In this document: piece after piece, positions 1 to 64,000 of the stretch
Layout: each line of letters opens with the position of its first letter
Position numbering within the stretch: position 1 is the stretch's first letter
NCBI RefSeq assembly: GCF_000013405.1
Contig: NC_007759.1
Span: 1,675,001 to 1,739,000 of the forward strand
Length of the DNA: 64,000 nucleotides
Origin: Syntrophus aciditrophicus SB
Lineage (GTDB): Bacteria > Desulfobacterota > Syntrophia > Syntrophales > Syntrophaceae
Direction: 5' to 3'
Translations under genes and position numbers: made by a program
The notes under the pieces: model-generated
The model's input: only the letters and a program-made list of their open reading frames with translations
Told to the model about the DNA's origin: nothing
The model's database searches: none

Positions 1-339
1 TCCGAGTTTTTTAATATTATCCAGTAATATTTCCGATCTGTCATTTTTGGGATTGAAAGGATTGGTGCGTGAAGTTCCGAGGTTAGTCCCTCCATAACGG
101 TCCCACGTCCGAACGATTTCTTCATCAAGAGGACGAGTGTATTTTGCCAGGCTTTTGGGATCGTCCGGATCAACATCAACCAGTCCACGCCATCCATCCG
201 TAATCCCAATGACTTCGAATGACATGGAACGTTTTGATCCCAACCATTGATCTGTTGCACTTTTTGTAACCCATTTTACCGCGCCGTTCAAACCGGGACA
301 ATCACCACCGCCTGTCAGTACAGCAATTTTCATTTTCAT
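1..339 (-). CDS. pfkA: 6-phosphofructokinase, N-terminal part (runs off the window)
   Basis: The first 113 codons of a phosphofructokinase, which phosphorylates fructose 6-phosphate in glycolysis. The N-terminus reads MKMKIAVLTGGGDCPGLN, the family's nucleotide-binding glycine loop, and near residue 90 it has GGTNLGTSRTNPF, the second conserved loop (GG-LG-SR-NPF). The ATG at 339 is preceded by GGAGG at 346-350 with good spacing. The residues that separate ATP-dependent from pyrophosphate-dependent enzymes lie further along, outside the window, so the phosphoryl donor is undecided. The gene is incomplete only because the window starts inside it. It is divergent from rpmB. Confidence 0.9.
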   Translation of the reverse strand, partial: MKMKIAVLTGGGDCPGLNGAVKWVTKSATDQWLGSKRSMSFEVIGITDGWRGLVDVDPDDPKSLAKYTRPLDEEIVRTWDRYGGTNLGTSRTNPFNPKNDRSEILLDNIKKLG

Positions 340-600
340 AAGCAGCCTCCCATGATTTATGAATTCACTTGTCAAATAAATAAATTGGTAATATTCCTCT
401 GTGCCTTGCCTGGCGCGGGCCATCTGTTTGCGTGAAGCTTTTAACATAAGTGCTTCAAAAGAATCTATCTTTTTTCATCTATTGAAAGTTGCCTGAGGGA
501 TAAGGAACTTGAATGAAATTAGATAAAGATAAAAAGTTCTTGCAAAAATAAACGTTATGTTTTAGTAACCAACGCATTCTTTTGAAGGGAGAAATGGTAC

Positions 601-798
601 ATGTCTAGAATTTGTGACGTTTGTGGCAAGGGTCCGGTTGTCGGAAACAATGTGAGCCATGCAAATAATAAAACAAAGAAAGTTTGGTATCCCAATCTTC
701 AGAGCCTCAGATGCCTTGACGGCAAAACAGGCGCAGTTAAAAGAATGAAGGTCTGCACGCGCTGTTTGCGTTCAGGTTTTGTAAAAAAGGCCTTGTAA
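601..798 (+). CDS. rpmB: 50S ribosomal protein L28
   Basis: A 65-residue L28 protein of the large ribosomal subunit. It starts [20 protein letters not shown] and has the typical [11 protein letters not shown] segment. Two cysteine pairs, CDVC near residue 5 and CTRC near residue 52, make it a zinc-binding (C+) form rather than the cysteine-free form. GGAG at 588-591 precedes the ATG. It appears monocistronic here, as often seen for rpmB when rpmG is elsewhere. Identification is firm from sequence and length. Confidence 0.96.
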
Positions 799-1253
799 AA
801 AGGAGAGGATCCCTGAATCTCAGGCTAAATTCCGTATCATATTCAGGAACGCATCGCAATTGTCGATCAGAACCACCCCTTTGAGTGGGAACAATATAGT
901 TTGCCTACCAAAAGAAATATCCGGATTAAGGTCGAATGGGTCTATATATAAGCCGATTCGGCCTTTTCTATTTTTTATAACCTTTTTCCTGATTATTCTC
1001 TTCCGTGGCTTTGCCTTTCCTCTATTTTCCTATGATTTTTCTTTCCATGCTTCACTTTGAAGAATGACCGAATTCTCATGAGTGAAAAAACGATCATATC
1101 CTTTCGCTGGAATAGCCATGTACTTTAGTTATGGATTTTTACCTTGCGGTCGGCATAAATGTGTGATGTAAATTCCCGCTCATATAGATCCTGCAAATCA
1201 TTAATGAGCCGTGCGTAACCTGAAAAACCTACTCGTTATAAGGATTAGAAATC
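799..1253. other. Gene-free stretch after rpmB
   Basis: About 455 bases, AT-rich, with no open frame that has a convincing ribosome-binding site or protein-like composition. A short imperfect stem (CCTGA...TCAGG, about 813-825) follows rpmB but lacks a clear T-run. It presumably carries the promoter of the next gene; I see only weak matches to a sigma-70 promoter around 1143-1170. Confidence 0.5.
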
Positions 1254-2393
1254 ATGGAAAAAAGAATAACAGGAATGCGAAATTTATTGATCGCTCTGGC
1301 GGCTTTGCTGCTCGTCCTATTTCACCATCGGCCGGTTCAGGCCCTTCCTTTATCCGACGCGTCACACCCTGTCCCAGTCGCAGCTATGAAGCTTGTGCAG
1401 TTCTGTGCTGATCCCAAAGTCGGGTTCGATTCGCAAGCCGTTGCCAACCTTATAAATCATGTGATTGCACCTAAACAGAATAAAGAATCAGCTCTCCCCA
1501 CATTTCGGAATGCTACCGGAGCCTATTATGAACTCGACACCAGGATCAACTTTTCCGATTTCCTGAAATATTCCTTCAGCAGCGAAATTCCATCGGTTCT
1601 CACCAGTCCGGCTTCTCTAAGATATTCACTTTGGACAGACACTCAGGGAAAATCACAGAAAATGCCCGTCAATTGGAAACTGGTCCCCTCAAATGGAAAG
1701 CCGGTTATCATCCGCGGGTTGGAACAGATCGGGATCACTCCAGATATCAATACAGGCATTCATTATAAATATAAACTGCAAAGAACTCTCATCCTTCTTA
1801 ATCATGACAACCGGCAGGTCATTATTTCCATTTCAAAACAGACGGATATTTCCGATGTCGGCAAAAAGGGTGTCATTCTGGGGCATGATGACGACTGGAA
1901 TTACTATTATTCAGCAGAAACCGGTTCGACCAAGGCAGGACTGGGCTGGGTTAAATCCTACATTTATGACTATTTTTCCGTGGGAGTTCATATCCAGTCA
2001 GGCTCTTCACCTTCCATGGTCAGATCCGGAATTTTTCAATGGATTCGGGCTGGCTGGTCAGGAATCAATTTTGCTGAACCGAAACACGTAATCAAGGGAA
2101 TGAAACGATATGCCAGAAATTCAAAATCTATCCTTGAGTCTCCCAAATTACCTGAACCCAACCAGTTAGTCACTACTTATCGGCGCCTTTTAGCCTTGCC
2201 ACAACATGCTTTATCAGAGAAATACACCGCATTGCAGCAGGCTCGACAGCAATTAGCTGTCCGAAGAAATAAAATCGCTATAAAAAATCAGGAATCCCAT
2301 ACTCCAAGGGAACAAATCATTCAGGAATTGATGCTGGAATATTTCAAGATTTCCCTTGGAAAGCCATCCCTGCTGAAAAATATGGATATTTAG
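1254..2393 (+). CDS. Secreted hypothetical protein
   Basis: A 379-residue protein I do not recognise. Residues 8-30 form a basic-hydrophobic signal peptide ending near VQA, so export to the periplasm is likely. The mature part has mixed alpha/beta composition with many aromatic residues (HDDDWNYYYSAETG, around residue 215) and a repeated-looking polar C-terminal third rich in Q, R and K that may be helical. AAGGA about 9 bases before the ATG supports the start. It stands alone between intergenic regions. Function is not inferable; an exported binding protein or envelope protein are both possible. Confidence 0.7.
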   Translation: MEKRITGMRNLLIALAALLLVLFHHRPVQALPLSDASHPVPVAAMKLVQFCADPKVGFDSQAVANLINHVIAPKQNKESALPTFRNATGAYYELDTRINFSDFLKYSFSSEIPSVLTSPASLRYSLWTDTQGKSQKMPVNWKLVPSNGKPVIIRGLEQIGITPDINTGIHYKYKLQRTLILLNHDNRQVIISISKQTDISDVGKKGVILGHDDDWNYYYSAETGSTKAGLGWVKSYIYDYFSVGVHIQSGSSPSMVRSGIFQWIRAGWSGINFAEPKHVIKGMKRYARNSKSILESPKLPEPNQLVTTYRRLLALPQHALSEKYTALQQARQQLAVRRNKIAIKNQESHTPREQIIQELMLEYFKISLGKPSLLKNMDI

Positions 2394-2809
2394 AATGATG
2401 GCGCTTTCTTCCTAACCTTTCCCCATCAGAGAATAGCAGGAGAAACTTAAGCAGCGTTGTCTGGATATTTATACCCAGAGCCCCTCCCAACCGATGAAAC
2501 AGCATGCGAACTATTTTGGGAGTTTTCAAGTAATTAATTGCTGTTTTCGTTGAAATATGGCAGGTAAGCAAATCTCCTAAAGTTCTCACCTTTTCTTTTT
2601 AACATAATGGATACAGCATTTCACCCAACCCTGTGTGAGGATTATCTCATTAACCCTATTGCATAAAATTGATGACGAAGATAAGTTGAACTCAACGAGG
2701 ATGTTTTAAGCGCTGAAGAGACAGCAACTACAGATTGCCGTAAAGAATATTCGGAATAGGAAAAACTTTTTATATTCATGGCTCGGTAAATAAAGAAAGG
2801 AGCATGACA
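2394..2809. other. Gene-free stretch
   Basis: About 415 bases between two plus-strand genes. Minus-strand frames here have neither a ribosome-binding site nor protein-like composition. I see no clear terminator or operator. Confidence 0.45.
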
Positions 2810-3154
2810 ATGTCTGAATCATTTGAGGAATCTTCCATAGAATGCATGACCGTGCAAAATCGCTTTGTGCCACCGGAGATATGCAAAGGGGCAGTGAACA
2901 GGGTCGGCTCAGTTACACGAAATTCCTTAGAGATAAAGATCGATTCGACCATACAGCAAAAGATATCCGATTCAGTTGCAAAGGCGGTAAAAGCTATTGA
3001 GGCGATGCAGAAGAACACGGATCTCATGAAAGCCTTAAGGACAATCAGGGAAGGAAAAGGGGACAAGGCCACGGTAGAAATAGTTTGTAAAGAGTTTGAT
3101 GTCCTGGAGAAGGAACTCCTCGCCAGAGAGAAACATCACACTGTTCACGAATAA
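2810..3154 (+). CDS. Small hypothetical protein
   Basis: A 114-residue soluble protein of unknown function. It has no signal peptide or membrane segment. The middle part (about residues 50-100) is rich in K, E, I, A and L with heptad-like spacing and is probably helical. I choose the ATG at 2810 over the in-frame ATG at 2804 because AGGAG at 2798-2802 is 7 bases from the former and only 1 base from the latter. A hairpin follows it closely (3182-3234), so it is probably a single-gene transcript. Confidence 0.6.
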   Translation: MSESFEESSIECMTVQNRFVPPEICKGAVNRVGSVTRNSLEIKIDSTIQQKISDSVAKAVKAIEAMQKNTDLMKALRTIREGKGDKATVEIVCKEFDVLEKELLAREKHHTVHE

Positions 3155-3181
3155 GAGGAGCATAGAATGCGGCTCTTCCGA

Positions 3182-3234
3182 GGCCGGAAATGGTCAGCCC
3201 GACAAAAGCCTTCAGGCTGACTTCCGCCTGTTTC
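3182..3234 (+). terminator. Hairpin, probable terminator of the 2810-3154 gene
   Basis: GTCAGCC at 3193-3199 pairs with GGCTGAC at 3215-3221, and the flanking GGCCGGAA / TTCCGCC segments extend the stem with mismatches. TTTCTGTTT follows. The T-run is interrupted, so termination is likely but not certain. Confidence 0.55.
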
Positions 3235-4094
3235 TGTTTAGTATTACATCATGAAAAGAACTGATTGCATGTAGGTTGATTGAAAAAAAATCAGGATATT
3301 CGACAATATTGTCGAACGAGCGACAATAAAGAAAATCCTACTATCTCATTGCTTATAATGATTATTCTCATATGAAAATTTTACATAGTCGACATTTATT
3401 GCCTTTAATATCAGATTATTATTAATAACTCTTCCCAACCTTCCCTGGGTATTGCCAATTAAATTAAGTAATTAATAAAGTTGCATCATAGTGGCGCAAT
3501 GAATGCATACCAATAAAGATAAAGCAAAAACCCGGTTTACTCTAAGGTACTGAAGTAACCAAGTCGAGGCTAAAAATTTAAAGTGCCATTCTTTTAAGTT
3601 AATCTCCTTGGATAGGCGATTTTATCGGAGAAAAGGTGTTGATAATATTTTCCGTTTCGTTTCAGCACAGACCTTGACCCTCCGAAGTTCGTTTAAATTC
3701 TCTTTCCCGCCTGCTGATTAGACATCTGACATTGAACAGTTCGCTCCGCTTCCGCATCAATCGGCATTTTGACAAAAATATATTAAATATCATGTCAGGT
3801 ATCGCCAATGTAAAAAGGAGGCTCAATCAAGGGGATGAATCACTGATTCTGTAAACTTCGCCATTCAATTTTCCCTGATTGTGGATCAGCCATCGTTCTT
3901 TTAAGCGATAATAACTGATGACGCTTGGGGGTTGGAAAAATTCTGCGAATTCTGAATTTCTCTTTTATCACAGTTTTTGCCATATTTTTTAGATAGCAAA
4001 AAATTCATTGCTTTCCCATGTTGCTCTTTTGCTGAAAATCCTGAATTGTTAACTTTCTGACCTCGACAAGGCGTCGTTGGAAGGAGGGATTACG
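3235..4094. other. Long AT-rich gene-free stretch
   Basis: About 860 bases with no credible coding frame on either strand. It contains one perfect 18-base palindrome (3299-3316) and several TA-rich tracts (for example around 3410-3480). No RNA gene was recognised by eye, though an unannotated small RNA could sit here. Confidence 0.5.
3299..3316. promoter_or_regulatory. Perfect 18-base palindrome, operator-like
   Basis: TTCGACAATATTGTCGAA reads identically on both strands, and a half-site CGACAATA recurs at 3321-3328. Dimeric HTH regulators bind sites of this kind. There is no adjacent gene start on either side within 300 bases, so the target is unclear. Confidence 0.45.
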
Positions 4095-4310
4095 ATGTGG
4101 AGTATCAATCAGGACGGAACTGTAACGGCAAGAGCCAGGGCACTGCTGCACATTCTTGATAAACCCATGACACCGGAAGAAATTTCCCAACAGCTCGGAC
4201 AACCTCTCTTCAAAGTAAGAACCTGTCTTCGGGAAATGGTCACTTGCCGAATCATAGACCAGAGGGGAGAGCGATTTATAATCACCGAAGAGGGGAGAGA
4301 AAAGCGATAA
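4095..4310 (+). CDS. Small winged-helix DNA-binding-like protein
   Basis: A 71-residue protein starting MWSINQDGTV. Residues about 12-65 have the pattern of a winged helix-turn-helix: a helix (ARALLHILDKP), a turn with MTPEEISQQLGQPLFKVRTCLREM as helix-turn-recognition helix, and a wing with the IDQRGERFIITEEGRE pattern seen in MarR/ArsR-like small regulators. The ATG at 4095 has AAGGAGG at 4081-4087 with 7-base spacing; an upstream in-frame ATG at 4077 is not so served. It probably acts as a DNA-binding protein, but the target is unknown. Confidence 0.65.
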   Translation: MWSINQDGTVTARARALLHILDKPMTPEEISQQLGQPLFKVRTCLREMVTCRIIDQRGERFIITEEGREKR

Positions 4311-4360
4311 AATTTTTAAAACACAAACGAGAGAACCCAGGCCATTCACACAATCGGCAA

Positions 4361-4395
4361 AGAAAACCCGTTTTTTCAGCGGGTTTTCTGCTTTA
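4361..4395. terminator. Bidirectional intrinsic terminator
   Basis: AGAAAACCCG at 4361-4370 pairs with CGGGTTTTCT at 4380-4389 around a 9-base loop. T-rich sequence lies on the far side in both orientations, so it can end the plus-strand gene at 4310 and the minus-strand gene that ends at 4472. Confidence 0.8.
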
Positions 4396-4471
4396 TAGGA
4401 CTTTCTGGATTATTACCGGGGATCCCGGATGACGAGCCTGAGGCCAAAATTTAGTTAATCGCATTGTGAGG

Positions 4472-5068
4472 CTACTTTTTCGCCCACACTCCATTGTCGC
4501 CCTGCACCCACCAGCCGGGCTGGGATTTGCCTCTCCAGCTATTGGCAAATATCGTTGCTATCTGCGGCACCGTTTCAGAACCGAGCTTGTTGGCCGTTGC
4601 AATCTCCTGGTAAAGGGCTGTTCTGTCTTTGTTTTCCTGTTCGATCAGTTTGTTGACCTGGCTCCTCTCCTGGAGATTCAAACCGGCTATATTTCTTGCC
4701 TCAACAAGCCCCTTGTTATTCTCCCCGATTGCTCCCTTGTCGTAGAAAGGTTTCAACTGGAAAAACCTGTTTTTCATCGAATCTCTGATGCCGCGAATAG
4801 CAGGTGTTGAAACATCAATATTTACAGCGGCATGGGCATTTACGGGGCCAAATCTGAATTGCTTCAGCAAATCCAACCGGCTTGAGGGACCTGGAGCGGG
4901 CGCCGGCACCGTTTCTTTCTGAACATCATTTGCTTTTGTACGGACGTCTTCAACGATACTGTCCGCTGCCTTTTGTACTTCGGCGGCAGGGAAATATATA
5001 TTGACCGTCACACAGGACACGATTAGAAACACCACAAAAATACCTGACACTTTTATTACAGTTCGCAT
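4472..5068 (-). CDS. DUF1318 (YdbL-like) lipoprotein
   Basis: A 198-residue lipoprotein: residues 1-18 are a signal sequence ending IVS, followed by Cys19 (lipobox). The mature N-terminus, VTVNIYFPAAEVQKAA, is a segment common in deltaproteobacterial DUF1318 proteins. After a linker rich in A, P and K, residues about 90-175 form the YdbL-type domain (IRDSMKNRFFQLKPFYDKGAIGE region). AGGAGG precedes the ATG. It lies 53 bases after the ydbH-like gene, so the two are probably co-transcribed. In enterobacteria the corresponding ydbH-ynbE-ydbL genes serve outer-membrane lipid homeostasis; a similar envelope role is inferred. Confidence 0.8.
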   Translation of the reverse strand: MRTVIKVSGIFVVFLIVSCVTVNIYFPAAEVQKAADSIVEDVRTKANDVQKETVPAPAPGPSSRLDLLKQFRFGPVNAHAAVNIDVSTPAIRGIRDSMKNRFFQLKPFYDKGAIGENNKGLVEARNIAGLNLQERSQVNKLIEQENKDRTALYQEIATANKLGSETVPQIATIFANSWRGKSQPGWWVQGDNGVWAKK

Positions 5069-5121
5069 ATTTCCTCCTGAAAAATTATTTTTTTGCTGAA
5101 TTTTTTATGCTTTAACATGAT

Positions 5122-7737
5122 TTACCCTGACGACATATTCCTGCTTTCTTCTCGAGGCTGAAATATGCGGCCCACCCGTTCCGCCATGTCCTTGAAGCTG
5201 ATGGCATTATCAGGGTTCTGATTGATGACGTCAATACCTCTGAACCAAGCCCGTCTCACCAGATATTCATTTCCGCCCTTATAAATGAGTCCTCGCAGGG
5301 AAAAGATATCATCCGCCAGGGTGCACCTTATGCCAATCTCACTGTAGGGATAATCTTTAAAAAACTGGTTCAGACCGCTGCTCAGCACAGCGGACACTGC
5401 GCCAGAACCAGTACCGATTATTGAAATATTCTTGATCGCATCAACACTGATTCTTTGCGGCACCTTTCTGCTCCTGTCCGATCTAATAACCAGATCAAAG
5501 CTCACGGGCTGGCCGTATTCCATCATGAAATTCTTCAGGTATCCCTTAACAAGCCCTGTCATCCGACCGACTTCGATGCTTTCCGTAACCGCTTCGAGAT
5601 CGATATTATCAAATTCTGCATCGGCGCCGAAAAAGCGGGATAAAGAGAAAAGTCTTCCCGCATATATATTGCCGATGGTAACCCTGCCACCGAATATCTG
5701 AATCACAAGCTCACCGTATGCGTTCCACTTTCCATCCTGAAATACGATTGAAGACAAGTCCCCGTTGATCAATCCTGTCAATGTAAAGGGTACCGACGAC
5801 CCGATCAGTTGCCCAAGATCGAGGTTTTGAATAGTTACGCCAGTTTGAACCCGCGTTTCAGGGGAAAGAAGATTTTCAGCCCTGAAGCCTGCCATGTGGA
5901 CCTTGCCGCCCAAAGTTGAAAAGTCAATTGGATTCGGAAGAATAAAGCGGTTGCCATAGAGCGCGACGGGTGTTTTAAGTTTATCGATCCTTAAAGTTCC
6001 CTTTTCGAGCAGTTCGAAGGCAAGGAAACCCTGGCCGGCTTCGTTTACACTTCCCGGTGATGGAGTTCCTGCCAGGACAATATCATATGGCAATGATATA
6101 TTCAGACCGGTGAGCAAGAGCTGGTTTGAAGGAGAGCGAACAGCGCCGCCGCGAAGTGCAAGATTGCCTTCGATCATTTTACGCTGCTTCGAAATTGACG
6201 CAGTCAGTTTCAAATCTGTTTCTCCATCCAGCGTCATATCCTGCAGGTTCGGATAATTCTGCTGCATGTAATTCTGCATGAGAATGCCAAACAGACGTCG
6301 GCAGGAAACACCCTTTGCATCAAGGAAAAAAACCGAACTATTTTGTGAAATATCTACAGAAAAGACGTAATGACCCGTTTGGAAAAGATCGAAAGTTCCG
6401 GAGGAGGCAAGAGAAAACGGGTTTTGTGCAAAAGTGCCCTGCGAGACGACTGTTACCTTTTCCCCCTTGAAATCCTGATAGTATTGCCCCCAGAGAAACT
6501 CCCCCTCGCTGCCCTCCAGGGTAATATTGAAACTGCCCTGGCGCTTTTTTTCCGGTGAACCCACCTTCAACTCGATTCTGCCGGTAATCCGCTCTCCCGC
6601 CTTAGAACTGTCAGCAGAGGCGAACCCGCCTTCACTCAGATCAATGATTGCCGCTGCTTTCCATACCATAGCGCCGTCGGATCGCCGTCCCTCGCTCTCC
6701 ACTTCAAGTCCGCCTTTGCCCTTGAATGTCCATTTTCTGTAGTCTTCGGGCAGGAGGGGCTGCACAAGACCGAAAACCTGTGCAAGGTCCAGCGATGAGG
6801 CACGCAGGGACGCGCGCCAGGTAAGGGGTTTTATCGTACCGGCCCCCCTGCCCTTCAGCATTCCAATCCCTGAAGCGGATCCTTCAAAGGATGTAATGTT
6901 GAAGGCTGATGTCTTCTGGTCGTATGAACCGTTTAATTGCGCTTTAATATTCCGCATATCGATTTTTCCGCTTCCTCCCCGACGTGACAGACTCAGGATT
7001 TCAGCCTTCGCACTGTTAAGAGAGAAAACATTCCCGTTGAGCGCAAGCCCGGTTGTGAGTTTCAAATCATCGAGCATCATACTGCCAGAGGAACCCTTAA
7101 CAAGGAAAAGGCGGAATGAACCCGAACCGAAAAGTCGTGGAGACATCCGGTTTATGTCCAGGTCGACTTCAAATCTCCCCTGTCCGGACGTGCCATTGTA
7201 ACGGATATTGAAGCGGCTGTTGCCATTCAATTTTCCGCCGCCTTCGGGCTTGAAGTCCCTGATGGTCAAATTTACACATGGAACGGAATAGGCGGCTGAC
7301 TCTGTCTTCAACTCCAGGTGACCATTCCTGACTTCAAGAAGTTGTATGGGAGGCAATTTCCGGAGAACCTCAAAAGGGTCCGTTTCTGATTTTTCATCCT
7401 TTATGGAAAAAGTAAATTTCGAACCGGTAAGCAGTATCTTCTCCACTTCGATCTTCAATCCCTTACCAACACCTGCATCGACATCTGCGTTTTCCAGGAA
7501 GAAATCAAAACCATTTTCCTTGATCTGCTGAATATGCAATCCGCTTAAATTCATACCCAGATAACGATTCAGAGAAATGTCATCGATATGCAGCGAGATG
7601 CCGGTTAGCGGCTGCAAGCAGGCCGCTATAGCGTTGACAGCTGGCGGACATTGAAAAATTGCGAACATCACCGTCAAAGCGGTGAGAGGTAAAGCAAGAA
7701 TTACAGCGATTAGTATGATGATCTTTTTCTTACTCAT
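5122..7737 (-). CDS. YdbH-family AsmA-like envelope protein
   Basis: An 871-residue protein with one N-terminal membrane anchor (residues about 5-28), then a long periplasmic beta-rich region. The C-terminal half carries the YdbH / dicarboxylate-transport-like domain, including GRVTIGNIYAGRLFSLSRFF and the closing FKDYPYSEIGIRCTLADDIF segment. YdbH belongs to the AsmA-like proteins that bridge inner and outer membranes and move phospholipids. Its length equals the usual size (about 850-1000). No separate ynbE gene exists in the 53-base gap to the DUF1318 gene. The ribosome-binding site is weak, so the exact start is less certain. Confidence 0.82.
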   Translation of the reverse strand: MSKKKIIILIAVILALPLTALTVMFAIFQCPPAVNAIAACLQPLTGISLHIDDISLNRYLGMNLSGLHIQQIKENGFDFFLENADVDAGVGKGLKIEVEKILLTGSKFTFSIKDEKSETDPFEVLRKLPPIQLLEVRNGHLELKTESAAYSVPCVNLTIRDFKPEGGGKLNGNSRFNIRYNGTSGQGRFEVDLDINRMSPRLFGSGSFRLFLVKGSSGSMMLDDLKLTTGLALNGNVFSLNSAKAEILSLSRRGGSGKIDMRNIKAQLNGSYDQKTSAFNITSFEGSASGIGMLKGRGAGTIKPLTWRASLRASSLDLAQVFGLVQPLLPEDYRKWTFKGKGGLEVESEGRRSDGAMVWKAAAIIDLSEGGFASADSSKAGERITGRIELKVGSPEKKRQGSFNITLEGSEGEFLWGQYYQDFKGEKVTVVSQGTFAQNPFSLASSGTFDLFQTGHYVFSVDISQNSSVFFLDAKGVSCRRLFGILMQNYMQQNYPNLQDMTLDGETDLKLTASISKQRKMIEGNLALRGGAVRSPSNQLLLTGLNISLPYDIVLAGTPSPGSVNEAGQGFLAFELLEKGTLRIDKLKTPVALYGNRFILPNPIDFSTLGGKVHMAGFRAENLLSPETRVQTGVTIQNLDLGQLIGSSVPFTLTGLINGDLSSIVFQDGKWNAYGELVIQIFGGRVTIGNIYAGRLFSLSRFFGADAEFDNIDLEAVTESIEVGRMTGLVKGYLKNFMMEYGQPVSFDLVIRSDRSRKVPQRISVDAIKNISIIGTGSGAVSAVLSSGLNQFFKDYPYSEIGIRCTLADDIFSLRGLIYKGGNEYLVRRAWFRGIDVINQNPDNAISFKDMAERVGRIFQPREESRNMSSG

Positions 7738-8346
7738 GAAAAGTTTTTATTTATAGAGAGATAACAGGCATTAATCGAGTGGTGCTTGGGAGTTTCCTCT
7801 GGCACAGGTATTGTGAAACAAAATGGTGCTTTTGTAAATGATTACGTTAAAATAAATAAAAATTATTGTAGTGAAAAAGATTCTTTTTTTGTCAGCTTTA
7901 ACAAAAGTGAAAATGCCGACAAAGAAATGGTGATGAGTAAATTGCTCTAAGTTACTGAAATAATGATGGAGGGTGCATTGAACCGGAAAAAATAAGATAT
8001 AACTATTCGCATGTATTGGCCTTTTTTTTGACTGCAAGTCATTTGCAAGTTCTTTTCGGTTTTGGTTGAGATTTAAACCTTAGGCAATAAAAAACCCGCT
8101 GTATTTAGCGGGTTCCATGTTGTACAGCTGCCTTCAGCGCCAAGGCAAGAGTGAGTCATGCTGCTGATTCAGGTCTGCGCCTCGCTGGTCGCTCTCCGCG
8201 TCAAGCAGAGCGAAATTCGCTCCCTCTCCGAAGCCATGGTCGGGCTGGCGGTGGCGATAGAGAGTTTTCCTGGCCGATACACAGGTAGGAAGCAAGACCA
8301 GGAGCGACACTGTTGAAACTGTCAAATATTCGTTGACAGTTGCGAT
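7738..8346. other. Gene-free junction between core genome and the defence region
   Basis: About 600 bases separating ydbH from jetD. The left half is AT-rich like the core; the right half (from about 8115) is GC-rich like the Wadjet operon, so the composition boundary falls near the terminator at 8093-8114. A plus-strand frame of 52 codons (8158-8316) has GC-rich third positions at first but no good ribosome-binding site and no recognised homology; it may be a gene remnant. TTGACAGTT and a partly inverted AACTGTCAA copy occur at 8316-8342. Confidence 0.45.
8093..8114 (-). terminator. Intrinsic terminator downstream of the Wadjet operon
   Basis: AACCCGCT at 8093-8100 pairs with AGCGGGTT at 8107-8114. 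On the minus strand the stem is followed by TTTTTTATT, the proper order for a terminator of transcription coming from jetD. Confidence 0.8.
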
Positions 8347-9522
8347 TCACAGCCTCCGGAGAACATCATGCAGAAAACCGAACCCAATCCTCTCTTGCTC
8401 AAGCCGAACCCGTTCCCCCCAATGGTTCCGGCGCAACTGATCGTAAAGGGCGCTTTCCTCGGAGTTCAACCGCGCGAGGGTCCCTGTTTCAGGCTGTTTC
8501 TCCACTCCCCAGAGTGACCTATGGGCTAAGAGTGTTTGCAGATCCATGAGAAAAGACACGGCGTGGGGAAAGAATCCACGCAATTGATTGAGAATGGCGA
8601 ATCCATGGGTATCGATATCTCCCCAATAGTAGATGCCTCGCTGGTGCAACCAGGGGGCAGCAGCGAGATTGTCGAAACCGTACCCCGCCCCAAAAATCAC
8701 CATCGCATCAGGAACATCCGGAAAAGCCAGAAAGTTGATCTCATTTTCGGTGATGAACACTTTCGATGCCGGCAGATCAAGAGAGGCGAAGGATGCCTGC
8801 GTCAGAGTGATATCCTGATCGGATTCCACCGCCGGCAACCGGATATTCCGGTCCAACACACGGAAGCGCACCCGTAAAGGTTTGTCCAAAAAACCATAAC
8901 GGCGGCAGAATCCACCAATGCCCGTGTGTGTTGCATCAATGGCTTCCCCCGGCAACACGAGATCGAGCAATTCCGCCAGCACGCCTCGATGCCCTTCAAT
9001 AAACTTGGTATGGACACCCGGCAGATCTATCTGGCGCAGGTAAATCGCGGGGCGGGGATGCTTGAGCACCCAGGTGACAATCTCCAGCAGGCGCGGCCAG
9101 TCTTCGGACAATTCCAAAGCTCGTAGCGGGCGCTTTGCCAGCCATGGAACCAATTCAGGCTGTTTCTTCCTGGTCAGTTCAACCAACGTGGCAAACTGAT
9201 CCGCAGCCCGGCGCTTACCGATCAGTCCGAGCGCCTCCTCCAGCGTATCGATCCAGATTGCCGCGGGAATTTCATTGGCTCCAAGAACGCGGTGGTTTAC
9301 GCTGCGCCATTCGATCCGATAGAAACCGGCGGCTGAGCACAATTGGGCGATCCACTCACGCACCTCGGGAAACCGCTCGCTCAGTCCCCGTGAATCCGGA
9401 CTTTTGAGCGTCAATCGACGAGGGAAGAGTGCCTCCCCACCAGCCAGGGAAGCGAGCAGTAAGCCGCGATCCCAGAGTTTCCGCACCTGCGCTTTGAGAT
9501 CGGCCGGGGTCGTCCACTTCAT
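8347..9522 (-). CDS. jetD: Wadjet nuclease subunit JetD (DUF3322-DUF2220)
   Basis: A 391-residue protein matching JetD, the nuclease of the Wadjet plasmid-defence complex, related to topoisomerase VI Toprim proteins. The N-terminal half is DUF3322; the C-terminal half is the DUF2220 Toprim domain with Glu259/Glu261 (ITENEINF) and the metal-binding GDIDTHGF (Asp302, Asp304). JetD cuts closed-circular DNA after the JetABC motor has extruded it. Its ATG overlaps the jetC stop by four bases (ATGA). Size is normal and catalytic residues are intact, so it should be active. Confidence 0.93.
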   Translation of the reverse strand: MKWTTPADLKAQVRKLWDRGLLLASLAGGEALFPRRLTLKSPDSRGLSERFPEVREWIAQLCSAAGFYRIEWRSVNHRVLGANEIPAAIWIDTLEEALGLIGKRRAADQFATLVELTRKKQPELVPWLAKRPLRALELSEDWPRLLEIVTWVLKHPRPAIYLRQIDLPGVHTKFIEGHRGVLAELLDLVLPGEAIDATHTGIGGFCRRYGFLDKPLRVRFRVLDRNIRLPAVESDQDITLTQASFASLDLPASKVFITENEINFLAFPDVPDAMVIFGAGYGFDNLAAAPWLHQRGIYYWGDIDTHGFAILNQLRGFFPHAVSFLMDLQTLLAHRSLWGVEKQPETGTLARLNSEESALYDQLRRNHWGERVRLEQERIGFGFLHDVLRRL

Positions 9523-12500
9523 CCTTGCATCCTTAGCTTTTCGGCCTGATATTCCTCAATACTCAGGTTGCGCAGAACAGAGTTGCGACCATCTTCACTG
9601 TGAACAAAGCCGACACTTGCGACGAAAGGCTCGATGATGTGGATTTTCTGCAACGGCGTGACGATCAGCAGTTGCAGGTTGAGTTGCGCGAACAACTGTA
9701 AACCATATTGGGCCGATTCATCGGAACCTCGTCCAAAAGCCTCGTCGATCACCACGAAGCGGAAGGAGCGCGAGCGCACCGCTCCCCATTCCAAGCCGAA
9801 TTGATACGCCAGACTGGCGGCAAGTACGGTGTAGGCGAGCTTTTCCTTCTGGCCGCCCGATTTTCCACCGGAATCCGCGTAATGTTCGTGTTCGGTTTTG
9901 TCTTCGCGCCAACGCTCACTGGCAGCAAAAACGAACCAGTTGCGGACATCGGTCACCTTGGCAGTCCAGCGTCGATCCAGATCTGAATGTTCCTCCCGGC
10001 CTCGAAATCGTTCGATGATTCGCTTCACCTGCAGGAATTTTGCTTCCGAATACTGCGCATCCTCCGAGCCGGTAAGCGCTCCTTCGGTACAGGCACGCAG
10101 CTCGGTCTGGAAGTCACGGATATCGGCATCGAGATTCATCTGTGCTTCGAGACTGATGTATCGGCCGGGGTTGTAATCAATCTGGATAAGTGTTTCGCTG
10201 ATCTGAGCAATGCGCTCCTTGATGGTTTCACGTTCGCGTGCCAATTGAGATTGAAAATTCGCCACCTCTCGGATGGTGTTTTCGTTCAGAAGTTCCTTGA
10301 AACGCCCTTCAAAACGGGGCAGGTCGTTTGCCCGGAGTTGATCAAGCATTGACTTGAATTCAGGACCGGCTGCGATATGAACATCCACATCCCGGGTTTC
10401 CAGCATCCACTCCTTCCTGTATTCGGTCATCGCCTTGATGATCTTTTCGGACAAATGATTGATCTTCGAATTTTCGGCGTCGATCCTGTCCTGCAGCCAT
10501 TCGCGCATATCGCGCTCACGACTGTCACAGGACTCAACCGTCAATGACTGGCTGCCAAGCGCCTCCTCGCGCATTTCTTCCAACATGGCAAATTGCCGGA
10601 CAGTATCTTCTGCTGTTCCAGCCAACAAGGCTTTTGCCTGTTGCTGCAGATCTTTTGCGGCGCTTATTTTTTGTTCTGTTCTCGATCGCTTGTCCTTCCG
10701 GTCATCGAGTTGATCCTCCGTTTCCTTCAACTCGTTTTCGAGGGCGGTCAATCGCATCGTGAGGGTCTTGAGCAGATCGGAGGCCGCTTCAAGCTCACGT
10801 TTCTCGGCTTCCAGCCTGGCGATGGCAACCGCCACGGGTTTCCAGTCGAGGTCACGAAAATTAGTGTATTCGCCCAGTTTCGAGAAGATCGAAAGACGCT
10901 CCCTGAGGGCGGACTGTTCCTTTTGCAGCGTGCTGATGCGACCGGCAAGTTCAGAAAGGTGTGCTTCCTGCCGCCCGGCTTCCTTTTCCAAAGCGGCGAT
11001 TTTCTCGGCATTGCTCCACCCAAGAACATAGCGCCGACGATCATCGAGACGATGCCGGTCATCTTTTTCATGCCGTTCCCCAGGTGCCTTGATCTGCCCT
11101 GCCCGGGTGATGGCCCTGGTTTCGCGGCGAAACTGTTCCTGAGACAGGCAACAAGCCAGATCAAAGCGGTGAGCCACCTCCCGTTCCATCCAGTCGTAAA
11201 AGGGCGAGTCGGGTTTGACCTGTAGCTTGCGCACCAGGGAATCGGGATGTACCGTCGGCAACTCGCCGCGCCTCCCATCACGAACCCGGAAATAAACCAG
11301 CCTCCCCCGCAGATGCGTGGCGTCAACCCATTCAGTCACCTTGGGGTAATAACGATCCGGAACCAGCAGAGACAATCCGAAACCGTGGAGCAGCCGTTCG
11401 ATAGCCCCTTCCCAATCACGCTCATCCTCGCGAACCTGCAGCAACTCACCGGCGAACGACATCTCCTCTTCGGCTAAATTCAACGCCTGGCAGAGCAAAC
11501 GCCGCATGGCGATCTCTTTTTCGTCGATGTTGCTGACCCGAGCTTTCAAACCGTTGATTTCATTTTTCAACCGATCGTATTCACTTCTCCCCTGGGAAAA
11601 GTCGACCTCGGCCTGAGTTCGATCATTCTGAGCCTTCGCTTCAGCTTCTTCAGCAGTTTCACGCCACGTTGCGGTTTCAGACCGCTGACGAAGAAATTCT
11701 TCCTCAGTCGCGGCGGGGTGCTGCCCCAAGTCGCGGACCAGCTCCTCATAGCGGGAGGCCTTCCGCTTGCGACGTTCCAGCTCGTCCTGTTTCTGCCGGA
11801 TTTCTTCACCGATGCCCTCGATCCGGTCCCCGCCGTTTTCCGCGATGGTGCGGCGAAGCTCGCGCTCCTGCCCCTGCTGGGCACGCCGCTGCTCCTCCAG
11901 ACGCTCGATGGCGGCTCCGTGCCGGGTCAACTCCTCGTTGAGCGAGGTGAAACGCCTTTCCAGCAGATCCAGTTTCAGTGTGGCGAACCAGGGTCGCAGG
12001 GCATCGCGGCAAGCTCGCAGATCATCCGCCGCTCGAGCCAGTTCCCGATGTCGTTCACAGTCGGCCACCAAAGGCTCCAGCATTTCGACCTGACGTTTGG
12101 CCTTGAGAACCGCCTCGTGAGCCCGGTTAAGATCTTCGAAGTGCCCGATCAGGGCGGAGATGCGCGGTGCGACATTGAAGGGCTCAAGCATGTGACTGCG
12201 CACGAAGTCGGTCAGGTTTCCCACCGACTTGAGGGACACGGTCTGATGAAAAAGATCCAACGCCTGCTCATTATCGATGCCAAAACGACGACGGAACCAT
12301 GATCCGTAAGAAGGAAAGCTGTCAAACAGCTCGACACCGCTCCCACGCAGCTGCTTGCGAAGACCGACCATCTCGCTGCCGAACCCGGAAAAATCAGCCG
12401 CAATGGAAAGGTCTCGTTCACAGGCTGCATATAAGCGAGCCGGTTGCGTATTGGCTTCCTTCATCCAAAAGACCTGCGCCAGGGTGACGGTTTTTTTGTA

Positions 12501-12884
12501 CCCGGCGTTGTAGAAAACGCCGAGGATCACCGAATAACCGTTAAAGTCGCGCAGTGCGACCGGCCTGGCGCTGCCAAGGGTTTCCTGCCGCTCCGACTTA
12601 TAATAGCCGAGCACATAGGATTTGAGCGAACGTTCACGGTTGTCGGCTCCTGCCGCCTTGTTGTAGGCAACGCGATGACTCGGTACCAGCAAGGTGGTGA
12701 CGGCGTCGACCAAGGTCGATTTTCCGGAACCGATATCACCGGTGAGAAGGCCGTTCTTCCCGCCCATGCGCAGCGTCCAGACCCGGCCGTCAAAGGTTCC
12801 CCAGTTAAAAACCTCGAGCCGTTGCAGGCGAAATCCGGCCAGCCGGTCATCGGCCATAAATTCCAGATCAAGGGGCTCAGCCAT
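9519..12884 (-). CDS. jetC: Wadjet SMC-like ATPase JetC
   Basis: An 1121-residue MukB-like SMC ATPase, the motor of Wadjet. Near the N-terminus GDIGSGKST (residues 49-57) is the Walker A; the C-terminal part has the ABC signature SGGQKEKLAY and Walker B FVVIDEAFGRGS. Two long charged coiled-coil arms (about residues 230-430 and 600-800) flank a hinge-like region. I start at the ATG at 12884 (MAEPLDLEFM), which overlaps the jetB stop by eight bases; the longer open frame up to 12995 lies inside jetB. Loop extrusion on small circular DNA is the known family activity. Confidence 0.93.
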   Translation of the reverse strand: MAEPLDLEFMADDRLAGFRLQRLEVFNWGTFDGRVWTLRMGGKNGLLTGDIGSGKSTLVDAVTTLLVPSHRVAYNKAAGADNRERSLKSYVLGYYKSERQETLGSARPVALRDFNGYSVILGVFYNAGYKKTVTLAQVFWMKEANTQPARLYAACERDLSIAADFSGFGSEMVGLRKQLRGSGVELFDSFPSYGSWFRRRFGIDNEQALDLFHQTVSLKSVGNLTDFVRSHMLEPFNVAPRISALIGHFEDLNRAHEAVLKAKRQVEMLEPLVADCERHRELARAADDLRACRDALRPWFATLKLDLLERRFTSLNEELTRHGAAIERLEEQRRAQQGQERELRRTIAENGGDRIEGIGEEIRQKQDELERRKRKASRYEELVRDLGQHPAATEEEFLRQRSETATWRETAEEAEAKAQNDRTQAEVDFSQGRSEYDRLKNEINGLKARVSNIDEKEIAMRRLLCQALNLAEEEMSFAGELLQVREDERDWEGAIERLLHGFGLSLLVPDRYYPKVTEWVDATHLRGRLVYFRVRDGRRGELPTVHPDSLVRKLQVKPDSPFYDWMEREVAHRFDLACCLSQEQFRRETRAITRAGQIKAPGERHEKDDRHRLDDRRRYVLGWSNAEKIAALEKEAGRQEAHLSELAGRISTLQKEQSALRERLSIFSKLGEYTNFRDLDWKPVAVAIARLEAEKRELEAASDLLKTLTMRLTALENELKETEDQLDDRKDKRSRTEQKISAAKDLQQQAKALLAGTAEDTVRQFAMLEEMREEALGSQSLTVESCDSRERDMREWLQDRIDAENSKINHLSEKIIKAMTEYRKEWMLETRDVDVHIAAGPEFKSMLDQLRANDLPRFEGRFKELLNENTIREVANFQSQLARERETIKERIAQISETLIQIDYNPGRYISLEAQMNLDADIRDFQTELRACTEGALTGSEDAQYSEAKFLQVKRIIERFRGREEHSDLDRRWTAKVTDVRNWFVFAASERWREDKTEHEHYADSGGKSGGQKEKLAYTVLAASLAYQFGLEWGAVRSRSFRFVVIDEAFGRGSDESAQYGLQLFAQLNLQLLIVTPLQKIHIIEPFVASVGFVHSEDGRNSVLRNLSIEEYQAEKLRMQG

Positions 12885-13512
12885 CCATCCCCTCCCGGGG
12901 TTTCGCAATTTGTTGTCGATATTCCGCCAGCCGTTCGTCAAAGTCAGCGAGCCACTGCGCATCGACAAACGCCTTGATAATGCGCCGCACTTCAATCATC
13001 TGTCCCTGCCCCCGCAAGCGGCGGATGAACCCCAGCTCGGCAATCTTGTTCAAGGTGGCATCGACCTGGTCGATCAGCTTCACCTCGTTGCTGCCCGCCG
13101 GAAGAAAAATCCGGATCATCTCCACAACCTCATCCCGAGAAAGGATCAGACGCGTGTCGCCGCCACCGGCGTCAAACTCGGCCAGCTTCTTCCGCAAAAG
13201 CGCGAGCAGCAAACTGACCGGATAGGAAAGCTGCCTCCGGACAACCAGGCGTGGACCGGCCGCCAAACTGTCCTCATCGTCATCCTGCCGGGAACGCAAA
13301 AAAGCGTATCCTTCCGCCTCGTCGAGCATCAACTCCAGGCCGAGCACGGCCACATAATCCCGAACCCCCGCTTGCCGATTCAGAAGCAAGCCCCACAATC
13401 CCGGATTCTCCTCCCGATACAGCACCCCTTTGAGCAGAGGAACCACCACGGACGAGAGTTCGTGATCCGGCCTGACCGGGTGGCTGGAGTCGATATCGGT
13501 CACATTCATCAT
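12877..13512 (-). CDS. jetB: Wadjet kite subunit JetB (DUF4194)
   Basis: A 211-residue DUF4194 protein, the MukE-like kite subunit that bridges the JetA kleisin to the JetC heads. It has the family pattern of winged-helix segments, including DYVAVLGLELMLDEAEGYAFL near residue 55 and the C-terminal TLNKIAELGFIRRL wing. Its ATG overlaps the jetA stop by one base (TGATG), pointing to translational coupling. Confidence 0.9.
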   Translation of the reverse strand: MMNVTDIDSSHPVRPDHELSSVVVPLLKGVLYREENPGLWGLLLNRQAGVRDYVAVLGLELMLDEAEGYAFLRSRQDDDEDSLAAGPRLVVRRQLSYPVSLLLALLRKKLAEFDAGGGDTRLILSRDEVVEMIRIFLPAGSNEVKLIDQVDATLNKIAELGFIRRLRGQGQMIEVRRIIKAFVDAQWLADFDERLAEYRQQIAKPREGMDG

Positions 13513-14957
13513 CAGTTCCTCAGCAAAATAATGCGCGGCAAGGTCGCCCGGCGCATGACACCCGTCTCCAACTGCCAGCTCACCTGCTCCTGTACGTCAT
13601 CGTCCACGGCCGTTTTGGGCCATTCACCGGCCAGCTGCAAATAGGCAACCAGTTCGGCCAACCCGTGACGCAGTGGATGGCGACCCACCACCTCGGCAAG
13701 GCTTATCTGGCTGCGGACCTGGAGCTCCTGGCGGATATTTCTGGTCAATTCAGCCCGGTCAACCACCACCTGCTCGTAGAGAACTGCCGTATCCACATCC
13801 GCATCCCCTTCATCCAGCGCCATCTCAACAATGAGGGGCTTGAGCGGTGGCCGGTAAAGAGGCCGCTCCATGGGAAGCTCGACCGTCGCAGAGGTCTCGA
13901 CCAAAGGCATAAAATCCCCCGTCGGAAACTCTTCGCGCAACGCCAGCGCGTGGTTTTCAATGCTGTGCAGGATGTCCATGATGCGCCGATTCTCCAGCCA
14001 GGCCTGATCGTCGAGAAACCGACGCAGCTGCTCGGAGAGTTTGGCCACCGTTCGTTGGGTATGTTCCCCCGCTTCCAGCCAATCGTAATGCACGCGCTGC
14101 AGACGGGTTTCGGGGCGCATGGCCAGGATCGGCGGAAGGGACAAGACCTGTTCCAGCAAGCGGCTCAACTCTTCCTGCCGGGACTGGGACATCAGGAAGT
14201 CCCAAAAGGCGCGAAAGCTCTTCCCTTGATCGGAATCGGCTATGGCATCGCGCTCGCCCATGATCTCTTCGAGCAGTGCCCCCTTGGCTCCTTCCCACAG
14301 TGCAATGCGCTCGCGTACCCGCCGGTCCAGCATGCGGAAATTGTGTTCTACTTCGCGAAAGTCGGCCAGCAGTTCCCGCGCAAGTTGCAGAAACTGCTGG
14401 AAACGGTCCTTCAGGGCCGTGTCGTCCAAGAGCGGGATGTCGCCCGCCAGAATGCGAGCGATTTCCGCATCAATATCGCTGCGGCGTTTCTGCATTTCGG
14501 CGATCCGAACGTGCGGATCGGTCTGGCTCCCCTCGCTCATCTGCCGGAGCAGTTCGAAAAGGGTGAGCAGACGGGATTCCGTGCCGACAAAGGCGCGTTC
14601 GGTCAACCCTTCCAGCCAGGCCAGCGCCTTTTCCGTCGCCGGAGTCAAGTCAAAGTGCGGTTCGTCCGTTTCTGCCGGATAGAATTTCCGCAGCCACCCT
14701 TTGTCGTTTTCGGCCCAGTCATTGAGATAGCCTTGGGCGGTTCCGGGAAAGGCTTCGGCCCCCAGCTGCTCGCGCAAGGCGAAGAGCTCATCTTCCAACG
14801 CCTCGACCAAGTCTGCCTGGGGAAGATTCCGCACATTGGGCACGATGAACACCCGGTGGAGAAAACCGGCCACCAGCGGCGCATGATGGGCGCGCAACAA
14901 CCGCCAGGCCGGGTGGTTCTGGCGGAGCAGTTCTAATGTGGTGTAGTCCAGTGCCAT
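13512..14957 (-). CDS. jetA: Wadjet kleisin subunit JetA (DUF3375)
   Basis: A 481-residue DUF3375 protein, the MukF-like kleisin of Wadjet. It begins MALDYTTLELLRQNHPAWRL, a typical family N-terminus, and includes a central coiled-coil (residues about 165-240) and a C-terminal winged-helix region. It is the first gene of the operon jetABCD and has the normal length. The ribosome-binding site is weak (GGGATGGCGAT). A promoter upstream was not resolved. Confidence 0.92.
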   Translation of the reverse strand: MALDYTTLELLRQNHPAWRLLRAHHAPLVAGFLHRVFIVPNVRNLPQADLVEALEDELFALREQLGAEAFPGTAQGYLNDWAENDKGWLRKFYPAETDEPHFDLTPATEKALAWLEGLTERAFVGTESRLLTLFELLRQMSEGSQTDPHVRIAEMQKRRSDIDAEIARILAGDIPLLDDTALKDRFQQFLQLARELLADFREVEHNFRMLDRRVRERIALWEGAKGALLEEIMGERDAIADSDQGKSFRAFWDFLMSQSRQEELSRLLEQVLSLPPILAMRPETRLQRVHYDWLEAGEHTQRTVAKLSEQLRRFLDDQAWLENRRIMDILHSIENHALALREEFPTGDFMPLVETSATVELPMERPLYRPPLKPLIVEMALDEGDADVDTAVLYEQVVVDRAELTRNIRQELQVRSQISLAEVVGRHPLRHGLAELVAYLQLAGEWPKTAVDDDVQEQVSWQLETGVMRRATLPRIILLRN

Positions 14958-15532
14958 ATCGCCATCCCGGGGTTACCCATCGCCATGCCGGGCCGCCATC
15001 ACTCCGACGCCGCCGCGCCGGGTCATGCCGTAAAGCCTGGTGCGGCTCATCCGGATGCATCCCGCCCGTTCATCCATGATCAGCCCTTTATCGAATGTAC
15101 CCATGACCTCACCGGTCGGGAGAGATTCACAGTGAAAAATTGATAAGGGAAGATAACCCTGAGCACCCATAAAAGACAAGATGAAAAACAGAACACCTGG
15201 CTTTTGCTGAATTATCCAGCGTCGATTCAACCCTTAAAGGGGCGGCCGATTTGTGGTCCAGAATCGTCGCAATTTTCGCAAGGTTTTCCCCAGTCGTTAT
15301 TGTATTTTATTGAAAAGCCCGGAGGGAACGACGACCTACCGCAAAACAGTCTCAAAGCCCGCGCTCCTCGTAACTCCTTGATAATATACGCCGAAGTCAT
15401 CTCACACAACAACTTCCCGACAACCCGACCAGAGAAACGATTTTCTCCCCTGATTTCCCGGCACCGGACGACGGTGACGGGTTTGCAGTAAAACCGGACA
15501 GGTGGAGCAATTTGAGCGGCGGCAATTTTGAT
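14958..15532. other. Gene-free stretch between Wadjet and the SIR2-HerA operon
   Basis: About 575 bases. It must hold the jetA promoter and the 3' end of the HerA transcript. No strong terminator hairpin or operator stands out. An open minus-strand frame at 14973-15230 has no good ribosome-binding site or recognisable family. Possibly fragments of older mobile DNA. Confidence 0.45.
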
Positions 15533-17674
15533 TCATTGGGCATCCCCGCCTTCCTGCGGAGAATCGTCATCAGCTACCGCTTCCGATCCTGCCCATTCGC
15601 TGGTGATTTTGTCCCAATCGATTGGCCGAGGTTCTTCGTTAGTCCATACACTCCAGAAATCCGGGTCGTCAGATTCCGGTCTCTGACCGTCCTCCAGATG
15701 TTTCACCTCGACGAGCGCGGGTACCTTTGAGGCGATGCCCAGGAGAATGCAATGGCGTGTGGGCAGGCTGGGCAGTTCCCGAAGCAGTCCGCGTGCGTTA
15801 TCAGGAACCAAGCGGGAGATCAGCTCCTGATCCCTATCATTCGTGATCCGGTGGAGGAGGAATGAATTGCATTGAGACAGTACCGTTTCGGATAGTTCGG
15901 AGGGCCTCTGTGATGACAGCACAAGTCCCAATCCGAACTTGCGCCCCTCTCTCGCGACTCGTTCAAAAATCCCTCGACACATATCAGCAGGACTTGGGAT
16001 GTCGTCGCCATGAGGAAGGCGCTTTGCCACGAATGTGTGTGCTTCTTCCAGGACGAGCACGGTGGGTAAGTTCTGATTATTGTGTTTTCGGTAACGCTGT
16101 AGTGATTCCAGTATTAAACGTGACGAAACGGCAATAACAAGATGGAGAATTTCATAAGGAACAAGGGACAGGTCTATTACTGCCACCGGACCATTAGCTC
16201 CACCATCGGAGCCGACATGAAGGTCGAGCCAATCTTTCAGCGATATTGAGGAATCAGGGTTGATAACGCCATTCATTCTCGGATCTGACATGATCCCCTT
16301 GATCCGCATCGTCAGGGTAGAGATGAATTGGGAGGCCGATCCACCTTCTTGCATAGCCAATGACTCAAGATGCTCAGCCAGCACATGAGGATCAAAGGGC
16401 AGTGGAGAATCTTCGTTCACTGTCCCAACATCTTCGCCTTGGGGAAATCCTTGGAGGACATTTTCGATCCATTGATCGACAGTGTTTAAATCGTTGTCAC
16501 CAAAATCGTTGAAGCCAGTTCTTCCACCGCTTGTCCATTTTCTGCTATCAACCACTTCAGTAATGGCTGCCGCCGCACGCTCTGTTCTTGTTTTAATGTC
16601 GCCAGTGAGAGTGGGACAGTAGGCTGTAATATCTTCGATAAAGCGGCTTAGCTGCTGTCCGCAGTTGTTATTGATAGGAAAGCCGGATGCGCCTGTGCCA
16701 GCAAACTGCAGCAGATAAGACTTTAGCGACTTGCAACGAGCCCTCAGTCGATTTTCTATGGTGAGCGTTATTTGCTTATTCGATCTTAGATTTCGCAATG
16801 CTTCTTGCAACAACGGCCTTTGAGCGCGTGGTGCCGCCTGGGCAACTGCTGCCCACTCCGAGCTATTCCACATCCAGGCAGGCAAAGTGAATTCAGCGGC
16901 ATCGGTGTTGGTAAGCGGTGGGACCTGAAACACCCTGCAGCCCGCTCCCAAGTCCTGAAAACATTTCGAATACTCGCCATTAGGATCAAGGATTATGAAA
17001 CGTGCGTTTGGATTGTCTTGTCCGTTTTGAGCTTCCTCGGCTCCCGCAGGAATCTCGGGTTTCTTTATAGATGTCTGAGCCGATTCAACGGCAGATCGTA
17101 CCAAGGCCGCCAAGGTGCAAGACTTACCACTGCCAGTGTTACCCAAAACGGCGAGATGGCGGCCAAACAGCTTGTCAGGGTCAACCGCAATTGGCGCATC
17201 ATACGCGATAGGACAGGTCCCCAGTGGAACTCGGCTGTCCTTGTCTTGCCCGGTAACTATGGCAATGGTTTGCTCCCTTGTTGGCAGAATTACTGGATCG
17301 CCAACTGATGGGAAGCTCTGGACACCTCTTTCGAGCCTCCATTTATTCTTTTCCGAAAGCAGGGTCCCAATCGGACACACTGCCATTTTTCGCAGCGGGA
17401 ATGGCAGGTCGATCAGGCCGAAATCCTTGAGCCCTTGTCGTTTGGGATAGGCCGATCTTTCCACCCCCAGCCATACGACGATCCCGACGACCGCCCCAGA
17501 TTCGTTGGGCAGTAGAACGAAACTGTTTATTCTCGGAAATGGGGTCGGGACGCCGGTATTGAGGGCAGTGTTTCTGGGAGAATCTATGTCCAGCAAAACC
17601 TTGATTTCATCTGGGGCAACGCTCTCCACCGTCCCGATTGTCAGGGACGAAATCTTGGAGATCGGTGAGGTCAT
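15533..17674 (-). CDS. HerA-type ATPase of a SIR2-HerA pair
   Basis: A 713-residue HerA/DUF87 ATPase. The N-terminal about 90 residues form a HAS-barrel-like domain; Walker A is GNTGSGKS (178-185) and Walker B is VLVLEEAHTF in the last third, followed by SSQRPSELS and an arginine-bearing EGRKFGLGL segment. Such hexameric DNA translocases pair with SIR2 proteins to make antiphage complexes (Nezha/SIR2-HerA type). Its start overlaps the SIR2 stop by four bases, strong evidence of partnership. The DNA-translocating role is inferred from family. Confidence 0.88.
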   Translation of the reverse strand: MTSPISKISSLTIGTVESVAPDEIKVLLDIDSPRNTALNTGVPTPFPRINSFVLLPNESGAVVGIVVWLGVERSAYPKRQGLKDFGLIDLPFPLRKMAVCPIGTLLSEKNKWRLERGVQSFPSVGDPVILPTREQTIAIVTGQDKDSRVPLGTCPIAYDAPIAVDPDKLFGRHLAVLGNTGSGKSCTLAALVRSAVESAQTSIKKPEIPAGAEEAQNGQDNPNARFIILDPNGEYSKCFQDLGAGCRVFQVPPLTNTDAAEFTLPAWMWNSSEWAAVAQAAPRAQRPLLQEALRNLRSNKQITLTIENRLRARCKSLKSYLLQFAGTGASGFPINNNCGQQLSRFIEDITAYCPTLTGDIKTRTERAAAAITEVVDSRKWTSGGRTGFNDFGDNDLNTVDQWIENVLQGFPQGEDVGTVNEDSPLPFDPHVLAEHLESLAMQEGGSASQFISTLTMRIKGIMSDPRMNGVINPDSSISLKDWLDLHVGSDGGANGPVAVIDLSLVPYEILHLVIAVSSRLILESLQRYRKHNNQNLPTVLVLEEAHTFVAKRLPHGDDIPSPADMCRGIFERVAREGRKFGLGLVLSSQRPSELSETVLSQCNSFLLHRITNDRDQELISRLVPDNARGLLRELPSLPTRHCILLGIASKVPALVEVKHLEDGQRPESDDPDFWSVWTNEEPRPIDWDKITSEWAGSEAVADDDSPQEGGDAQ

Positions 17675-19008
17675 GCCTCGTCCTCCTCGACTTTATGTGA
17701 GGATGGTTCCCAACCGCGATTCCGAAGCAATTCCGTCTGCCGGATGGTGATGCGATCTATTGCGGGCTTCGGAAGGTAGTTTTCGACCAAGGTCGGCATG
17801 TTTCCAAAGTGCGGACCGATCAATAGCGATATCTGCGCTTTCCTGCCGACCTGTTTACAGAAGGAGCCAATCCGCCCCCCTTCATCACCAAAGGAAATAA
17901 TGACTATATGCGTCGATGGAATTGTCAGCATGTCGGCTATGGTGCGGTTGATGTGTTCGTCACCAAAACCATAGCCATAGGTGACAAGAACCGAGTTCGG
18001 GCGACAGACCGCAGCTGCATAATCACGAAATAGCTCGACGTAGGGGTATTCGGATGTCTCTCGGTCCTTGGCTGAGTTCGGGTAGATCATCACGGAATCG
18101 CTTGGCTGGTCGTTGATCGCTGGATGGTCATCCTGCGGGCCGAATGGTAACCCAACCTTTCTTACAAAGCTTTTTCGGTAAACCCAGTCCAATGACCCGT
18201 GAAGCTTGGTAAGACGAACTACGCCCTCCAGATAACGTGGCTCACCACGTATACCAGGTGGGTTGTAGTGCATATCGATGTCCAAGCGCGAAGACCTGAA
18301 AATCGATTCAAGGCAGCCGACGAAGCGATCAAGCAAATGCAGACCCGCCAGATCTGCGCCATATTCGATAAGCCGGTCGTAATTGGTCGTGAAGATATGG
18401 AGGCGCTCCCTGGTCGCAGTCCGGCTCGAGAAACTGAGCAGAAAAGAGACAAGCATGACAAGCGGATCGAGCTTCTCCGAAGCTTCTTCCCCACCTTTTT
18501 CTTCGACCGCAGGGTCGGCATCTTCTGGTTCAGCTGCTGCGCATTTTTCGACCGCTGATTTCAGATCTCGTTCGGTTTTGGATATACCGTTCAGAAACTT
18601 TTTGAACAAAGCATCAAGCGCGGTGATGACCTCGGTATGGCGCTCATCTCCCAGAATTTTCAAGCCTTGGGCCAGCGCGTTGGCAGCCCGGATCTGATCC
18701 TCAATATTTGCCTCGCCGCGTCCCATGGCCACAGCGGCTTGCTGGGCGGCATCCTTCAGTTTGTCGTCCACTGGGAAACCACCATAGTCACAAGCCATGT
18801 CGGCTGCGCTCGTTCCGGCCTGATATGCAACTGCCTTTGTGAAACCGCTGCCAAGCAAGAGAGCAAGATGCTCACTCTGAAAAACAGCCGCCAGCCAGGG
18901 CTCAATATGCTTTTTCTGGAGCTCGATGCTTTTGCTGTCATCGGGATCTTGGACGTCGAGGTTCTCCTCGTTCCCGATGCGATAAACGTGAGTTCCCCAT
19001 ATCTTCAT
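17671..19008 (-). CDS. SIR2-domain protein (predicted NADase effector)
   Basis: A 445-residue SIR2-fold protein. Motifs in order: LLLGSGFTKAV (GSG 53-55, NAD loop), IFTTNYDRLIEYG (TTNYD 207-211), LTKLHGSLDW (KLHGS 268-272 with the catalytic-type His270) and a GYGFGDEHINR segment near residue 360. Defence SIR2 domains commonly destroy NAD+ after infection is sensed; that activity is inferred. The ATG at 19008 has a strong AGGAGGGG site; a longer frame to 19098 would overlap the res gene. The insertion rich in A, E and D at about residues 150-185 is a flexible linker. Confidence 0.88.
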   Translation of the reverse strand: MKIWGTHVYRIGNEENLDVQDPDDSKSIELQKKHIEPWLAAVFQSEHLALLLGSGFTKAVAYQAGTSAADMACDYGGFPVDDKLKDAAQQAAVAMGRGEANIEDQIRAANALAQGLKILGDERHTEVITALDALFKKFLNGISKTERDLKSAVEKCAAAEPEDADPAVEEKGGEEASEKLDPLVMLVSFLLSFSSRTATRERLHIFTTNYDRLIEYGADLAGLHLLDRFVGCLESIFRSSRLDIDMHYNPPGIRGEPRYLEGVVRLTKLHGSLDWVYRKSFVRKVGLPFGPQDDHPAINDQPSDSVMIYPNSAKDRETSEYPYVELFRDYAAAVCRPNSVLVTYGYGFGDEHINRTIADMLTIPSTHIVIISFGDEGGRIGSFCKQVGRKAQISLLIGPHFGNMPTLVENYLPKPAIDRITIRQTELLRNRGWEPSSHKVEEDEA

Positions 19009-19069
19009 TGCCGCCCCTCCTGATCCGTGCTGTTCATAGACGAAACATTTATCTTGTTCCTGAGATGCC

Positions 19070-22000
19070 TCATACTCTTGCTCCCCCCATACCGACAATC
19101 TCCATCAGCTTTCCGTAGCTGGTCACCACGTCGTATTTCACGTGTTCGGGATCAATCTTGCGGTTGATCTCCGCGAAGAACTTGCGGGCGCATTCGATTT
19201 TCGTATGCTCGATTGCCCGAAGTTCCATGCTGGACATGGAGCCCTTGGTCTCGGCGACGAAATAGATGTGCTTGACCGAGCCTTCCCTGAAGGAAATGGC
19301 CCAGTCCGGGTTGTAGTCGCCGACGGGAGTGGGGATCAGGAAGCCTCTGGGGAGCTTTGCATAGACGACCACCTCGGTGCTGGTATCCAGCTCTTTCACA
19401 AACTCCCGCTCAACCTTGGAGTCGGTAATCACGTAGTCATAGATGTGGTTCTTCAGCTTCTCACTGGCTTTGGTGAAGTCCTGCTTGCTTTGGCCTGTCG
19501 TGAAAATATCGATATCGTGGGTCTCGGCGATGTTGTCGTAGCTTAGCCGCTCGATGATGATCGTGGCCTTCTGCTCATTGATAAGCCGTGAGCTTTCGGC
19601 AATGAAATGCTCCGGGTTCTGCTTGAATTGCATGAAAACCGCCGTTTGAACACCGCTCAATATTTCGGCGATGGTCTTTCTTGTCAGTTGGGTGTTTTCG
19701 GAGATTTTCCCGAGCAGGTCATAGGTTACCCTGGAATGCACTGAAGTGCCGTATTCTGTCTTCGTTTCTTTAACATCGAAGGCTTGACCAGACTTCAATC
19801 GGTCGTAGGTAGCTTCCGTGGTTTGCACACCTTTTTGGACGATGTACGTAAGTGGAGTCACCCGCAGCTCTTTGTCCAGAGCCCGGATGCTGTTTCGAAT
19901 GAGTTCACTGGAATCGAACTCGACACGGTAGACCGCCTTCTGATTGATTCGGCTCCAGAGTGCCTTGAACTCTTTCTTCTCGAAGTTGGCATTCAGCGGA
20001 TTGGTCTTCGGCTTGCGGTCATCACCCACGTCGGGCAGCTGGGACTCACTGAAGACGCTGTCGATCAGGCCGAAAATCTGTTCCGCATGAGGGGCAAGCT
20101 CGGGCGGAAGCGCCGCCAGAGTCCCGTTGGCTTTTGCCTCGTGATAGGCGTCGGCAACCTGATCCGCATCATCGGTATAGTCGTTCTTGAGCAGATATTT
20201 GTATATCTGCTTGGCCATGACCGGGGTAATTTCCACCGTACCGGTTTCCGTGGTTATGACCTTCCCGGTGAAGTAGGCCTCGTCCGCCTTGCGGGGGCGT
20301 GCAGAGAGGGAGTCGCTGATTTCACGCTGAAGATTCCCAACGAAGTCCTTGTAGCTCTCGCTCGCGACAACGGTCAGGATATTCACGTCATGGACCGTTG
20401 CCGGGTTGTCCATGCGATCCCCGAGCTGGTTGACACTGATCCGCAACCCCCGGCCAACTTCCTGGCGGCGCGAGATCGTGTTGTCGCTGTGCTTGAGCAT
20501 GCACATGACGAAGACATTGGGGTTGTCCCAGCCTTCCCGCAGGGCAGAGTGGGAGAAAATGAATCGGACCGGTTCCGCGAAGGAGAGCAGCCGTTCCTTG
20601 TCTTTCAGGATCAGATCATATGCATCCACGTCATCGGAAAGCCCGGCTTCCTCTCCACGCGTCTTGAAGCTCGGATCGGTGAGCTTCTTGGTTTTCTTGT
20701 CGATGGAGAAGTAACCGTTGTGGGTGCGGCCAACATGAATGCCCTTCAGATATTCCTGATACACTCCACCATCCAAGGGAAGAAGGCTTAAATATTCGGC
20801 TTTGAGCCGCTCGTACTCTTCTTCAAAAATCCTGGCGTACTCTCCCTGTTCATCGGCCTGGCTATAGTCCCGGTATTTGACCACCTCGTCGATGAAGAAA
20901 AGAGACAGCACCTTGATGCCCTGGGCAAAAAGAACCTGCTCCTTCTCAAGGTGAGCCCTGATCGCCTCCCGGATCTGAATCCGCCGGATAGCCATTTCCG
21001 TGATGTCGCCGGTTGCATCACCCGCACTCAGAACATGGCCGTTGGTGAACTCCACCGTGTCCTTGTTGGCGTCGATCTGGGCGATGACGAAGCCGCGATA
21101 TTGGTCCAGCTCGTTTGACTCAATGAACAGATCCTTGCCTCGCTCCAGGCGTTTGACGATCCGCTTGATTCCGCCTCCCTGGCGCACTTCCATTTCGATT
21201 CGGGCAACCGGTGCCTTCTTGGAAATCTCGATGGATTCCAGGTAGAGATAGGCGTTGGTACCAGCGAGACCCTTCACCGCAATGCCACGCACCGCGATCT
21301 TCTTCACCAGCTTCTGGTTGTAGGCGTCCAGGGCGTCGAGGCGGTGGATCTTGTTGTGCGTGGTCCGGTGGGTAGCCGAGTAGCGCAGGATCATCAGCGG
21401 CTTGAACTTGGCCAGCGCCTCCAGCGTCTTTTTGCCCTCCATCTTCTGTGGTTCATCCAGAATCAGGATGGGGCGGTTGCTGCTGATCACATCGATAGGC
21501 TTGCGCGACTGGAATTCGTCCAGTTCGTCATAGATGCGGCGGTTATCCTTTCCCGTGGCATTGAACGCCTGGATATTGATGACCATGACATTGATGCCCG
21601 CATCGGAGGAAAAGCTTTCCAGATGGTGCAGCTGCCTGGAGTTGTAGGCAAAAAAACGGGCCTTCTTGCCGTAGCTCTCGGTGAAATGCTCGGCGGTAAT
21701 TTCCAGCGACTTAAGCACGCCTTCACGGATGGCAATGCTGGGCACCACCACGATGAACTTGGTCCAGCCGTACCGCTTGTTCATCTCGAAGAAGGTTTTG
21801 ACGTAGCAATAGGTCTTGCCGGTTCCGGTTTCCATCTCCACGTCAAGGTTGATCTTGCACCCGGCGCTGGAAACCAGTTTGTCGGACAAGGGCAAATTCT
21901 GCCGCCGCTGTACGGCATGGATATTGGTCAGCAGCTGGGCATCTGTAAGCTGGATATCGGCGTTCTTGAATCCAGTCTGCTCCATATCCATTCCTGGCAA

Positions 22001-22147
22001 AATCGGTTCCTGAGCCACCAGCTTTTTGTTAACGCCCGGGTCGATCCGGTACACAATGCCCGAGGTATTCACCTGCCCGGCAAAGCAGTCAACCACAGCT
22101 TCCACCGCGTTGGTCTGATAGGGCTGGACTTTGAACTTCAGTTTCAT
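19070..22147 (-). CDS. Type III restriction enzyme Res subunit (helicase-nuclease)
   Basis: A 1025-residue Res subunit of a type III restriction system. It has an SF2 helicase core: METGTGKT (Walker A, about 105-112), [12 protein letters not shown] (motif II with the DEPQ form), [12 protein letters not shown] (motif III) and a motif [12 protein letters not shown]. Near the C-terminus [12 protein letters not shown] followed by FVAETKGS gives the PD-(D/E)xK nuclease triad. AAGGAGGG precedes the ATG by 6 bases, and the mod gene ends 12 bases upstream. In this class Res translocates or diffuses from unmethylated sites and cuts at a distance when two sites meet. Confidence 0.92.
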
Positions 22148-22159
22148 GCCAAACCCTCC

Positions 22160-24091
22160 TTATATCGACTTCACATCAGTGCCCGGAGACATCTGCTTGA
22201 AGATCTGCTCCACGTTGATCTTGACGCCATCGGAGACAAAGCCGGTGTCGCGGAACACAACCCGCAGCGGTTCGAACCGGGCCAGCTCTTTGACCAGGTC
22301 CTCATTCACACCGGTATCGAAGCAGGCGACAAGGTCGTAGGGCGGCTGATTGACAAAGAAGACGGTTTTGCCCTGAATGGTCTCTTTTCGGATGGGCAGC
22401 GAAAGATCCACGCCCCAGTCCAGCAATACCTGGAAGAGCAGGTCTTCGGGCTTGCGGTCCGACTTAATGTTGTCGGTAAAGATTTTCAGCTGGCCTTGCT
22501 CAATGGCGTCCGGCGTGTAGTAGACGTCGGCCATGTTGGACGAATCGATCTTGAGGACGCGGAAGCCGATATCCTTGTTCCAATCTTCATGACACTCGCC
22601 TTCCAGAGTCTTCCTGCCAGCCCGGCGGATACGCTCCTTGCTGATCTCGGCGATGGTTTTGTAGCCTGCCTTAAACGCCTCGGACTTTTCGTCGCAAGGT
22701 TCAGGGAGCTGAACCATGATGAATTTGCGGTTCCCGCCGTCTTCGGCGTTGAGCTGTATGACAGCGTGGGCGGTCGTGGCGCTACCGGAGAAGAAGTCAA
22801 GGATTAGGGAGTGTTCATCCGAGCCTATCGTTGTTATCAGCTTGATTAGTGCAACCGGCTTCGGAAAATCAAAAATTCCCTTACCCAGCAAGACCTGCAA
22901 CTCCCTGGTTCCCTTATTTGAAATGATCTCCTTATCAGACAATACTGTTTTCGCCATCTGAGACAGCTTTCGCTCTTTCTGGAAAATACGGATCTCTCCA
23001 TCATTTCCCTCGTAAGCCACTAAACTATCTTTTTCCTTCTCAGACTTCTCTTTGCTCCAGCGCCAAACACTTTTCAATCCATCAACCGTGCTTGCCTCCA
23101 CTTTGACGAACCGATCCAAAGGGATGGTGGACACTTTGAAAAACCCATTGGCATCTGGGTTTTGCTTGTCCACGAAAAAAGGATATCTCAAATTAGGCCT
23201 GTTTGTTGAATTAAAGGCCTGCACGTTTCGATTCCGTAAGCCTTTAAGCGTAAAACCGCCTTGATCGTCGCTGTGAGGATGCTCAAGACCTTCGACGAGT
23301 ATTTCATTCATGCTGGCATATTCGTGATTTTTGCAATACACCAAGATGTAGTCATGCGTTTTGGCAAAAAATCCGTATCTCCGACCTTCTGGCTTGACGA
23401 TAATAGTAAGTTGAGCGACGAAGTTAGCACCACCAAAGATTTCGTCGCAAGCCCGCTGAAGGTTGGTGACTTCGTTATCATCGATTGAAATAAAAATCAC
23501 CCCATCATCTCGCAACAAATTCCTCGCAAGTTTCAATCGCGGATATATCATAGATAGCCAATCAGAATGGAATCGCCCATTGGCCTCTGTGTTCGCAATC
23601 AGCCGATTGCCCTCCTCATCTTTCTGATTCGATCTTTTAAGAAACTCATCTGAGTTCTCGGAAAAATCGTCTTCATAGATAAAATCGTTGCCCGTATTGT
23701 ACGGTGGATCGACGTAGATCATCTTGACCTTGCCAAGGTAGGTCTCTTGGAGCAGCTTCAAGGCTTCTAGGTTATCACCCTCGATAAACAGGTTCTTCGT
23801 GGTGTCAAAATCCACACTCTCCTCCCTGCAAGGGCGCAGGGTCTTGGCAATGGGGGCATTGGCGGTCAACAGGGCTTCCCGCTTGCCCGGCCAGTTGAGG
23901 TGATAGCGCTCCTGCGGACCTTCCACAATGGATTCCGACAACTCCTGCCGCAGCAGATCGAAATCTACGGCCAGCTTCAGCTTGCCATCTTGGCCTTGAG
24001 CCTCAGTCACGCAGCCGGGAAACATCTCGAGGATACGTGCGATGTTTTCCTGGGTCAGGTTCGGGGAGTGCATTTTCATCTTTTCCATCAT
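22160..24091 (-). CDS. Type III DNA adenine methyltransferase Mod subunit
   Basis: A 643-residue adenine-N6 methyltransferase with beta-class motif order: DPPYNTGNDFIYEDDF (motif IV, DPPY at 128-131) comes before LDFFSGSATTAHAV (motif I, AdoMet loop, about residue 430). A long middle insertion between them is the probable target-recognition domain. Mod makes the modification and gives Res its DNA-sequence specificity. AAAGGA precedes the start, and the gene follows DUF4391 by 9 bases. The recognition sequence cannot be read from this protein. Confidence 0.93.
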   Translation of the reverse strand: MMEKMKMHSPNLTQENIARILEMFPGCVTEAQGQDGKLKLAVDFDLLRQELSESIVEGPQERYHLNWPGKREALLTANAPIAKTLRPCREESVDFDTTKNLFIEGDNLEALKLLQETYLGKVKMIYVDPPYNTGNDFIYEDDFSENSDEFLKRSNQKDEEGNRLIANTEANGRFHSDWLSMIYPRLKLARNLLRDDGVIFISIDDNEVTNLQRACDEIFGGANFVAQLTIIVKPEGRRYGFFAKTHDYILVYCKNHEYASMNEILVEGLEHPHSDDQGGFTLKGLRNRNVQAFNSTNRPNLRYPFFVDKQNPDANGFFKVSTIPLDRFVKVEASTVDGLKSVWRWSKEKSEKEKDSLVAYEGNDGEIRIFQKERKLSQMAKTVLSDKEIISNKGTRELQVLLGKGIFDFPKPVALIKLITTIGSDEHSLILDFFSGSATTAHAVIQLNAEDGGNRKFIMVQLPEPCDEKSEAFKAGYKTIAEISKERIRRAGRKTLEGECHEDWNKDIGFRVLKIDSSNMADVYYTPDAIEQGQLKIFTDNIKSDRKPEDLLFQVLLDWGVDLSLPIRKETIQGKTVFFVNQPPYDLVACFDTGVNEDLVKELARFEPLRVVFRDTGFVSDGVKINVEQIFKQMSPGTDVKSI

Positions 24092-24100
24092 GTTCGTCCT

Positions 24101-24799
24101 TTAGGGTGTGACTGCCGTCCCGCTTGCAGGCAGCGGGCGGGTCAGATTTTCAAGTTCTTGTTTCAGGTCACGCAGCTCAGCGTTGATCGCGACCTTGTGG
24201 TTGAATTGTTTCTCTTTCCGGAGCCGGGCCTCACAGCGTTCCAGCTCCCGGTGCTTGAGCCGAATGCGCTCCATCCGTTCCACCCGCTTTTGCAGGTCTT
24301 CGCCCGGCCGTGCCGGGTACGGCATCAGGGGCAGCAGCAAATGGTCGTAGAGCGTTTCGAGGTCGAAAACCATCGGCAGGGGCTTGCGTGGCGTATCGGC
24401 GGCTGTCCAGCCGCTATCGAAATACTCGCTGATGACCCACTTGCTGGCATCCGCTTCACTCGGCCGCTTAAAGGCAGCAATGGGTAGTACTTTCCCGTCG
24501 AACCGGAGCTCAAAAATGATCGGAAAGGGAATGGCCAGGTCAATGCAGCGCAGCACCTCGGGTTTGAGTTCGTCACCCTTGAGAGCGATGCTGAAGATCT
24601 GAATTTCAGGCACGGCCTTTGATGCCTTCAGGTTGACTGTCTCCGGGGCAAGCTTGTGTTGCCAGACGATCTGTTCCACCTGCCGGACAAACAGCTGTCT
24701 GACTGCAGCGCTGGGGCTTCCGTGCTCGTAGATTTTGTTCTTGGGCAGCACGCGTCCAAAGGCGGCGTTCTTGGGATAGTCGAAGAGCACGGCTGTCAT
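24101..24799 (-). CDS. DUF4391 protein of the restriction operon
   Basis: A 232-residue DUF4391 protein. Typical features are the N-terminal FDYPKNAAFGRVLPKNKIYE and the IPFPIIFELRF strand, followed by a C-terminal coiled coil (residues about 180-225, LRKEKQFNHKVAINAELRDL). DUF4391 genes recur next to SNF2 helicases and type III mod/res genes; their biochemical role is not known to me. Its ATG overlaps the helicase stop by four bases and mod follows 9 bases later, so it is a core operon member, perhaps an adaptor. Confidence 0.85.
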   Translation of the reverse strand: MTAVLFDYPKNAAFGRVLPKNKIYEHGSPSAAVRQLFVRQVEQIVWQHKLAPETVNLKASKAVPEIQIFSIALKGDELKPEVLRCIDLAIPFPIIFELRFDGKVLPIAAFKRPSEADASKWVISEYFDSGWTAADTPRKPLPMVFDLETLYDHLLLPLMPYPARPGEDLQKRVERMERIRLKHRELERCEARLRKEKQFNHKVAINAELRDLKQELENLTRPLPASGTAVTP

Positions 24800-27700
24800 C
24801 CTTCCTCCTGCACCACGAGAAAGGCGACGAGCTCAAAGTCATCGAGCCCGGCAATGGTGTTCACCAGGGCGGTGGTCCTGCCGCCGGAGAACAAGCTGTC
24901 CAGATCCTTTTCCTCCTTGACGTCGATCATCGAACGAATGGCGGTTCTCAGCAGGTCGGAACAAGCCTTCATGTTCCGGCCTTCATCCGTTAGCTGATTG
25001 AAGAGGCGGCAGACCGCCTGAATGGGTTCCGGTTGCCCCTTGCAGCTGGATCGCACCAGGTCGAGCAGCGTTTTGACCTCGGTGTGGTTGGCGATGACCT
25101 GGCCGTCGCCAGAGATGTAGATCAGGTAGTAGGGATGCAGCCTGTTCTGCTGATTGATGTTGACCGCATGGTTGCGGTTGCGCAGCGCAAAGATGACCCC
25201 AGGGTGCAATCCCATTGCGGGCCGGGCTGGGACAACCGCGTGCATGCCATTGGGCACGTTGGCAAGGTCGCCATTGGTTTTGACATAGTTCAGCAGATCC
25301 ATCCGGAAGTCGTTCAGGCCGAGATCGGTGATGGAAACACCTGTTTTAAGGTCTTCCAGTTCGATCACCTCTTCCTGCAAGCGCCGGAGTTGCTCCTTTC
25401 GATACGAAATCTCGCTGCTTTTTGCCGTGAGGACGTTGTCGTCGCCAGTGGCCGTTACGTCGGCAATGACCATCCGGTTTTCAACCCGTTCCTTGAGATT
25501 GATGTATTCATCCAGAGAAATGTCGGGCCAATAATTCACCAGCTGGATGGTCTTGTTGATGGAGCCGATGCGGTCGATCCGGCCGAATCGCTGAATGATG
25601 CGAACCGGATTCCAGTGGATGTCATAGTTGACCAGGTAATCGCAGTCCTGAAGGTTCTGCCCCTCGGAGATACAGTCGGTGCCAATCAGCAGGTCCAATT
25701 CAGCTGGTTCATTTGGCAACACCTGAGCCTTCTCCTTGGCGCGGGGAGAAAAAAGCGTCAACAGCGACTGAAAATCATAATTTTTTCTGAGGGTTGATTT
25801 CGGCGTATCCTTGCCGGTTACTTTTCCGGTGTGCAGCCTCTGCGTTGCCAGTAGGGTATCCGCCAGGTTGTTGTAGAGGTAATTCGCCGTATCGGCAAAG
25901 GCAGTGAAAACAAGGACTTTTCTATTGCCGTCATTGATAGGGTTTTCAATCTTGCTGAAAATCAGGGCCTTGAGGTGTTGCAGCTTGGCGTCCTCCTCGG
26001 GTGTGACTTTTGCCATGGACTCCAGCAAGGCGTTAATGACTTCCAGATCAACCTTCAGGTCGTGTTCCCACGAAGGAAGATCCATGTCCGCAAGGTTTAT
26101 CTTCACCTTCCCGCCAATTTCGGCGTTGTCCAGGACCGGGATATCGTCCTCTTCAGCTTCGAGGTTTGCCAGGCTATCGGTCCAGTCAGAGACACTGCCA
26201 GCATCCCCTGCAACCCTGAATGAATCGATTTTGCTCAGGGTGCGGGTGTGGTTGTCGTGCAGGCTTTTCAAGGTAAGCCGAAAAGCCTCAACCGAGCTTT
26301 CCAGACGTTTGAGCAGATTGGTCGTCATCAATGCCTGCAGGCTTCGCTCGCGGTCCGCCTGCCTCAGCTTCCCTTTGCCACCTTCCACCTGCGTGTCGTA
26401 CAGGTCTTCATATTTTTTGAGCCGACTGGGCAGGATGTAGCTGATCGGGGCGTAGACGGCGAGCTTGAGCAGCGAGAGCTGTTCAAAGATCTCGTTAAAA
26501 CTCATGACATCCGTGCGGCCGGTCAGTGGCGAATGGAATGACAGCGGTTTGCGGCGCTCGGGAAACTGGCCTATGTCACTGGTATCGTAGAAGGTCTGGA
26601 TGTGCTTGCGCGAACGGGCAATGGTGACGCTGTCAAGCAGTTCAAAGAAGTCAAAATCAAGGGAATCCAGAATAGCCCGTGCCGTGCGATCCTCGGGTGC
26701 CAGTTTTGACCACTGGTTGAAGACCGTCTGGGCATTGCGGAAGATTTCTTCCACCGATCTGCCAGTACGCAGCTTCTTGCTGAGATTTTCAGAGTCGCCT
26801 TCGTAAGCCAGCGCGAGTTGGTTGCGCAGATCATTGAAGCGGTTATTGACCGGGGTGGCGGACAGCATCAGAACCTTGGTTTTAACGCCCTGGCGGACGA
26901 CCTGGTTCATCAGTTTCTGATAGCGGGTTTCCCTGTCTTTAACGGCATCGTTGTTTCGGAAATTATGCGATTCATCGATGACGACCAGATCATAATTGCC
27001 CCAGTTAACGCGGTTCAGAGGAATGCCGAACGACTCTCCCGAGGTGCGGGACAGGTCGGTGTGACACAGAACGTCATAATTGAAGCGATCCCTGGAGAAG
27101 ATGTTGGTCGTCAGGTTGCTGTTGTAATTCAGCCAGTTGTCCGCAAGTTTCTTGGGGCACAGAACAAGCACCGAACGGTTGCGCAGTTCGTAATATTTCA
27201 CAACAGCCAGAGCCGTGAATGTTTTACCAAGCCCCACGCTGTCGGCCAGGATGCAGCCGTTGTAGGTTTCCAGCTTGTTGATAATGCCTATGGCGGCATC
27301 ACGCTGAAAGTTGAAAAGCTTGTTCCAGACCAGCGTATCCAGATAACCCGTGCGGTCATTGGGCAACACATCTTCATCGATATCATCAAGGAAATCGCTG
27401 AAAATATTGTAGAGCATCAGGAAATAGATGCGCTCGGGTGAATTTTCCTGATAGACCGACGAGATATGATCACAGATCGCGGTAGTCACATCTTCAAGTT
27501 TTGTTGGATCATTCCAGATCTGGTCAAAGAGCTGAAGGTATGTCGACGTAAAGGCCGTCTCGTCTACCCGGTTGACGATGTTGGAAACGGCATCACCCTG
27601 CTGATATCCCAGATCCACGGCGGTAAAACCATGCAAAGGCATATATGCCGCTTCCAGCGAAGGCCCCTGAATGCAGGCAAACTGCTGCATCGGAGATCTG

Positions 27701-28068
27701 GTTTTATTAGAGCGGAATCTGGCTTTGCGGCACATCCATTCAGCACACTCGCGGGCAATGGCACGCTGGGTGAGTTTATTGCGAAGCTGGATTTCAAATT
27801 CGGAGCCGTAGAGGCTACGTTCCCGATTAGCCTTGGGGATAAAAAACTCTCGGCGTTCTTTTCTGAGCTTGTCGGTGACTTCGTTAGGAACGAAGGTCGG
27901 TGCCGTGAAGATGAATTCCAACGACTCAATCTTTGCGAGCTCGGACTTTAAAGCTTCATAGGCATAGATCGAAAAGCACGATGCCGCGATTTTCATTTTA
28001 GCCTTGGTTTGGATGGAAGCCTTCAGATCGTCGCCCAGCAAAGAATTGATGTTGTCGATGATCTTCAT
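24796..28068 (-). CDS. SNF2-type helicase with PLD-like N-terminal domain
   Basis: A 1090-residue SF2/SNF2 helicase. The first about 250 residues look like a phospholipase D-like nuclease or binding domain as seen in HepA-type defence helicases, though I do not see a clean HxK motif. The ATPase has ILADSVGLGKT (Walker A, 275-282), IDESHNFRN (motif II), LSATPVNNR (motif III) and a late DCISEGQNLQDCDYLVNYD / QRFGRIDRIGS (motifs V-VI). It is encoded directly after the HTH gene with a four-base overlap. It probably works with Mod-Res as a DNA translocase or remodeller. Confidence 0.9.
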   Translation of the reverse strand: MKIIDNINSLLGDDLKASIQTKAKMKIAASCFSIYAYEALKSELAKIESLEFIFTAPTFVPNEVTDKLRKERREFFIPKANRERSLYGSEFEIQLRNKLTQRAIARECAEWMCRKARFRSNKTRSPMQQFACIQGPSLEAAYMPLHGFTAVDLGYQQGDAVSNIVNRVDETAFTSTYLQLFDQIWNDPTKLEDVTTAICDHISSVYQENSPERIYFLMLYNIFSDFLDDIDEDVLPNDRTGYLDTLVWNKLFNFQRDAAIGIINKLETYNGCILADSVGLGKTFTALAVVKYYELRNRSVLVLCPKKLADNWLNYNSNLTTNIFSRDRFNYDVLCHTDLSRTSGESFGIPLNRVNWGNYDLVVIDESHNFRNNDAVKDRETRYQKLMNQVVRQGVKTKVLMLSATPVNNRFNDLRNQLALAYEGDSENLSKKLRTGRSVEEIFRNAQTVFNQWSKLAPEDRTARAILDSLDFDFFELLDSVTIARSRKHIQTFYDTSDIGQFPERRKPLSFHSPLTGRTDVMSFNEIFEQLSLLKLAVYAPISYILPSRLKKYEDLYDTQVEGGKGKLRQADRERSLQALMTTNLLKRLESSVEAFRLTLKSLHDNHTRTLSKIDSFRVAGDAGSVSDWTDSLANLEAEEDDIPVLDNAEIGGKVKINLADMDLPSWEHDLKVDLEVINALLESMAKVTPEEDAKLQHLKALIFSKIENPINDGNRKVLVFTAFADTANYLYNNLADTLLATQRLHTGKVTGKDTPKSTLRKNYDFQSLLTLFSPRAKEKAQVLPNEPAELDLLIGTDCISEGQNLQDCDYLVNYDIHWNPVRIIQRFGRIDRIGSINKTIQLVNYWPDISLDEYINLKERVENRMVIADVTATGDDNVLTAKSSEISYRKEQLRRLQEEVIELEDLKTGVSITDLGLNDFRMDLLNYVKTNGDLANVPNGMHAVVPARPAMGLHPGVIFALRNRNHAVNINQQNRLHPYYLIYISGDGQVIANHTEVKTLLDLVRSSCKGQPEPIQAVCRLFNQLTDEGRNMKACSDLLRTAIRSMIDVKEEKDLDSLFSGGRTTALVNTIAGLDDFELVAFLVVQEEG

Positions 28069-28274
28069 TCGTCAGAACCCTTCTTGTTGCGGTCTGCCGC
28101 GCCGCCAGCCTTCACCCACTCGTCGACTTCGTCTTTCTTGAACTTCCAAAGACGTCCCATGCGATGGGCGGGCATCGCATGCTTGTCAATCCAACGGTAA
28201 ACGGTATCACTGCTGACACCGAGGTACTTGCCTATCTCGTCTACAGATAACCAGCGGTCTTCCATCTCGGCCAT
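28065..28274 (-). CDS. Excisionase-type helix-turn-helix protein heading the restriction operon
   Basis: A 69-residue HTH_17/excisionase-family DNA-binding protein. The pattern LSVDEIGKYLGVSSDTVYRW followed by GRLWKFKKDEVDEW is diagnostic. AGGAG lies 8 bases before the ATG and the gene overlaps the helicase by ATGA. A relative with the same layout heads the operon that ends at 41321 (58673-58849). It is probably the operon's regulator or a DNA-binding cofactor of the helicase. Confidence 0.88.
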   Translation of the reverse strand: MAEMEDRWLSVDEIGKYLGVSSDTVYRWIDKHAMPAHRMGRLWKFKKDEVDEWVKAGGAADRNKKGSDE

Positions 28275-28638
28275 TTCTCTAGCTCCTCATGGGCGATTGG
28301 TTTTATTGCCACAGCAGAGGCGGTAACGGGGATGCTGGGCACAGCTTCCCCAACCTAAAACATCCGGTACCATACTTTAGGCAGGGGCCGATTGTCAAAC
28401 GCTTTCGTCCGGATAAGGCCGCAATGGTCTGCTCACGGGCGTAACCACTCGCCATTGGCGAATCTCTCGCCGTGAGACGGGCATGGCATCCGGGTTGCCG
28501 ATGGCCCGCACATCCTCATGGCGGATGGTGAGCATGGTCATGAGCGGCACCTCCAGCTCGCGGCAGGCCGAGGCGGCGGAACAAGTGGTCGGCGTTGTAG
28601 ATGGTTCCGATGACGATTCCGGACGGGATGGGGAGTAA

Positions 28639-28827
28639 TATCGTACCCTCGACGTCGATGGCTCGTGTGTGGCCCGCATCCCCAACCTGACGAGGTCGAC
28701 CCCGGGCATCGTCGCAGCCCTGATCAACGGCAAGGAGCCCAACGGACTCTCGCTGGCCAAGCGGCCCAAGAGCTTCCCCGAAGACGTGGCCGATCAGCGC
28801 CGCCAGTTCGGCTTCGCCACTGACTGA
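28639..28827 (+). pseudogene. C-terminal remnant of a serine recombinase
   Basis: In this frame, open after a stop at 28636-28638, the translation ends with TPGIVAALINGKEPNGLSLA and VADQRRQFGF. Large serine recombinases often end with the pattern P-I-aI-GrQP-gLt...WaeQr--LGF, which this matches. Only about 60 residues remain, without a start or catalytic domain, so it is a relic of an integration or excision event. Similarity is judged from memory, so confidence is moderate. Confidence 0.45.
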
Positions 28828-29189
28828 CGATTGGACCAGAAACCACGCCAGAGAGCCGACCATCTGCTTCGGCTTTTCTTCTTTAAGGGGCAGGAAACCG
28901 GAGTTGACCACACTTTTTTTCACGGCCGATGCGGGTGATTTCGAAAAAAACGTCCGGTTGCGGCATCGAACGATGACCTGAGACAACCGCCAAAAACGGC
29001 AACCAGCAGCAAACCCATATCAATCAAGGATGTATCTTTCCGGACGAGCTTGGGACTTGGTCCGGAGAAAACAGAGAATCAGGGGCCAAACAGAGAAAGG
29101 ATGGGTGGTGGATGGGGAGAATTGATGGTGCGGAGAGGTGCTTTGGAAAGATGTGAAACGGGCCCAAACCCTTTAGAAACAAGGGGAAA

Positions 29190-29242
29190 AAGAAAACCCG
29201 TCACCCCGGAGAATGACCCCAGAGAGACGGGTTTGTCTTTTG
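29190..29242. terminator. Terminator-like hairpin, both directions
   Basis: AAACCCGTC at 29194-29202 pairs with GACGGGTTT at 29226-29234 (9 base pairs, 23-base loop). T-rich tracts flank it on both sides, TTTTCTTTTT on the minus strand and GTCTTTTGTT on the plus strand. No intact gene is immediately upstream in either direction. Confidence 0.55.
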
Positions 29243-29805
29243 TTAATGGTGGGGCGGCGGGAGTCTAATAATCAGCCAAACTTGCTGTTTATGCTTCAAA
29301 ATTATCTATTCGATTTTTCTGAATACCCCCAAAAATGCCCCCAAATATCGGACTTTTCATAGTTTTCATTTTATACCTTTCCTTCAGGCGTAGTCAACAA
29401 GTTTAGGTTAATTGCGTTAAGAATAAAATCCCATACTTTCATCCTGGTAGCCGAGCATTCCAGCTTTTAGGTTCCGTACTCGATAGCAAATACAAAGATT
29501 TAATGGCGGTGGTTGCGTCGTCTAAGGATTACCGATCGAAAGAGAGTTTATGTCGCTCAAGAGCATTCATAGCAGCCAAGTTGGTCAGCGTAATCAGTTC
29601 TCTCTCGAAACCATTTTTCGCTTGGTACCGCGGCGAAGCTAGTCCACGGTTTGCGGGCGCGAAATATTGCTCGCCTGATTCGTATTGGAGGAGATTATTC
29701 CCCTAGAATCTGTTACAGCTGTTGTTGATTTTCAATGTAAATGGTGATAGGGACACAGGAAAATACATAAGGCGGTTAATACGTTCCATTCCGTACAAAA
29801 ATACT

Positions 29806-29871
29806 GGAGGAAAATATAGATTGGCTGGCACATACCCCGTCTCGCAATGGAAACGGGGTTTTCTATTTTAA
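29806..29871 (+). promoter_or_regulatory. Leader ORF overlapping an intrinsic terminator (attenuator-like)
   Basis: GGAGG at 29806-29810 precedes a TTG at 29821 that opens a 16-codon frame ending in TAA at 29869-29871. Across the same bases CCCCGT (29835-29840) pairs with ACGGGG (29853-29858), followed by TTTTCTATTTTA, a good intrinsic terminator. It sits 27 bases before the first ATG of the operon. A leader peptide over a terminator suggests transcription attenuation; alternatively it just ends an upstream transcript. Confidence 0.5.
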
Positions 29872-29897
29872 TTCAAGTGGCAGCAATGGGGTGTAAA

Positions 29898-30722
29898 ATG
29901 GCTGATTTGAGGATCGGTTTTCTGGATGTCGGGCACGGTGATTTCATCTATGCGACAACCCCACTTGGTGCCAACCTGATCATCGATGTCGGCACTGGCG
30001 ATGTCGTACCTTCGATTTTTCTCAGTGAAATATCTGCCATTTCTGAGTTACAAGTTTCCCATCCACATACGGATCACTTCGACGACATCATCGCAATATC
30101 AAAGAAAAACATCGCATCCTTCAGATGCCCCTCTCTGGACGGCTTTACTGACGATAGGATTGGTTGGACGAAACGCGACAAAGCTAAGATAGCCAAGCTA
30201 CGCCAAATGAGGAGGGAAATTGCTGCCGACAATGAAGCTGTTACCGTCGGTCAAGAGTTCGATCATACCGTGTGGTTTCCACCAAATGTTGACATTAACG
30301 ACCCTAACACGGCTAGTGCTTTAACAACACTTGCTTTTAAGGGTGTCAAAATCCTATTAGGAGGTGATCTCCCAGCTTCCGGATGGAAGGATCTGCTGAA
30401 TAATTCCAAATTTGTCGGAGCCATTACGGGAACGACAATTTTCAAAGTTCCACATCATGGGCGGTCGGAAGGATGCTGTAATGAACTTTTCGATGTTATA
30501 ACACCAATGCTGTGCGTAATATCCGATAAGTCGATAGAAAAAGACAATAAGAATACTGCGGCGACCAAATGGTATTCAGATAGGACCACCGGCTGTATTG
30601 TCGCAGGGTGCAAAGATAAACGGAAGGTTGTTTCTACTCGTTCTGATGGTTCGATCTTTATAAAGATCAACGATAAAGGGGAATGGTGGGTCCATCCGGG
30701 AACTCGTTGGTTAAGGGATTAA
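29898..30722 (+). CDS. Metallo-beta-lactamase-fold protein 1 of the E2-E1-JAB operon
   Basis: A 274-residue MBL-fold hydrolase of the ComEC-like branch. It starts MADLRIGFLDVGHGDFIYA, has the zinc motif HPHTDH (55-60), a later LLGGDLP aspartate and VPHHGR histidine, the usual third metal ligands. No membrane segments, so cytoplasmic. Start is uncertain: the frame is open further up to ATGs at 29847 and 29886, but 29847 lies inside the terminator hairpin, so I prefer 29898. It is followed after 16 bases by a second MBL gene. Substrate may be a nucleotide, nucleic acid or a protein conjugate; unknown. Confidence 0.82.
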   Translation: MADLRIGFLDVGHGDFIYATTPLGANLIIDVGTGDVVPSIFLSEISAISELQVSHPHTDHFDDIIAISKKNIASFRCPSLDGFTDDRIGWTKRDKAKIAKLRQMRREIAADNEAVTVGQEFDHTVWFPPNVDINDPNTASALTTLAFKGVKILLGGDLPASGWKDLLNNSKFVGAITGTTIFKVPHHGRSEGCCNELFDVITPMLCVISDKSIEKDNKNTAATKWYSDRTTGCIVAGCKDKRKVVSTRSDGSIFIKINDKGEWWVHPGTRWLRD

Positions 30723-30738
30723 AGGAGGGGGGAATATC

Positions 30739-31902
30739 ATGAAAGGATTTCCAAAGCGGGGTTTTATATTCTGGCCGGTCGGTACCGGTGATAGTACGAC
30801 CATTGTTGTAGACAAAGAGGACGGGATCATATTACAAATCGACCTGCGCCATATGGAATGCGCTACAGAGGAAGACGATCCTCATGTTCCGATCATTGAT
30901 ATCCTCAAACAAGAGCTTCCGGAGCTGAACGAGAAACCCCACCTGTCAGTGTTCGCGTTGACACATCCCGATAAGGATCACTGCCAGGGGTTTTCGCAAT
31001 TGATAAAAGAAGTCACAATCGGGGAACTCTGGTTTTCGCCACGAATATTCCGAGAATATCACAAGGACCTTTGCGAAGACGCCTCGGCCTTCAAGAAAGA
31101 AGCTATGAGGCGTGTCAAGAAAACGATCACTAGCAAAGGGAATGTTGGTTCCGGAGATCGCGTCCACATCATCGGCTATGATGATCTCCTGAAAGAAGAG
31201 GAATTCGAAGGATTCCCTCAAGACCAGCTGACCGTTCCGGGAAACTCCATCACTGAACTAAATGGGGAGGATTATTCAGATTGCTTCAATGCTTTCGTCC
31301 ATGCGCCATTTAAGGACGACAGCGAAGGCGAGCGAAATGACACAAGTCTTGCTTTTCGGATAGCCCTGTCTGATGGAGAAGTTACCGGCTTTGCCATGCT
31401 TCTTGGCGATCACTGCTACCCCACAGTAAAGCGCATTTTCGACCGAACCACTGATAAAAATAATTTGGCTTGGAACGTATTTCTTGCCCCACACCACTGT
31501 TCCAAGGGAGTCATGTACTGGTGCGATGAGGGCGAGAAGGAAGAAACCCTTCGGCAGGGCGTTCTTGACGCGATTGAGAAGGCAGCCAGTGACCCAGGCT
31601 ATATCGTCGCCAGTTCAGAACCAATCCCAAAATCAAACGAAGCCGGCGATAATCCGCCACATGCAATAGCGAAAAACCGGTACGAGGAAATAGCGCCAGA
31701 CGGGTTTGTGTGCACACAGGAACATGGAGGCAAGGATCACCCTCAACCAATCATTTTTGAAGTGACCACCGCAGGCCTTACATACTGGGGGTCTCAAGTC
31801 GCAAAAGCAGCGGGACTGACCTCCCTGGCGAAAGCTATCGAGCAGGCACGCGGAGGCGCGGCACCACCTTCAGATAGAGTTGGATTCGGGGAAAATCGAT
31901 GA
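30739..31902 (+). CDS. Metallo-beta-lactamase-fold protein 2 of the E2-E1-JAB operon
   Basis: A 387-residue MBL-fold protein. The metal motif is THPDKDH (75-81, an HxDxDH variant), with LLGDHCYP near residue 222 and APHHCSKG near residue 253. The N-terminal FWPVGTGDSTTIVVD resembles the VGxGD-ssl pattern of ComEC-like MBLs. AAAGGAGGGG precedes the ATG, and the stop overlaps the next ATG by four bases. It differs enough from MBL protein 1 (longer, with an inserted helical region at about 100-160) that the two are likely non-redundant, perhaps forming a heterodimer. Substrate unknown. Confidence 0.85.
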   Translation: MKGFPKRGFIFWPVGTGDSTTIVVDKEDGIILQIDLRHMECATEEDDPHVPIIDILKQELPELNEKPHLSVFALTHPDKDHCQGFSQLIKEVTIGELWFSPRIFREYHKDLCEDASAFKKEAMRRVKKTITSKGNVGSGDRVHIIGYDDLLKEEEFEGFPQDQLTVPGNSITELNGEDYSDCFNAFVHAPFKDDSEGERNDTSLAFRIALSDGEVTGFAMLLGDHCYPTVKRIFDRTTDKNNLAWNVFLAPHHCSKGVMYWCDEGEKEETLRQGVLDAIEKAASDPGYIVASSEPIPKSNEAGDNPPHAIAKNRYEEIAPDGFVCTQEHGGKDHPQPIIFEVTTAGLTYWGSQVAKAAGLTSLAKAIEQARGGAAPPSDRVGFGENR

Positions 31903-34900
31903 CAGCGGGGCAGGAACTCGCACAAGAAGAACTGCGCGAGATCGAGGCTGCGTCAGAGGGTGCGTTCGAAGTCCTTTCTGTGAGGTTTCCAGAAGGGGAT
32001 CACCGGTCAGCAATCGCAGAAATAAGCGTCACCTGTTTCGATATGCCGTACGCAGAGGGAGGGATAAAGCTCAGAGATAGAGAGCGCTTCCTCATATACA
32101 TTCCACCGGATTTCCCTTTCGATGTTCCAAGCGTTTATACGCCGCATCGACGTTTCTCAGGGAATCCCCACGTCCAATGGCAAACCTACCTATGTCTTTA
32201 CCAATCAAGAAACACCGAGTGGGATGCCAGTGACGGTATGTTTGGATTCATTTCTCGTCTCGAATTGTGGCTTCGTCGCGCTGCCCTCAACCAACTGGAT
32301 ATGGAAGGCGCACCGCTTCACCCTCCGGTCGCATACCCCACCGAAAGAATTACGGTGATTCCACGGAAGGATACCCCACAAGTTCAAGGGACGGCATGGT
32401 TTGGATATGCAAAACTTAGGAATGTCTCAAGTTATCGAATCGACATAGAAGACTGGATTGACATTTCGGAATCTGTAACCCAAGCAGCGGTAGGAGCCGC
32501 GATACTTCTTACGGAACCCCTGTCGTGGGAATATCCTGCTAAAGCGAAAATGCTTCTCGATCAGGTAGAGAAGAATGGCGTGTCCCGGGCCATTATCCGG
32601 CTCGTCATGGCACTCGCCGCCGATGCCAACCCTGCGGATAGCGACCTCTTGGTTATTATCGGAGCACCGATGCGGGGAATCCGAGGATCACATCAACTCA
32701 AGCAGCATCTGACCGCATGGCTAATAAAGAAAGAGATGGTCAATGGACTCCGTCTCATTCCAAACAAATACAGCACAGAAGAAGGATTCCGGGTGATCGG
32801 CCTTGAAGTGGAAAAGCTCATGGGAAAATGGCTCGACCTTGTCGATGTCGCCTGGTGCACGGTACGGGAGGACCGGCCCGAAATCATTCTTCCCAGAGAT
32901 ACCGGAACACCGATGAACGTCTTCAGGGAACGGACCGTTGCCGTATGGGGATGCGGTGCCATCGGTGCCCCGATCGCGGAAACCTTGGCGCGGGCAGGCG
33001 TAAAGAAACTTGTCTTGAGGGACAAAGGGATTATCGCTCCTGGAATATTGAGCCGACAGCCGTATCTTGATGAGGAAATAGGCTATTCCAAAGTGGGTGT
33101 TCTAGCAAAACGGCTAAGGCAGATTCGACCAGACATTCTTGTCATTGAACCAAAATTTGAGGATGTAAAGTCAACTGTCTTGGACTCTGAGGATTGGACC
33201 GACGGTGCCGACTACGTGATTGATACCACAGCATCACTGGCGGTGATTGAAAAACTGGAGAGCCGAAGGGGGAAGAGTACCCGGCGGGTGCCAGTTGCAT
33301 CCATGGTCGTGGGGCATCGAGCCCAACAAGGACTCGTTGTCGTCTCGGGTTCGAGACATAGTGGTGGACCTGTTGATGTCCTTCGGAATGTAAAGATAGC
33401 AGCATGCTCAAAGGGCTGTTTGGGGGACTATGTGGATGAGTTCTGGCCGGCGGAACCGAGAAACGACGTATTCCAACCGGAACCTGGATGTTCGGAGGCA
33501 ACCTTCGTTGGTTCGGCCGCCGACTCAATCGCTTTGGCTGCGATAATGCTCAATTTAGCAGCAGTTGACTTTCACGAGATAGAAAAGGAAGCCGATACAG
33601 AGGATTCTGCGACTGCACACTTTGTTGCTCAGCCGCATACGGCACTTCCCGGTATACCCCTGTACTACAAGTTCAATTTCCAATCGGACATTGTAATCGA
33701 AGATCCGCAAAGCAACTTTCAGATCAGGATATCGCAAGCAGCTCTTTCGGAAATGCATACATGGGTAAGGCGGAGCGCACTAATCTATGGAGAAAAAGCT
33801 GAAACAGGGGGCATCCTTTTCGGCGGAAGAGACAATGCGTGCCGGGTCATATGGGTGTCAGAAGTAATCGGGCCGCCGGCTGACAGTGAATCATCTTGCG
33901 CACACTTCATATGCGGCACCAATGGAGTGGCAGAGGCTAATGAAGAGAAGCGGCAACGAACCCGTGGTTCCACTCAATATATCGGAATGTGGCATACACA
34001 TCCCACATCACTGCCTGCTCCAAGTGAGACTGATTTCCTGGCAATGCATGCGCTAGTGAATGCAGATGAGCCATCGACACATAAGCACCTCCTGCTCATA
34101 CTGGGGTCCGATTCAGAGCAGTCCGTGGAGCTACTTTCAGGCTTTTTATTCTCGAAGAAGGATTTCGGTGATTTGGAAAAATTCGGAGTCCTTGAGAGGA
34201 AAATTCAGGTATCTGCTCTTGGACCTCTGACGCCACAAGATATAATTGTGGATCAAGCAGGTAGACGCTTCATGGTGCTGAGTGACATGCATTTCGGGAC
34301 ACCGGAGAGTTCAATCAATGTTGCTCAGTTTCGCGACCCCCTTATCGATTATATGGTGTCCCGTGCGCCTTGGGATGAGATTGTATTTACCGGCGACTTA
34401 ATTGACATCAACCTGTCCACTTTTACCCGCGCTATTGAAGGGGGTGCTTGGCAAGATTTGAACGGGCCACTGTTCGGATTCCGGCAATTCGTTCAAGAAC
34501 TCGATATACGGATGAGACGGCAATCACCAGAAAAGGGTCTAAAACATCTCACACAAAAATGGATTTACGTGCCAGGTAACCACGACTATAAAATATGGGA
34601 CATGCTCTCATCGAAACTGGTGTGTGATGACGTTCTAGCCTCCGGGAAAAAAATGGGCTCTGTACCCACGCCTGTCATGACGGGCAAGTGGATAGGAGAG
34701 GAATCCTTTTTCGCAGGAATCTTCCGAACCTACTGTGCACAGAACCAAGTCATCGTTGAATACCCGAACCACGAAATCAATTTCCGTCAAGAAAAGATGG
34801 TGCTGACTCACGGGCATTATTTGGATTCAAAACAAACCCGCTTCAATGACCTCTCTGACTATCTTTCCAACTTCAAGTCTCCCGAAGAGATCAGAAAGGC

Positions 34901-35375
34901 CCGCCGCCGGATTTTTATCGAAACAGCGCAATATCAAACTGTGGCCAATACTATCTCTTTTACAATGGGTTTTCGGGGCTTAGCGAATGTTTTGGTAGGC
35001 CCAGATGCATTTGGAAATAAGATCAAGAAACTATATCATCAGGTTGGCAGTTCACTGCTTATCCTCCTTTTCCCTCGTGAAGCAAGGAAAGGCAAGCGTC
35101 TATCCTCGAAGCAACTCCGGAACATGGGATGCTACCTTGAACAGTTCTGTCAGTATAAAAAACTGCCACGATGGTTCATTTTTGGGCATACCCACCATCA
35201 AGGAAAGGAGAAGAGTAATCTAGGTGTGGATGTGTACAACGCAGGTTCATGTTACAGCGACCGGGATATTCCCATCACTTTTCTTGAGATTGAAACCAAT
35301 GCCCAAGGCATGCCGATAATCCAATTAATGTGTATAGACCGAAACGGAAATGTAAAGAGGACAGATTATTCATAA
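31899..35375 (+). CDS. E2-E1-JAB-metallophosphatase fusion protein
   Basis: A 1158-residue protein with four recognisable catalytic modules. (1) E2/UBC-like, about 1-135: FPFDVPSVYTPHRRF then NPHVQWQTYLCLY with candidate catalytic Cys99. (2) An unassigned 140-330 region. (3) E1/ThiF-like, about 335-560: WGCGAIGAP nucleotide loop (351-356), a SRQPYLD segment (385-391) and candidate catalytic Cys531 in PGCSEATFVGSAAD. (4) JAB/JAMM, about 610-770: Glu635, then H699-T-H701 with Ser709 and Asp712, exact HxH-x7-S-xx-D spacing. (5) Calcineurin-like phosphatase, about 790-1130: D796-x-H798, GD 832-833, GNHD 893-896, HGH 971-973 and GHTH 1096-1099. It is last in a three-gene operon. Confidence 0.9.
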   Translation: MTAGQELAQEELREIEAASEGAFEVLSVRFPEGDHRSAIAEISVTCFDMPYAEGGIKLRDRERFLIYIPPDFPFDVPSVYTPHRRFSGNPHVQWQTYLCLYQSRNTEWDASDGMFGFISRLELWLRRAALNQLDMEGAPLHPPVAYPTERITVIPRKDTPQVQGTAWFGYAKLRNVSSYRIDIEDWIDISESVTQAAVGAAILLTEPLSWEYPAKAKMLLDQVEKNGVSRAIIRLVMALAADANPADSDLLVIIGAPMRGIRGSHQLKQHLTAWLIKKEMVNGLRLIPNKYSTEEGFRVIGLEVEKLMGKWLDLVDVAWCTVREDRPEIILPRDTGTPMNVFRERTVAVWGCGAIGAPIAETLARAGVKKLVLRDKGIIAPGILSRQPYLDEEIGYSKVGVLAKRLRQIRPDILVIEPKFEDVKSTVLDSEDWTDGADYVIDTTASLAVIEKLESRRGKSTRRVPVASMVVGHRAQQGLVVVSGSRHSGGPVDVLRNVKIAACSKGCLGDYVDEFWPAEPRNDVFQPEPGCSEATFVGSAADSIALAAIMLNLAAVDFHEIEKEADTEDSATAHFVAQPHTALPGIPLYYKFNFQSDIVIEDPQSNFQIRISQAALSEMHTWVRRSALIYGEKAETGGILFGGRDNACRVIWVSEVIGPPADSESSCAHFICGTNGVAEANEEKRQRTRGSTQYIGMWHTHPTSLPAPSETDFLAMHALVNADEPSTHKHLLLILGSDSEQSVELLSGFLFSKKDFGDLEKFGVLERKIQVSALGPLTPQDIIVDQAGRRFMVLSDMHFGTPESSINVAQFRDPLIDYMVSRAPWDEIVFTGDLIDINLSTFTRAIEGGAWQDLNGPLFGFRQFVQELDIRMRRQSPEKGLKHLTQKWIYVPGNHDYKIWDMLSSKLVCDDVLASGKKMGSVPTPVMTGKWIGEESFFAGIFRTYCAQNQVIVEYPNHEINFRQEKMVLTHGHYLDSKQTRFNDLSDYLSNFKSPEEIRKARRRIFIETAQYQTVANTISFTMGFRGLANVLVGPDAFGNKIKKLYHQVGSSLLILLFPREARKGKRLSSKQLRNMGCYLEQFCQYKKLPRWFIFGHTHHQGKEKSNLGVDVYNAGSCYSDRDIPITFLEIETNAQGMPIIQLMCIDRNGNVKRTDYS

Positions 35376-35592
35376 TATTGATCTTACCTGCACGTTACGG
35401 CATGAAACTACTAAACCGCCCAACTTTGCCAAAATCCACATTACACTATTCCTCGGGAACACGAGTCGTAGCTAGGCCGGGTTAAGGATTTGAAGGTATA
35501 ATCAATAATCTGACCGAGACTTAATTTGACAGTGTACGTCAAGTTGAGTATGAGTCAGGACAAATTTATGTGTCTGACTTCAGACATCCCTC
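35376..35592. other. Convergent intergenic stretch
   Basis: About 215 bases between the plus-strand fusion gene and minus-strand alpA. It contains TTGAC-N7-GTCAA (35526-35542) and a TGTCTGA-CT-TCAGACA palindrome (35571-35586). A terminator with a T-run was not found for the fusion gene. Confidence 0.45.
35571..35586. promoter_or_regulatory. Inverted repeat near the 3' end of alpA
   Basis: TGTCTGA at 35571-35577 and TCAGACA at 35580-35586 are perfect 7-base arms with a 2-base centre. It could be an operator, an attachment-site arm or a weak stem; no T-run follows. Confidence 0.35.
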
Positions 35593-35835
35593 TTACCTTG
35601 CACTCTTACGGGCAGCTTCCAGTTCTTGCACCAGAGATCGTACTTCTTCATCGGTTCTGCCTGCAATACGCGCCGCGTTCAGTGCCTCCACTTCGTCTGA
35701 AGGCCATCCGACCGCCCGTGAGCCAAGTGACACCGGCCGAGTCCACAGGCCTTGTGAAATGCGTAAATAGAGAGTTGACCGGGAAAGCCCTGATTCAGAC
35801 TTCACAGCCGGCATTCTTAAAATGGTGCGCCTCAT
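35593..35835 (-). CDS. AlpA-family phage/element regulatory protein
   Basis: An 80-residue AlpA-type HTH protein. It starts MRRTILRMPAVKSESGLSRS, with the TLYLRISQGLW...VSLGSRAVGWPSDEVEAL pattern typical of AlpA/Prophage CP4-57 regulators, then a helical tail. AlpA proteins switch integrase genes of integrative elements. AAGGAGG lies 7 bases upstream of the ATG at 35835; I reject the TTG two codons earlier. It is the most downstream minus-strand gene of the element backbone that runs from 40880. Confidence 0.88.
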   Translation of the reverse strand: MRRTILRMPAVKSESGLSRSTLYLRISQGLWTRPVSLGSRAVGWPSDEVEALNAARIAGRTDEEVRSLVQELEAARKSAR

Positions 35836-35939
35836 CTTCAAACCTCCTTATCCAGCGACCCCATCGACCGCATTTATTCCTCTTTTCTGTTGCTCATGGT
35901 CTTAAGATTCTTTGGACTGATCACCGTTCATAATCCAAA

Positions 35940-36200
35940 TTAGAAATCACCCAGGACATCTTTCAGCTTGTCCGGGACGCCTCGACGGAGCGGCGCATCA
36001 TCTCTTTTTCCCGGCACCGCGCCCGGCGCTTCCTTCGAGAGCATCTCATAAACTTCCCTGCCGCCGACCGTGTCGAAATAAACCTTGAGGGCTCTCTGTA
36101 TGACCCGCCCGCGGTCCGGCTGGAAAATCGAGCGGATCTTCCGAATCAATTCATCGTCCGTCAGGGTGATCCTCAGGGTTATTTCACGCTTCGTGGTCAT
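35940..36200 (-). CDS. ParR-like partner of the ParM-like actin
   Basis: An 86-residue basic protein with a predicted ribbon-helix-helix-like N-terminus (MTTKREITLRITLTDDELIRK...RGRVIQRALKVYF) and a short C-terminal tail. Gene position immediately after a ParM-like actin with ATGA overlap is the standard parM-parR order, where ParR binds the centromere and caps the filament. The longer open frame upstream lies inside the actin gene, so I start at the ATG at 36200. Function by context. Confidence 0.68.
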   Translation of the reverse strand: MTTKREITLRITLTDDELIRKIRSIFQPDRGRVIQRALKVYFDTVGGREVYEMLSKEAPGAVPGKRDDAPLRRGVPDKLKDVLGDF

Positions 36201-37159
36201 TTCCCTGATTCCACGTCCAGCGCCTTCAGAAAACCCCTCGCGTTGGCATACTCGGGGTGATCGGGCACGTGAACGAGCGGCAGGTACTCCTCCGGGATGT
36301 GCTCCTGGAGATAGTAGGCGCCTCCCCCGGCGATGATAACCTTCTCCGCGCGCTGTATCCTCGCCATCCATTTCGAGTGCACTTCCTGGATCAGCCAGTC
36401 CATGTATTTCTCCGCCGATTCTCTGACCAACTCAGCGAGATCCCGCTCCGCCCCGTACACCCGGATCCTGCCTTGGCGAAGTACATCCTTCGATTCCTGT
36501 TCGGAAAGATCAAGTTGCATCCGGACCTTGATTTCCCTGGCGAGGTCCAGGGAGATCTTCGACACCCCATGCCTCTCCAGAGTGTCGGATTCGCCCTTGA
36601 CGATCCTCCCTCGCTCGACCACGATAACGTCCACGGTGTTGAATCCGATATCGAGAATGATCATGTCACGGTCCGTCCGCGCGTTGACGTCTCCCGCCTG
36701 GGACAGCCGGTAGTCCGCGAGAACCCCGAGACCCTGGGGATAGAACCGCGCGTTCAATTCCAATACCTCGCGGCCCACCTCGATCCGTTGCAGGAGGGGA
36801 ACGAGTTCCTTCAGGTTCGCTTCCGTGTAATGGGAAAGGGGGAGTCCCATGGCGACGTCCGTGACGAGTTCACCGGTCCTCCGATGGATTTTCTTCACCG
36901 CCTTGAAGACGAAAAGGGGCGAATACCTCTTCATGAACTCGAAGCTCCGCGTCGAAAAGGCGCCAACCAGGGCTTCCCTGCCGACGAAGTATTTCCTGCC
37001 CCGGTATTCATATTCCTCGCCCCCTGCAAAGGCCGACAGATCTCCGACTTCCCGCTCCGCGTAAGCGATCGCCGTCGGGAACTTGAGCATCTCCAGAATT
37101 CCCTCACGCTGATAAACGGCTTTCACGTCCCCGTACCCGACATCCAGTCCCAGATTCAT
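36197..37159 (-). CDS. ParM/Alp-type plasmid actin
   Basis: A 320-residue actin-fold protein of the plasmid segregation class. It has the phosphate-1 loop LGLDVGYGDVKAV at the N-terminus, the phosphate-2 loop IILDIGFNTVDVIVV near residue 165 and the adenosine loop VIIAGGGAYYL near residue 280. Such proteins polymerise with ATP and push plasmid copies apart. AAGGAGG sits 7 bases before the ATG at 37159. It pairs with the downstream ParR-like gene; a palindromic cluster upstream (37721-37912) could be its centromere. Confidence 0.87.
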   Translation of the reverse strand: MNLGLDVGYGDVKAVYQREGILEMLKFPTAIAYAEREVGDLSAFAGGEEYEYRGRKYFVGREALVGAFSTRSFEFMKRYSPLFVFKAVKKIHRRTGELVTDVAMGLPLSHYTEANLKELVPLLQRIEVGREVLELNARFYPQGLGVLADYRLSQAGDVNARTDRDMIILDIGFNTVDVIVVERGRIVKGESDTLERHGVSKISLDLAREIKVRMQLDLSEQESKDVLRQGRIRVYGAERDLAELVRESAEKYMDWLIQEVHSKWMARIQRAEKVIIAGGGAYYLQEHIPEEYLPLVHVPDHPEYANARGFLKALDVESGK

Positions 37160-37218
37160 TTGCACACCTCCTTGATGTTCTTCTTAAGTTTTTGCCGACA
37201 GTTCCGTCGTTTCATCAC

Positions 37219-37683
37219 TCAACCGAAATCGCGTTCATCCAGGTGATATCCCCGCCTGGCCAGGGCCTTTCGGAGCTTGACGAGATTCACCCGGTACTGG
37301 AGCGCGTGTTCCCACGGATACACCGGGTCTTCCCGCTCGTAGAGAAATTCCTTCCGGACAAGCGACTTGAGATGTTTCCTGATTGCATGCCTGCTCAAGG
37401 ACGGAATCGACTCGCTGAGGATATCGTCCGCCGTTTTTTCCACCCAGCCGCTTTCGGGCGGATCGTCCTGGAACTCCTGTTTCCCGCGCGCACTTTCCTC
37501 GTGCATGAACTGGTCGAAGTCCCAGAGGCGGCCGGTCCAGCGGATGAACTCCCGCAGGATCACGGCCTCGGCATGGTGACCGATCGTGACCTCCAGACCT
37601 TCCCTGAGAATCCGATTCGCGCGCCTGCCGGGCAAAACGAACGATTGAAGATGTGAACGGGGCATTATCGGCGTTTGGTTCAT
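37219..37683 (-). CDS. Winged-helix-like protein of the element backbone
   Basis: A 154-residue protein I cannot name. The part from about residue 80 to 130 (SIPSLSRHAIRKHLKSLVRK...) fits a winged helix: a helix, recognition helix with RHAIRKHLKSLVRKEF, and a wing (YEREDPVYPWEHALQYRVN). Its N-terminus is basic. AAGGAGG lies 7 bases before the ATG. It is the gene just upstream of the segregation pair, on the same strand, so a role in replication or copy control of the element is plausible. Confidence 0.6.
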   Translation of the reverse strand: MNQTPIMPRSHLQSFVLPGRRANRILREGLEVTIGHHAEAVILREFIRWTGRLWDFDQFMHEESARGKQEFQDDPPESGWVEKTADDILSESIPSLSRHAIRKHLKSLVRKEFLYEREDPVYPWEHALQYRVNLVKLRKALARRGYHLDERDFG

Positions 37684-37720
37684 GAATGGACCTCCTTCCT
37701 TAATTAAAGGCTGACGTGCA

Positions 37721-37912
37721 TGGTCGAGTATTCGACCATTTTTCCCTTCCGGCGGGGTTTTTCGGTCGAATATTCTCCACGCCGGAAAACCCCGAAAATG
37801 ATCCGGTACGGGCCTTCGCCTGAGTCAGCATAATAATGTTTATTATGTTCGTGCGATTGAGACACTTGCCGGGGCGAACCCGGTGTGCCATCGAATGGTA
37901 AATACTCGACCA
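37721..37912. repeat. Palindromic TCGA(G/A)TATT repeats, centromere- or operator-like
   Basis: TGGTCGAGTATTCGACCA (37721-37738) is a near-perfect 18-base palindrome. The half-motif recurs as CGGTCGAATATT at 37763-37774 and as TGGTCGAGTATT on the minus strand at 37912-37901. Between them CGGGGTTTT (37752-37761) and AAAACCCCG (37786-37794) make a stem. It lies in a 280-base gap upstream of the winged-helix gene and ParM pair, as expected of a parC site or regulator operators. Confidence 0.55.
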
Positions 37913-37962
37913 CCCGGAGAGCTTCCGGAGCGCGCTCCAGACTATGGACACGTTGTTCATTT

Positions 37963-38895
37963 TCATGTGCCTTCCCCCAGGCGGGTCAGCGCCCTCAGGA
38001 TCTCCCGTGCGCCGGTGAATTTCTTCCTGCCGCCCGGCCCCTCGACGACGCAGGAAGGTGTGGAATCGATACGGTCATCCCTGAGATGTTTGCCGAAGGT
38101 TTCAAAGGCCTGCGAGGAATCGACGTACCGGTACTTCAGGCCCCTTTCGCCCAGGAAGGCTTCCAGGTCCGGCAGGCTCCGGATATTTTCCTCCGCCGCC
38201 TTGAAGAGGGCGGATCTCGCCCAAAGGATCTGTGAGATATCGCTTCTTCCAGTCACCATTCCCAGGAAACATTTCGCATAGAGGATCGTTTCCCTGTGGA
38301 CGGGCGTATCCACGAAGGTGACTGCAGCGATCCGCCGCCTGACCAGATCGACGATGATCGGCTCCAGTTCCGGCTCCATCGAGTGGCAGGGAGGACAGAA
38401 ATAGTCGGTGTAGATCCTCACCTTGACTGGGCCGTTCCCGAAGGAGGGTATCTGGGTCTCCTCGGCGTAGGCCGGCGTCGCCGACCCGGAAAAGAGGGAG
38501 AGAAAAACTGAAAACCCGATTGCGGCGAAGAGAATCGCCGTCGACGGCCTGATCCTCTCAAGATGCATTGCGAAGAGAACGATGACCACGGCAGCGAAGG
38601 TGAGGCAATAGGGGCAGTAAACGCCGTTCATGACCTGGAAGCCGAGCAGGAAGACCTCCCCACCCAAGCCCAGGGACAGCAGGATCGCGCAAACGGCGTT
38701 CTTCCCGAAATCGCCGGCGGTCAGGACCGACCCCATGTAAAGCATGCCCAGGTGCTTGAGATCCAGGCCGAGCATGGATCCCCGCAGATACGTACAGGAT
38801 TCCGAGCAGAGGCTGTAAGCCGCCATCACGGCGATCCCCGTGATCCCAAGGGCGATAGTCGCGCTTCTCTTGTATCGACGCAGTTCTTTGATCAT
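37963..38895 (-). CDS. VKOR-thioredoxin fusion (disulfide-bond former)
   Basis: A 310-residue membrane protein. The N-terminal about 140 residues are a vitamin K epoxide reductase-like four-helix domain with Cys30/Cys34 and the redox pair CPYC (94-97). After a short linker the C-terminal domain is DsbA/thioredoxin-like with CPPC (167-170). It should form disulfide bonds in the periplasm. I start at the ATG at 38895, which overlaps the preceding gene by ATGA. A Dsb-type fusion is common in conjugative elements (for pilus folding), and its presence suggests transfer genes may once have been near, though none is visible. Confidence 0.82.
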   Translation of the reverse strand: MIKELRRYKRSATIALGITGIAVMAAYSLCSESCTYLRGSMLGLDLKHLGMLYMGSVLTAGDFGKNAVCAILLSLGLGGEVFLLGFQVMNGVYCPYCLTFAAVVIVLFAMHLERIRPSTAILFAAIGFSVFLSLFSGSATPAYAEETQIPSFGNGPVKVRIYTDYFCPPCHSMEPELEPIIVDLVRRRIAAVTFVDTPVHRETILYAKCFLGMVTGRSDISQILWARSALFKAAEENIRSLPDLEAFLGERGLKYRYVDSSQAFETFGKHLRDDRIDSTPSCVVEGPGGRKKFTGAREILRALTRLGEGT

Positions 38896-39302
38896 TTGGC
38901 CCTCCTTCGCAGTTCGTTGTATGCCCTTTTCCTCAGGCGGTAGATCCTCGTAATCACCTCGGAGGTCTTCTCGACCCCGTAGTAGCGCTTGATCTCGTCG
39001 GCAACCTGCTTCACATAAAGCTTCCCGCAATCCCGGGTGACGTGGTTCCTGTAACGGTTGATGACGTACCGTTCCCACTTGGCCAACTCAGCCGTGCGGA
39101 CGAGGTCCTCCCTCGTGGCCCGGTCGAATTTCGCGAGCTGCGCCCTCAAGAGGACCCGGTCCCCGTAAACCGCGCGCACGATCTCGACGGCATGGATATC
39201 CCCGTCTGCCAGGGGATCGCCCTTGACCAGGCCCAGTTCCCGGAGGCGGTGAAACACCTTGAGTGGAAGCTCGTATTTCCTGGAGGCATCTTCGAAGGTC
39301 AT
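38892..39302 (-). CDS. DNA-binding-like protein of the element backbone
   Basis: A 136-residue basic protein without a recognised family. The N-terminus (FEDASRKYELPLKVFHRLRELGLVKGD) reads as a helix-turn-helix, and the C-terminus is Arg/Lys-rich (RIYRLRKRAYNELRRRA). It overlaps both neighbours by four bases (39299-39302 and 38892-38895), so it is co-translated with the sigma-like gene and the VKOR gene. Function unknown; DNA binding is inference. Confidence 0.55.
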   Translation of the reverse strand: MTFEDASRKYELPLKVFHRLRELGLVKGDPLADGDIHAVEIVRAVYGDRVLLRAQLAKFDRATREDLVRTAELAKWERYVINRYRNHVTRDCGKLYVKQVADEIKRYYGVEKTSEVITRIYRLRKRAYNELRRRAK

Positions 39303-39895
39303 GCGCCCGCCTCGAAATATTTCCTGACCCGTTTGAGGCCGGTATCCCGGATTTCCTCAACCACCTGCCGTTTCACTGAGAGGATCTCTGCGATGTCTGT
39401 CGTCGTGTAGTACGTATCGCTCAGGAGATAGCGCCAGACCTTTCTCTGCTTCGTGGTCATTACCTGGAGAGCCATGTCGACGAGAGCTTCGACCGTCTCC
39501 AGATCCTCCTTCCCCATGCCGGTTTCCTCCGTGAAGTCTTGGAAATGATCCTGCATGGGAGTGGGCGCGTATCCCCGCTCCGTGTAGTTTTCCCTGAATT
39601 CCTCGTAGCGGTTGCGGGTGACGGGATTGGAGGCCATTGTCCTGCTGTCGGCCGTGAAGAGGACCCAGAAGCAGGCCTCGAAAGGAATGCCCTGGTTCAT
39701 GGAGACGTCCACGGCTGCGAGCGCCGCCGCATAGGCCTGCTGTGTGAAATCTTCCAGGTCGTAGGGCGAGTAGCGCTGAAATTTCACCGCTCTTCCTCTT
39801 ATCTTCCTCATGTTCCGCTCGACCCACCGGACGGCCTCGTTTCGATGTGTCTCGTAATTCCCTTCCCGGGACGCGGTTGCCGCAGCTAATGCCAT
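39299..39895 (-). CDS. Sigma-70-like regulator
   Basis: A 198-residue protein resembling a small sigma factor. Residues about 15-65 (HRNEAVRWVERNMRK...YDLEDFTQQAYAAALAA) look like region 2, and residues about 140-195 (MTTKQRKVWRYLLSDTYYTTTDIAEILSVKRQVVEE) form a region-4 helix-turn-helix. It may turn on the element's own genes. The start at 39895 has AGGAGG-like CTGGAGGACACA just upstream. It is the second gene of the backbone run starting at 40880. Confidence 0.65.
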   Translation of the reverse strand: MALAAATASREGNYETHRNEAVRWVERNMRKIRGRAVKFQRYSPYDLEDFTQQAYAAALAAVDVSMNQGIPFEACFWVLFTADSRTMASNPVTRNRYEEFRENYTERGYAPTPMQDHFQDFTEETGMGKEDLETVEALVDMALQVMTTKQRKVWRYLLSDTYYTTTDIAEILSVKRQVVEEIRDTGLKRVRKYFEAGA

Positions 39896-39953
39896 TGTGT
39901 CCTCCAGTTCAAAGTGTCTTCTCTCAGGTCCCCTGACTCACGCACCAATACGG

Positions 39954-40880
39954 TCAGGGCGGCTTCGCAAGCCGGCTGAAAACGGCGCCGATCCTGACGA
40001 GTTCCCCCTGCGACAAATCCCTTTTGTATTCCCGGTTTCTTTCGATATGGTCGCGTTCGTTGAATTTGCCGTACTCCACCTCGTAGATCTTGTTCGCGTA
40101 CGGCCAGAGATCCTTCTTGGTGTCCTGCTCCTTCGCGATCCTCTGGAGGGTGTGGAGGATGGCCGCGGGGTTGAACTTCTTCTCGCTGAACTTGGCCTGG
40201 CACCACCGGTAGGCGTTGAACTTCCTGGGATTGATCGCGCCCCCGAACTCGCTGATCTCGTTCCTGAGTTTTTCGTCCGCGATGTGGGCCAGAAAGTGGT
40301 TTCCCCTTGGCGAAGATCTTCTTTTAGGCGGGTCCGTCTCCGGCGGACCGCATGAAGGGGGAGCCGGAGGCTGCTTATCTTCAGATAAGCTGTTTAAGGA
40401 ATCCGGAATCAGAGAATCAGGAATCAGGATATCAGCAGGGCTTGCACCGTGCCCGCATGGTGCTTGCACTGTGCCGGGATGGTTCTCTTCTGGTGCTTGC
40501 ACCGTGCTTGCCTGGTGCTTTTCCGGTTCCGGCATGGTGTCGGCATCGTGCCTGCCCGGTGCCGGTATGGTGCTCTTGGGTTCTTTCAGGTGGGGGTTCT
40601 GATGCCTGCCGAAGTGGACGATCTGGATGAAGCGGCGTCCTTCCGATTCGTATCGGAGGATGAACGGGTCCGCTCCCAACGCCAGTGATGCAAGGAGGGA
40701 TTCCGCGTCACAGGCATCGTAGGGAAGGATCTCTGCCTTGATCCTCGCGGGCCTGTCTTCGAGGCGCCCCTCCCGGTCCGCCATGCACCAGAGCCCCTGG
40801 AAGAGGATCCGCGCCAGCGGATCTTTGGCCGCGAGTTCCTCATTCTTGAAAAATCCAGGCTTGATGTTCCGTGCCCTCAC
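39954..40880 (-). CDS. Phage/element replication-type protein with low-complexity linker
   Basis: A 308-residue protein. The N-terminus RARNIKPGFFKNEELAAKD with LARILFQGLWCMADREGRLE is typical of phage replication/DnaD-related proteins. The middle (about residues 100-150) is a repetitive Pro/Ala/His/Thr linker (TVQAPE, TVQAPC units). The C-terminal third (residues about 190-275, ISEFGGAINPRKFNAYRWCQ...) is helical. I start at the GTG at 40880 because AAAGGAG lies 5 bases before it. Probably the helper of element replication; a direct origin-binding role is inferred. Confidence 0.65.
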   Translation of the reverse strand: MRARNIKPGFFKNEELAAKDPLARILFQGLWCMADREGRLEDRPARIKAEILPYDACDAESLLASLALGADPFILRYESEGRRFIQIVHFGRHQNPHLKEPKSTIPAPGRHDADTMPEPEKHQASTVQAPEENHPGTVQAPCGHGASPADILIPDSLIPDSLNSLSEDKQPPAPPSCGPPETDPPKRRSSPRGNHFLAHIADEKLRNEISEFGGAINPRKFNAYRWCQAKFSEKKFNPAAILHTLQRIAKEQDTKKDLWPYANKIYEVEYGKFNERDHIERNREYKRDLSQGELVRIGAVFSRLAKPP

Positions 40881-41320
40881 TTCGGCTCCTTTCCCGGAGA
40901 TGCTTCGAGATCCCGGCAGTGCATGCGGATGACGGATCGATGGTGATCCGGCGCATGGGAAATCTCTAACCGAGGAAAGCGCGCGTGAAAACAACGGGGG
41001 GGCAACGGGGGTGCAGGATGATGATCAGCTATGGATGATTATTGAGGTTTTATGGAATGAGGGGAAAAAAAGAACTGGAAAGATGTCTTTCTAAGGGATG
41101 ATGACGCGGGGGTCCCCGCTCAGGAATGCTTCTTGATGACCTTTAGGCGAAGCCTTTTCTGATCACCAGAAGGATCGAAGTTCGCGTCGGTTATTCATAT
41201 CTTGTTGCTTTAATTGATTATCAGCCGTGCATTGAAGCAGATGCGGGCCGGTTGTGCTATCTTGGAATGCATAGCGGGGGGATAGCGGGGCGCATGAGTT
41301 GATGAAGAACTAAAGAGTAA
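40881..41320. other. Gene-free boundary between the element backbone and the defence operon
   Basis: About 440 bases, containing a GCGGGG-GT-CCCCGC stem at 41106-41119 and G-tracts near 41000. No T-run is adjacent. It holds the promoter of the replication-type gene and the end of the long operon, neither resolved. Confidence 0.45.
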
Positions 41321-43096
41321 TTATTCGGAGCCTTGAATAATGTTGTTTCCCTGCAGGAACCGATTCATATCGGTGAACATGCTGAAGAAAACAGGCTTTC
41401 CTGAAAAGGCCAGCGGCGATATTGGCCCCACTGCCATAAATGGAAACTCCTGAAGGTTTCGGGCTGGGAAACTTTGTGGATCACGGAATGATTGGTATAA
41501 CTCTAACGAACGCTTGTCTCCCCCCACGAAATCTCTTAGGCGGTCAAACTCTGTGCCCATAGCAAGCCCAAACCCGAAAGCCAGTATTCGAAGTTGTTGC
41601 AGAATCTCTGGGTCAAGACCTCCGAGCGTTTGACTGATGAAGAACCATCCCAAACCGTATTTCCGAGTCTCCCTTACTGCACGGCGCAGTAACACACGGA
41701 GCCGCTCGGCCTCTGTGTCCTGTTCTAATCGACCGCTGGGGGCATGCCTGTGCGCCTCATCGAGAAAAACCAGAACATTTGCACTTTGCCTCGTCGATAA
41801 GCTGGATGTCGATTGAGCGATCATAACATTCAGCAACTTACTTAATAGACGACGCTCCAGTTCTTCCGTCCAGAAACGATTTTGATTGCCTCGCGCGGAC
41901 AGGTCAATAACAACAATCGGACGTGGCCCCGTTTCATTTGCAGTTCCCATTAAGTCGGATACGATTCCATACAACCTCCGCCTTCCTGGTCCTGCAGCAA
42001 AAAGACTACAGAGCGGAATCCACTTGCTATTTAGAACTTCATCAAATCGATTTGAAAGAATATCCTGCACTCGGTTTTGCAAGCGCACACGCGGGTCTTT
42101 GCTTGGGAAAATGTATGGCAGGCTTTGTTGGTCTAAAACGGCATTCAGTGCTGTAGAAAGCGCATCGCGAGTCCCGAGGTTGGCAAGTTGAAATTGTTGT
42201 CTCCCTCCCTGCGTCGCACGTTCCAGGGCATTTCGAACCACTTCCGCTGCACGCACCGCATTGTTGTTGTGCGTAATGGTCAGCTCTTCACAGAAACCGA
42301 GAGACACCAGCATTTCTTCGAAGGTGTTCCATTCATCTAATTGAATATCAGCGATTCTGTAAATGTTAATTGATCGCCCTTGCTGCCGCACAATCTGGTC
42401 CAGAGCCAATCCTTGATTGCCAACACGTGTGCCTGAAAGTTCCAGCGTGAATTCACCTTGAGGATCAATGACAAGGATACCAAGATTAGTGTGCCGGGAG
42501 TAAGCACAGAGCATCATCTTTGCTAAACCCGATTTGCCAGACCCTGTCTTACCGAAGACTCCGATATGATAAGCCTCGCCAGCACCACCGGGACCTTGAT
42601 CATTGCTTCCGAAGTGCTTGAACCACATGGGATAAAGGATCTCGTTGGCATAGGCTTGGCCAAGGTAAAATATCTCGGAACTATATGCTTGTAATAGCTG
42701 ATCGAGTAATCCTTGATCGATTCTTGAGACTCTAGTCCCTGTTGCTGGGACCATTCCCAATACTTCTGGCTGAAACCCGTTCCCTGTTCTCTTGAACGTG
42801 GCACCTACAACAAGGTCCGCCGTTCGCGTGTCCTGTCGATTTGTTATAGGCGGAATCTCTCCCGTTCGTTTCACGAGATTCCTGAAAACGGAATCTTCAT
42901 GCCATCGATTTTTCAACTCGATGCCTACTATCTGCCCTACAGACACGATTGCTTGACCATTCTGTGTTGCTTGAAAAGCAGATAGCGCTCCAACTAAACG
43001 CTCTTCAGTGGCCTCCTGAAGAAGGTCTAATGTTAATTCCGTATTGGTTGATGGGCTTCCTACGACTGCGACATCCTGATTTCGATTATTTGTCAT
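41321..43096 (-). CDS. HerA-type ATPase of a NurA-HerA pair
   Basis: A 591-residue DUF87/HerA ATPase. Walker A GVFGKTGSGKS (182-189 in this numbering), Walker B NVLVFLDEAHRHAPS, then VRETRKYGLGWFFISQTL, the sensor and arginine-finger region. The ATG at 43096 overlaps the NurA stop by one base (TGATG) and has GAGGAGG upstream. HerA hexamers thread DNA to NurA nuclease in archaea, and bacterial NurA-HerA pairs occur in defence loci. This is the second HerA in the window and differs from the SIR2-linked one. It is the last gene of the operon starting at 58849. Confidence 0.88.
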   Translation of the reverse strand: MTNNRNQDVAVVGSPSTNTELTLDLLQEATEERLVGALSAFQATQNGQAIVSVGQIVGIELKNRWHEDSVFRNLVKRTGEIPPITNRQDTRTADLVVGATFKRTGNGFQPEVLGMVPATGTRVSRIDQGLLDQLLQAYSSEIFYLGQAYANEILYPMWFKHFGSNDQGPGGAGEAYHIGVFGKTGSGKSGLAKMMLCAYSRHTNLGILVIDPQGEFTLELSGTRVGNQGLALDQIVRQQGRSINIYRIADIQLDEWNTFEEMLVSLGFCEELTITHNNNAVRAAEVVRNALERATQGGRQQFQLANLGTRDALSTALNAVLDQQSLPYIFPSKDPRVRLQNRVQDILSNRFDEVLNSKWIPLCSLFAAGPGRRRLYGIVSDLMGTANETGPRPIVVIDLSARGNQNRFWTEELERRLLSKLLNVMIAQSTSSLSTRQSANVLVFLDEAHRHAPSGRLEQDTEAERLRVLLRRAVRETRKYGLGWFFISQTLGGLDPEILQQLRILAFGFGLAMGTEFDRLRDFVGGDKRSLELYQSFRDPQSFPARNLQEFPFMAVGPISPLAFSGKPVFFSMFTDMNRFLQGNNIIQGSE

Positions 43097-44223
43097 CAAA
43101 CACCTCCTCGGCCACCTTCCGTTCTATAATTCTGTAAGAATAGAAGCGTATTTTCAATGTCAGGGGACGATCCCGCTACGTGCTGTGCAACGGTCTGTTC
43201 GATTACCGCCACACCGGATCCGAGACTCTTGACCATTCGATCGGCCAGAAATAAGGGATACGGCTCAATTACAGCCGGGCTGAAAAACTGACGACTTATA
43301 CCTTCCAGAACAATTGATAGTCGTGTGTTACTCGACGTTATTGCGGATGGCAGTTCCATTCTCAGTGCGGGAAGCCAACCGTAAGGACGAAAATAGATGA
43401 CCGATAACCGATTCAATGCCTCCCTAATTTCATCCATATCTTTTGTGGGACAGTATTTCTCCGGTAGGTGGTCAACCTGCTGGCTCGCAGGATCGGTCGC
43501 ATCATGCAGGGGTAATGGACGAGTATATTCACCCGGATCCAAAATCATCGTGGCCAGCGTTTTACCGTCGACCATTACGGGGGGATTCAGCATGTTTTCA
43601 CGAAGAAATTCGTTGCGAGATGTAAACTTAGGCATGGCAACTGTTCTTTCGCTCGTTAATAAACCCTTCAGCTGATCCAGCGCGCCGCCTTTCCAGCGGT
43701 CCAAAAAAAATTCGGATAAGGTCTTTGAGGAATCAGCAATCCTCGTAAGCGCTTGATTTAAATAGATGACCAGGGATGAAAATGATCCGTCAAGAAGAAC
43801 GAGATCATGGGGAGCTTTGGCCGCGAGCGCCATCTCCATTGAGACCATTGTGCCCCGCAAGACTCCGACTGCATCAATACAATGTGGTAATCCATCGACC
43901 CACATATCATGATAGGGCTCCGGCCAGTATCTGGCAGCCTCTTTGGATGTACCCTCTACCGCAACAGCTGCGGCTGCACATAAGTCCAATGCTGTCAAAC
44001 GATGCACCTGATATGATCCATCCACTCCGACGACTGATGGTTCCCTGGGCACATCGAGGTCAGCTTTTCGGCAGATCAGGCGATGATTTCTCGCTTCTGT
44101 ATAGAGGCGGGCGCGAGCATCACGGAGTGCCTGCAGATTCTGTGACACCCCTTCCGCAACAGGTGCGGCTTTGGCAAGGAGATCTCGAACCAGTGCATCA
44201 GGAAGATCCGCGAATGCCTCCAT
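43096..44223 (-). CDS. NurA-domain nuclease
   Basis: A 375-residue NurA nuclease. The RNase H-like active-site motifs are visible: VVGVDGSYQV with Asp68 and HDLVLLDGSF with Asp145; a later VAVIEQTVAQHV helix resembles the third acidic region. NurA degrades DNA ends with HerA. ATG at 44223 is preceded by AAAGGAGG with 11-base spacing; the four-base gap to the upstream DruA-like gene and one-base overlap with herA argue for one complex. The frame runs further up to 44325 only by overlapping the neighbour. Confidence 0.82.
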   Translation of the reverse strand: MEAFADLPDALVRDLLAKAAPVAEGVSQNLQALRDARARLYTEARNHRLICRKADLDVPREPSVVGVDGSYQVHRLTALDLCAAAAVAVEGTSKEAARYWPEPYHDMWVDGLPHCIDAVGVLRGTMVSMEMALAAKAPHDLVLLDGSFSSLVIYLNQALTRIADSSKTLSEFFLDRWKGGALDQLKGLLTSERTVAMPKFTSRNEFLRENMLNPPVMVDGKTLATMILDPGEYTRPLPLHDATDPASQQVDHLPEKYCPTKDMDEIREALNRLSVIYFRPYGWLPALRMELPSAITSSNTRLSIVLEGISRQFFSPAVIEPYPLFLADRMVKSLGSGVAVIEQTVAQHVAGSSPDIENTLLFLQNYRTEGGRGGV

Positions 44224-44227
44224 ACAC

Positions 44228-45397
44228 TCAGTTTCCTCCTTTATTGATCTTTTTCTTTGAAGGCCAAAGTCGATACTGTTCCCGCGTGTATTCGCGGTAA
44301 TCTGGCTTCCGTTCTGCTCGACCAATGAGCCATCTATTCTTGAAAGCCTCCGATAATTCTGAAGCTGTCCAATTATAGAAACATGGCCGTTTAACTTCTC
44401 CCTTCAAGAACCGGATTGCATCACGCCCCAAAGGGGCAGCGAATATCTCTCGGCGGATACCGTGGTAAATAAGATCCGCTGAAAGACCGATCTGAGAGAG
44501 GCACTTGCGAATTACTTCACGCTTGTTTCGAAAACCGGTCCCCCAAGCTATGTGCTTTGCGGTAGGCTCGCAATACTTTTCAACATATGCCCTGATGTCG
44601 CCATAGACACCGTTGGAAAAGTGGAATTCTCCTGACCCTTGTGTGAATCCCAGGCTGGTCCAATATTGTTGACCATTGATGCGGATTCGATTGTATATGG
44701 AAGACCGTCCAAGAGCCGAAGTGGTTGTAACCAGTGTAAGGTAAGGCGGCCGAGTTTCCTGTCTGATTAAAGATTTCTTGCCGTTGTATTTTTCACGAAA
44801 TGCGTCTCGCACCTCGTTGCTGCAAACGAGCAGTGCTATAAGTTTTCCGCCCAGCAAGAATGAATATGGCGGCACAGCACCCAACACATAAGCATCCATT
44901 ATGTGATACAGGTGTTGTGCTTTGTTTTCCTTGTCCCATCCAATCCAATTATCGCGTGCTCGCATAGAGTAGACCGGGTCTCCCAAACCGAATAAACCCA
45001 TCAGCTTTCCATTGCTTTCATCGAACACAAGGAAGCGAAGTCTCCTCCCGTATCCTGCCGAGACCGGAATACTCCAGTGAAGACAAGCATAACGAAACAG
45101 CAGTTCGTTTTCGGATCCAGGTCTTACGACTACAAGCTTGGGTCGTATTTCATTGGTTATCACCTGATGCCCGTCAGCAATATATTGAATAAGCTGATCT
45201 TCATAAGATCGAACACCCGGACCGGATACTTCAAGTTTTTTATGCAGGGCAAGTTCGTTCAGCGCACGGAAATCATCTTTCGTGGGGTCCTTGGGCAAAT
45301 GGATAATTCCATCATGTACCCTATAACCCTGCTTACGCAGAGATCGGATAATGGCAGATCTTAAGAGCTCTGCCGATGGTACATTCATGAGTGGCAA
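44228..45397 (-). CDS. DUF4338 (DruA-like) protein
   Basis: A 389-residue DUF4338 protein, the family of Druantia DruA. The family core is seen as LVVVRPGSENELLFRYACL, GYGRRLRFLVFDE, LMGLFGLGDPVYSMRARD and WTSLGFTQGSGEFHF. The large DUF1998 helicase DruE that defines Druantia is not present, so this is DruA-like in a different setting: it is followed by NurA and HerA. The start is TTG at 45397 with AAGGGA upstream; an ATG nine bases later (45388) is the alternative. Its biochemical activity is not established as far as I know. Confidence 0.8.
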   Translation of the reverse strand: MPLMNVPSAELLRSAIIRSLRKQGYRVHDGIIHLPKDPTKDDFRALNELALHKKLEVSGPGVRSYEDQLIQYIADGHQVITNEIRPKLVVVRPGSENELLFRYACLHWSIPVSAGYGRRLRFLVFDESNGKLMGLFGLGDPVYSMRARDNWIGWDKENKAQHLYHIMDAYVLGAVPPYSFLLGGKLIALLVCSNEVRDAFREKYNGKKSLIRQETRPPYLTLVTTTSALGRSSIYNRIRINGQQYWTSLGFTQGSGEFHFSNGVYGDIRAYVEKYCEPTAKHIAWGTGFRNKREVIRKCLSQIGLSADLIYHGIRREIFAAPLGRDAIRFLKGEVKRPCFYNWTASELSEAFKNRWLIGRAERKPDYREYTREQYRLWPSKKKINKGGN

Positions 45398-45415
45398 CTT
45401 AATAGTCCCTTCGCT

Positions 45416-48334
45416 TCATTCCTCAGTGGTCCGATCGATGTCTGCCTCGTCAAGCGGCTCGTCTACAGCATTTCGGAGCCACGATGGATCGAACCCGGCA
45501 TTCGAAGATCCTTCAACTCGGATTCGCACCCTGGCTCCATCGGACTTGTCCGCTAGGTTCGCAATAGCAGGGAACGCCTTGAAGACCTGCTCCCTACTGG
45601 CCTCAAAGGTCATGACAATCCGCTTCCTTCGTCCCGCGGCCCCAGATCCCGCCGTTGCTGGATCAGAGCCTGTTCCCTCGTCCATCCCCGTAGGGGTTTC
45701 GTGGACGCCGGGAAGAGGAGTGGTATCTGTATCGATTGGGGACGTTCCGGCGGGCCGCGCAGTTGCTGGATCCGGAACAGCTTGCGGCATCATAAGGAAG
45801 CCGGATTCGAAATCGATCTCATCATCCGAAAAGGGATGGTCGCTACCAATCAGTACCTTATTTCGATTTACCTGGTATTTTCCATCTGGTCCGAATGCGG
45901 GGACTACACCGCTCGTATAAGCGAAGATGCCCTCGGATACACCGCGGGCGATTCCCTTACGCAGAATCGATGCAGATTCCAATCGGGGCGGAGCGATATC
46001 CCGGTAGAAGGATTCGAGCACGTCCGATGTCTTAATACCCATGAGCGGCTGCTCACCCGCTGCCGGCGACTCGCCGAGTCTCACGCGCTCTGTTATTTTC
46101 CGAGGTGTAACCGATCCGTGAATCCGTGGCGTTCCCACGCTGGTGAGAAGTTCCATTATCCGCTCGTGGACGCCTGTCGCCTGGAGCGGGCGTCCACCTC
46201 TTTCGACCTTCTCGATTTCCAACCCGCCGTCCTGTACCCGAGGCAACCACGCGGCCGTGTAAAGCTCCCGGAAACACGACTCGGCAGCAGCCTGTTCGGT
46301 GCGCTTCCTCTCCCGGAGTTGGTCAAGCTGATCCTTGGTAAGCCGGAGCTGCTGCTTCTTGGCTTCCACGCGGTCGATGGCCAAAAGATACCGGACGGCA
46401 CGCCGCAAAGCCTCGATTTGTTTCTTTTCCGGTATCGCAAGTCCCAGCCCGTTGCGGAAACGCCGGGGACGATCTCCGTACTTGGTCAGGTGCTCCTTGG
46501 CTTGGCGATCCTGTTCCGACTTGCCCTCGGCTGCGAACTCAAGTGGCAGGTAGGCAACGAGAAAACGGGGGTCCTCGTCGGGGATGTCCTGGCTCTTTGC
46601 CGGCCAGACAATGGCCGTGTGATGACCGGCCAGCCGGGCATCCAGCATTTCCTTGATCTGACTTCGGACCGGGCCGTGACCACGAGCCTGAGAATCTTCA
46701 CGGGCAACGGTCTGCTCCGCGTCCTCGATCAGCTTGGTGACATTCGGGTCCTTCTTGAAGCAGTACCGGACGCCGTCGTAATGCAGGTACAGGCATGTAT
46801 TACGAAGCTCGGACAAGACGGCGGTGGCCGTGATGTTGTCCAGCTCGGGACCGACGCAGGCCGCAAGCAGCTCGTTTTCCGTAACGCCGGGCGGCAGGGT
46901 CTCGTCGCTGCCTGAGCTCTCACGCCTTAACCCGCCAAACGAGTAAAGGAGGATGGCCGTGGCGATGCGGGTGGCAGGTTTCACACTGGCAAGCGCGGGA
47001 GTCTCGCGCGCCATCCGGTCGTCGATGCGTTTTGCCCGGGCGTTTGGACCGTCGATGTCCGCTGTGATGACCGGGTCGTAGTCGTTCTGTACCCCGAGCT
47101 CTTTGAGCATCTTCACTCGGACATCCACGTCCTTTACCGGCACGTCTCCGGGCCCAAGAAGCGCTTTGGCCCCGCCGTTCTTCTTAAGAGAGTGCATGCA
47201 GGAGGCAAGGAACCGCAGCGCGCCGCGTGTCCTCTGGAAGGCATCCACCGCGGTCCAGCGTTCCCTCATGATGTCGATGAGCGCGGGATGGAATGGATAT
47301 GCCGCCCGCATCCGATCACGCAGGAGGCGGCCTTCCTCCTCGGCTTGCTGGCGCTCGGACGGCGTTTCGGCATGGGCACGCTGCATACCGGTCACTACAT
47401 CTTGATATGCCGTGGACACCTCGGTGGCTGAGGAAGCGTCGGGAGCACCGCCAAGAAGACGCCGTTGGAGGATCGGCAGGACCTCGTCCCCCGAGACAGG
47501 TTCCCTGAGTTGGTCCACCCGCGAGGCGAGCTTGTCGATCTCGGCAAGCAGTCCCACGTTTCCCAAAGCTTCCCTGGCGCTCCAGGTGAGGGAATAGACG
47601 AGCGCGGCCTTCTCGCTCCCGGCCACCTCGACGGTCAGGTTCTGGAAGAAATCCTTGGCCTGGCGCTGGAGGGTGGAATCAAGGACACTGACCGCAGCGG
47701 ACCGCTCCATGTACTTGAGCACTTCGTCGAGGAGGATGAGAACCGGCCGACCACTTGCCCCCTTGGTAAGCAACTCGCGGATCACATCTCCGCCTGGAGA
47801 CACACGGTCCTTATCGTGCTCGGCGACGAGGGGGAAGGCCTTTTCGGGGTCGATCTGCCAGGCAATCCACCCCCACATGGTCTGGATCGTGCGGCCGTCT
47901 TTCAGTGTCTTGCCGTTACGGGCATCGAATTTCTCGCCGTCGAAAACCGCCACGGCCACATTGCCGGGTCGGGCGAATTCCTTAGCCTCCGGGATGCCGT
48001 CCAGCGCCTCTCGCTTTCGCGCGGCATGGAACAGCGACGCCAGAGTGTGCGACTTTCCCCCGCCGAAGGGCACTCTGAGCTTCAACACCCGGTTGTAACC
48101 GGACTTGCCGGAAAGGGATGCCAGCACTTCGTCCAGGAGCTTTCGCAGATCGGCCGTGAGGTATGTCGCCCGAAAGAAGGCTTCAGGGTCTCGGTTGACC
48201 ACGGGCACGTTGGGATCATTGGCGGCGATGGCTCCGAGATCGATGGCGAACACCGCCTCGGTCAGCGCACCCGCTTCCACGTCGGGATGGAGCTTGACCA
48301 GGTCGGTCCAGGGACGAAGTGCATGTGTGCTCAC
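45416..48334 (-). CDS. DUF499 ATPase of a helicase-methylase-ATPase system
   Basis: A 972-residue DUF499 AAA-type ATPase. KLRVPFGGGKSHTLASLFHAA has the Walker A (about 89-97), and VLILLDEVLKYMERS is the Walker B. The C-terminal part is rich in Pro, Gly and Asp (about residues 845-905) and looks like a linker followed by a small domain. It begins at GTG 48334, overlapping the methylase stop (GTGA), with GGAGG 7 bases upstream. DUF499 is found next to DUF1156 methylases in defence loci (HMA class). Confidence 0.88.
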   Translation of the reverse strand: MSTHALRPWTDLVKLHPDVEAGALTEAVFAIDLGAIAANDPNVPVVNRDPEAFFRATYLTADLRKLLDEVLASLSGKSGYNRVLKLRVPFGGGKSHTLASLFHAARKREALDGIPEAKEFARPGNVAVAVFDGEKFDARNGKTLKDGRTIQTMWGWIAWQIDPEKAFPLVAEHDKDRVSPGGDVIRELLTKGASGRPVLILLDEVLKYMERSAAVSVLDSTLQRQAKDFFQNLTVEVAGSEKAALVYSLTWSAREALGNVGLLAEIDKLASRVDQLREPVSGDEVLPILQRRLLGGAPDASSATEVSTAYQDVVTGMQRAHAETPSERQQAEEEGRLLRDRMRAAYPFHPALIDIMRERWTAVDAFQRTRGALRFLASCMHSLKKNGGAKALLGPGDVPVKDVDVRVKMLKELGVQNDYDPVITADIDGPNARAKRIDDRMARETPALASVKPATRIATAILLYSFGGLRRESSGSDETLPPGVTENELLAACVGPELDNITATAVLSELRNTCLYLHYDGVRYCFKKDPNVTKLIEDAEQTVAREDSQARGHGPVRSQIKEMLDARLAGHHTAIVWPAKSQDIPDEDPRFLVAYLPLEFAAEGKSEQDRQAKEHLTKYGDRPRRFRNGLGLAIPEKKQIEALRRAVRYLLAIDRVEAKKQQLRLTKDQLDQLRERKRTEQAAAESCFRELYTAAWLPRVQDGGLEIEKVERGGRPLQATGVHERIMELLTSVGTPRIHGSVTPRKITERVRLGESPAAGEQPLMGIKTSDVLESFYRDIAPPRLESASILRKGIARGVSEGIFAYTSGVVPAFGPDGKYQVNRNKVLIGSDHPFSDDEIDFESGFLMMPQAVPDPATARPAGTSPIDTDTTPLPGVHETPTGMDEGTGSDPATAGSGAAGRRKRIVMTFEASREQVFKAFPAIANLADKSDGARVRIRVEGSSNAGFDPSWLRNAVDEPLDEADIDRTTEE

Positions 48335-51252
48335 TTTTTGGCCTCCGAATTTCGAATGAGTTCAAATAGGGTTCCTTCCCTGGCGGCCAGCCGTTGGTCG
48401 ATGAGCGCCCGCCAGTTGGCGACGAGTTTCTTAAGTGCAGCCCCTTCCGCCGGCGTGGTCGCCAGTGTGTGTTCCGGTCCGTCGTCCTTCCTGCCGGCCA
48501 GCGCAGTTCCTGCCAGGGTCTGGGCTACCAGACGCAACCGCTCTCGGTCCGGCCGCGCCTCGTCGAGGAAGTCATTCAGATTCCTGGGCTGGTTTTCCAC
48601 CAGCCAGAGGATGCGGTGCAGGATGTCGATCAGCGGGGCGGCTTTGCCGTCATCCTTTGGCACCCCCAGCTTTTCGTCATCACCCCGTTCGGCGAAATCC
48701 CGCAGCCTGTACTTACCTTTCTTCTTCTCGACCAGCGCGCGGCTTCCGGACGAAAGTCCGTTCTGGCCGTCCAGCTCAACATTCTGGCCGTAGGTGAAAA
48801 CGATGGCCTCGCCCGCGTCCATCTCGGCCGCTTTGTAAGCGTAGCGCCAGAGCACGTAAAACCGGCTCGGGCCGTCAACGGCGGCGACCCCGCTGCCGCT
48901 CACGCCGAAGATCTTTTCGAGAAGCGTCTCCAGCACGACACCTTCCACCTCCGCCAGGAATTTCTCGGCCGGGACCTCCTCGCCGTTGGCGTACTCCACG
49001 CGGGCAAATTTGGTGAAGGCGCGGAGCCCTGCACCCACTGCGGCGATGACCAGGTCCGCGCCGGTGATGCCCATTTTCCAGAGCGAATCAACGCGCTCGC
49101 GGACGATCTTCTCCAGGTCTTGACGGACTTGATCCTCATACGAGCCTGTCTCAGGTGCTTCACGTCGCCGGGCTACGAGAAAAATGCTTGAGGCAAGGGC
49201 CGCGTCTCCTTGGTGAGCCACTCGGGCCTTTGTTTCGGTAGTAAGAGGCCAGGCTTCGGCAACTTCATATCCGGCACGCCGAAGCGCATCCACAAGAGTC
49301 GCCCACCCAAGGGTGGTCTTATGGGCATAGACGACGATCAGGATGCCGCCAGGTTTCGTGACACGATGGGCTTCTTGCAAGGACTGAAACAGGGTGTCCT
49401 CATAATAGTTCCGCGCCTGCTGCTTTCCCCCCTGGCGATAAGCTGCGGCGACGCATTCCTTTTTCTTCGGCGTAAGTTGGCCAGCGAAATGCTCAGGGTA
49501 GAGAAAGCCGATGGTAGGCCGCAGCCAGACGTAACAGACATCGGAAAGCTCCGAGTAGCTTTCGTTGTCGTAGTAAGGGGGATCGGTAATCACCGCATCG
49601 AAGATGCCGTTGTCATATGGCAGTTCGGCGGCGGAACCGCGCACGACTTTAACAGGGTTACGGAATTGCCCTTCACGTCTGACAGCAGCAGTAATGTATT
49701 CGAGGCTACCCCATGCATCTCCGGTAGCGCCACCGAAGAGATTCACTTCAGGAAAATCCCACATCATCGCGAAACGCTTCATCGATGTGAGACTCTCAAT
49801 GGTTTCCCGACCATTATTCCATCTGGCTAATCCATTGCACTTGTCAGTAAGACGACTGACCCATAACCCCAGGTATGTCGCGATGGCCTTTGCCCGTTCC
49901 GTCTCCACTCCCTGTTTAAGCATCTCTTGGTAGACATGGTGCACCTCGCGCGCCAACGTCAAGAGAACGTACCGTTGTCGCGGCGTGAACGCCTGGCGGA
50001 ACGTCCGGATGCCGTATAGATAGCTGTTCCCTGTGGCAAGCCCGGCGTTGCCGGTCGGCGGAATCTCTTCATCCAGACTGCTTGGTCCAAGCTCTCGCTC
50101 GATCTCCGTTGCCCGCTGTTCGGACATGGCTTGATGCTCGGCCTCTATTGCCGCAAGCGATTCATCGACAAGATACAACTTGCCAGGTCCGTCGGGATTG
50201 AGCGCAATCACGCACATGAGCTGCTGGCCGAAGCCTTTCTCGTCGCCATACCTGCGGACATAGGGACCATCGAGAGCGGTTTGACAGAAGGGGCATGCCG
50301 TGGATGATCCAGCGCTCCCGGTGGACGGATCAAAGCCGAGCGCCGATGCAGACCGAGCTTCGACCACCTGAAAACGCATGATGCGTCTGCCCATGTCCGG
50401 TACCGGCTTCAAGGCCACGTAACCGGAGGATTTATTTCTCAACCAGGTCTGTCGATAGAGCGGTACGGTTCCTTTGCACTGTGGATTCGGACATGGGATG
50501 GTCCGCGTCCAGTAGTAAGCGACGACAGAATACTCGTCGGCTGGCGTTTCATTTCCATCCCCAAGGGTTCTTTGGATTGCCCTCGGTTGCTTCCGTGCAA
50601 CCGGTATGCGTGCAAGGACGTCGGACACCGCCTCTTGCGTCCGCTTCAGAATGGTTTTTCCCCACTTCTCGATATCGTCAGCCAGCTCCGCTCCGAATTG
50701 CTGCGGGAAGGTGACGGTGCACAATTCGATGAGATAAGCGACCGGATTGAGGTCGAGAGCATGTGACTCACATCCCAGTCGGGCAGCTTCAATTGGAATG
50801 GCCCCGCCGCCCGCGAACATATCCAGCACCATAGGGCGTGGTGCTTTTCCTGCCTCGATCTCCTCGACCGTAACGGTCTTGCCCGTCTCTCTCGTCAAGC
50901 GCTCGGCATGGGCTTCGAGGATGTGCCTCTGCGCGTCTTTGATGACGATTTGGTTGCCCGGATACTTGCAGAGCCGATCAACAAATTTGGCTACGTTAGC
51001 CCGGCCCAGACTCTGTTTCTTGTTGTCCGGTCCATTCTCCGGGATAAATAACGATGCCGGCACCAACGCCCCGTACACCGCAGCCCGGCATGCCACCAAG
51101 GGCCGCCGCGCACGCCATACATGTAAGGTCGAAATGTGCCCCTTAGTACGGGGCTCACTCGAAGCAGCTTCCCCGACCGAGTTCACGGGCAGATAGTCTT
51201 CTATGAGTCTGCGGTCGTTCAATTCAGCGTTCTCCACAAAGAGGTTTTTCAA
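48331..51252 (-). CDS. DUF1156 adenine-specific DNA methyltransferase
   Basis: A methyltransferase of about 973 residues. The N-terminal DUF1156 segment is HISTLHVWRARRPLVACRA; AdoMet motif I is LDMFAGGGAIPIEAARLGC and catalytic motif IV is VITDPPYYDNESYSEL. Cysteine pairs CPNPQC and CPFC suggest a zinc ribbon. The frame stays open to 51411, but that stretch belongs to the GIY-YIG gene on the same strand in another frame; I give TTG 51252, and GTG 51237 is equally possible, with no strong ribosome-binding site. It overlaps the DUF499 gene by four bases. Presumably marks self DNA. Confidence 0.88.
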   Translation of the reverse strand: MKNLFVENAELNDRRLIEDYLPVNSVGEAASSEPRTKGHISTLHVWRARRPLVACRAAVYGALVPASLFIPENGPDNKKQSLGRANVAKFVDRLCKYPGNQIVIKDAQRHILEAHAERLTRETGKTVTVEEIEAGKAPRPMVLDMFAGGGAIPIEAARLGCESHALDLNPVAYLIELCTVTFPQQFGAELADDIEKWGKTILKRTQEAVSDVLARIPVARKQPRAIQRTLGDGNETPADEYSVVAYYWTRTIPCPNPQCKGTVPLYRQTWLRNKSSGYVALKPVPDMGRRIMRFQVVEARSASALGFDPSTGSAGSSTACPFCQTALDGPYVRRYGDEKGFGQQLMCVIALNPDGPGKLYLVDESLAAIEAEHQAMSEQRATEIERELGPSSLDEEIPPTGNAGLATGNSYLYGIRTFRQAFTPRQRYVLLTLAREVHHVYQEMLKQGVETERAKAIATYLGLWVSRLTDKCNGLARWNNGRETIESLTSMKRFAMMWDFPEVNLFGGATGDAWGSLEYITAAVRREGQFRNPVKVVRGSAAELPYDNGIFDAVITDPPYYDNESYSELSDVCYVWLRPTIGFLYPEHFAGQLTPKKKECVAAAYRQGGKQQARNYYEDTLFQSLQEAHRVTKPGGILIVVYAHKTTLGWATLVDALRRAGYEVAEAWPLTTETKARVAHQGDAALASSIFLVARRREAPETGSYEDQVRQDLEKIVRERVDSLWKMGITGADLVIAAVGAGLRAFTKFARVEYANGEEVPAEKFLAEVEGVVLETLLEKIFGVSGSGVAAVDGPSRFYVLWRYAYKAAEMDAGEAIVFTYGQNVELDGQNGLSSGSRALVEKKKGKYRLRDFAERGDDEKLGVPKDDGKAAPLIDILHRILWLVENQPRNLNDFLDEARPDRERLRLVAQTLAGTALAGRKDDGPEHTLATTPAEGAALKKLVANWRALIDQRLAAREGTLFELIRNSEAKK

Positions 51253-51532
51253 GCTGACGGAGCCTGCTTTCAATCTGGATTCGTCCGGTCTGCTGGAGGT
51301 TCGGCGTGTAATGCGCCGCATAGTAGATCGTGCCTCGGCAGTTCTGTCGCCACCGACCGGCGCGGTCGTGATTGAGCACACGCTCCTGCACATTGTGCGA
51401 CTCACCAACATCCAGGCACGTCCATGTCTCGCCGTTCTTGCACCAGATCACGTACACGCCAGCCCGCGCTTCCAGTTGATTCGCTGAAGTAAAGGCCCCT
51501 TCGAAGTTGTAGCCATGTCGCTCAAAGCTCAT
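51224..51532 (-). CDS. GIY-YIG-like small nuclease-fold protein
   Basis: A 102-residue protein resembling a minimal GIY-YIG domain. The GIY strand is AGVYVIWC, the YIG strand is TCLDVGES (degenerate), followed by R-helix residues (NVQERVLNHDR) and a glutamate-bearing helix IESRLRQLEKP that could supply the metal ligand. AAGGAGGG lies 5 bases before the ATG. Its 3' end overlaps the methylase start. It could be a nuclease partner of the restriction system; degenerate motifs mean catalysis is not certain. Confidence 0.7.
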   Translation of the reverse strand: MSFERHGYNFEGAFTSANQLEARAGVYVIWCKNGETWTCLDVGESHNVQERVLNHDRAGRWRQNCRGTIYYAAHYTPNLQQTGRIQIESRLRQLEKPLCGER

Positions 51533-51644
51533 AGCTGCCCTCCTTCATAAGTTGTTGTTTCAGATATCGCGCACATCCACCCTTGTTCCCTCGCCGCATT
51601 GGAGCTGCCTCGCTTTCTGCGTCAATCCATCTGCGGTCATTCAT
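51522..51644 (-). CDS. Possible 40-codon coupled small ORF
   Basis: The ATG at 51644 overlaps the UvrD-like stop by ATGA, and the frame runs 40 codons, ending inside the start of the GIY-YIG gene. It starts MNDRRWID and is basic. The 12-base segment encoding NNL-stop of the UvrD-like gene is repeated within it (51546-51557 and 51641-51652 read the same on the minus strand). It could be a genuine coupled small protein or just debris of a small duplication. Confidence 0.3.
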   Translation of the reverse strand: MNDRRWIDAESEAAPMRRGNKGGCARYLKQQLMKEGSYEL

Positions 51645-53707
51645 AAGTTGTTCACCTCTGCTACTATTGCCGCCGCTTCAGCTTGGCTCAAACCGGTGTT
51701 TCGAGTAACGCTTGGAACACTCATCTCGTTCAGAAACTGAGAGCGCGTTAGACGTGCAACAGACCTCTGAGTCAGAGCCATCGCCTGAGCACCCGAATGT
51801 TGAGCCGCGTGCGACGCGATGCAGCAAGCCATAGCCCGGGTGACGGACACGTAAAACAGACGTCGCTGTTCAATGAGCAGCCCGGTGGCCTGCAAGGCCC
51901 TGAAATTCGGCATGAGGCCCTGTTCCGTACTCGGGATGAACACGACCTTCCCGCTGAGTCCTTTGGCACCATGCATGGTCAGAATCCTGATACGCTTCTG
52001 AACGGGTACTTGGGCTTGAGGTTGAGCACCGCCAATTCGCTGGTTGACCAGATCAAGGATGGCCTGCTGATCCGACTCGCTGTCGGCCGCAAGAAATTGC
52101 AGAAGCTCTTCAAGTGTCATCTGGGCCGGAAGCGAGCCTATCAGGGTATTCCATATCGACAGGCTATTGGCAGCATTACGCCCTGATGTGAACACCTGCG
52201 ATGATAGGAGGGTCGTGATGTCGCCGCTCCGAGCTGCCAAGGTGTCGCTCATGCTCCACGTTCTAACCGTTTGAACGGTCGCCATGACGCGCTGAACCGC
52301 CGAGGGGCAGCGTCCGGAAAACCAGGTCGGGCACGTTGGAAGATAAAAGAGCTGGCGGAAGTTCTGGTTGTTGGAAATGCAGGCATCCGCGACCCCTTTT
52401 GCCGTGGCGCTTCCGACACCGGAGAGAACCTCAAGCAGGTCCCGATGCGCCGGATAATCTTCTTCGCCGGACGAGTTGTCCCTGGCGATCCGAAGCACCG
52501 AATAGACCGCCCTGATGGCCTCATACTCACTTGTGAGCGCCGCGCCTCGCGGAGGATCATAGGGAAGGCCGAGGTTACCAAGCTCCTGGGCCAGCATGTC
52601 GAGCTGGACCCGGCGATTGGATATCAAGATGAGAATTTCGTCTTCCCGCCCAGCCATGCCTGCGTTGATTATCGCCTGGCAAGATTGGGCAATGGCACGT
52701 GCCTCCTCCTGTGCAGTCTGGAACGACCAAACCATCATACGGCCCTGAACTGGCGGCGTGGCAGCGCCATAGAGCGACGTAAGGTTCTTGGCAACTCGAT
52801 TCAAGTTGTAGGTAATCAGTCGGCTGGCCGGTCCGAGGACTGCCGGAGTACATCGGAAGCAGTCTGTCAATACATGCGTGGCCGATGCTGGGTAGGCGGT
52901 TTGAAACTGGACGATGCCGTCTGGATTGGCATGACGGAACGAATAGATACTCTGGTCGTCGTCCCCGGCGACAAATAGGATTGTATTGTTTGCAGACAAC
53001 AAGCGCACGAATTCCTGGTCGCACGCATTAAGGTCCTGGAATTCGTCAACGATCAAATGGTCGATTTGCGGTAATTGATTTGGCTGCAATGCGCCTTGCT
53101 GAAGTGCGTCTACGCACTTGTAGATAACCTCACCGGGGAGCACACAGCAATACAGGTTGGTCCGAGCCGAATGAAATGCGTTGAATCCTTGGACCTCTGC
53201 AGGAGTTATTTGCGCCTGGTTCACGTATTGCGGATTCAGGGTCTGCCATTGTGCGTCGTGGGCAAGTCTGATCTCGGCGGCTCGAGACGGGGTACATCCC
53301 AGACTCCCGGCGAATTCTCTGTCATAAACATTGGTCTGTTCCCAATCGTCCAACATGATTGGCGTGCTGGGATACGAGGTGAGCAGATTGGCACGTCGCA
53401 GAATTCGAAGCGCAAGGGAGTGCATCGTTGAGACTCGCACTTGTGCTGCTGCATTCGCGCAAGGAAGAGTGCTGCAGAAAGCCCGGATACGTTCAGTCAA
53501 TTCGGCGCACGTAGCCCGGGTGAATGATATGACATAGACATTGCCGGGAGTCGCCCCATTGGTCAAAAGATCAGCTACCCGCTTTTCAATCGTATAAGAT
53601 TTACCCGTACCCGGGCCAGCCACAAGTCGTACTTGTGGTGCACCGTCTCTGGCAGCGGTCCATTGGCGCTGTTCGGCTTGTGCTTTTTGCGCAGCGGTTA
53701 TCGGCAT
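51641..53707 (-). CDS. UvrD/Rep-family helicase embedded in the operon
   Basis: A 688-residue SF1A helicase. Motif I is VAGPGTGKSYTIEKRV, motif II DEFQDLNACDQEF, motif III AGDDDQSIYSFRHA, and the closing motifs are IRILTMHGAKGLSGKVVF and EQRRLFYVSVTRAM. It lacks an obvious C-terminal nuclease domain. I start at the ATG at 53707 (AAGGTGAGAAG upstream) rather than the GTG at 53731. The gene is inserted between the DUF1828 gene and the GIY-YIG-like gene. Function in processing DNA ends during defence is inferred. Confidence 0.88.
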   Translation of the reverse strand: MPITAAQKAQAEQRQWTAARDGAPQVRLVAGPGTGKSYTIEKRVADLLTNGATPGNVYVISFTRATCAELTERIRAFCSTLPCANAAAQVRVSTMHSLALRILRRANLLTSYPSTPIMLDDWEQTNVYDREFAGSLGCTPSRAAEIRLAHDAQWQTLNPQYVNQAQITPAEVQGFNAFHSARTNLYCCVLPGEVIYKCVDALQQGALQPNQLPQIDHLIVDEFQDLNACDQEFVRLLSANNTILFVAGDDDQSIYSFRHANPDGIVQFQTAYPASATHVLTDCFRCTPAVLGPASRLITYNLNRVAKNLTSLYGAATPPVQGRMMVWSFQTAQEEARAIAQSCQAIINAGMAGREDEILILISNRRVQLDMLAQELGNLGLPYDPPRGAALTSEYEAIRAVYSVLRIARDNSSGEEDYPAHRDLLEVLSGVGSATAKGVADACISNNQNFRQLFYLPTCPTWFSGRCPSAVQRVMATVQTVRTWSMSDTLAARSGDITTLLSSQVFTSGRNAANSLSIWNTLIGSLPAQMTLEELLQFLAADSESDQQAILDLVNQRIGGAQPQAQVPVQKRIRILTMHGAKGLSGKVVFIPSTEQGLMPNFRALQATGLLIEQRRLFYVSVTRAMACCIASHAAQHSGAQAMALTQRSVARLTRSQFLNEMSVPSVTRNTGLSQAEAAAIVAEVNNL

Positions 53708-53820
53708 CTTCTCACCTTCGATGTTCTCCACACAGCGTTACGACATCAACGTATCTCCGGCAACCTCGCCTAAAGATCATCATCTGGATCGGCAGGCGAT
53801 GATCATATCTGCAATCGGGA

Positions 53821-54597
53821 TTATTCACCCATGACCTCGTCAAAATATCGTTTGATTCTGTCTCGGTTTCCACTCAAGTTTGAAAATTGCTTCTCGCAGA
53901 CATCGCTGAATCTGGCCAATACTTTCCGGTTGATTTGTTCCTGGTCTTCAAAGATGGCTACGGAACGAAATGCAAGACCCCACTTTTCGAATTGCAGAAG
54001 AGTGATGGTGGCATCGCGCGTCTTATCATCTCCGGGCATCGCGTGAACAAAAAGCGGCTTGGGCATCCCATTGATCTTGCAGTCAATCAAATACTTTCCT
54101 TCCGGATCGTGTGAAGGATCGTGCCAGTCAAACTCTCGTCTGTTTTGGGGCACCGCTTCCTCAATGAACGATCGAAAATCTTCCATAAAAGTCGAACGGA
54201 CTCTTTCACGCGAGAGATAAGTGATATCCGTAATTCTGAGTAAAGCCTGTACAAAGCTATATAGCGCGTCTCCGTACTGATCGTTGCTTATCTTGGTTAT
54301 GAGTTCTCCCTCTCGATCCTCGACTTTGAATACGGATAACGCGTTTGTGATGATTTTTTGCCTTGTCCCCCGTTGAAGATCCTTTTCCTCCAAATCATAT
54401 GTGAGGTGCATGTACGTATGTCCCTCATCCGTGAGTATCCATTGATCATCACCCTTTCTCATGACTATGGAAAGGTGGTCTCCATCTTCGAACATAAAGG
54501 GCACAAAGACACGGAAACGCTCAATGCCCTCACTCTTTACTCGTAATTTTTCTGATACTTTTATTCGAAAATCCTGTTCGATTCTTTCCAAGTTCAT
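53821..54597 (-). CDS. DUF1828/DUF1829 protein
   Basis: A 258-residue protein matching DUF1828 ([19 protein letters not shown], then [14 protein letters not shown]) and the following DUF1829 domain (FIEEAVPQ...[25 protein letters not shown]). Proteins of this kind occur in mobile elements and small two-gene modules; their biochemical role is not known to me. It starts three bases after the end of the upstream gene and is therefore translated with it. AT-richer than the helicase and methylase around it. Confidence 0.8.
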
Positions 54598-54600
54598 AGC

Positions 54601-55083
54601 TCACATCTCCTCGAACAATGATCTCTGAGCGCCTGAAGGAATTTCAAATCCGCAATCTTCCATGAGACAAGAAACAGCTTGATAAAAATCGGAAAAACGA
54701 TCCGTGGGTTCGGCATAAGAGTCTTCTCGTGCCCCTAATAGCTGGTACCTTTCTGTGGCCTGGTGAATGTGATATTCATAAAACGATACATCTTCAATCA
54801 GATTCGTATGCTCATGGCTTTTTCCGTTATACCGCCTCAGCCGAAAGATCACGTTTGATTTTGCCGGTCTGAAAGCCAAAATAATAGAGAAATCAAGCGC
54901 ATTAAATGTGCTTTGCCTTAGAATCAGGCGAAAGTCATTTCCGCTTCCCCCTTTAATATCCAACTCTCGTTCCTTATGGCCTCTTTTTGGACGAACCTGA
55001 ATTCTTTGATGATAATCACCTGGAAGAATCTTTGGTTCTTGGATCAAATTCTCAATTTCCTGATCGGATATGATACCAGCCAT
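54601..55083 (-). CDS. Uncharacterised partner of the DUF1828 gene
   Basis: A 160-residue protein I do not recognise with confidence (it may belong to the DUF6978-type family that neighbours DUF1828 genes; memory only). It has alpha/beta composition and begins MAGIISDQEIENLIQEPK; central strands are DFRLILRQSTFNALDFSIIL. There is no strong ribosome-binding site; translation probably couples to neighbours. The two-gene unit (this plus DUF1828) is a candidate toxin-antitoxin-like or adapter pair nested in the helicase-methylase-ATPase operon. Confidence 0.6.
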   Translation of the reverse strand: MAGIISDQEIENLIQEPKILPGDYHQRIQVRPKRGHKERELDIKGGSGNDFRLILRQSTFNALDFSIILAFRPAKSNVIFRLRRYNGKSHEHTNLIEDVSFYEYHIHQATERYQLLGAREDSYAEPTDRFSDFYQAVSCLMEDCGFEIPSGAQRSLFEEM

Positions 55084-55100
55084 CAATATACCCCAAAGAG

Positions 55101-58100
55101 TTACAGCATCGGATTCTTCTCAGAATCGATATGGACAATGCTCATGACAGCTTCTGCAGGGATCTCGTAGAATCTTGCCGCCACGATCTCCCTCTTTGCA
55201 TGGTCGAGTTTAGCGACTGGATTGTGAATACGCACAAGCTCGGGTGAATCTCCAAGCGGATTCCATACTACATAGAGCCAATAGGTTTCCGCCAATTGTT
55301 GCGCCTTGTACCATTCATTCGTGGTAAGCCGTACCGGTTGTCCCCGCAGTCGTCCCTTGACCTCGATTCTCTTGACGAAGACCTCGCCGGTAGCTTTATC
55401 GGCGATCCTGTGGGCGCGGATGTCGAACCCCAACTTCAGATGCCCGACCCGCTCGATGCGGTCCTGAGGGAAGCCCTCCGCAACCAGCGCTTCAATCACC
55501 TTGTCTTCTGCAGCGATCTCGCTTTGCCGACGGATATTCGGATCGAGTTCGTCGGTCAGATCGGCGAGTTGGGCCTGCGTGTCGGCGTCAGGGGCGAGGA
55601 TGAATGCCGTCCCAACATGCTTGACCGGACCCGTCCTGGCAATCTCAAGCCGCTTCAGGCCATCGAGGCGCTCCTGACGGGCACGCTGAAGCTCATCAAC
55701 GTATTTCCTGGCCTCATCTGCAGGCAGTTTATATTCTGGCTTTGAGAAGACCTCCGCTGCAAGCAGCATGGCCCGTTCCTGAGCCCGGTCGATCCGGGCT
55801 TTAAACGACTTTTCCAGGTATTCCCGGCAGACTTGGGCAAAATGCTGCCGCTCTGCCTGACAACGGGCGCGGCATTCGAGTTGATAGGTACGTTTCAGGA
55901 AATCAGTGGCACCTTGTATGGAAGTTGCTTCGATCTCCTGCGGCGGATGCGGATGCGCCGCCAGATTAAGAAGTATGTCGCTTGGGATTACTTCGTAATT
56001 TCCCCTTTCCTCCCGAACGGCTACAAGCTCGCCGTAGAGCGGAACGTCGCTTCCCTTCGAGTCCTTGCCGCGTATTGATATCTCGAAAAGGTGAATGCGG
56101 TAAGGTTCTTTACATAAGGGATCGACAAAAAAACCAATGCCGCCGACCAACTCCATCAGACGCTCGTTGAGTTTTTCGTCTACTGCCGCATAGAGGGGAT
56201 GTCCCGGCCCCATCAATATCGCATCAACGTGAGCGTCCTTTTCAAGGTGATGCTTATGGAAGGTAATCTTTCGATAGGACGATTCCGCTTTTCCGACCTT
56301 CTGAACGGAGCGGAGTCGTTCAGAGCGCAAATCCGCCAGGATATGCTCGATACGCCATAAACCATCGGCTCTCGGCTCGACCCGCAAGCCTACTTCCCTG
56401 GCGGCAGAGACGAACTGGGCTTCGACATAGCGAGGCATGAGCCGACGCTCCTCAACCTCAAGGTTACGGCGCTGGAACGCTGAAAAATCCACGTGGCTGC
56501 GCGCAAGCGCAATGCCAGTGGCTTCTTCGTATTCTTTGAGCTTGGCCGGATTGATGCGATCAATCTGATCGAGGTACTCATCAAGCCGCCTCGGGTCATA
56601 AGCCGCATCGCGAAGCATGTCGGGGAGATTAACGTCATTCAGTGACAGCACCTCACCGATCACGTCGAATACACGACCTTCAAGAGCCTCGTTCATCTGG
56701 TCCAGCTTTTCCAGGAGGCGGTGGAGAATCCGACCCTCGACAATGGGCTGGCCGTCTTCAGAATCCGTGGCCACAAAGTTGAAGGCGTACACGTCCCGAT
56801 CCTGGCCGATGCGGTGGATGCGGCCCAATCGCTGCTCCAGCCTCGTCGGGTTCCAGGGCATGTCGTAGTTGATCATCAAATGACAGAACTGGAGATTGAT
56901 GCCTTCACCTGCGGCTTCCGTTGCAATGCATACCTGAGCTCCGGTTCGGAAGACCTCTTGTGCCCGTTTGCGCTCATGGGGATTCATGCCGCCGTGGATT
57001 TCACAGGTGCTGAAACCCCACCTTTCAAGGTGATCTCGCACATAGCCCAGGGTGTCGCGGTGCTCCGTGAAAATCAGGAGCTTCCCCCGTCCATCCTTCA
57101 GCTCAAGGAACTGCGCCTCGCCAAGGCACTTTTTCAATGCAGCCAGTTTTGAATCATTTGCGTCTTCCCGAACACGTCGGGCTTGCTCAACCAATTCCCG
57201 GAGGGCGGAGATTTCAGCGCGCAGTTGCTCAAGTTCCAGTGCGGCCGTGTATTCATCAGCCAATTGATCGCGGACCGCGTCATCAAGATCATCTTCGTCC
57301 TGCTCGGCATCAGGAAGCCGTCCCTGCAAGGCGGCCAATCGCTTCGCACGCTGTGAGGGAGTGAGCCCCTCAAGCTCTTCCAGGAGATCCTCTTGTTTTT
57401 TCAATCGACGCTTCAGCGATTCATGGATGGCGCAAGTGGAACTCACCAATCGGCGTTGTAGAACGGTTCGCGTCAGGGCCGCCGATGAACGTCTTTGCCC
57501 CGTCTGCTGGGGAATGAATTCGTTTATGTAAGCGGTGACGCTCTTGTAAAGCGTGTACTCGTCACTATTCAGGCGGAAAGTCACTGTCTTCGTGTGCCGG
57601 TCCGGAAAGAGCCGCTTCCCGTTCGCATCCCGTAGGTCCTCCTTCAGACGGCGCAGACACCAGGGCGAGTCCTTTCCGAGGCGAAAGACATCCTTACGAA
57701 TGGCTGACGCCTGCTTTCCGAGACGGTGAGGTTCCGGGAAAAGATCGGGATCGATCAGCCTCAGAAAGTGGGCAAACTTGTCTTCATCCCCATGGTGGGG
57801 CGTGGCGGTAAGGAGAAGGACATGATCCGCTTGGTAAGTAAGATGTAAAGCCAGATCATACCTTTTCGTAGTCGTAACCTTGGATTCACGATTTTGACCA
57901 CCCGAAGCGGTGCGGGCCGAGCACTTATGGGCTTCGTCGATGATAACGAGATCCCATCGCTGTTGCCAGACACGCTCGCGCACGTCTTCTTGTTTGGCGT
58001 AATCGATGGAAGCGATGATCTGCGAAGACCGCTGCCATGGATTGGTCAATTGCTGCTGGTCAACTGCAGAAAAGATTATGTCGAACGGCTCCCCAAACCA

Positions 58101-58637
58101 TCGGAGCATCTCATCCTGCCATTGAATAGTGAGCGGAGCGGGACATAAAATGAGAATGCGTTCAATCGCTTCCCGAAGCTTCAGTTCCTTCACCAGGAGA
58201 CCGGCCATGATTGTCTTTCCTGCGCCAGGGTCATCCGCTAGAAGAAACCGCAATCTGGGCTGTGGAAGCATCGCCCGGTATACCGCTTCGATCTGGTGTG
58301 GAAGAGTGCGGATGCCCGACAGGCTCACAGCAAACTGCTGATCGTGAGCATAGGCGAGGCGGATCCGGGTCGATTCTATAAGGAGGCGAAGTTTTTCGGC
58401 GTCAACCGGAGTCATTGATTCAGCTTTAACTGTTTCTCTCCCCAGAATTGACGCAATCTCTTCAGCTGAAATTACTGCTTCTTCCAATGAGCCGTCGGGA
58501 AGCCGGACACGACACTCGTAACCCGCCGAATCGCCTGACCCAAGCGGCCGCGCATCTTCCAAAACAACAGGAACATCAAAATGTCCCGGAAGCATTACGC
58601 GCTGCCCAATCTGAGATACCAGGCGATTATCGCTCAT
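55101..58637 (-). CDS. SNF2-type helicase with C-terminal DUF3883
   Basis: A 1178-residue SF2/SNF2 helicase. Walker A is LLADDPGAGKT (132-142), motif II LVIIDEAHKCS, motif III LLTATPHHGDE, with MPWNPTRLEQRLGRIHRIGQ as motif VI. The C-terminal domain (about 1040-1150) carries FVKRIEVKGRLRGQPVRLTT and WYKAQQLAETYWLYVVW, the DUF3883 pattern with a PD-(D/E)xK-like EVK. AGGTGA precedes the ATG. It is the helicase of the HMA triad with DUF1156 and DUF499; DISARM's DrmD is a related architecture but the other DISARM genes are missing. Confidence 0.9.
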   Translation of the reverse strand: MSDNRLVSQIGQRVMLPGHFDVPVVLEDARPLGSGDSAGYECRVRLPDGSLEEAVISAEEIASILGRETVKAESMTPVDAEKLRLLIESTRIRLAYAHDQQFAVSLSGIRTLPHQIEAVYRAMLPQPRLRFLLADDPGAGKTIMAGLLVKELKLREAIERILILCPAPLTIQWQDEMLRWFGEPFDIIFSAVDQQQLTNPWQRSSQIIASIDYAKQEDVRERVWQQRWDLVIIDEAHKCSARTASGGQNRESKVTTTKRYDLALHLTYQADHVLLLTATPHHGDEDKFAHFLRLIDPDLFPEPHRLGKQASAIRKDVFRLGKDSPWCLRRLKEDLRDANGKRLFPDRHTKTVTFRLNSDEYTLYKSVTAYINEFIPQQTGQRRSSAALTRTVLQRRLVSSTCAIHESLKRRLKKQEDLLEELEGLTPSQRAKRLAALQGRLPDAEQDEDDLDDAVRDQLADEYTAALELEQLRAEISALRELVEQARRVREDANDSKLAALKKCLGEAQFLELKDGRGKLLIFTEHRDTLGYVRDHLERWGFSTCEIHGGMNPHERKRAQEVFRTGAQVCIATEAAGEGINLQFCHLMINYDMPWNPTRLEQRLGRIHRIGQDRDVYAFNFVATDSEDGQPIVEGRILHRLLEKLDQMNEALEGRVFDVIGEVLSLNDVNLPDMLRDAAYDPRRLDEYLDQIDRINPAKLKEYEEATGIALARSHVDFSAFQRRNLEVEERRLMPRYVEAQFVSAAREVGLRVEPRADGLWRIEHILADLRSERLRSVQKVGKAESSYRKITFHKHHLEKDAHVDAILMGPGHPLYAAVDEKLNERLMELVGGIGFFVDPLCKEPYRIHLFEISIRGKDSKGSDVPLYGELVAVREERGNYEVIPSDILLNLAAHPHPPQEIEATSIQGATDFLKRTYQLECRARCQAERQHFAQVCREYLEKSFKARIDRAQERAMLLAAEVFSKPEYKLPADEARKYVDELQRARQERLDGLKRLEIARTGPVKHVGTAFILAPDADTQAQLADLTDELDPNIRRQSEIAAEDKVIEALVAEGFPQDRIERVGHLKLGFDIRAHRIADKATGEVFVKRIEVKGRLRGQPVRLTTNEWYKAQQLAETYWLYVVWNPLGDSPELVRIHNPVAKLDHAKREIVAARFYEIPAEAVMSIVHIDSEKNPML

Positions 58638-58672
58638 TCATCACCTACTAAAGTTCGGTCTATAATTCAGGA

Positions 58673-58849
58673 TTATTCCTGCCTTTTCAGCCATTCATCA
58701 ATGGCACCTTTAAGGAAACGCCAATGACGCCCTACCTTTTGAGAGGGGATTTTTCCTTCCCGTACGAGTTTGTAAAGCGTGGATTTTGGAATCTTCAGGT
58801 AAGCGGCCAACTCTTCGATGGTCAGTACGTCTCCCGGCTTTTTAGCCAT
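58673..58849 (-). CDS. Excisionase-type helix-turn-helix protein heading the HMA operon
   Basis: A 58-residue HTH_17 protein: MAKKPGDVLTIEELAAYLKI, then PKSTLYKLVREGKIPSQKVG and RHWRFLKGAIDEWLKRQ. The ATG at 58849 has GAGAGG 7 bases upstream; the ATG five codons earlier does not. It lies 35 bases upstream of the helicase. Close in fold and position to the HTH gene at 28065-28274. Confidence 0.9.
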   Translation of the reverse strand: MAKKPGDVLTIEELAAYLKIPKSTLYKLVREGKIPSQKVGRHWRFLKGAIDEWLKRQE

Positions 58850-58868
58850 CGGGTAACCTCTCAAAAAT

Positions 58869-58886
58869 TTATCTCATACGAGCCAT
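58869..58886 (-). other. Five-codon leader ORF (MARMR) with strong ribosome-binding site
   Basis: AAGGAG at 58898-58893 on the minus strand is followed by an ATG at 58886 and a TAA ending at 58869. It sits between the promoter and the HTH gene. Such short leader frames can tune downstream translation; it may also be accidental. Confidence 0.4.
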
Positions 58887-58899
58887 AATGATCTCCTTG

Positions 58900-58926
58900 T
58901 GTATAGTTAATGACAGTTATTGTCAA
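58900..58926 (-). promoter_or_regulatory. Promoter with overlapping operator of the HMA operon
   Basis: On the minus strand TTGACA (58926-58921) is followed 15 bases later by TATACA (58905-58900), near-consensus sigma-70 boxes with short spacing. TGACA-GTTAT-TGTCA (58911-58925) is an inverted repeat that overlaps the -35 box and spacer. A bound repressor would block RNA polymerase. The HTH protein at 58673 and the WYL regulator at 61771 are candidate binders. Confidence 0.6.
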
Positions 58927-58948
58927 GTAATTTTGGCGTCCTGCAGAG

Positions 58949-61597
58949 CTATTCTGAAATGGAAGCCGCCGCATCCTTTATCACGGCATTCCAGTGCTGA
59001 AGAAGGCTTTCTCTGTCGAAAAACACATTCCGAGGCGGTATTGAAAGGCGGTAACACCCTGATCCGTCGTTCTCGATGATTTTCCCGTCCTTCTTCAGGG
59101 TAAGGCTCCGGAGCTCATTCCTCAGCCGCGAGACGAGCTGTGTCGCTCCCATCCCGGGAGTCAGGTCCTCCCTGTGAACCCATCCCCGCCCGTCCTTCTT
59201 CACCGCAACGGCAAAACGCAGGAGCAATTCCAAGGATCGATTGGTAATCCCCATCGGCGAGCCGTTGATCATCACAAGATTGCGTTTCTCGATCGGCTTT
59301 CCCGTGATCTCGATCCGGTCGCGGCAAATGAACGTGTTGTCAGGTTCAGACGTCTCGGCGCTCATTTCTTCTTTTTGTGGCGGATTCTTGTGTCCCGATT
59401 CCACCGCCTCCTTGAGGCTGATCGCGATCCTCTCCGGGATCATCGCAGCGAGTACCGTTACAGGCGTCTCCCGGATGGCTTTCCTGCTGTCGAAGCCCTC
59501 CCTGACGAGACTGCAGATTCCCGCCCGGCCCAGGCCCCGGACCCTCAGCCTTGCCAGTTCAAGCCCTTTCTCCTCCACCCCGTAGAGAAGCCTCTCGGAA
59601 AGGATGGACAACCTGTCCTGCAGGGCCTTGGGCGACCCTATGCTCTGGGCAACGAGCGAGGCGGCATCGATGATCCAGCTCAACCCCTCCGCCGCGGCGG
59701 CGATCGTGCCGAAATACGATTCGAAATCCCTCTCCAGGCTGGGGGTTTCCTTCCCCCGGATCCACCTTTCGAGAAGAAGGGTGAGTTTGAGAGTCCTGGC
59801 CTTGTTCTTCGTGACGAGAAGAGGGCTCTTGACGACCTGGGACAGCAGGGTGCCCAGGTACTCCTGCCGGCCTGAGATCTCTTCCCTGACCAGCTGCTCG
59901 TACTTCCTGCTCCTGTGCTCATGCCCGGCGATCTGCATGTAAATTTTCTTCCCGTCATCGCTCGAAGCGGCGGCATGAAGAATTTCCAGGTCCGTGAGCT
60001 CCCTGTCCCCGACCTCTTTCAGAAAAGACGACAGGTCCAGCGCCGTGAGGCAGGTTATGCCCTTCGAGGCGACGACGACGCCCAGCGAGGAGACGGCCAT
60101 CTCCCCCCGGCCGTCCTCCTCGATGAACCTCCTGTCAGTGGCGAACCGGAGAGCCTTTTCCATGCCTTTCCTGGTATTCTCCCTGCTCTCGAACAGCCCC
60201 TGGAACGTATGGGAAAGAAATGATTCGATCTCTTCCCTGTTCCTGGCGACGCCGGAGGCGACGATGTTCACGAGGTGGTTTTCCATGCCTTTGCCGTCGA
60301 GCCGCGAGGTGAGCATTCCCACCTGCCCGTCGATGTAATTCTCCCAGAGCATCTCGTACTCGTAGTCGTTTCCGGCGATGGTGATCGACCTTCCGAAATC
60401 CCGGCCGAACCCCAGCCTTCCGGCGCGGCCGCTGATGTTTTCGTATTCCGCCCACCCGATCGGGGTGAGGATCATATGGTCGCGGCCGTCGGTCTCCCAT
60501 TTCTGCGTGTGCAGGAAGACCGTCGTGGCGGGAAGATTGACGCCCATGGACAGGGTCGTCGTGCAGAAGATGACCTTGATTTCCCCCTTTCGGGCGTATT
60601 TCTCGATGACGCTGCGTTCGTCCCTCGACAGGTCTGCATGATGGAAGGCGACCGCTTTCCCCAGGCAGGATGAGAGTTTTTCCTTTAGGGACGTTTCCTC
60701 CAGGAGAGCGAGCTCGTCAAGGGTGCCCGCGGCACAGGCGAGGTCGACCCTTTCTGTGAGAAGCCCGGCAAAAAGCATGGTATCCAGCTTGCTCGGGAGG
60801 AATACCAGAACTTGGTCGCCCTCCCCCGCCAAGTGGGCCACATTGGCAAGGAGAACCTCCGTCGGATCCTCAAAATCAATTTCGGCGAGAGGCTCGGAAT
60901 TCTTTTCGAGGGTATTGTGAGTCCTGTAATGGAAAACCCCCTTGTAGAGCACGCCCTCGTGCAGCTCGACCGGCCTCTTGTCAAAGGAAAGGAGGTCGGC
61001 ACCCAGCCACCGGGCGAGGGCATCGGTGTTCCCCAGGACGGCCGAGAGCCCGATGACCTGCGGGCGATGCGGCGAGGAGACGATCTTGGTCAGGGTGATC
61101 TCCAGCCCCGGTCCCCGGTCCGGGTCGCCGATTTCCTGGAGTTCGTCGACGACCACCAGGGCGATGTTTTTCAAGAGGAAGGGGTTCTTGACCATGAGTT
61201 GCGCCATCTTCTCGTAAACGATGACCGCTATTCCGAACTCGCCCGCCTCGATCGCCCGGTCATGTTCCCGGTGATCCCTGGAGGAGACCACGGTCCTGAT
61301 CCCGAATGACTCATACTTTTTCCGAAAATCGAGATACTTCTCCTCCGCGAGGGATTTCAGGGGGACGAGGTAGATGACTTTCTTTTTCTCCATGACGCCC
61401 TTCACGGCGGCGATCTCCCCGATGAAGGTCTTCCCGGACGTTGTCGGGCTGGAGATGATCAGACTTTTTCCGTCGAGGACCTGGTGGCGCTTGATGGCCC
61501 TCTCCTGCACCGGCAGAAGCTCTTCCCCCATCTCGGTAGTCCAGGCTTCCACGATCTTCTCCGGGATGTTGTAACGGCTCAATTCCAAAATTCTCAT
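58949..61597 (-). CDS. Ski2-like SF2 helicase with C-terminal winged helix
   Basis: An 882-residue Ski2/Hel308-class DExH helicase. Motif I ISSPTTSGKTFIGE (49-60), motif Ia LVPLKSLAEEK, motif II VVVDELQEIGD (DELQ form), motif III LSAVLGN, motif VI ISGRAGRLGFGR. The C-terminus (about 795-870, NRSLELLLRFAVAV...LVSRLRNELR) reads as a winged helix of the response-regulator output type. AAAGGA precedes the ATG at 61597. It is divergent from a WYL regulator and upstream of the HMA operon, so it may be a stand-alone defence or repair helicase. Confidence 0.85.
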   Translation of the reverse strand: MRILELSRYNIPEKIVEAWTTEMGEELLPVQERAIKRHQVLDGKSLIISSPTTSGKTFIGEIAAVKGVMEKKKVIYLVPLKSLAEEKYLDFRKKYESFGIRTVVSSRDHREHDRAIEAGEFGIAVIVYEKMAQLMVKNPFLLKNIALVVVDELQEIGDPDRGPGLEITLTKIVSSPHRPQVIGLSAVLGNTDALARWLGADLLSFDKRPVELHEGVLYKGVFHYRTHNTLEKNSEPLAEIDFEDPTEVLLANVAHLAGEGDQVLVFLPSKLDTMLFAGLLTERVDLACAAGTLDELALLEETSLKEKLSSCLGKAVAFHHADLSRDERSVIEKYARKGEIKVIFCTTTLSMGVNLPATTVFLHTQKWETDGRDHMILTPIGWAEYENISGRAGRLGFGRDFGRSITIAGNDYEYEMLWENYIDGQVGMLTSRLDGKGMENHLVNIVASGVARNREEIESFLSHTFQGLFESRENTRKGMEKALRFATDRRFIEEDGRGEMAVSSLGVVVASKGITCLTALDLSSFLKEVGDRELTDLEILHAAASSDDGKKIYMQIAGHEHRSRKYEQLVREEISGRQEYLGTLLSQVVKSPLLVTKNKARTLKLTLLLERWIRGKETPSLERDFESYFGTIAAAAEGLSWIIDAASLVAQSIGSPKALQDRLSILSERLLYGVEEKGLELARLRVRGLGRAGICSLVREGFDSRKAIRETPVTVLAAMIPERIAISLKEAVESGHKNPPQKEEMSAETSEPDNTFICRDRIEITGKPIEKRNLVMINGSPMGITNRSLELLLRFAVAVKKDGRGWVHREDLTPGMGATQLVSRLRNELRSLTLKKDGKIIENDGSGCYRLSIPPRNVFFDRESLLQHWNAVIKDAAASISE

Positions 61598-61694
61598 GAC
61601 GCGAGTCCTTTCGTTAAAAAATCCCTGTCTTACAAAAAAACCGATTCTTTCATGTTGACCTTAAAGACAAGTTGCTGATATTTCAATGCCACGG

Positions 61695-61710
61695 CGACAG
61701 ATGTCTGTCG
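61695..61710. promoter_or_regulatory. Palindrome between helicase and WYL gene
   Basis: CGACAGA-TG-TCTGTCG has perfect 7-base arms. It lies in the 173-base divergent region between the Ski2-like helicase (start 61597) and the WYL regulator (start 61771), where a WYL repressor's operator is expected. Confidence 0.55.
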
Positions 61711-61770
61711 TCAAACTTGCAGGAGCATTTCACGGACCTGAAAAAGCTTGTGAACGGGAAGAGTCTGTTA

Positions 61771-62712
61771 ATGGGCGAAAAGAACGTGCAGAAAAGGCTG
61801 ATCCGCCTCGGGCAGATCCTCCGGGTTTTCCTGGACAAAGACCGGGTCTCCAGCATCTGGCTGAGCCGGAATTTCCAGATTACACCCAGGACGATCCAAC
61901 GGGACCTTGCCGCGTTGAAAGAGTCCGGATTCCCCATCCATGAAATTCAGAAGGGCGTTTACCGGCTGGGCAAGGATCTCATCAAGAACCTGGAGGTTTT
62001 CGATGAAACCGAACTTGCCCTGGTCATCACCCTACGGAACGTAGTCGGCCAGTTGGGGCGGCCTTTTCAGAAAGCGGCGGACGGGCTCTTCAACAGCCTT
62101 TACGACGCGGCCTCGTCCATGCCGGTCTACGTGAGGATGGACGAGTCGATCCCGCTCGACAGCAGTCTCCTCAACCGGATCGTGAAGTCGATCCGTCTGA
62201 AAAAGATCGCCGGCTTTTATTACAAGTCCGGTAAACCCCACCAGGTGAACATGGAACCATACAGGGTCGTCCATTTCGGGGGGTTTTGGTACCTGGTTGG
62301 AAAAGATACGGGCGATTCCGTCATCAAGCGCTATGCCCTCGACAGGATCAGCGACTTCAAAATGGCGCGGACTCCTTTCAGAAAGATTCCCGAAAACCTT
62401 GACTCCGCGATCCAGGGCAGCGCGAACATCTGGTTTTCCACGGATCAAAACCTTGTCGTGAAGATCTCCGTTGATGCTTCCAGCTCGGGCTATTTCAAGC
62501 GTCGGAAGGTCTTCCCCACCCAGGAAATCACGGAAGAACGTGAGGACGGTTCCCTTATCGTTACTTTCCGGGTGGGCAGGTACGAAGCCATCCAGGATAT
62601 ACTCAAGTCCTGGCTGCCGCACATAACCATCCTGGAGCCAGCGGAATTCCGGGATGCATTTCTGGCCGACATGAAAAAGTGGGTGCAGAGGCAGGAACAA
62701 GTGGGGTCATGA
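61771..62712 (+). CDS. WYL-domain transcriptional regulator
   Basis: A 313-residue regulator. The N-terminal HTH_11-type helix-turn-helix is about residues 10-60 (KDRVSSIWLSRNFQITPRTI then QRDLAAL). A WYL domain occupies about 125-200 (IAGFYYKSGKPHQV, FGGFWYLVGKD), and a C-terminal WCX-like part follows. WYL proteins control many defence systems by binding nucleic acid or nucleotide ligands. The ATG at 61771 has only a weak ribosome-binding site. It probably represses the divergent helicase and may also control the HMA operon. Confidence 0.85.
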   Translation: MGEKNVQKRLIRLGQILRVFLDKDRVSSIWLSRNFQITPRTIQRDLAALKESGFPIHEIQKGVYRLGKDLIKNLEVFDETELALVITLRNVVGQLGRPFQKAADGLFNSLYDAASSMPVYVRMDESIPLDSSLLNRIVKSIRLKKIAGFYYKSGKPHQVNMEPYRVVHFGGFWYLVGKDTGDSVIKRYALDRISDFKMARTPFRKIPENLDSAIQGSANIWFSTDQNLVVKISVDASSSGYFKRRKVFPTQEITEEREDGSLIVTFRVGRYEAIQDILKSWLPHITILEPAEFRDAFLADMKKWVQRQEQVGS

Positions 62713-62763
62713 AAGCAGGCGAAAGCGTCATGAATCCCACGAATCCGATTAGGAGAGAGCAAG

Positions 62764-63783
62764 ATGACAGCAAGCATGGCATCCCAGTATGAAAAGGTGG
62801 GCAATCGCATTGCCCAGTACATGAAATCTTTACAGCCAGGTGATGAATCGCTTCAGGAAAAACTTGGAGTTTTTTTAAAAAAGTATGAAAAAGCCCCTTT
62901 GTTCATAGTTGGCATCGATGAATCCGTGTACGCCGAATGGCTTCGGAATCCCAATCCGGATGCGGTTAAAGAGTTTCGTCTTCCATTTCCAACAATGGTT
63001 CTGGATTTTCCGAGCGGACTTTTGCAGAAGAGCGCAAACCCGAGAATGAGCAACTCCGTTATCATCTACGTTGATACTGTCGGTGAAGATACTTATTTGT
63101 TTGAGGGACTCCAGACGGCAGAAGCTTTCCAAAATGCACTCGATACGGCGCCAGTTGGTGAAAAGGACATAATCACTTCAGCCGGTTGTTCTTTAGAAGC
63201 AGGAGAGATCGGAGAGCCCTTTTCCTTCGTGGTCCAAATGATTCCGGAAACAAATGGCTTCGTCGCAAATTACAGCTGCGAGTTCATTTATGATTGCCAG
63301 GTACCCGTGGCACCGCTCCCCGGGATCACTTCCTATGCAACTTTCAGCCGCTGTCAACCGCCGTCCGGCAATTGCATGACAAAGACTCCGCTCTGTAAAA
63401 TGCTCGATTCTTCAACAAACTTTACGATAGTCTTCATCATGATGGTGATTGAATACATCAATAGGCAAGATCGTTTCATCGTAAAGATCACGCCTGATAT
63501 GACAGACCGCGAAAAACGACTTGCAGCCAAAGGCAAAAAGTTCTCATTCAGCAAAAAGCCGGCGCACATTGTTCTGGATCACTCTCAGGTCCGAGAGCTC
63601 ATTGCTGCCTCAAGGCAAGGAGGTACTCACTCCTCGCCATTGCCGCACCAGAGAAGAGGACACTGGAGAAGGCTCCAGTCTGACTATTTTAGAGAAAAAA
63701 AGAAGATTTGGGTGCGGCCGGCAGATATCAACAAGGGTATGTCTGTAAAGATCAATCGGAACGTCTACGAAGTTATTTCTTGA
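62764..63783 (+). CDS. Unrecognised protein with a C-terminal RRGHWRRL motif
   Basis: A 339-residue cytoplasmic protein I cannot identify. Most of the sequence is mixed alpha/beta (for example LFIVGIDESVYAEWL near residue 47). The last 60 residues contain PLPHQRRGHWRRLQSDYF and KKKIWVRPADINKGM, a basic-aromatic pattern I associate with uncharacterised phage- and plasmid-borne proteins. GGAGAGAG lies 7 bases before the ATG. It follows the WYL gene by 50 bases on the same strand and may be co-transcribed. Confidence 0.6.
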   Translation: MTASMASQYEKVGNRIAQYMKSLQPGDESLQEKLGVFLKKYEKAPLFIVGIDESVYAEWLRNPNPDAVKEFRLPFPTMVLDFPSGLLQKSANPRMSNSVIIYVDTVGEDTYLFEGLQTAEAFQNALDTAPVGEKDIITSAGCSLEAGEIGEPFSFVVQMIPETNGFVANYSCEFIYDCQVPVAPLPGITSYATFSRCQPPSGNCMTKTPLCKMLDSSTNFTIVFIMMVIEYINRQDRFIVKITPDMTDREKRLAAKGKKFSFSKKPAHIVLDHSQVRELIAASRQGGTHSSPLPHQRRGHWRRLQSDYFREKKKIWVRPADINKGMSVKINRNVYEVIS

Positions 63784-64000
63784 TCGCGTGTTTACGACAA
63801 GGGTTTTTTGCCTGAGAACAAAACGATCAGTCGTGAACATGTAAGGTCATCCTATCCTGAAGCCTCCCCGAGGCCACAAAATAAATTTTCAATTTTTGAC
63901 CACAAAATCCCTGCATCGAAAACATTATATATCAGATGCGGGGGATCACATTCTGTCCTGACCTCTTAAATCTTCCCGCGATCTCAAAAACAATCTGAGC
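63784..64000. other. Gene-free end of the window
   Basis: About 217 AT-rich bases with no credible coding frame, terminator or operator visible. The window ends within an intergenic region. Confidence 0.4.

Follow-up and report, generated by a model that had tools for sequence, protein, structure and literature searches.

We base a reading of one operon of Syntrophus aciditrophicus SB on observed features: the domains present, conserved catalytic residues, membership of a named family, exchange of effectors at one and the same position, and a portable conserved tail. The operon lies within a stretch of 64,000 nucleotides, here called the window. We consider it reasonably probable that it is an anti-phage operon of the 6A-MBL type with a fused and exchanged effector, in which a metallo-beta-lactamase (MBL) protein is conjugated through Gly384 and a metallophosphoesterase (MPP) acts as the damaging component. 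The genes of the apparent operon and the modules of the fusion protein are the following.

29847 to 30722, + strand: MBL1, a ComEC-like metallo-beta-lactamase-fold protein, 291 aa (PADLOC PDC-M48B, E=2.8e-29)
30739 to 31902, + strand: 6A-MBL enzyme, a ComEC-like MBL protein, 387 aa (NCBIfam NF058524)
31849 to 31899, + strand: C-terminal tail of the 6A-MBL protein, residues 371-387, RGGAAPPSDRVGFGENR (comparison of 28 clusters and of 85 MBLs)
31899 to 35375, + strand: cap2_3-MPP fusion, E2-E1-JAB-metallophosphoesterase, 1158 aa (NCBIfam NF058523 and Pfam domains)
31899 to 32318, + strand: E2 (UBC-like) domain, residues 1-140 (Prok-E2_A, E=9.9e-19)
32319 to 32888, + strand: linker domain, residues 141-330, corresponding to the matching region of Cap2 (profile and Foldseek matches to 7to3)
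32889 to 33683, + strand: E1 adenylation domain, residues 331-595 (ThiF, E=7.7e-17; invariant residues)
33696 to 34163, + strand: JAB/JAMM isopeptidase domain, residues 600-755 (Prok-JAB, E=1.8e-12; PADLOC JAB)
34251 to 35372, + strand: metallophosphoesterase domain, residues 785-1158, in the effector slot (Metallophos match)

The fusion gene starts with ATG and its frame is unbroken (0 stops) over 1158 aa; the genome (3.18 Mb, one contig) holds a single full-length copy. A preliminary description of this DNA had placed E2, E1, JAB, and phosphatase modules in one protein, and Pfam supports that assignment for an intact chain: Prok-E2_A (67.8 bits against a cut-off of 25), ThiF (61.7 against 28.1), Prok-JAB (47.5 against 25), and Metallophos (28.0 against 21.5) follow one another along the chain, and every score exceeds the curated threshold. 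PADLOC profiles for E1-E2 (E=1.3e-80) and JAB (E=5.6e-25) match the same protein. The residues singled out in that description (Cys99, the GCGAIG loop at 351-356, Cys531, the JAMM set, and the MPP motifs) are all real and conserved in alignments. Across a 58-row alignment, invariant positions comprise the E2 catalytic Cys99 (32193-32195) with H91 alongside, the E1 residues G351, G353, G356, D375, R386, and K398, the E1 catalytic Cys531 (33489-33491), and E635, H699, H701, and S709 of the JAB/JAMM site, whose fifth residue, D712, is at least 90% conserved. A divergent 6A clade, whose local identity is only ∼23-37%, retains the E2, E1, and JAB catalytic residues as well. In the MPP domain, every motif of the calcineurin-like superfamily is present and invariant across five MPP homologues: DxH (D796, H798), GDxxD (G832-D833..D836), GNHD (G893-N894-H895-D896), HxH (H971, H973), and GHTH (G1096-H1097-T-H1099).

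Structural modeling agreed with the proposed nature of the N-terminal part. In an AlphaFold model built with 58 sequences, residues 1-770 mostly reached pLDDT values of 80-95, and the E2 domain was modeled with good confidence in a helix-strands-helix layout. Compared with the PDB by Foldseek, this model was closest to CBASS Cap2 in complex with the cyclase (7to3, aligned over 657 columns), with BubCD (9ea4) in second place, and a profile search, independent of fold, matched 7to3 over residues 118-504. Cap2 is the closest solved structure to the fusion core by both routes. The MPP segment was modeled with low confidence (pLDDT 34 from its single sequence alone, mostly <50 within the full-chain model), so its fold assignment rests on sequence; used as a query in PDB sequence searches, the MPP returned no match.

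Both genes of the core pair pass NCBIfam cut-offs for a named family. The fusion protein scores 363.3 bits against '6A-MBL_cap2_3' (NF058523; cut-off 320; residues 55-734), and the upstream 387-aa protein scores 307.2 bits against '6A-MBL_enzyme' (NF058524; cut-off 220). These profile matches assign the locus to the family that already bears the name 'anti-phage 6A-MBL system', and the putative anti-phage role is taken here from the NCBIfam name only. A wholly new system was considered and rejected, since both genes pass these cut-offs. Like the family, the locus has a specialized MBL protein followed directly by a protein with the E2, E1, and JAB modules in one chain; it differs in that an MPP is fused after JAB, whereas the family model stops after JAB. 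The kinship to E1/E2/JAB operons of the kind described by Aravind's group and to CBASS Cap2/Cap3, which the preliminary description had mentioned, was likewise borne out: row 6a of Iyer 2006 describes a triple-module E2-E1-JAB protein almost always found beside a metallo-beta-lactamase (PMC1779556), and Cap2 is the top fold match. The suggestion that the architecture had not been described before held in part. The fusion to an MPP is absent from the other relatives retrieved and the words 'phosphatase' and 'phosphoesterase' are absent from the main text of PMC1779556, but the family itself already carries the NCBIfam name 6A-MBL. Our literature search did not find the name '6A-MBL', nor any report of MBL conjugation.

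MBL1 is the first gene of the apparent operon. A 16-nucleotide gap containing an AGGAGG-type Shine-Dalgarno sequence separates it from the 6A-MBL gene, which in turn shares an ATGA-type overlap (31899-31902) with the fusion gene. The active-site residues of the 6A-MBL protein (H76, D78, D80, H81, D224, and H252, the first four forming the HxDxDH motif H76-x-D78-x-D80-H81) are invariant over 28 clusters. MBL1 is without the VGFG tail described below. The idea that it is a conserved component of the system could mostly be rejected; L040 was the only other 6A locus with a relative nearby, and L060 gave a weak match. MBL1 is also of the partner type PDC-M48B, and small membrane proteins adjoin 6A-MBL operons at L137:8906-9403 and L040:3098-3592, the former of the PADLOC candidate type PDC-M48A and the latter assigned to it by resemblance; a link between the PDC-M48 candidate and 6A-MBL is possible. 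Downstream of the operon, window positions 36197-37165 encode an actin-like protein (ALP_N, plasmid-partition type) that hints at a plasmid-derived or integrated element. The operon sits inside a dense defense island (window positions 8347-61597) with these other members:

8347 to 14957: Wadjet-like JetD, SMC-type, DUF4194, and DUF3375 genes
15533 to 19098: HerA and SIR2
19070 to 28068: type III restriction-modification with DUF4391 and an SNF2 helicase
41321 to 45397: HerA/NurA-like genes and DruA
45416 to 58637: Hma-like genes HmaC, HmaB, and HmaA

The place that the MPP occupies in the chain is filled by other proteins in relatives. Relatives were gathered with two short peptide patterns from one genome per species (84,980 species); the best 80 of 108 were kept, and one close relative from viral contigs and three plasmid copies were added. 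The resulting tree holds 82 relatives, not dereplicated, and locus counts throughout are not dereplicated unless clusters are stated. A patatin phospholipase accompanies 70 of these 82 (19 fused, 51 in the next gene), a small membrane protein 5, and a divergent patatin 1, with 6 having neither or being unclassified; an MPP in the effector position was found in 0 of the 82 (best 80 of 108 plus viral and plasmid additions). Every long C-terminal extension among the relatives kept (19/19) is a patatin-like phospholipase. These patatin-fused proteins (L037, L036, L083, and 16 others) mostly share 36-46% identity with the window protein over the E2-E1-JAB core and carry their effector at the same C-terminal position, but with a patatin-like phospholipase where the window protein has an MPP. 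The stretch preceding the MPP also resembles the one preceding the patatin of L037. In the tree, the window protein lies among patatin-fused and effector-less relatives, mainly of Acidobacteriota and Planctomycetota, with moderate branch support around it (SH-aLRT 86-95), a placement that fits effector replacement.

Within the window's own class, cap2_3 exceeds the family cut-off in 5 of 155 genomes, the window's own included. Two of these, G418 and G427, belong to the same order as the window genome and carry an MPP homologue directly after cap2_3 as a separate gene. Both operons read MBL-cap2_3-MPP with genes touching or overlapping, and the MPP, 38% identical to the window MPP domain, is the sole third gene. 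The coordinates of the three successive genes are as follows.

L126, separate-MPP operon: 4656-5798, 5795-8056, 8057-9172
L125, separate-MPP operon: 1607-2749, 2746-5121, 5122-6237

These operons share all three components with the window, but their MPP is a gene of its own and their cap2_3 and MBL fall in the divergent clade. In the remaining two cap2_3 genomes of the class (G511 and G406), the slot is taken by small membrane proteins. Across these relatives the place after JAB is thus an effector slot, filled by an MPP in both free (G418, G427) and fused (window) form. Because relatives hold a patatin or a membrane protein there and G418 and G427 hold the MPP as a third gene, the MPP, fused or separate, appears to behave as an interchangeable effector, a role assigned from position only. 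A calcineurin-like phosphoesterase has been listed among the cell-killing domains of CBASS in a review (PMC10419184). Further MPP homologues were sought in the window's own phylum sample and class and in phage, plasmid, and viral collections; no relatives were found in IMG/VR or in the plasmid and phage collections. Outside 6A operons, G150 has a homologue with a subtilase and an MBL, and in G378 one lies next to a divergent 6A operon, accompanied by an MBL and further genes. The MPP family is therefore not tied to 6A operons, as these copies stand beside other MBL or protease genes. At L119:634-4822, genes for a subtilase (Peptidase_S8) and for an MBL-like protein come after that of an MPP homologue, an arrangement resembling protease and MBL-nuclease defense pairs.

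Enzymes of the MPP superfamily often hydrolyze cyclic nucleotides or phosphoproteins, and here the domain is fused to JAB, the reversal enzyme. The MPP could on these grounds be a regulator or off-switch. It might be a phosphodiesterase that clears damaged ends or a nucleotide signal, or it might supply the phosphatase activity for a conjugate-deconjugate-dephosphorylate cycle, the single machine that the preliminary description proposed. We regard a regulatory MPP as fairly unlikely. The slot it fills belongs to a patatin in most relatives and to a membrane protein in others, no 6A locus examined (0) combines a patatin with this MPP, a pairing that might be expected of an off-switch, and in G418 and G427 the MPP stands as the only third gene; the slot and the separate third gene also count against the one-cycle proposal. 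Another explanation would be that an unrelated MPP gene was joined to a 6A gene by chance or in an inactive form. The E2-E1-JAB-MPP fusion is a single example within the best 80 of 108 relatives plus additions, a statement limited to that set because two peptide patterns supplied the relatives, of which the best 80 were retained. Chance joining is nevertheless very improbable, given the intact frame and complete catalytic motifs, the homologous MPPs as third genes in two divergent 6A operons, and the likeness of the pre-MPP stretch to the pre-patatin stretch of L037.

Neither the 6A-MBL family name nor the second conserved feature of this locus, a ubiquitin-like C-terminal tail on the MBL partner, figured in the preliminary description. 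The 6A-MBL protein ends in the pattern RG..PP..VGFG plus a few unconserved residues; in the window, three unconserved residues follow the candidate conjugation residue, Gly384 (31888-31890). When conservation was scored over 28 clusters at 60% identity, R371, G372, P377, V381, G382, F383, and G384 stood out, Gly384 being present in 28/28, and both the ∼20 residues before the block, a linker, and the last residues after Gly384 were unconserved. Among 85 MBLs, 75 end in G-[F/Y/H]-G plus 0-6 residues, the extension past Gly being 0 residues long in 7 tails, 1 in 18, 2 in 32, 3 in 13, 4 in 3, and 6 in 2. The divergent clade that includes the G418 and G427 operons has PAPRAG or PAHRAG plus two residues, not VGFG. 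At L039:4838-5992, a SMODS-type CD-NTase with the same tail, ending AIAAARGSAEPPRTRVGFGR, replaces the MBL directly upstream of a related cap2_3; this locus stands between 6A-MBL and CBASS as an intermediate form. At L101:3650-5995, the protein encoded directly upstream of cap2_3 (781 aa, weakly matching NB-ARC) closes with a variant tail that ends AIAAARGDDSAVPPESTFGGRGRAW (FGGRGRAW). That protein is a possible STAND sensor serving as modifier, and no effector gene was recognized beside cap2_3 at L101.

In CBASS, the C-terminal Gly of cGAS becomes bound to Cap2 as a thioester, and conservation of a C-terminal Gly/Ala is found only in operons with Cap2 and Cap3 (PMC10097602); Cap3 reverses the bond that Cap2 makes (PMC11153139). 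By analogy, since Cap2 conjugates cyclase C-termini and the tail is common to the CD-NTase of L039, the 6A-MBL protein is probably the conjugated modifier, joined through Gly384. Only 7 of the 75 tails end exactly at the Gly, unlike those of CBASS cyclases, so that tail processing must be assumed. The same extra residues would suit a docking peptide, and the MBL could then be an independent nuclease effector, with a host ThiS/MoaD-like protein or the effector as the E1-E2 target. The intact MBL active site is compatible with such a role, and MBL nucleases are among the effectors of other defense systems (PMC12799240). We nonetheless judge an independent nuclease with a docking tail to be unlikely, as the tail is an isolated conserved block past an unconserved linker with an invariant Gly near its end, it also occurs on a CD-NTase, a known class of Cap2 substrate, and Pfam, NCBIfam, and PADLOC recognized no ubiquitin-like protein in the window operon. 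The tail-coding sequence comes to within a few bases of the next start codon, and in the window a GGGG run in the region of the last Gly codon lies ∼8 nucleotides before the ATG. Conservation could conceivably reflect signals for translating the downstream gene (Shine-Dalgarno, overlapping start) rather than the protein. That reading is extremely improbable: codons vary freely between synonyms (last Gly, GGC 27, GGT 21, GGG 14, and GGA 13; Phe, TTC 51 and TTT 17; Tyr, TAT 6), and in nearly all loci the next homologous start lies at a variable spacing of -7 to +39. Synonymous variation together with variable spacing indicates that selection acts on the protein sequence of the tail.

Among known systems, the operon stands close to type II CBASS (PDB 7to3; PMC10097602, PMC11153139). 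Shared features are the E2-linker-E1 architecture with its catalytic residues, the JAMM isopeptidase, and, in 6A relatives, patatin and membrane effectors; the partner has a conserved Gly near its C-terminus. The two differ in that the partner here is an MBL protein instead of a CD-NTase, in that E2, E1, JAB, and effector are contained in one chain, and in that the 6A-MBL tail carries extra residues after the Gly (0-6 in the MBL set). Searches of the window operon with Pfam, NCBIfam, and PADLOC gave no nucleotidyltransferase match, and the neighbors of the fusion gene are two MBL proteins. The same sequence profiles matched no beta-grasp ubiquitin-like protein in the three operon genes. Bil/Bub systems are not known to contain an MBL or an MPP. 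They resemble the locus as a bacterial ubiquitin-like pathway, BubCD (9ea4) being the second fold match.

For the mechanism, we infer tail processing, conjugation, triggering, and the substrate and effector role of the MPP. JAB would probably trim the few residues past Gly384 of the upstream MBL protein. E1 would then adenylate Gly384 and take the MBL protein onto Cys531, from which it would pass to Cys99 of E2, and E2 would link it to a target; JAB could undo this link. These steps would parallel the action of Cap2 and Cap3 on the CBASS cyclase C-terminus. Infection may shift the conjugation state or the activity of the MBL protein, and the MPP, standing in for the phospholipase of its relatives, would supply the damaging step by hydrolyzing phosphodiesters or phosphomonoesters of an essential phosphate-containing molecule, perhaps nucleic acid or nucleotides.

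This reading offers a concrete answer to what 6A-MBL systems conjugate, namely, the MBL protein via Gly384, and would tie them mechanistically to CBASS, where the modifier is the cyclase. The comparison with relatives also shows the effector to be a replaceable module that can be fused to the core, and the window protein would add a metallophosphoesterase to the list. Tentatively, and with less confidence, we propose that the E2-E1-JAB core may be a general immune platform that recognizes a portable RG..PP..VGFG tail, placed during evolution on various sensors or enzymes (an MBL, a CD-NTase, or a STAND-like NTPase), and couples these to exchangeable patatin, membrane protein, or MPP effectors. 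If so, the version in the window would unite a new MPP effector with conjugation and its reversal in a single polypeptide.

What the first reader, a model, noticed from the sequence alone, without database searches (positions are those of the whole stretch)
41321..45397. DUF4338-NurA-HerA trio without the rest of Druantia
The DruA-like DUF4338 gene lies 4 bases from NurA, which overlaps HerA. No DruE-type DUF1998 helicase is visible. DNA-end nuclease plus translocase plus DruA-like protein may be a compact system of its own that hitchhikes in the HMA operon.
Basis: partly seen in the sequence, partly recalled or inferred. Interest (0 to 1): 0.78.

Follow-up and report, generated by a model that had tools for sequence, protein, structure and literature searches.

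The report
DruA-NurA-HerA stand-alone three-gene defence module
Three neighbouring genes, for a DNA-pumping motor, a DNA-cutting nuclease and a protein shaped like a DNA-modifying enzyme, travel together through many bacteria and some archaea as a compact cassette that probably destroys invading DNA, and they are the most common setting found here for the DruA protein otherwise known from the Druantia antiviral system.

Summary
The trio is real. It is NOT tied to the HMA operon in which it sits. A NurA-seeded search gave 48 further loci in more than a dozen phyla, archaea included. DruA lies beside NurA in 46 of them, and HMA genes in essentially none. 32 of 45 trio genomes lack the HMA methylase altogether. 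In reverse, of 18 assessable full-length DruA genes in two phyla, 15 sit with NurA-HerA, 2 with a Druantia-type helicase, and 1 with HerA and an unconfirmed NurA. NurA and HerA co-vary (r=0.91). DruA has been swapped between NurA-HerA backbones (AU test p=1.7e-58). The NurA model matches solved NurA (Z 21-22) and TdpB of the TdpAB complex (Z 13). The DruA model is a GNAT whose best (tied) PDB match is the phage Mu DNA-modification enzyme Mom (Z 10.0). The window's copy lies in a large defence island. Best reading: a self-contained anti-invader module, in which HerA-NurA pumps and degrades DNA, while DruA probably marks self DNA (or else targets the machine). That role is inferred, not shown. 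No PADLOC or NCBIfam model covers NurA or the trio, and the searched literature does not describe it.

The parts
44228..45388 (-). druA: DUF4338/PF14236 protein, 386 aa; GNAT fold, closest (tied) solved structure phage Mu Mom
43096..44223 (-). nurA: NurA-type RNase H-fold nuclease, 375 aa; invariant D68, E130, D145, D328 across 40 homologues
41321..43096 (-). herA: HerA/FtsK-type hexameric DNA translocase (predicted), 591 aa; Walker A GKTGSGKS and Walker B VFLDEAH present; best PDB sequence matches TdpA and T. kodakarensis HerA
45416..48334 (-). host operon context: hmaC-like DUF499 ATPase, 28 bases upstream of druA; not part of the trio
48331..51411 (-). host operon context: hmaB-like DUF1156 adenine methylase
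55101..58637 (-). host operon context: hmaA-like SNF2 helicase with C-terminal NOV_C domain

Best explanation
DruA-NurA-HerA is a self-contained, horizontally spread three-gene anti-invader cassette. HerA is predicted to form a hexameric ring that encircles and pumps DNA. NurA is predicted to sit as a dimer on the ring and cut the strands fed to it. DruA is a GNAT-fold protein that most probably acts on DNA bases, as Mom does, and so lets the HerA-NurA machine spare self DNA and degrade unmarked incoming DNA: a restriction-modification-like logic, as in TdpC/TdpAB (known to me from memory). Shown here: the conserved linkage, its independence from HMA and DruE, the NurA and GNAT folds, conserved active-site-like residues, co-variation of NurA with HerA, and swapping of DruA. 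Inferred: complex formation, DNA degradation, the defence role, and the modification activity of DruA.
For: Stand-alone module: DruA beside NurA in 46 of 48 loci, HMA proteins near only one, a weak DUF499 hit. No other neighbour family recurs in more than 8 loci, against 44-47 for each of the three. 32 of 45 trio genomes have no DUF1156. Reverse test from DruA: 15 of 18 assessable full-length genes are in NurA-HerA trios, including a diverged second NurA-HerA lineage with a different gene order. Folds: NurA Z 21.6 to SsoNurA, 21.0 to TkNurA within HerA-NurA, 13.3 to TdpB; DruA Z 10.0 to Mom over 180 residues, all other listed hits GNATs or GNAT-containing proteins. A cyanophage DruA-like protein is annotated 'methylcarbamoylase mom'. 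Exchange of DruA: distance correlation NurA-HerA 0.91, NurA-DruA 0.50, HerA-DruA 0.31; L044 and L069 share DruA at 83% but NurA at 36%; AU p=1.7e-58. Mobility: one NurA clade mixes at least five phyla; two viral-collection contigs; recombinase genes nearby. The window's copy lies among Wadjet, SIR2-HerA, type III R-M, 6A-MBL and HMA genes. Published Mom-REase fusions in jumbo phages were read as momylation-restriction pairs (PMC7824862).
Against: No activity was measured. Mom's Z of 10.0 is tied with other GNATs (9.5 and below), and profile-profile comparison of DruA with Mom is not significant (hhalign probability about 1%). One close NurA-HerA pair (L027) has no DruA anywhere in its MAG, which would be lethal under strict restriction-modification unless the MAG is incomplete or marking is done otherwise. 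Two plasmids (Rhizobium, Euzebya) also carry diverged NurA-HerA without DruA on the same replicon. Most neighbours of stand-alone trios are housekeeping genes, with only a minority of defence genes.
Confidence: 0.45

Rival explanations
1. DruA is a non-catalytic sensor or loader: its GNAT fold binds a feature of invading DNA or a phage product and targets the HerA-NurA ring to it. Swapping DruA then changes what is recognised, and no self-mark exists.
For: DruA exchange between conserved NurA-HerA backbones fits an interchangeable recognition subunit. DruA-less NurA-HerA pairs exist. Full-length DruA also pairs with an unrelated motor, DruE, in Druantia type I.
Against: Strict conservation of pocket-like motifs (YGRRxRF, GAVPPYxxLLGGK, TTSALGRSSxYNR, GxTxGxGxFH) in trio and Druantia DruA is more typical of an enzyme or a ligand site than of a fast-evolving sensor.
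Confidence: 0.3
2. A DNA-repair module: HerA-NurA performs end resection as in archaea and Deinococcus, and DruA is an accessory.
For: The closest characterised relatives of both proteins are repair enzymes (PMC9960219, PMC12977600).
Against: Patchy presence (6 of 395 genomes), transfer across phyla, exchange of DruA, and location in a defence island do not fit a housekeeping repair role.
Confidence: 0.12
3. DruA is an acyltransferase effector that modifies a host protein or RNA during infection (abortive response), and HerA-NurA acts as a separate or activating DNA-sensing nuclease.
For: PMC10853773 read the DUF4338 domain fused to DndF as a possible suicidal GNAT effector acting on proteins. 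Kre33 and TmcA, RNA cytidine acetyltransferases, are among the structural matches.
Against: Stand-alone DruA-like genes in lytic cyanophages suit DNA modification better than a suicide effector.
Confidence: 0.1
4. The trio is an integral effector part of the HMA system in this operon rather than a passenger.
For: It follows hmaC by 28 bases on the same strand. One other trio (L061) has a DUF499-like gene nearby.
Against: Nearly all other trios lack HMA nearby, and 32 of 45 genomes lack DUF1156. G254, the genome of L061, has no DUF1156.
Confidence: 0.06

Closest known systems
Archaeal and Deinococcus HerA-NurA end-resection complex
   Same: Same two protein families, NurA fold Z 21-22, adjacent genes, predicted ring-plus-nuclease architecture
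   Different: Here linked to DruA, patchily distributed, transferred across phyla and in a defence island; sequences are remote (14% identity in the structural alignment) and below the NCBIfam HerA cut-off
TdpAB (with TdpC, DNA phosphorothioation)
   Same: TdpA is among the best PDB sequence matches of HerA; TdpB matches NurA at Z 13.3; a HerA-type motor with a NurA-type nuclease used in defence (from memory)
   Different: The partner is a GNAT-fold protein, not the phosphorothioation enzyme TdpC
Druantia type I (DruA-DruE)
   Same: DruA homologues align over the full length at 35-39% identity and share all conserved motifs
   Different: No DruE helicase here; no DruB, DruC or DruD gene was noticed, but they were not searched for in the window; motor and nuclease are HerA and NurA
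Phage Mu Mom and Mom-REase momylation systems
   Same: Best, though tied, PDB match of DruA; DNA-modifying GNAT
   Different: Sequence profiles do not match significantly; DruA has extra N- and C-terminal helical regions; activity untested
HMA / DUF499-centred BREX-Related systems
   Same: The window's trio is encoded directly downstream of such an operon
   Different: The trio occurs without it nearly everywhere; PMC12839542 does not mention NurA or DUF4338
SIR2-HerA and HerA-DUF4297 systems
   Same: A HerA-type motor paired with an effector enzyme
   Different: Different HerA subfamily (best PADLOC HerA score 49 bits against 917 for the SIR2-linked HerA at 15533-17674) and a different nuclease

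Membership tests
Druantia type I | DruE-type DUF1998/MZB helicase next to DruA | tested here: not met
   tblastn of three DruE proteins against the window found none; the whole genome holds only a 93-residue match in a generic helicase
Druantia type I | full-length DruA | tested here: met
   PADLOC DruA 394.6 bits; PF14236 positions 2-297 of 297
HerA-NurA complex (NurA/HerA families) | NurA RNase H fold with conserved acidic residues | tested here: met
   Z 21.6 to 2ygk; invariant D68, E130, D145, D328 in 40 homologues; not mapped residue by residue onto a solved NurA
HerA-NurA complex (NurA/HerA families) | HerA translocase domain with Walker A and B | tested here: met
   DUF87 above cut-off; motifs GKTGSGKS and VFLDEAH; hexamer not testable here
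HerA-NurA complex (NurA/HerA families) | physical HerA-NurA complex and nuclease activity | not testable with these tools
   adjacency and co-variation only
Mom / GNAT DNA-modifying enzymes | GNAT fold | tested here: met
   all listed PDB matches of the DruA model are GNATs or GNAT-containing proteins, with Z up to 10.0; DUF4338 called GNAT in PMC10853773
Mom / GNAT DNA-modifying enzymes | sequence homology to Mom | tested here: inconclusive
   hhalign probability about 1%; a forced low-confidence alignment is collinear and pairs HYS with HWS and the tyrosines of YQASNF and YNR
Mom / GNAT DNA-modifying enzymes | acyl modification of a DNA base | not testable with these tools
   needs LC-MS/MS of nucleosides
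HMA (DUF499-centred BR) system | helicase + DUF1156 methylase + DUF499 ATPase | tested here: met
   met by the neighbouring operon (HmaA, HmaB, HmaC models), not by the trio; trios elsewhere lack it

The most novel reading that the evidence does not exclude
DruA is a cellular Mom-like enzyme that acyl-modifies host DNA bases, and HerA-NurA degrades DNA lacking that mark: a restriction-modification system built on base acylation and a ring translocase-nuclease, of which Druantia type I would be a cousin that swapped HerA-NurA for DruE.
Probability: 0.35. Interest if true: 0.82.

Novelty: new variant of a known kind. Interest (0 to 1): 0.64.

Why it matters
DruA is annotated everywhere as a Druantia protein and its role there is unclear to me. 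If its commonest partner is in fact NurA-HerA, and if its fold is that of a DNA-modifying GNAT, then two open questions become testable at once: what DruA does in Druantia, and whether cells use base acylation as a self mark. A three-gene cassette of about 4 kb found in cultured bacteria such as Pyrinomonas methylaliphatogenes and Tepidimonas alkaliphilus is a convenient object for both tests. It would also add a member to HerA-based defence and explain many orphan 'Druantia' calls.

Tried and rejected
Sequence-profile search of NurA and DruA against PDB: no match at E up to 1, so relationships rest on folds. Foldseek of DruA: no match at E<=0.001. DruA-Mom hhalign: not significant, so homology to Mom is not claimed. 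PHROGs: only an unknown-function family for DruA. Promoter and terminator scan of the trio: no more hits than in shuffles, so whether it has its own promoter is open. PADLOC tally of 99 neighbours: a minority are R-M, methylase or other defence genes, many are housekeeping; so 'trios always sit in defence islands' is rejected, and defence rests mainly on the window's island, mobility and architecture. Transposon-passenger reading: rejected for full-length DruA, valid for some short DUF4338 genes. A structure of the trio complex could not be predicted because the tool folds single chains. Literature: no paper found that describes the trio; only open-licence papers, without their supplements, were searched.
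Full report
Observation. On the minus strand of the window, druA (45388-44228), nurA (44223-43096) and herA (43096-41321) lie head to tail, 28 bases behind a DUF499 gene of an HMA-type operon. Gene identities hold: PF14236 over the full length for DruA, DUF87 for HerA, and a weak but above-threshold NurA match made firm by the fold. No Druantia helicase is present in the window or the genome. The genome has one copy of this NurA and one DUF4338 gene.

Is the trio separable from HMA? A NurA alignment built from the window and five genomes of its phylum was used to scan 84,980 species genomes and IMG/VR. Counting the shared contig once, this gave 48 loci outside the window. DruA homologues lie beside NurA in 46 (all but L027 and L059). 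HerA follows NurA wherever the contig goes on. Two loci have the order NurA-HerA-DruA (L047, L064), and three have a gene between DruA and NurA (L029, L031, L063; NOV_C in L063 with a homologue in L031, pentapeptide repeats in L029). Clustering all neighbours put the three families in 44-47 loci each and every other family in 8 or fewer. HMA proteins were seen only once, as a weak DUF499 match in L061. Of 45 trio genomes searched whole, 32 have no DUF1156 methylase. The neighbours range from gyrase to ribonucleotide reductase to type III restriction genes. So the trio is a cassette, and in the window it hitchhikes behind HMA.

Reverse test. Starting from DruA avoids the bias of seeding with NurA. 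In the window's phylum 8 of 395 genomes have full-length PF14236. Seven are next to NurA-HerA (six of the seeded type, plus G373 with a diverged pair in the order NurA-HerA-DruA) and one is cut by a contig end. In Chloroflexota 14 of 301 have it: nine trios of the seeded type (one being the genome the search was centred on), one of the G373 type, one with HerA and an unconfirmed NurA-like gene (L138), two with a DruE-type helicase, and one at a contig end. Leaving out the two seed genomes and the contig ends, 15 of 18 are trios and 2 are Druantia-like. Shorter DUF4338 genes, which match only about positions 34-227, are a different branch; examples are fused or adjacent to transposases or present in several copies.

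Evolution. NurA distances track HerA distances (r=0.91) but DruA distances do not (0.50 with NurA, 0.31 with HerA). L044 and L069 share DruA at 83% while NurA is 36% and HerA 40% identical; L022 and L069 show the reverse (77% NurA, 82% HerA, 50% DruA). Holding the DruA proteins of the window's NurA clade together is rejected (AU p=1.7e-58; quick tree with some long branches). The window's NurA clade alone contains at least five phyla and a viral-collection contig. So NurA-HerA is the fixed engine and DruA an exchangeable part.

Structures. NurA (pLDDT 90.7) matches SsoNurA (Z 21.6), TkNurA in the HerA-NurA complex (21.0), DrNurA (12.9) and TdpB in TdpAB (13.3), well above the Endonuclease V and Argonaute background at 8-9.5. 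HerA's best PDB sequence matches are TdpA and the T. kodakarensis HerA. DruA (pLDDT 89.7) is a GNAT. The top match after VIA-align is phage Mu Mom, Z 10.0 over 180 of 222 residues, but generic GNATs follow at 9.5 and below, so this is a tie, and sequence profiles do not connect them. Supporting hints: DUF4338 was independently called a GNAT (PMC10853773), and a cyanophage DruA-like protein is annotated as a Mom methylcarbamoylase. Another paper noted cyanophage proteins structurally like Druantia DruA (PMC12774648).

Mechanism. The HerA-NurA complex is known to pump dsDNA through the HerA hexamer into a NurA dimer that cuts both strands (PMC12977600; PMC9960219). With DruA as a DNA-acting GNAT, the simplest joint reading is self-marking plus degradation of unmarked DNA, like TdpC with TdpAB and like the Mom-REase fusions of jumbo phages (PMC7824862). 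Exchange of DruA is compatible with marking, if the nuclease only reads the mark, and equally with DruA as a targeting subunit. L027, a DruA-less pair in a MAG with no DruA anywhere, counts against obligate marking. I give marking about 0.45 and targeting about 0.3.

Defence or not. The window's copy stands among Wadjet, SIR2-HerA, type III R-M, 6A-MBL and HMA genes. Presence is patchy and transferred. Elsewhere only a minority of neighbours are defence genes. Defence is the best reading but is untested.

Novelty. PADLOC has no model matching this NurA; its HerA and DruA models match only as single proteins. NCBIfam has no match to NurA or DruA and only sub-threshold HerA matches. No description was found in the open-licence literature searched. 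The parts are known families; the combination, its breadth, and the finding that it is the main context of full-length DruA in the two phyla sampled appear new. Filed as a new variant of a known kind (HerA-driven nuclease defence).

Noticed in passing
window 8347-14957 (-): Complete Wadjet-type operon: JetD, JetC, JetB, JetA.
   Followed up: partly
window 15533-19098 (-): SIR2-HerA pair (HerA 15533-17674, SIR2 17671-19098), a second and unrelated HerA defence system 22 kb from the trio.
   Followed up: partly
window 19070-28068 (-): Type III restriction enzyme and methylase, followed by a 232-aa protein of unassigned family and a SNF2 helicase.
   Followed up: partly
window 29847-35375 (+): 6A-MBL anti-phage genes; the cap2_3 protein (31899-35375) is about 420 residues longer than the NCBIfam model at its C terminus, and this tail reads like a metallophosphoesterase (tail assignment by eye).
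   Followed up: no
window 35900-41000 (-): Actin-like ParM/Alp gene and small plasmid-like genes between 6A-MBL and the trio, possibly an integrated element.
   Followed up: no
window 51641-55086 (-): UvrD helicase, DUF1828 (PDC-M24B-like) and DUF6978 genes inserted within the HMA-type operon.
   Followed up: no
L138:7665-13184: DruA with a 347-aa protein, a 431-aa protein with a NurA-like DGS motif (no Pfam support) and HerA: perhaps a third DruA-NurA-HerA lineage.
   Followed up: partly
L090:11523-15679 and L146:7882-11849: Second-lineage trio in the order NurA-HerA-DruA, 74-80% identical in NurA and HerA between two phyla.
   Followed up: partly
L038:9965-11143 and L057:9977-11126: NurA is interrupted (two open frames) while DruA and HerA look largely intact; possibly nuclease loss or a sequencing error.
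   Followed up: no
L031:2769-5933, L063:9757-12888: About 1050-aa protein between DruA and NurA; the L063 copy has sacsin-like and NOV_C domains; an accessory of one NurA subclade.
   Followed up: no
L092, L094, L095: Short DUF4338 genes, one fused to a DDE transposase and one near an IS66 transposase, lacking the TTSALGRSSxYNR segment and the C-terminal half of DruA.
   Followed up: partly
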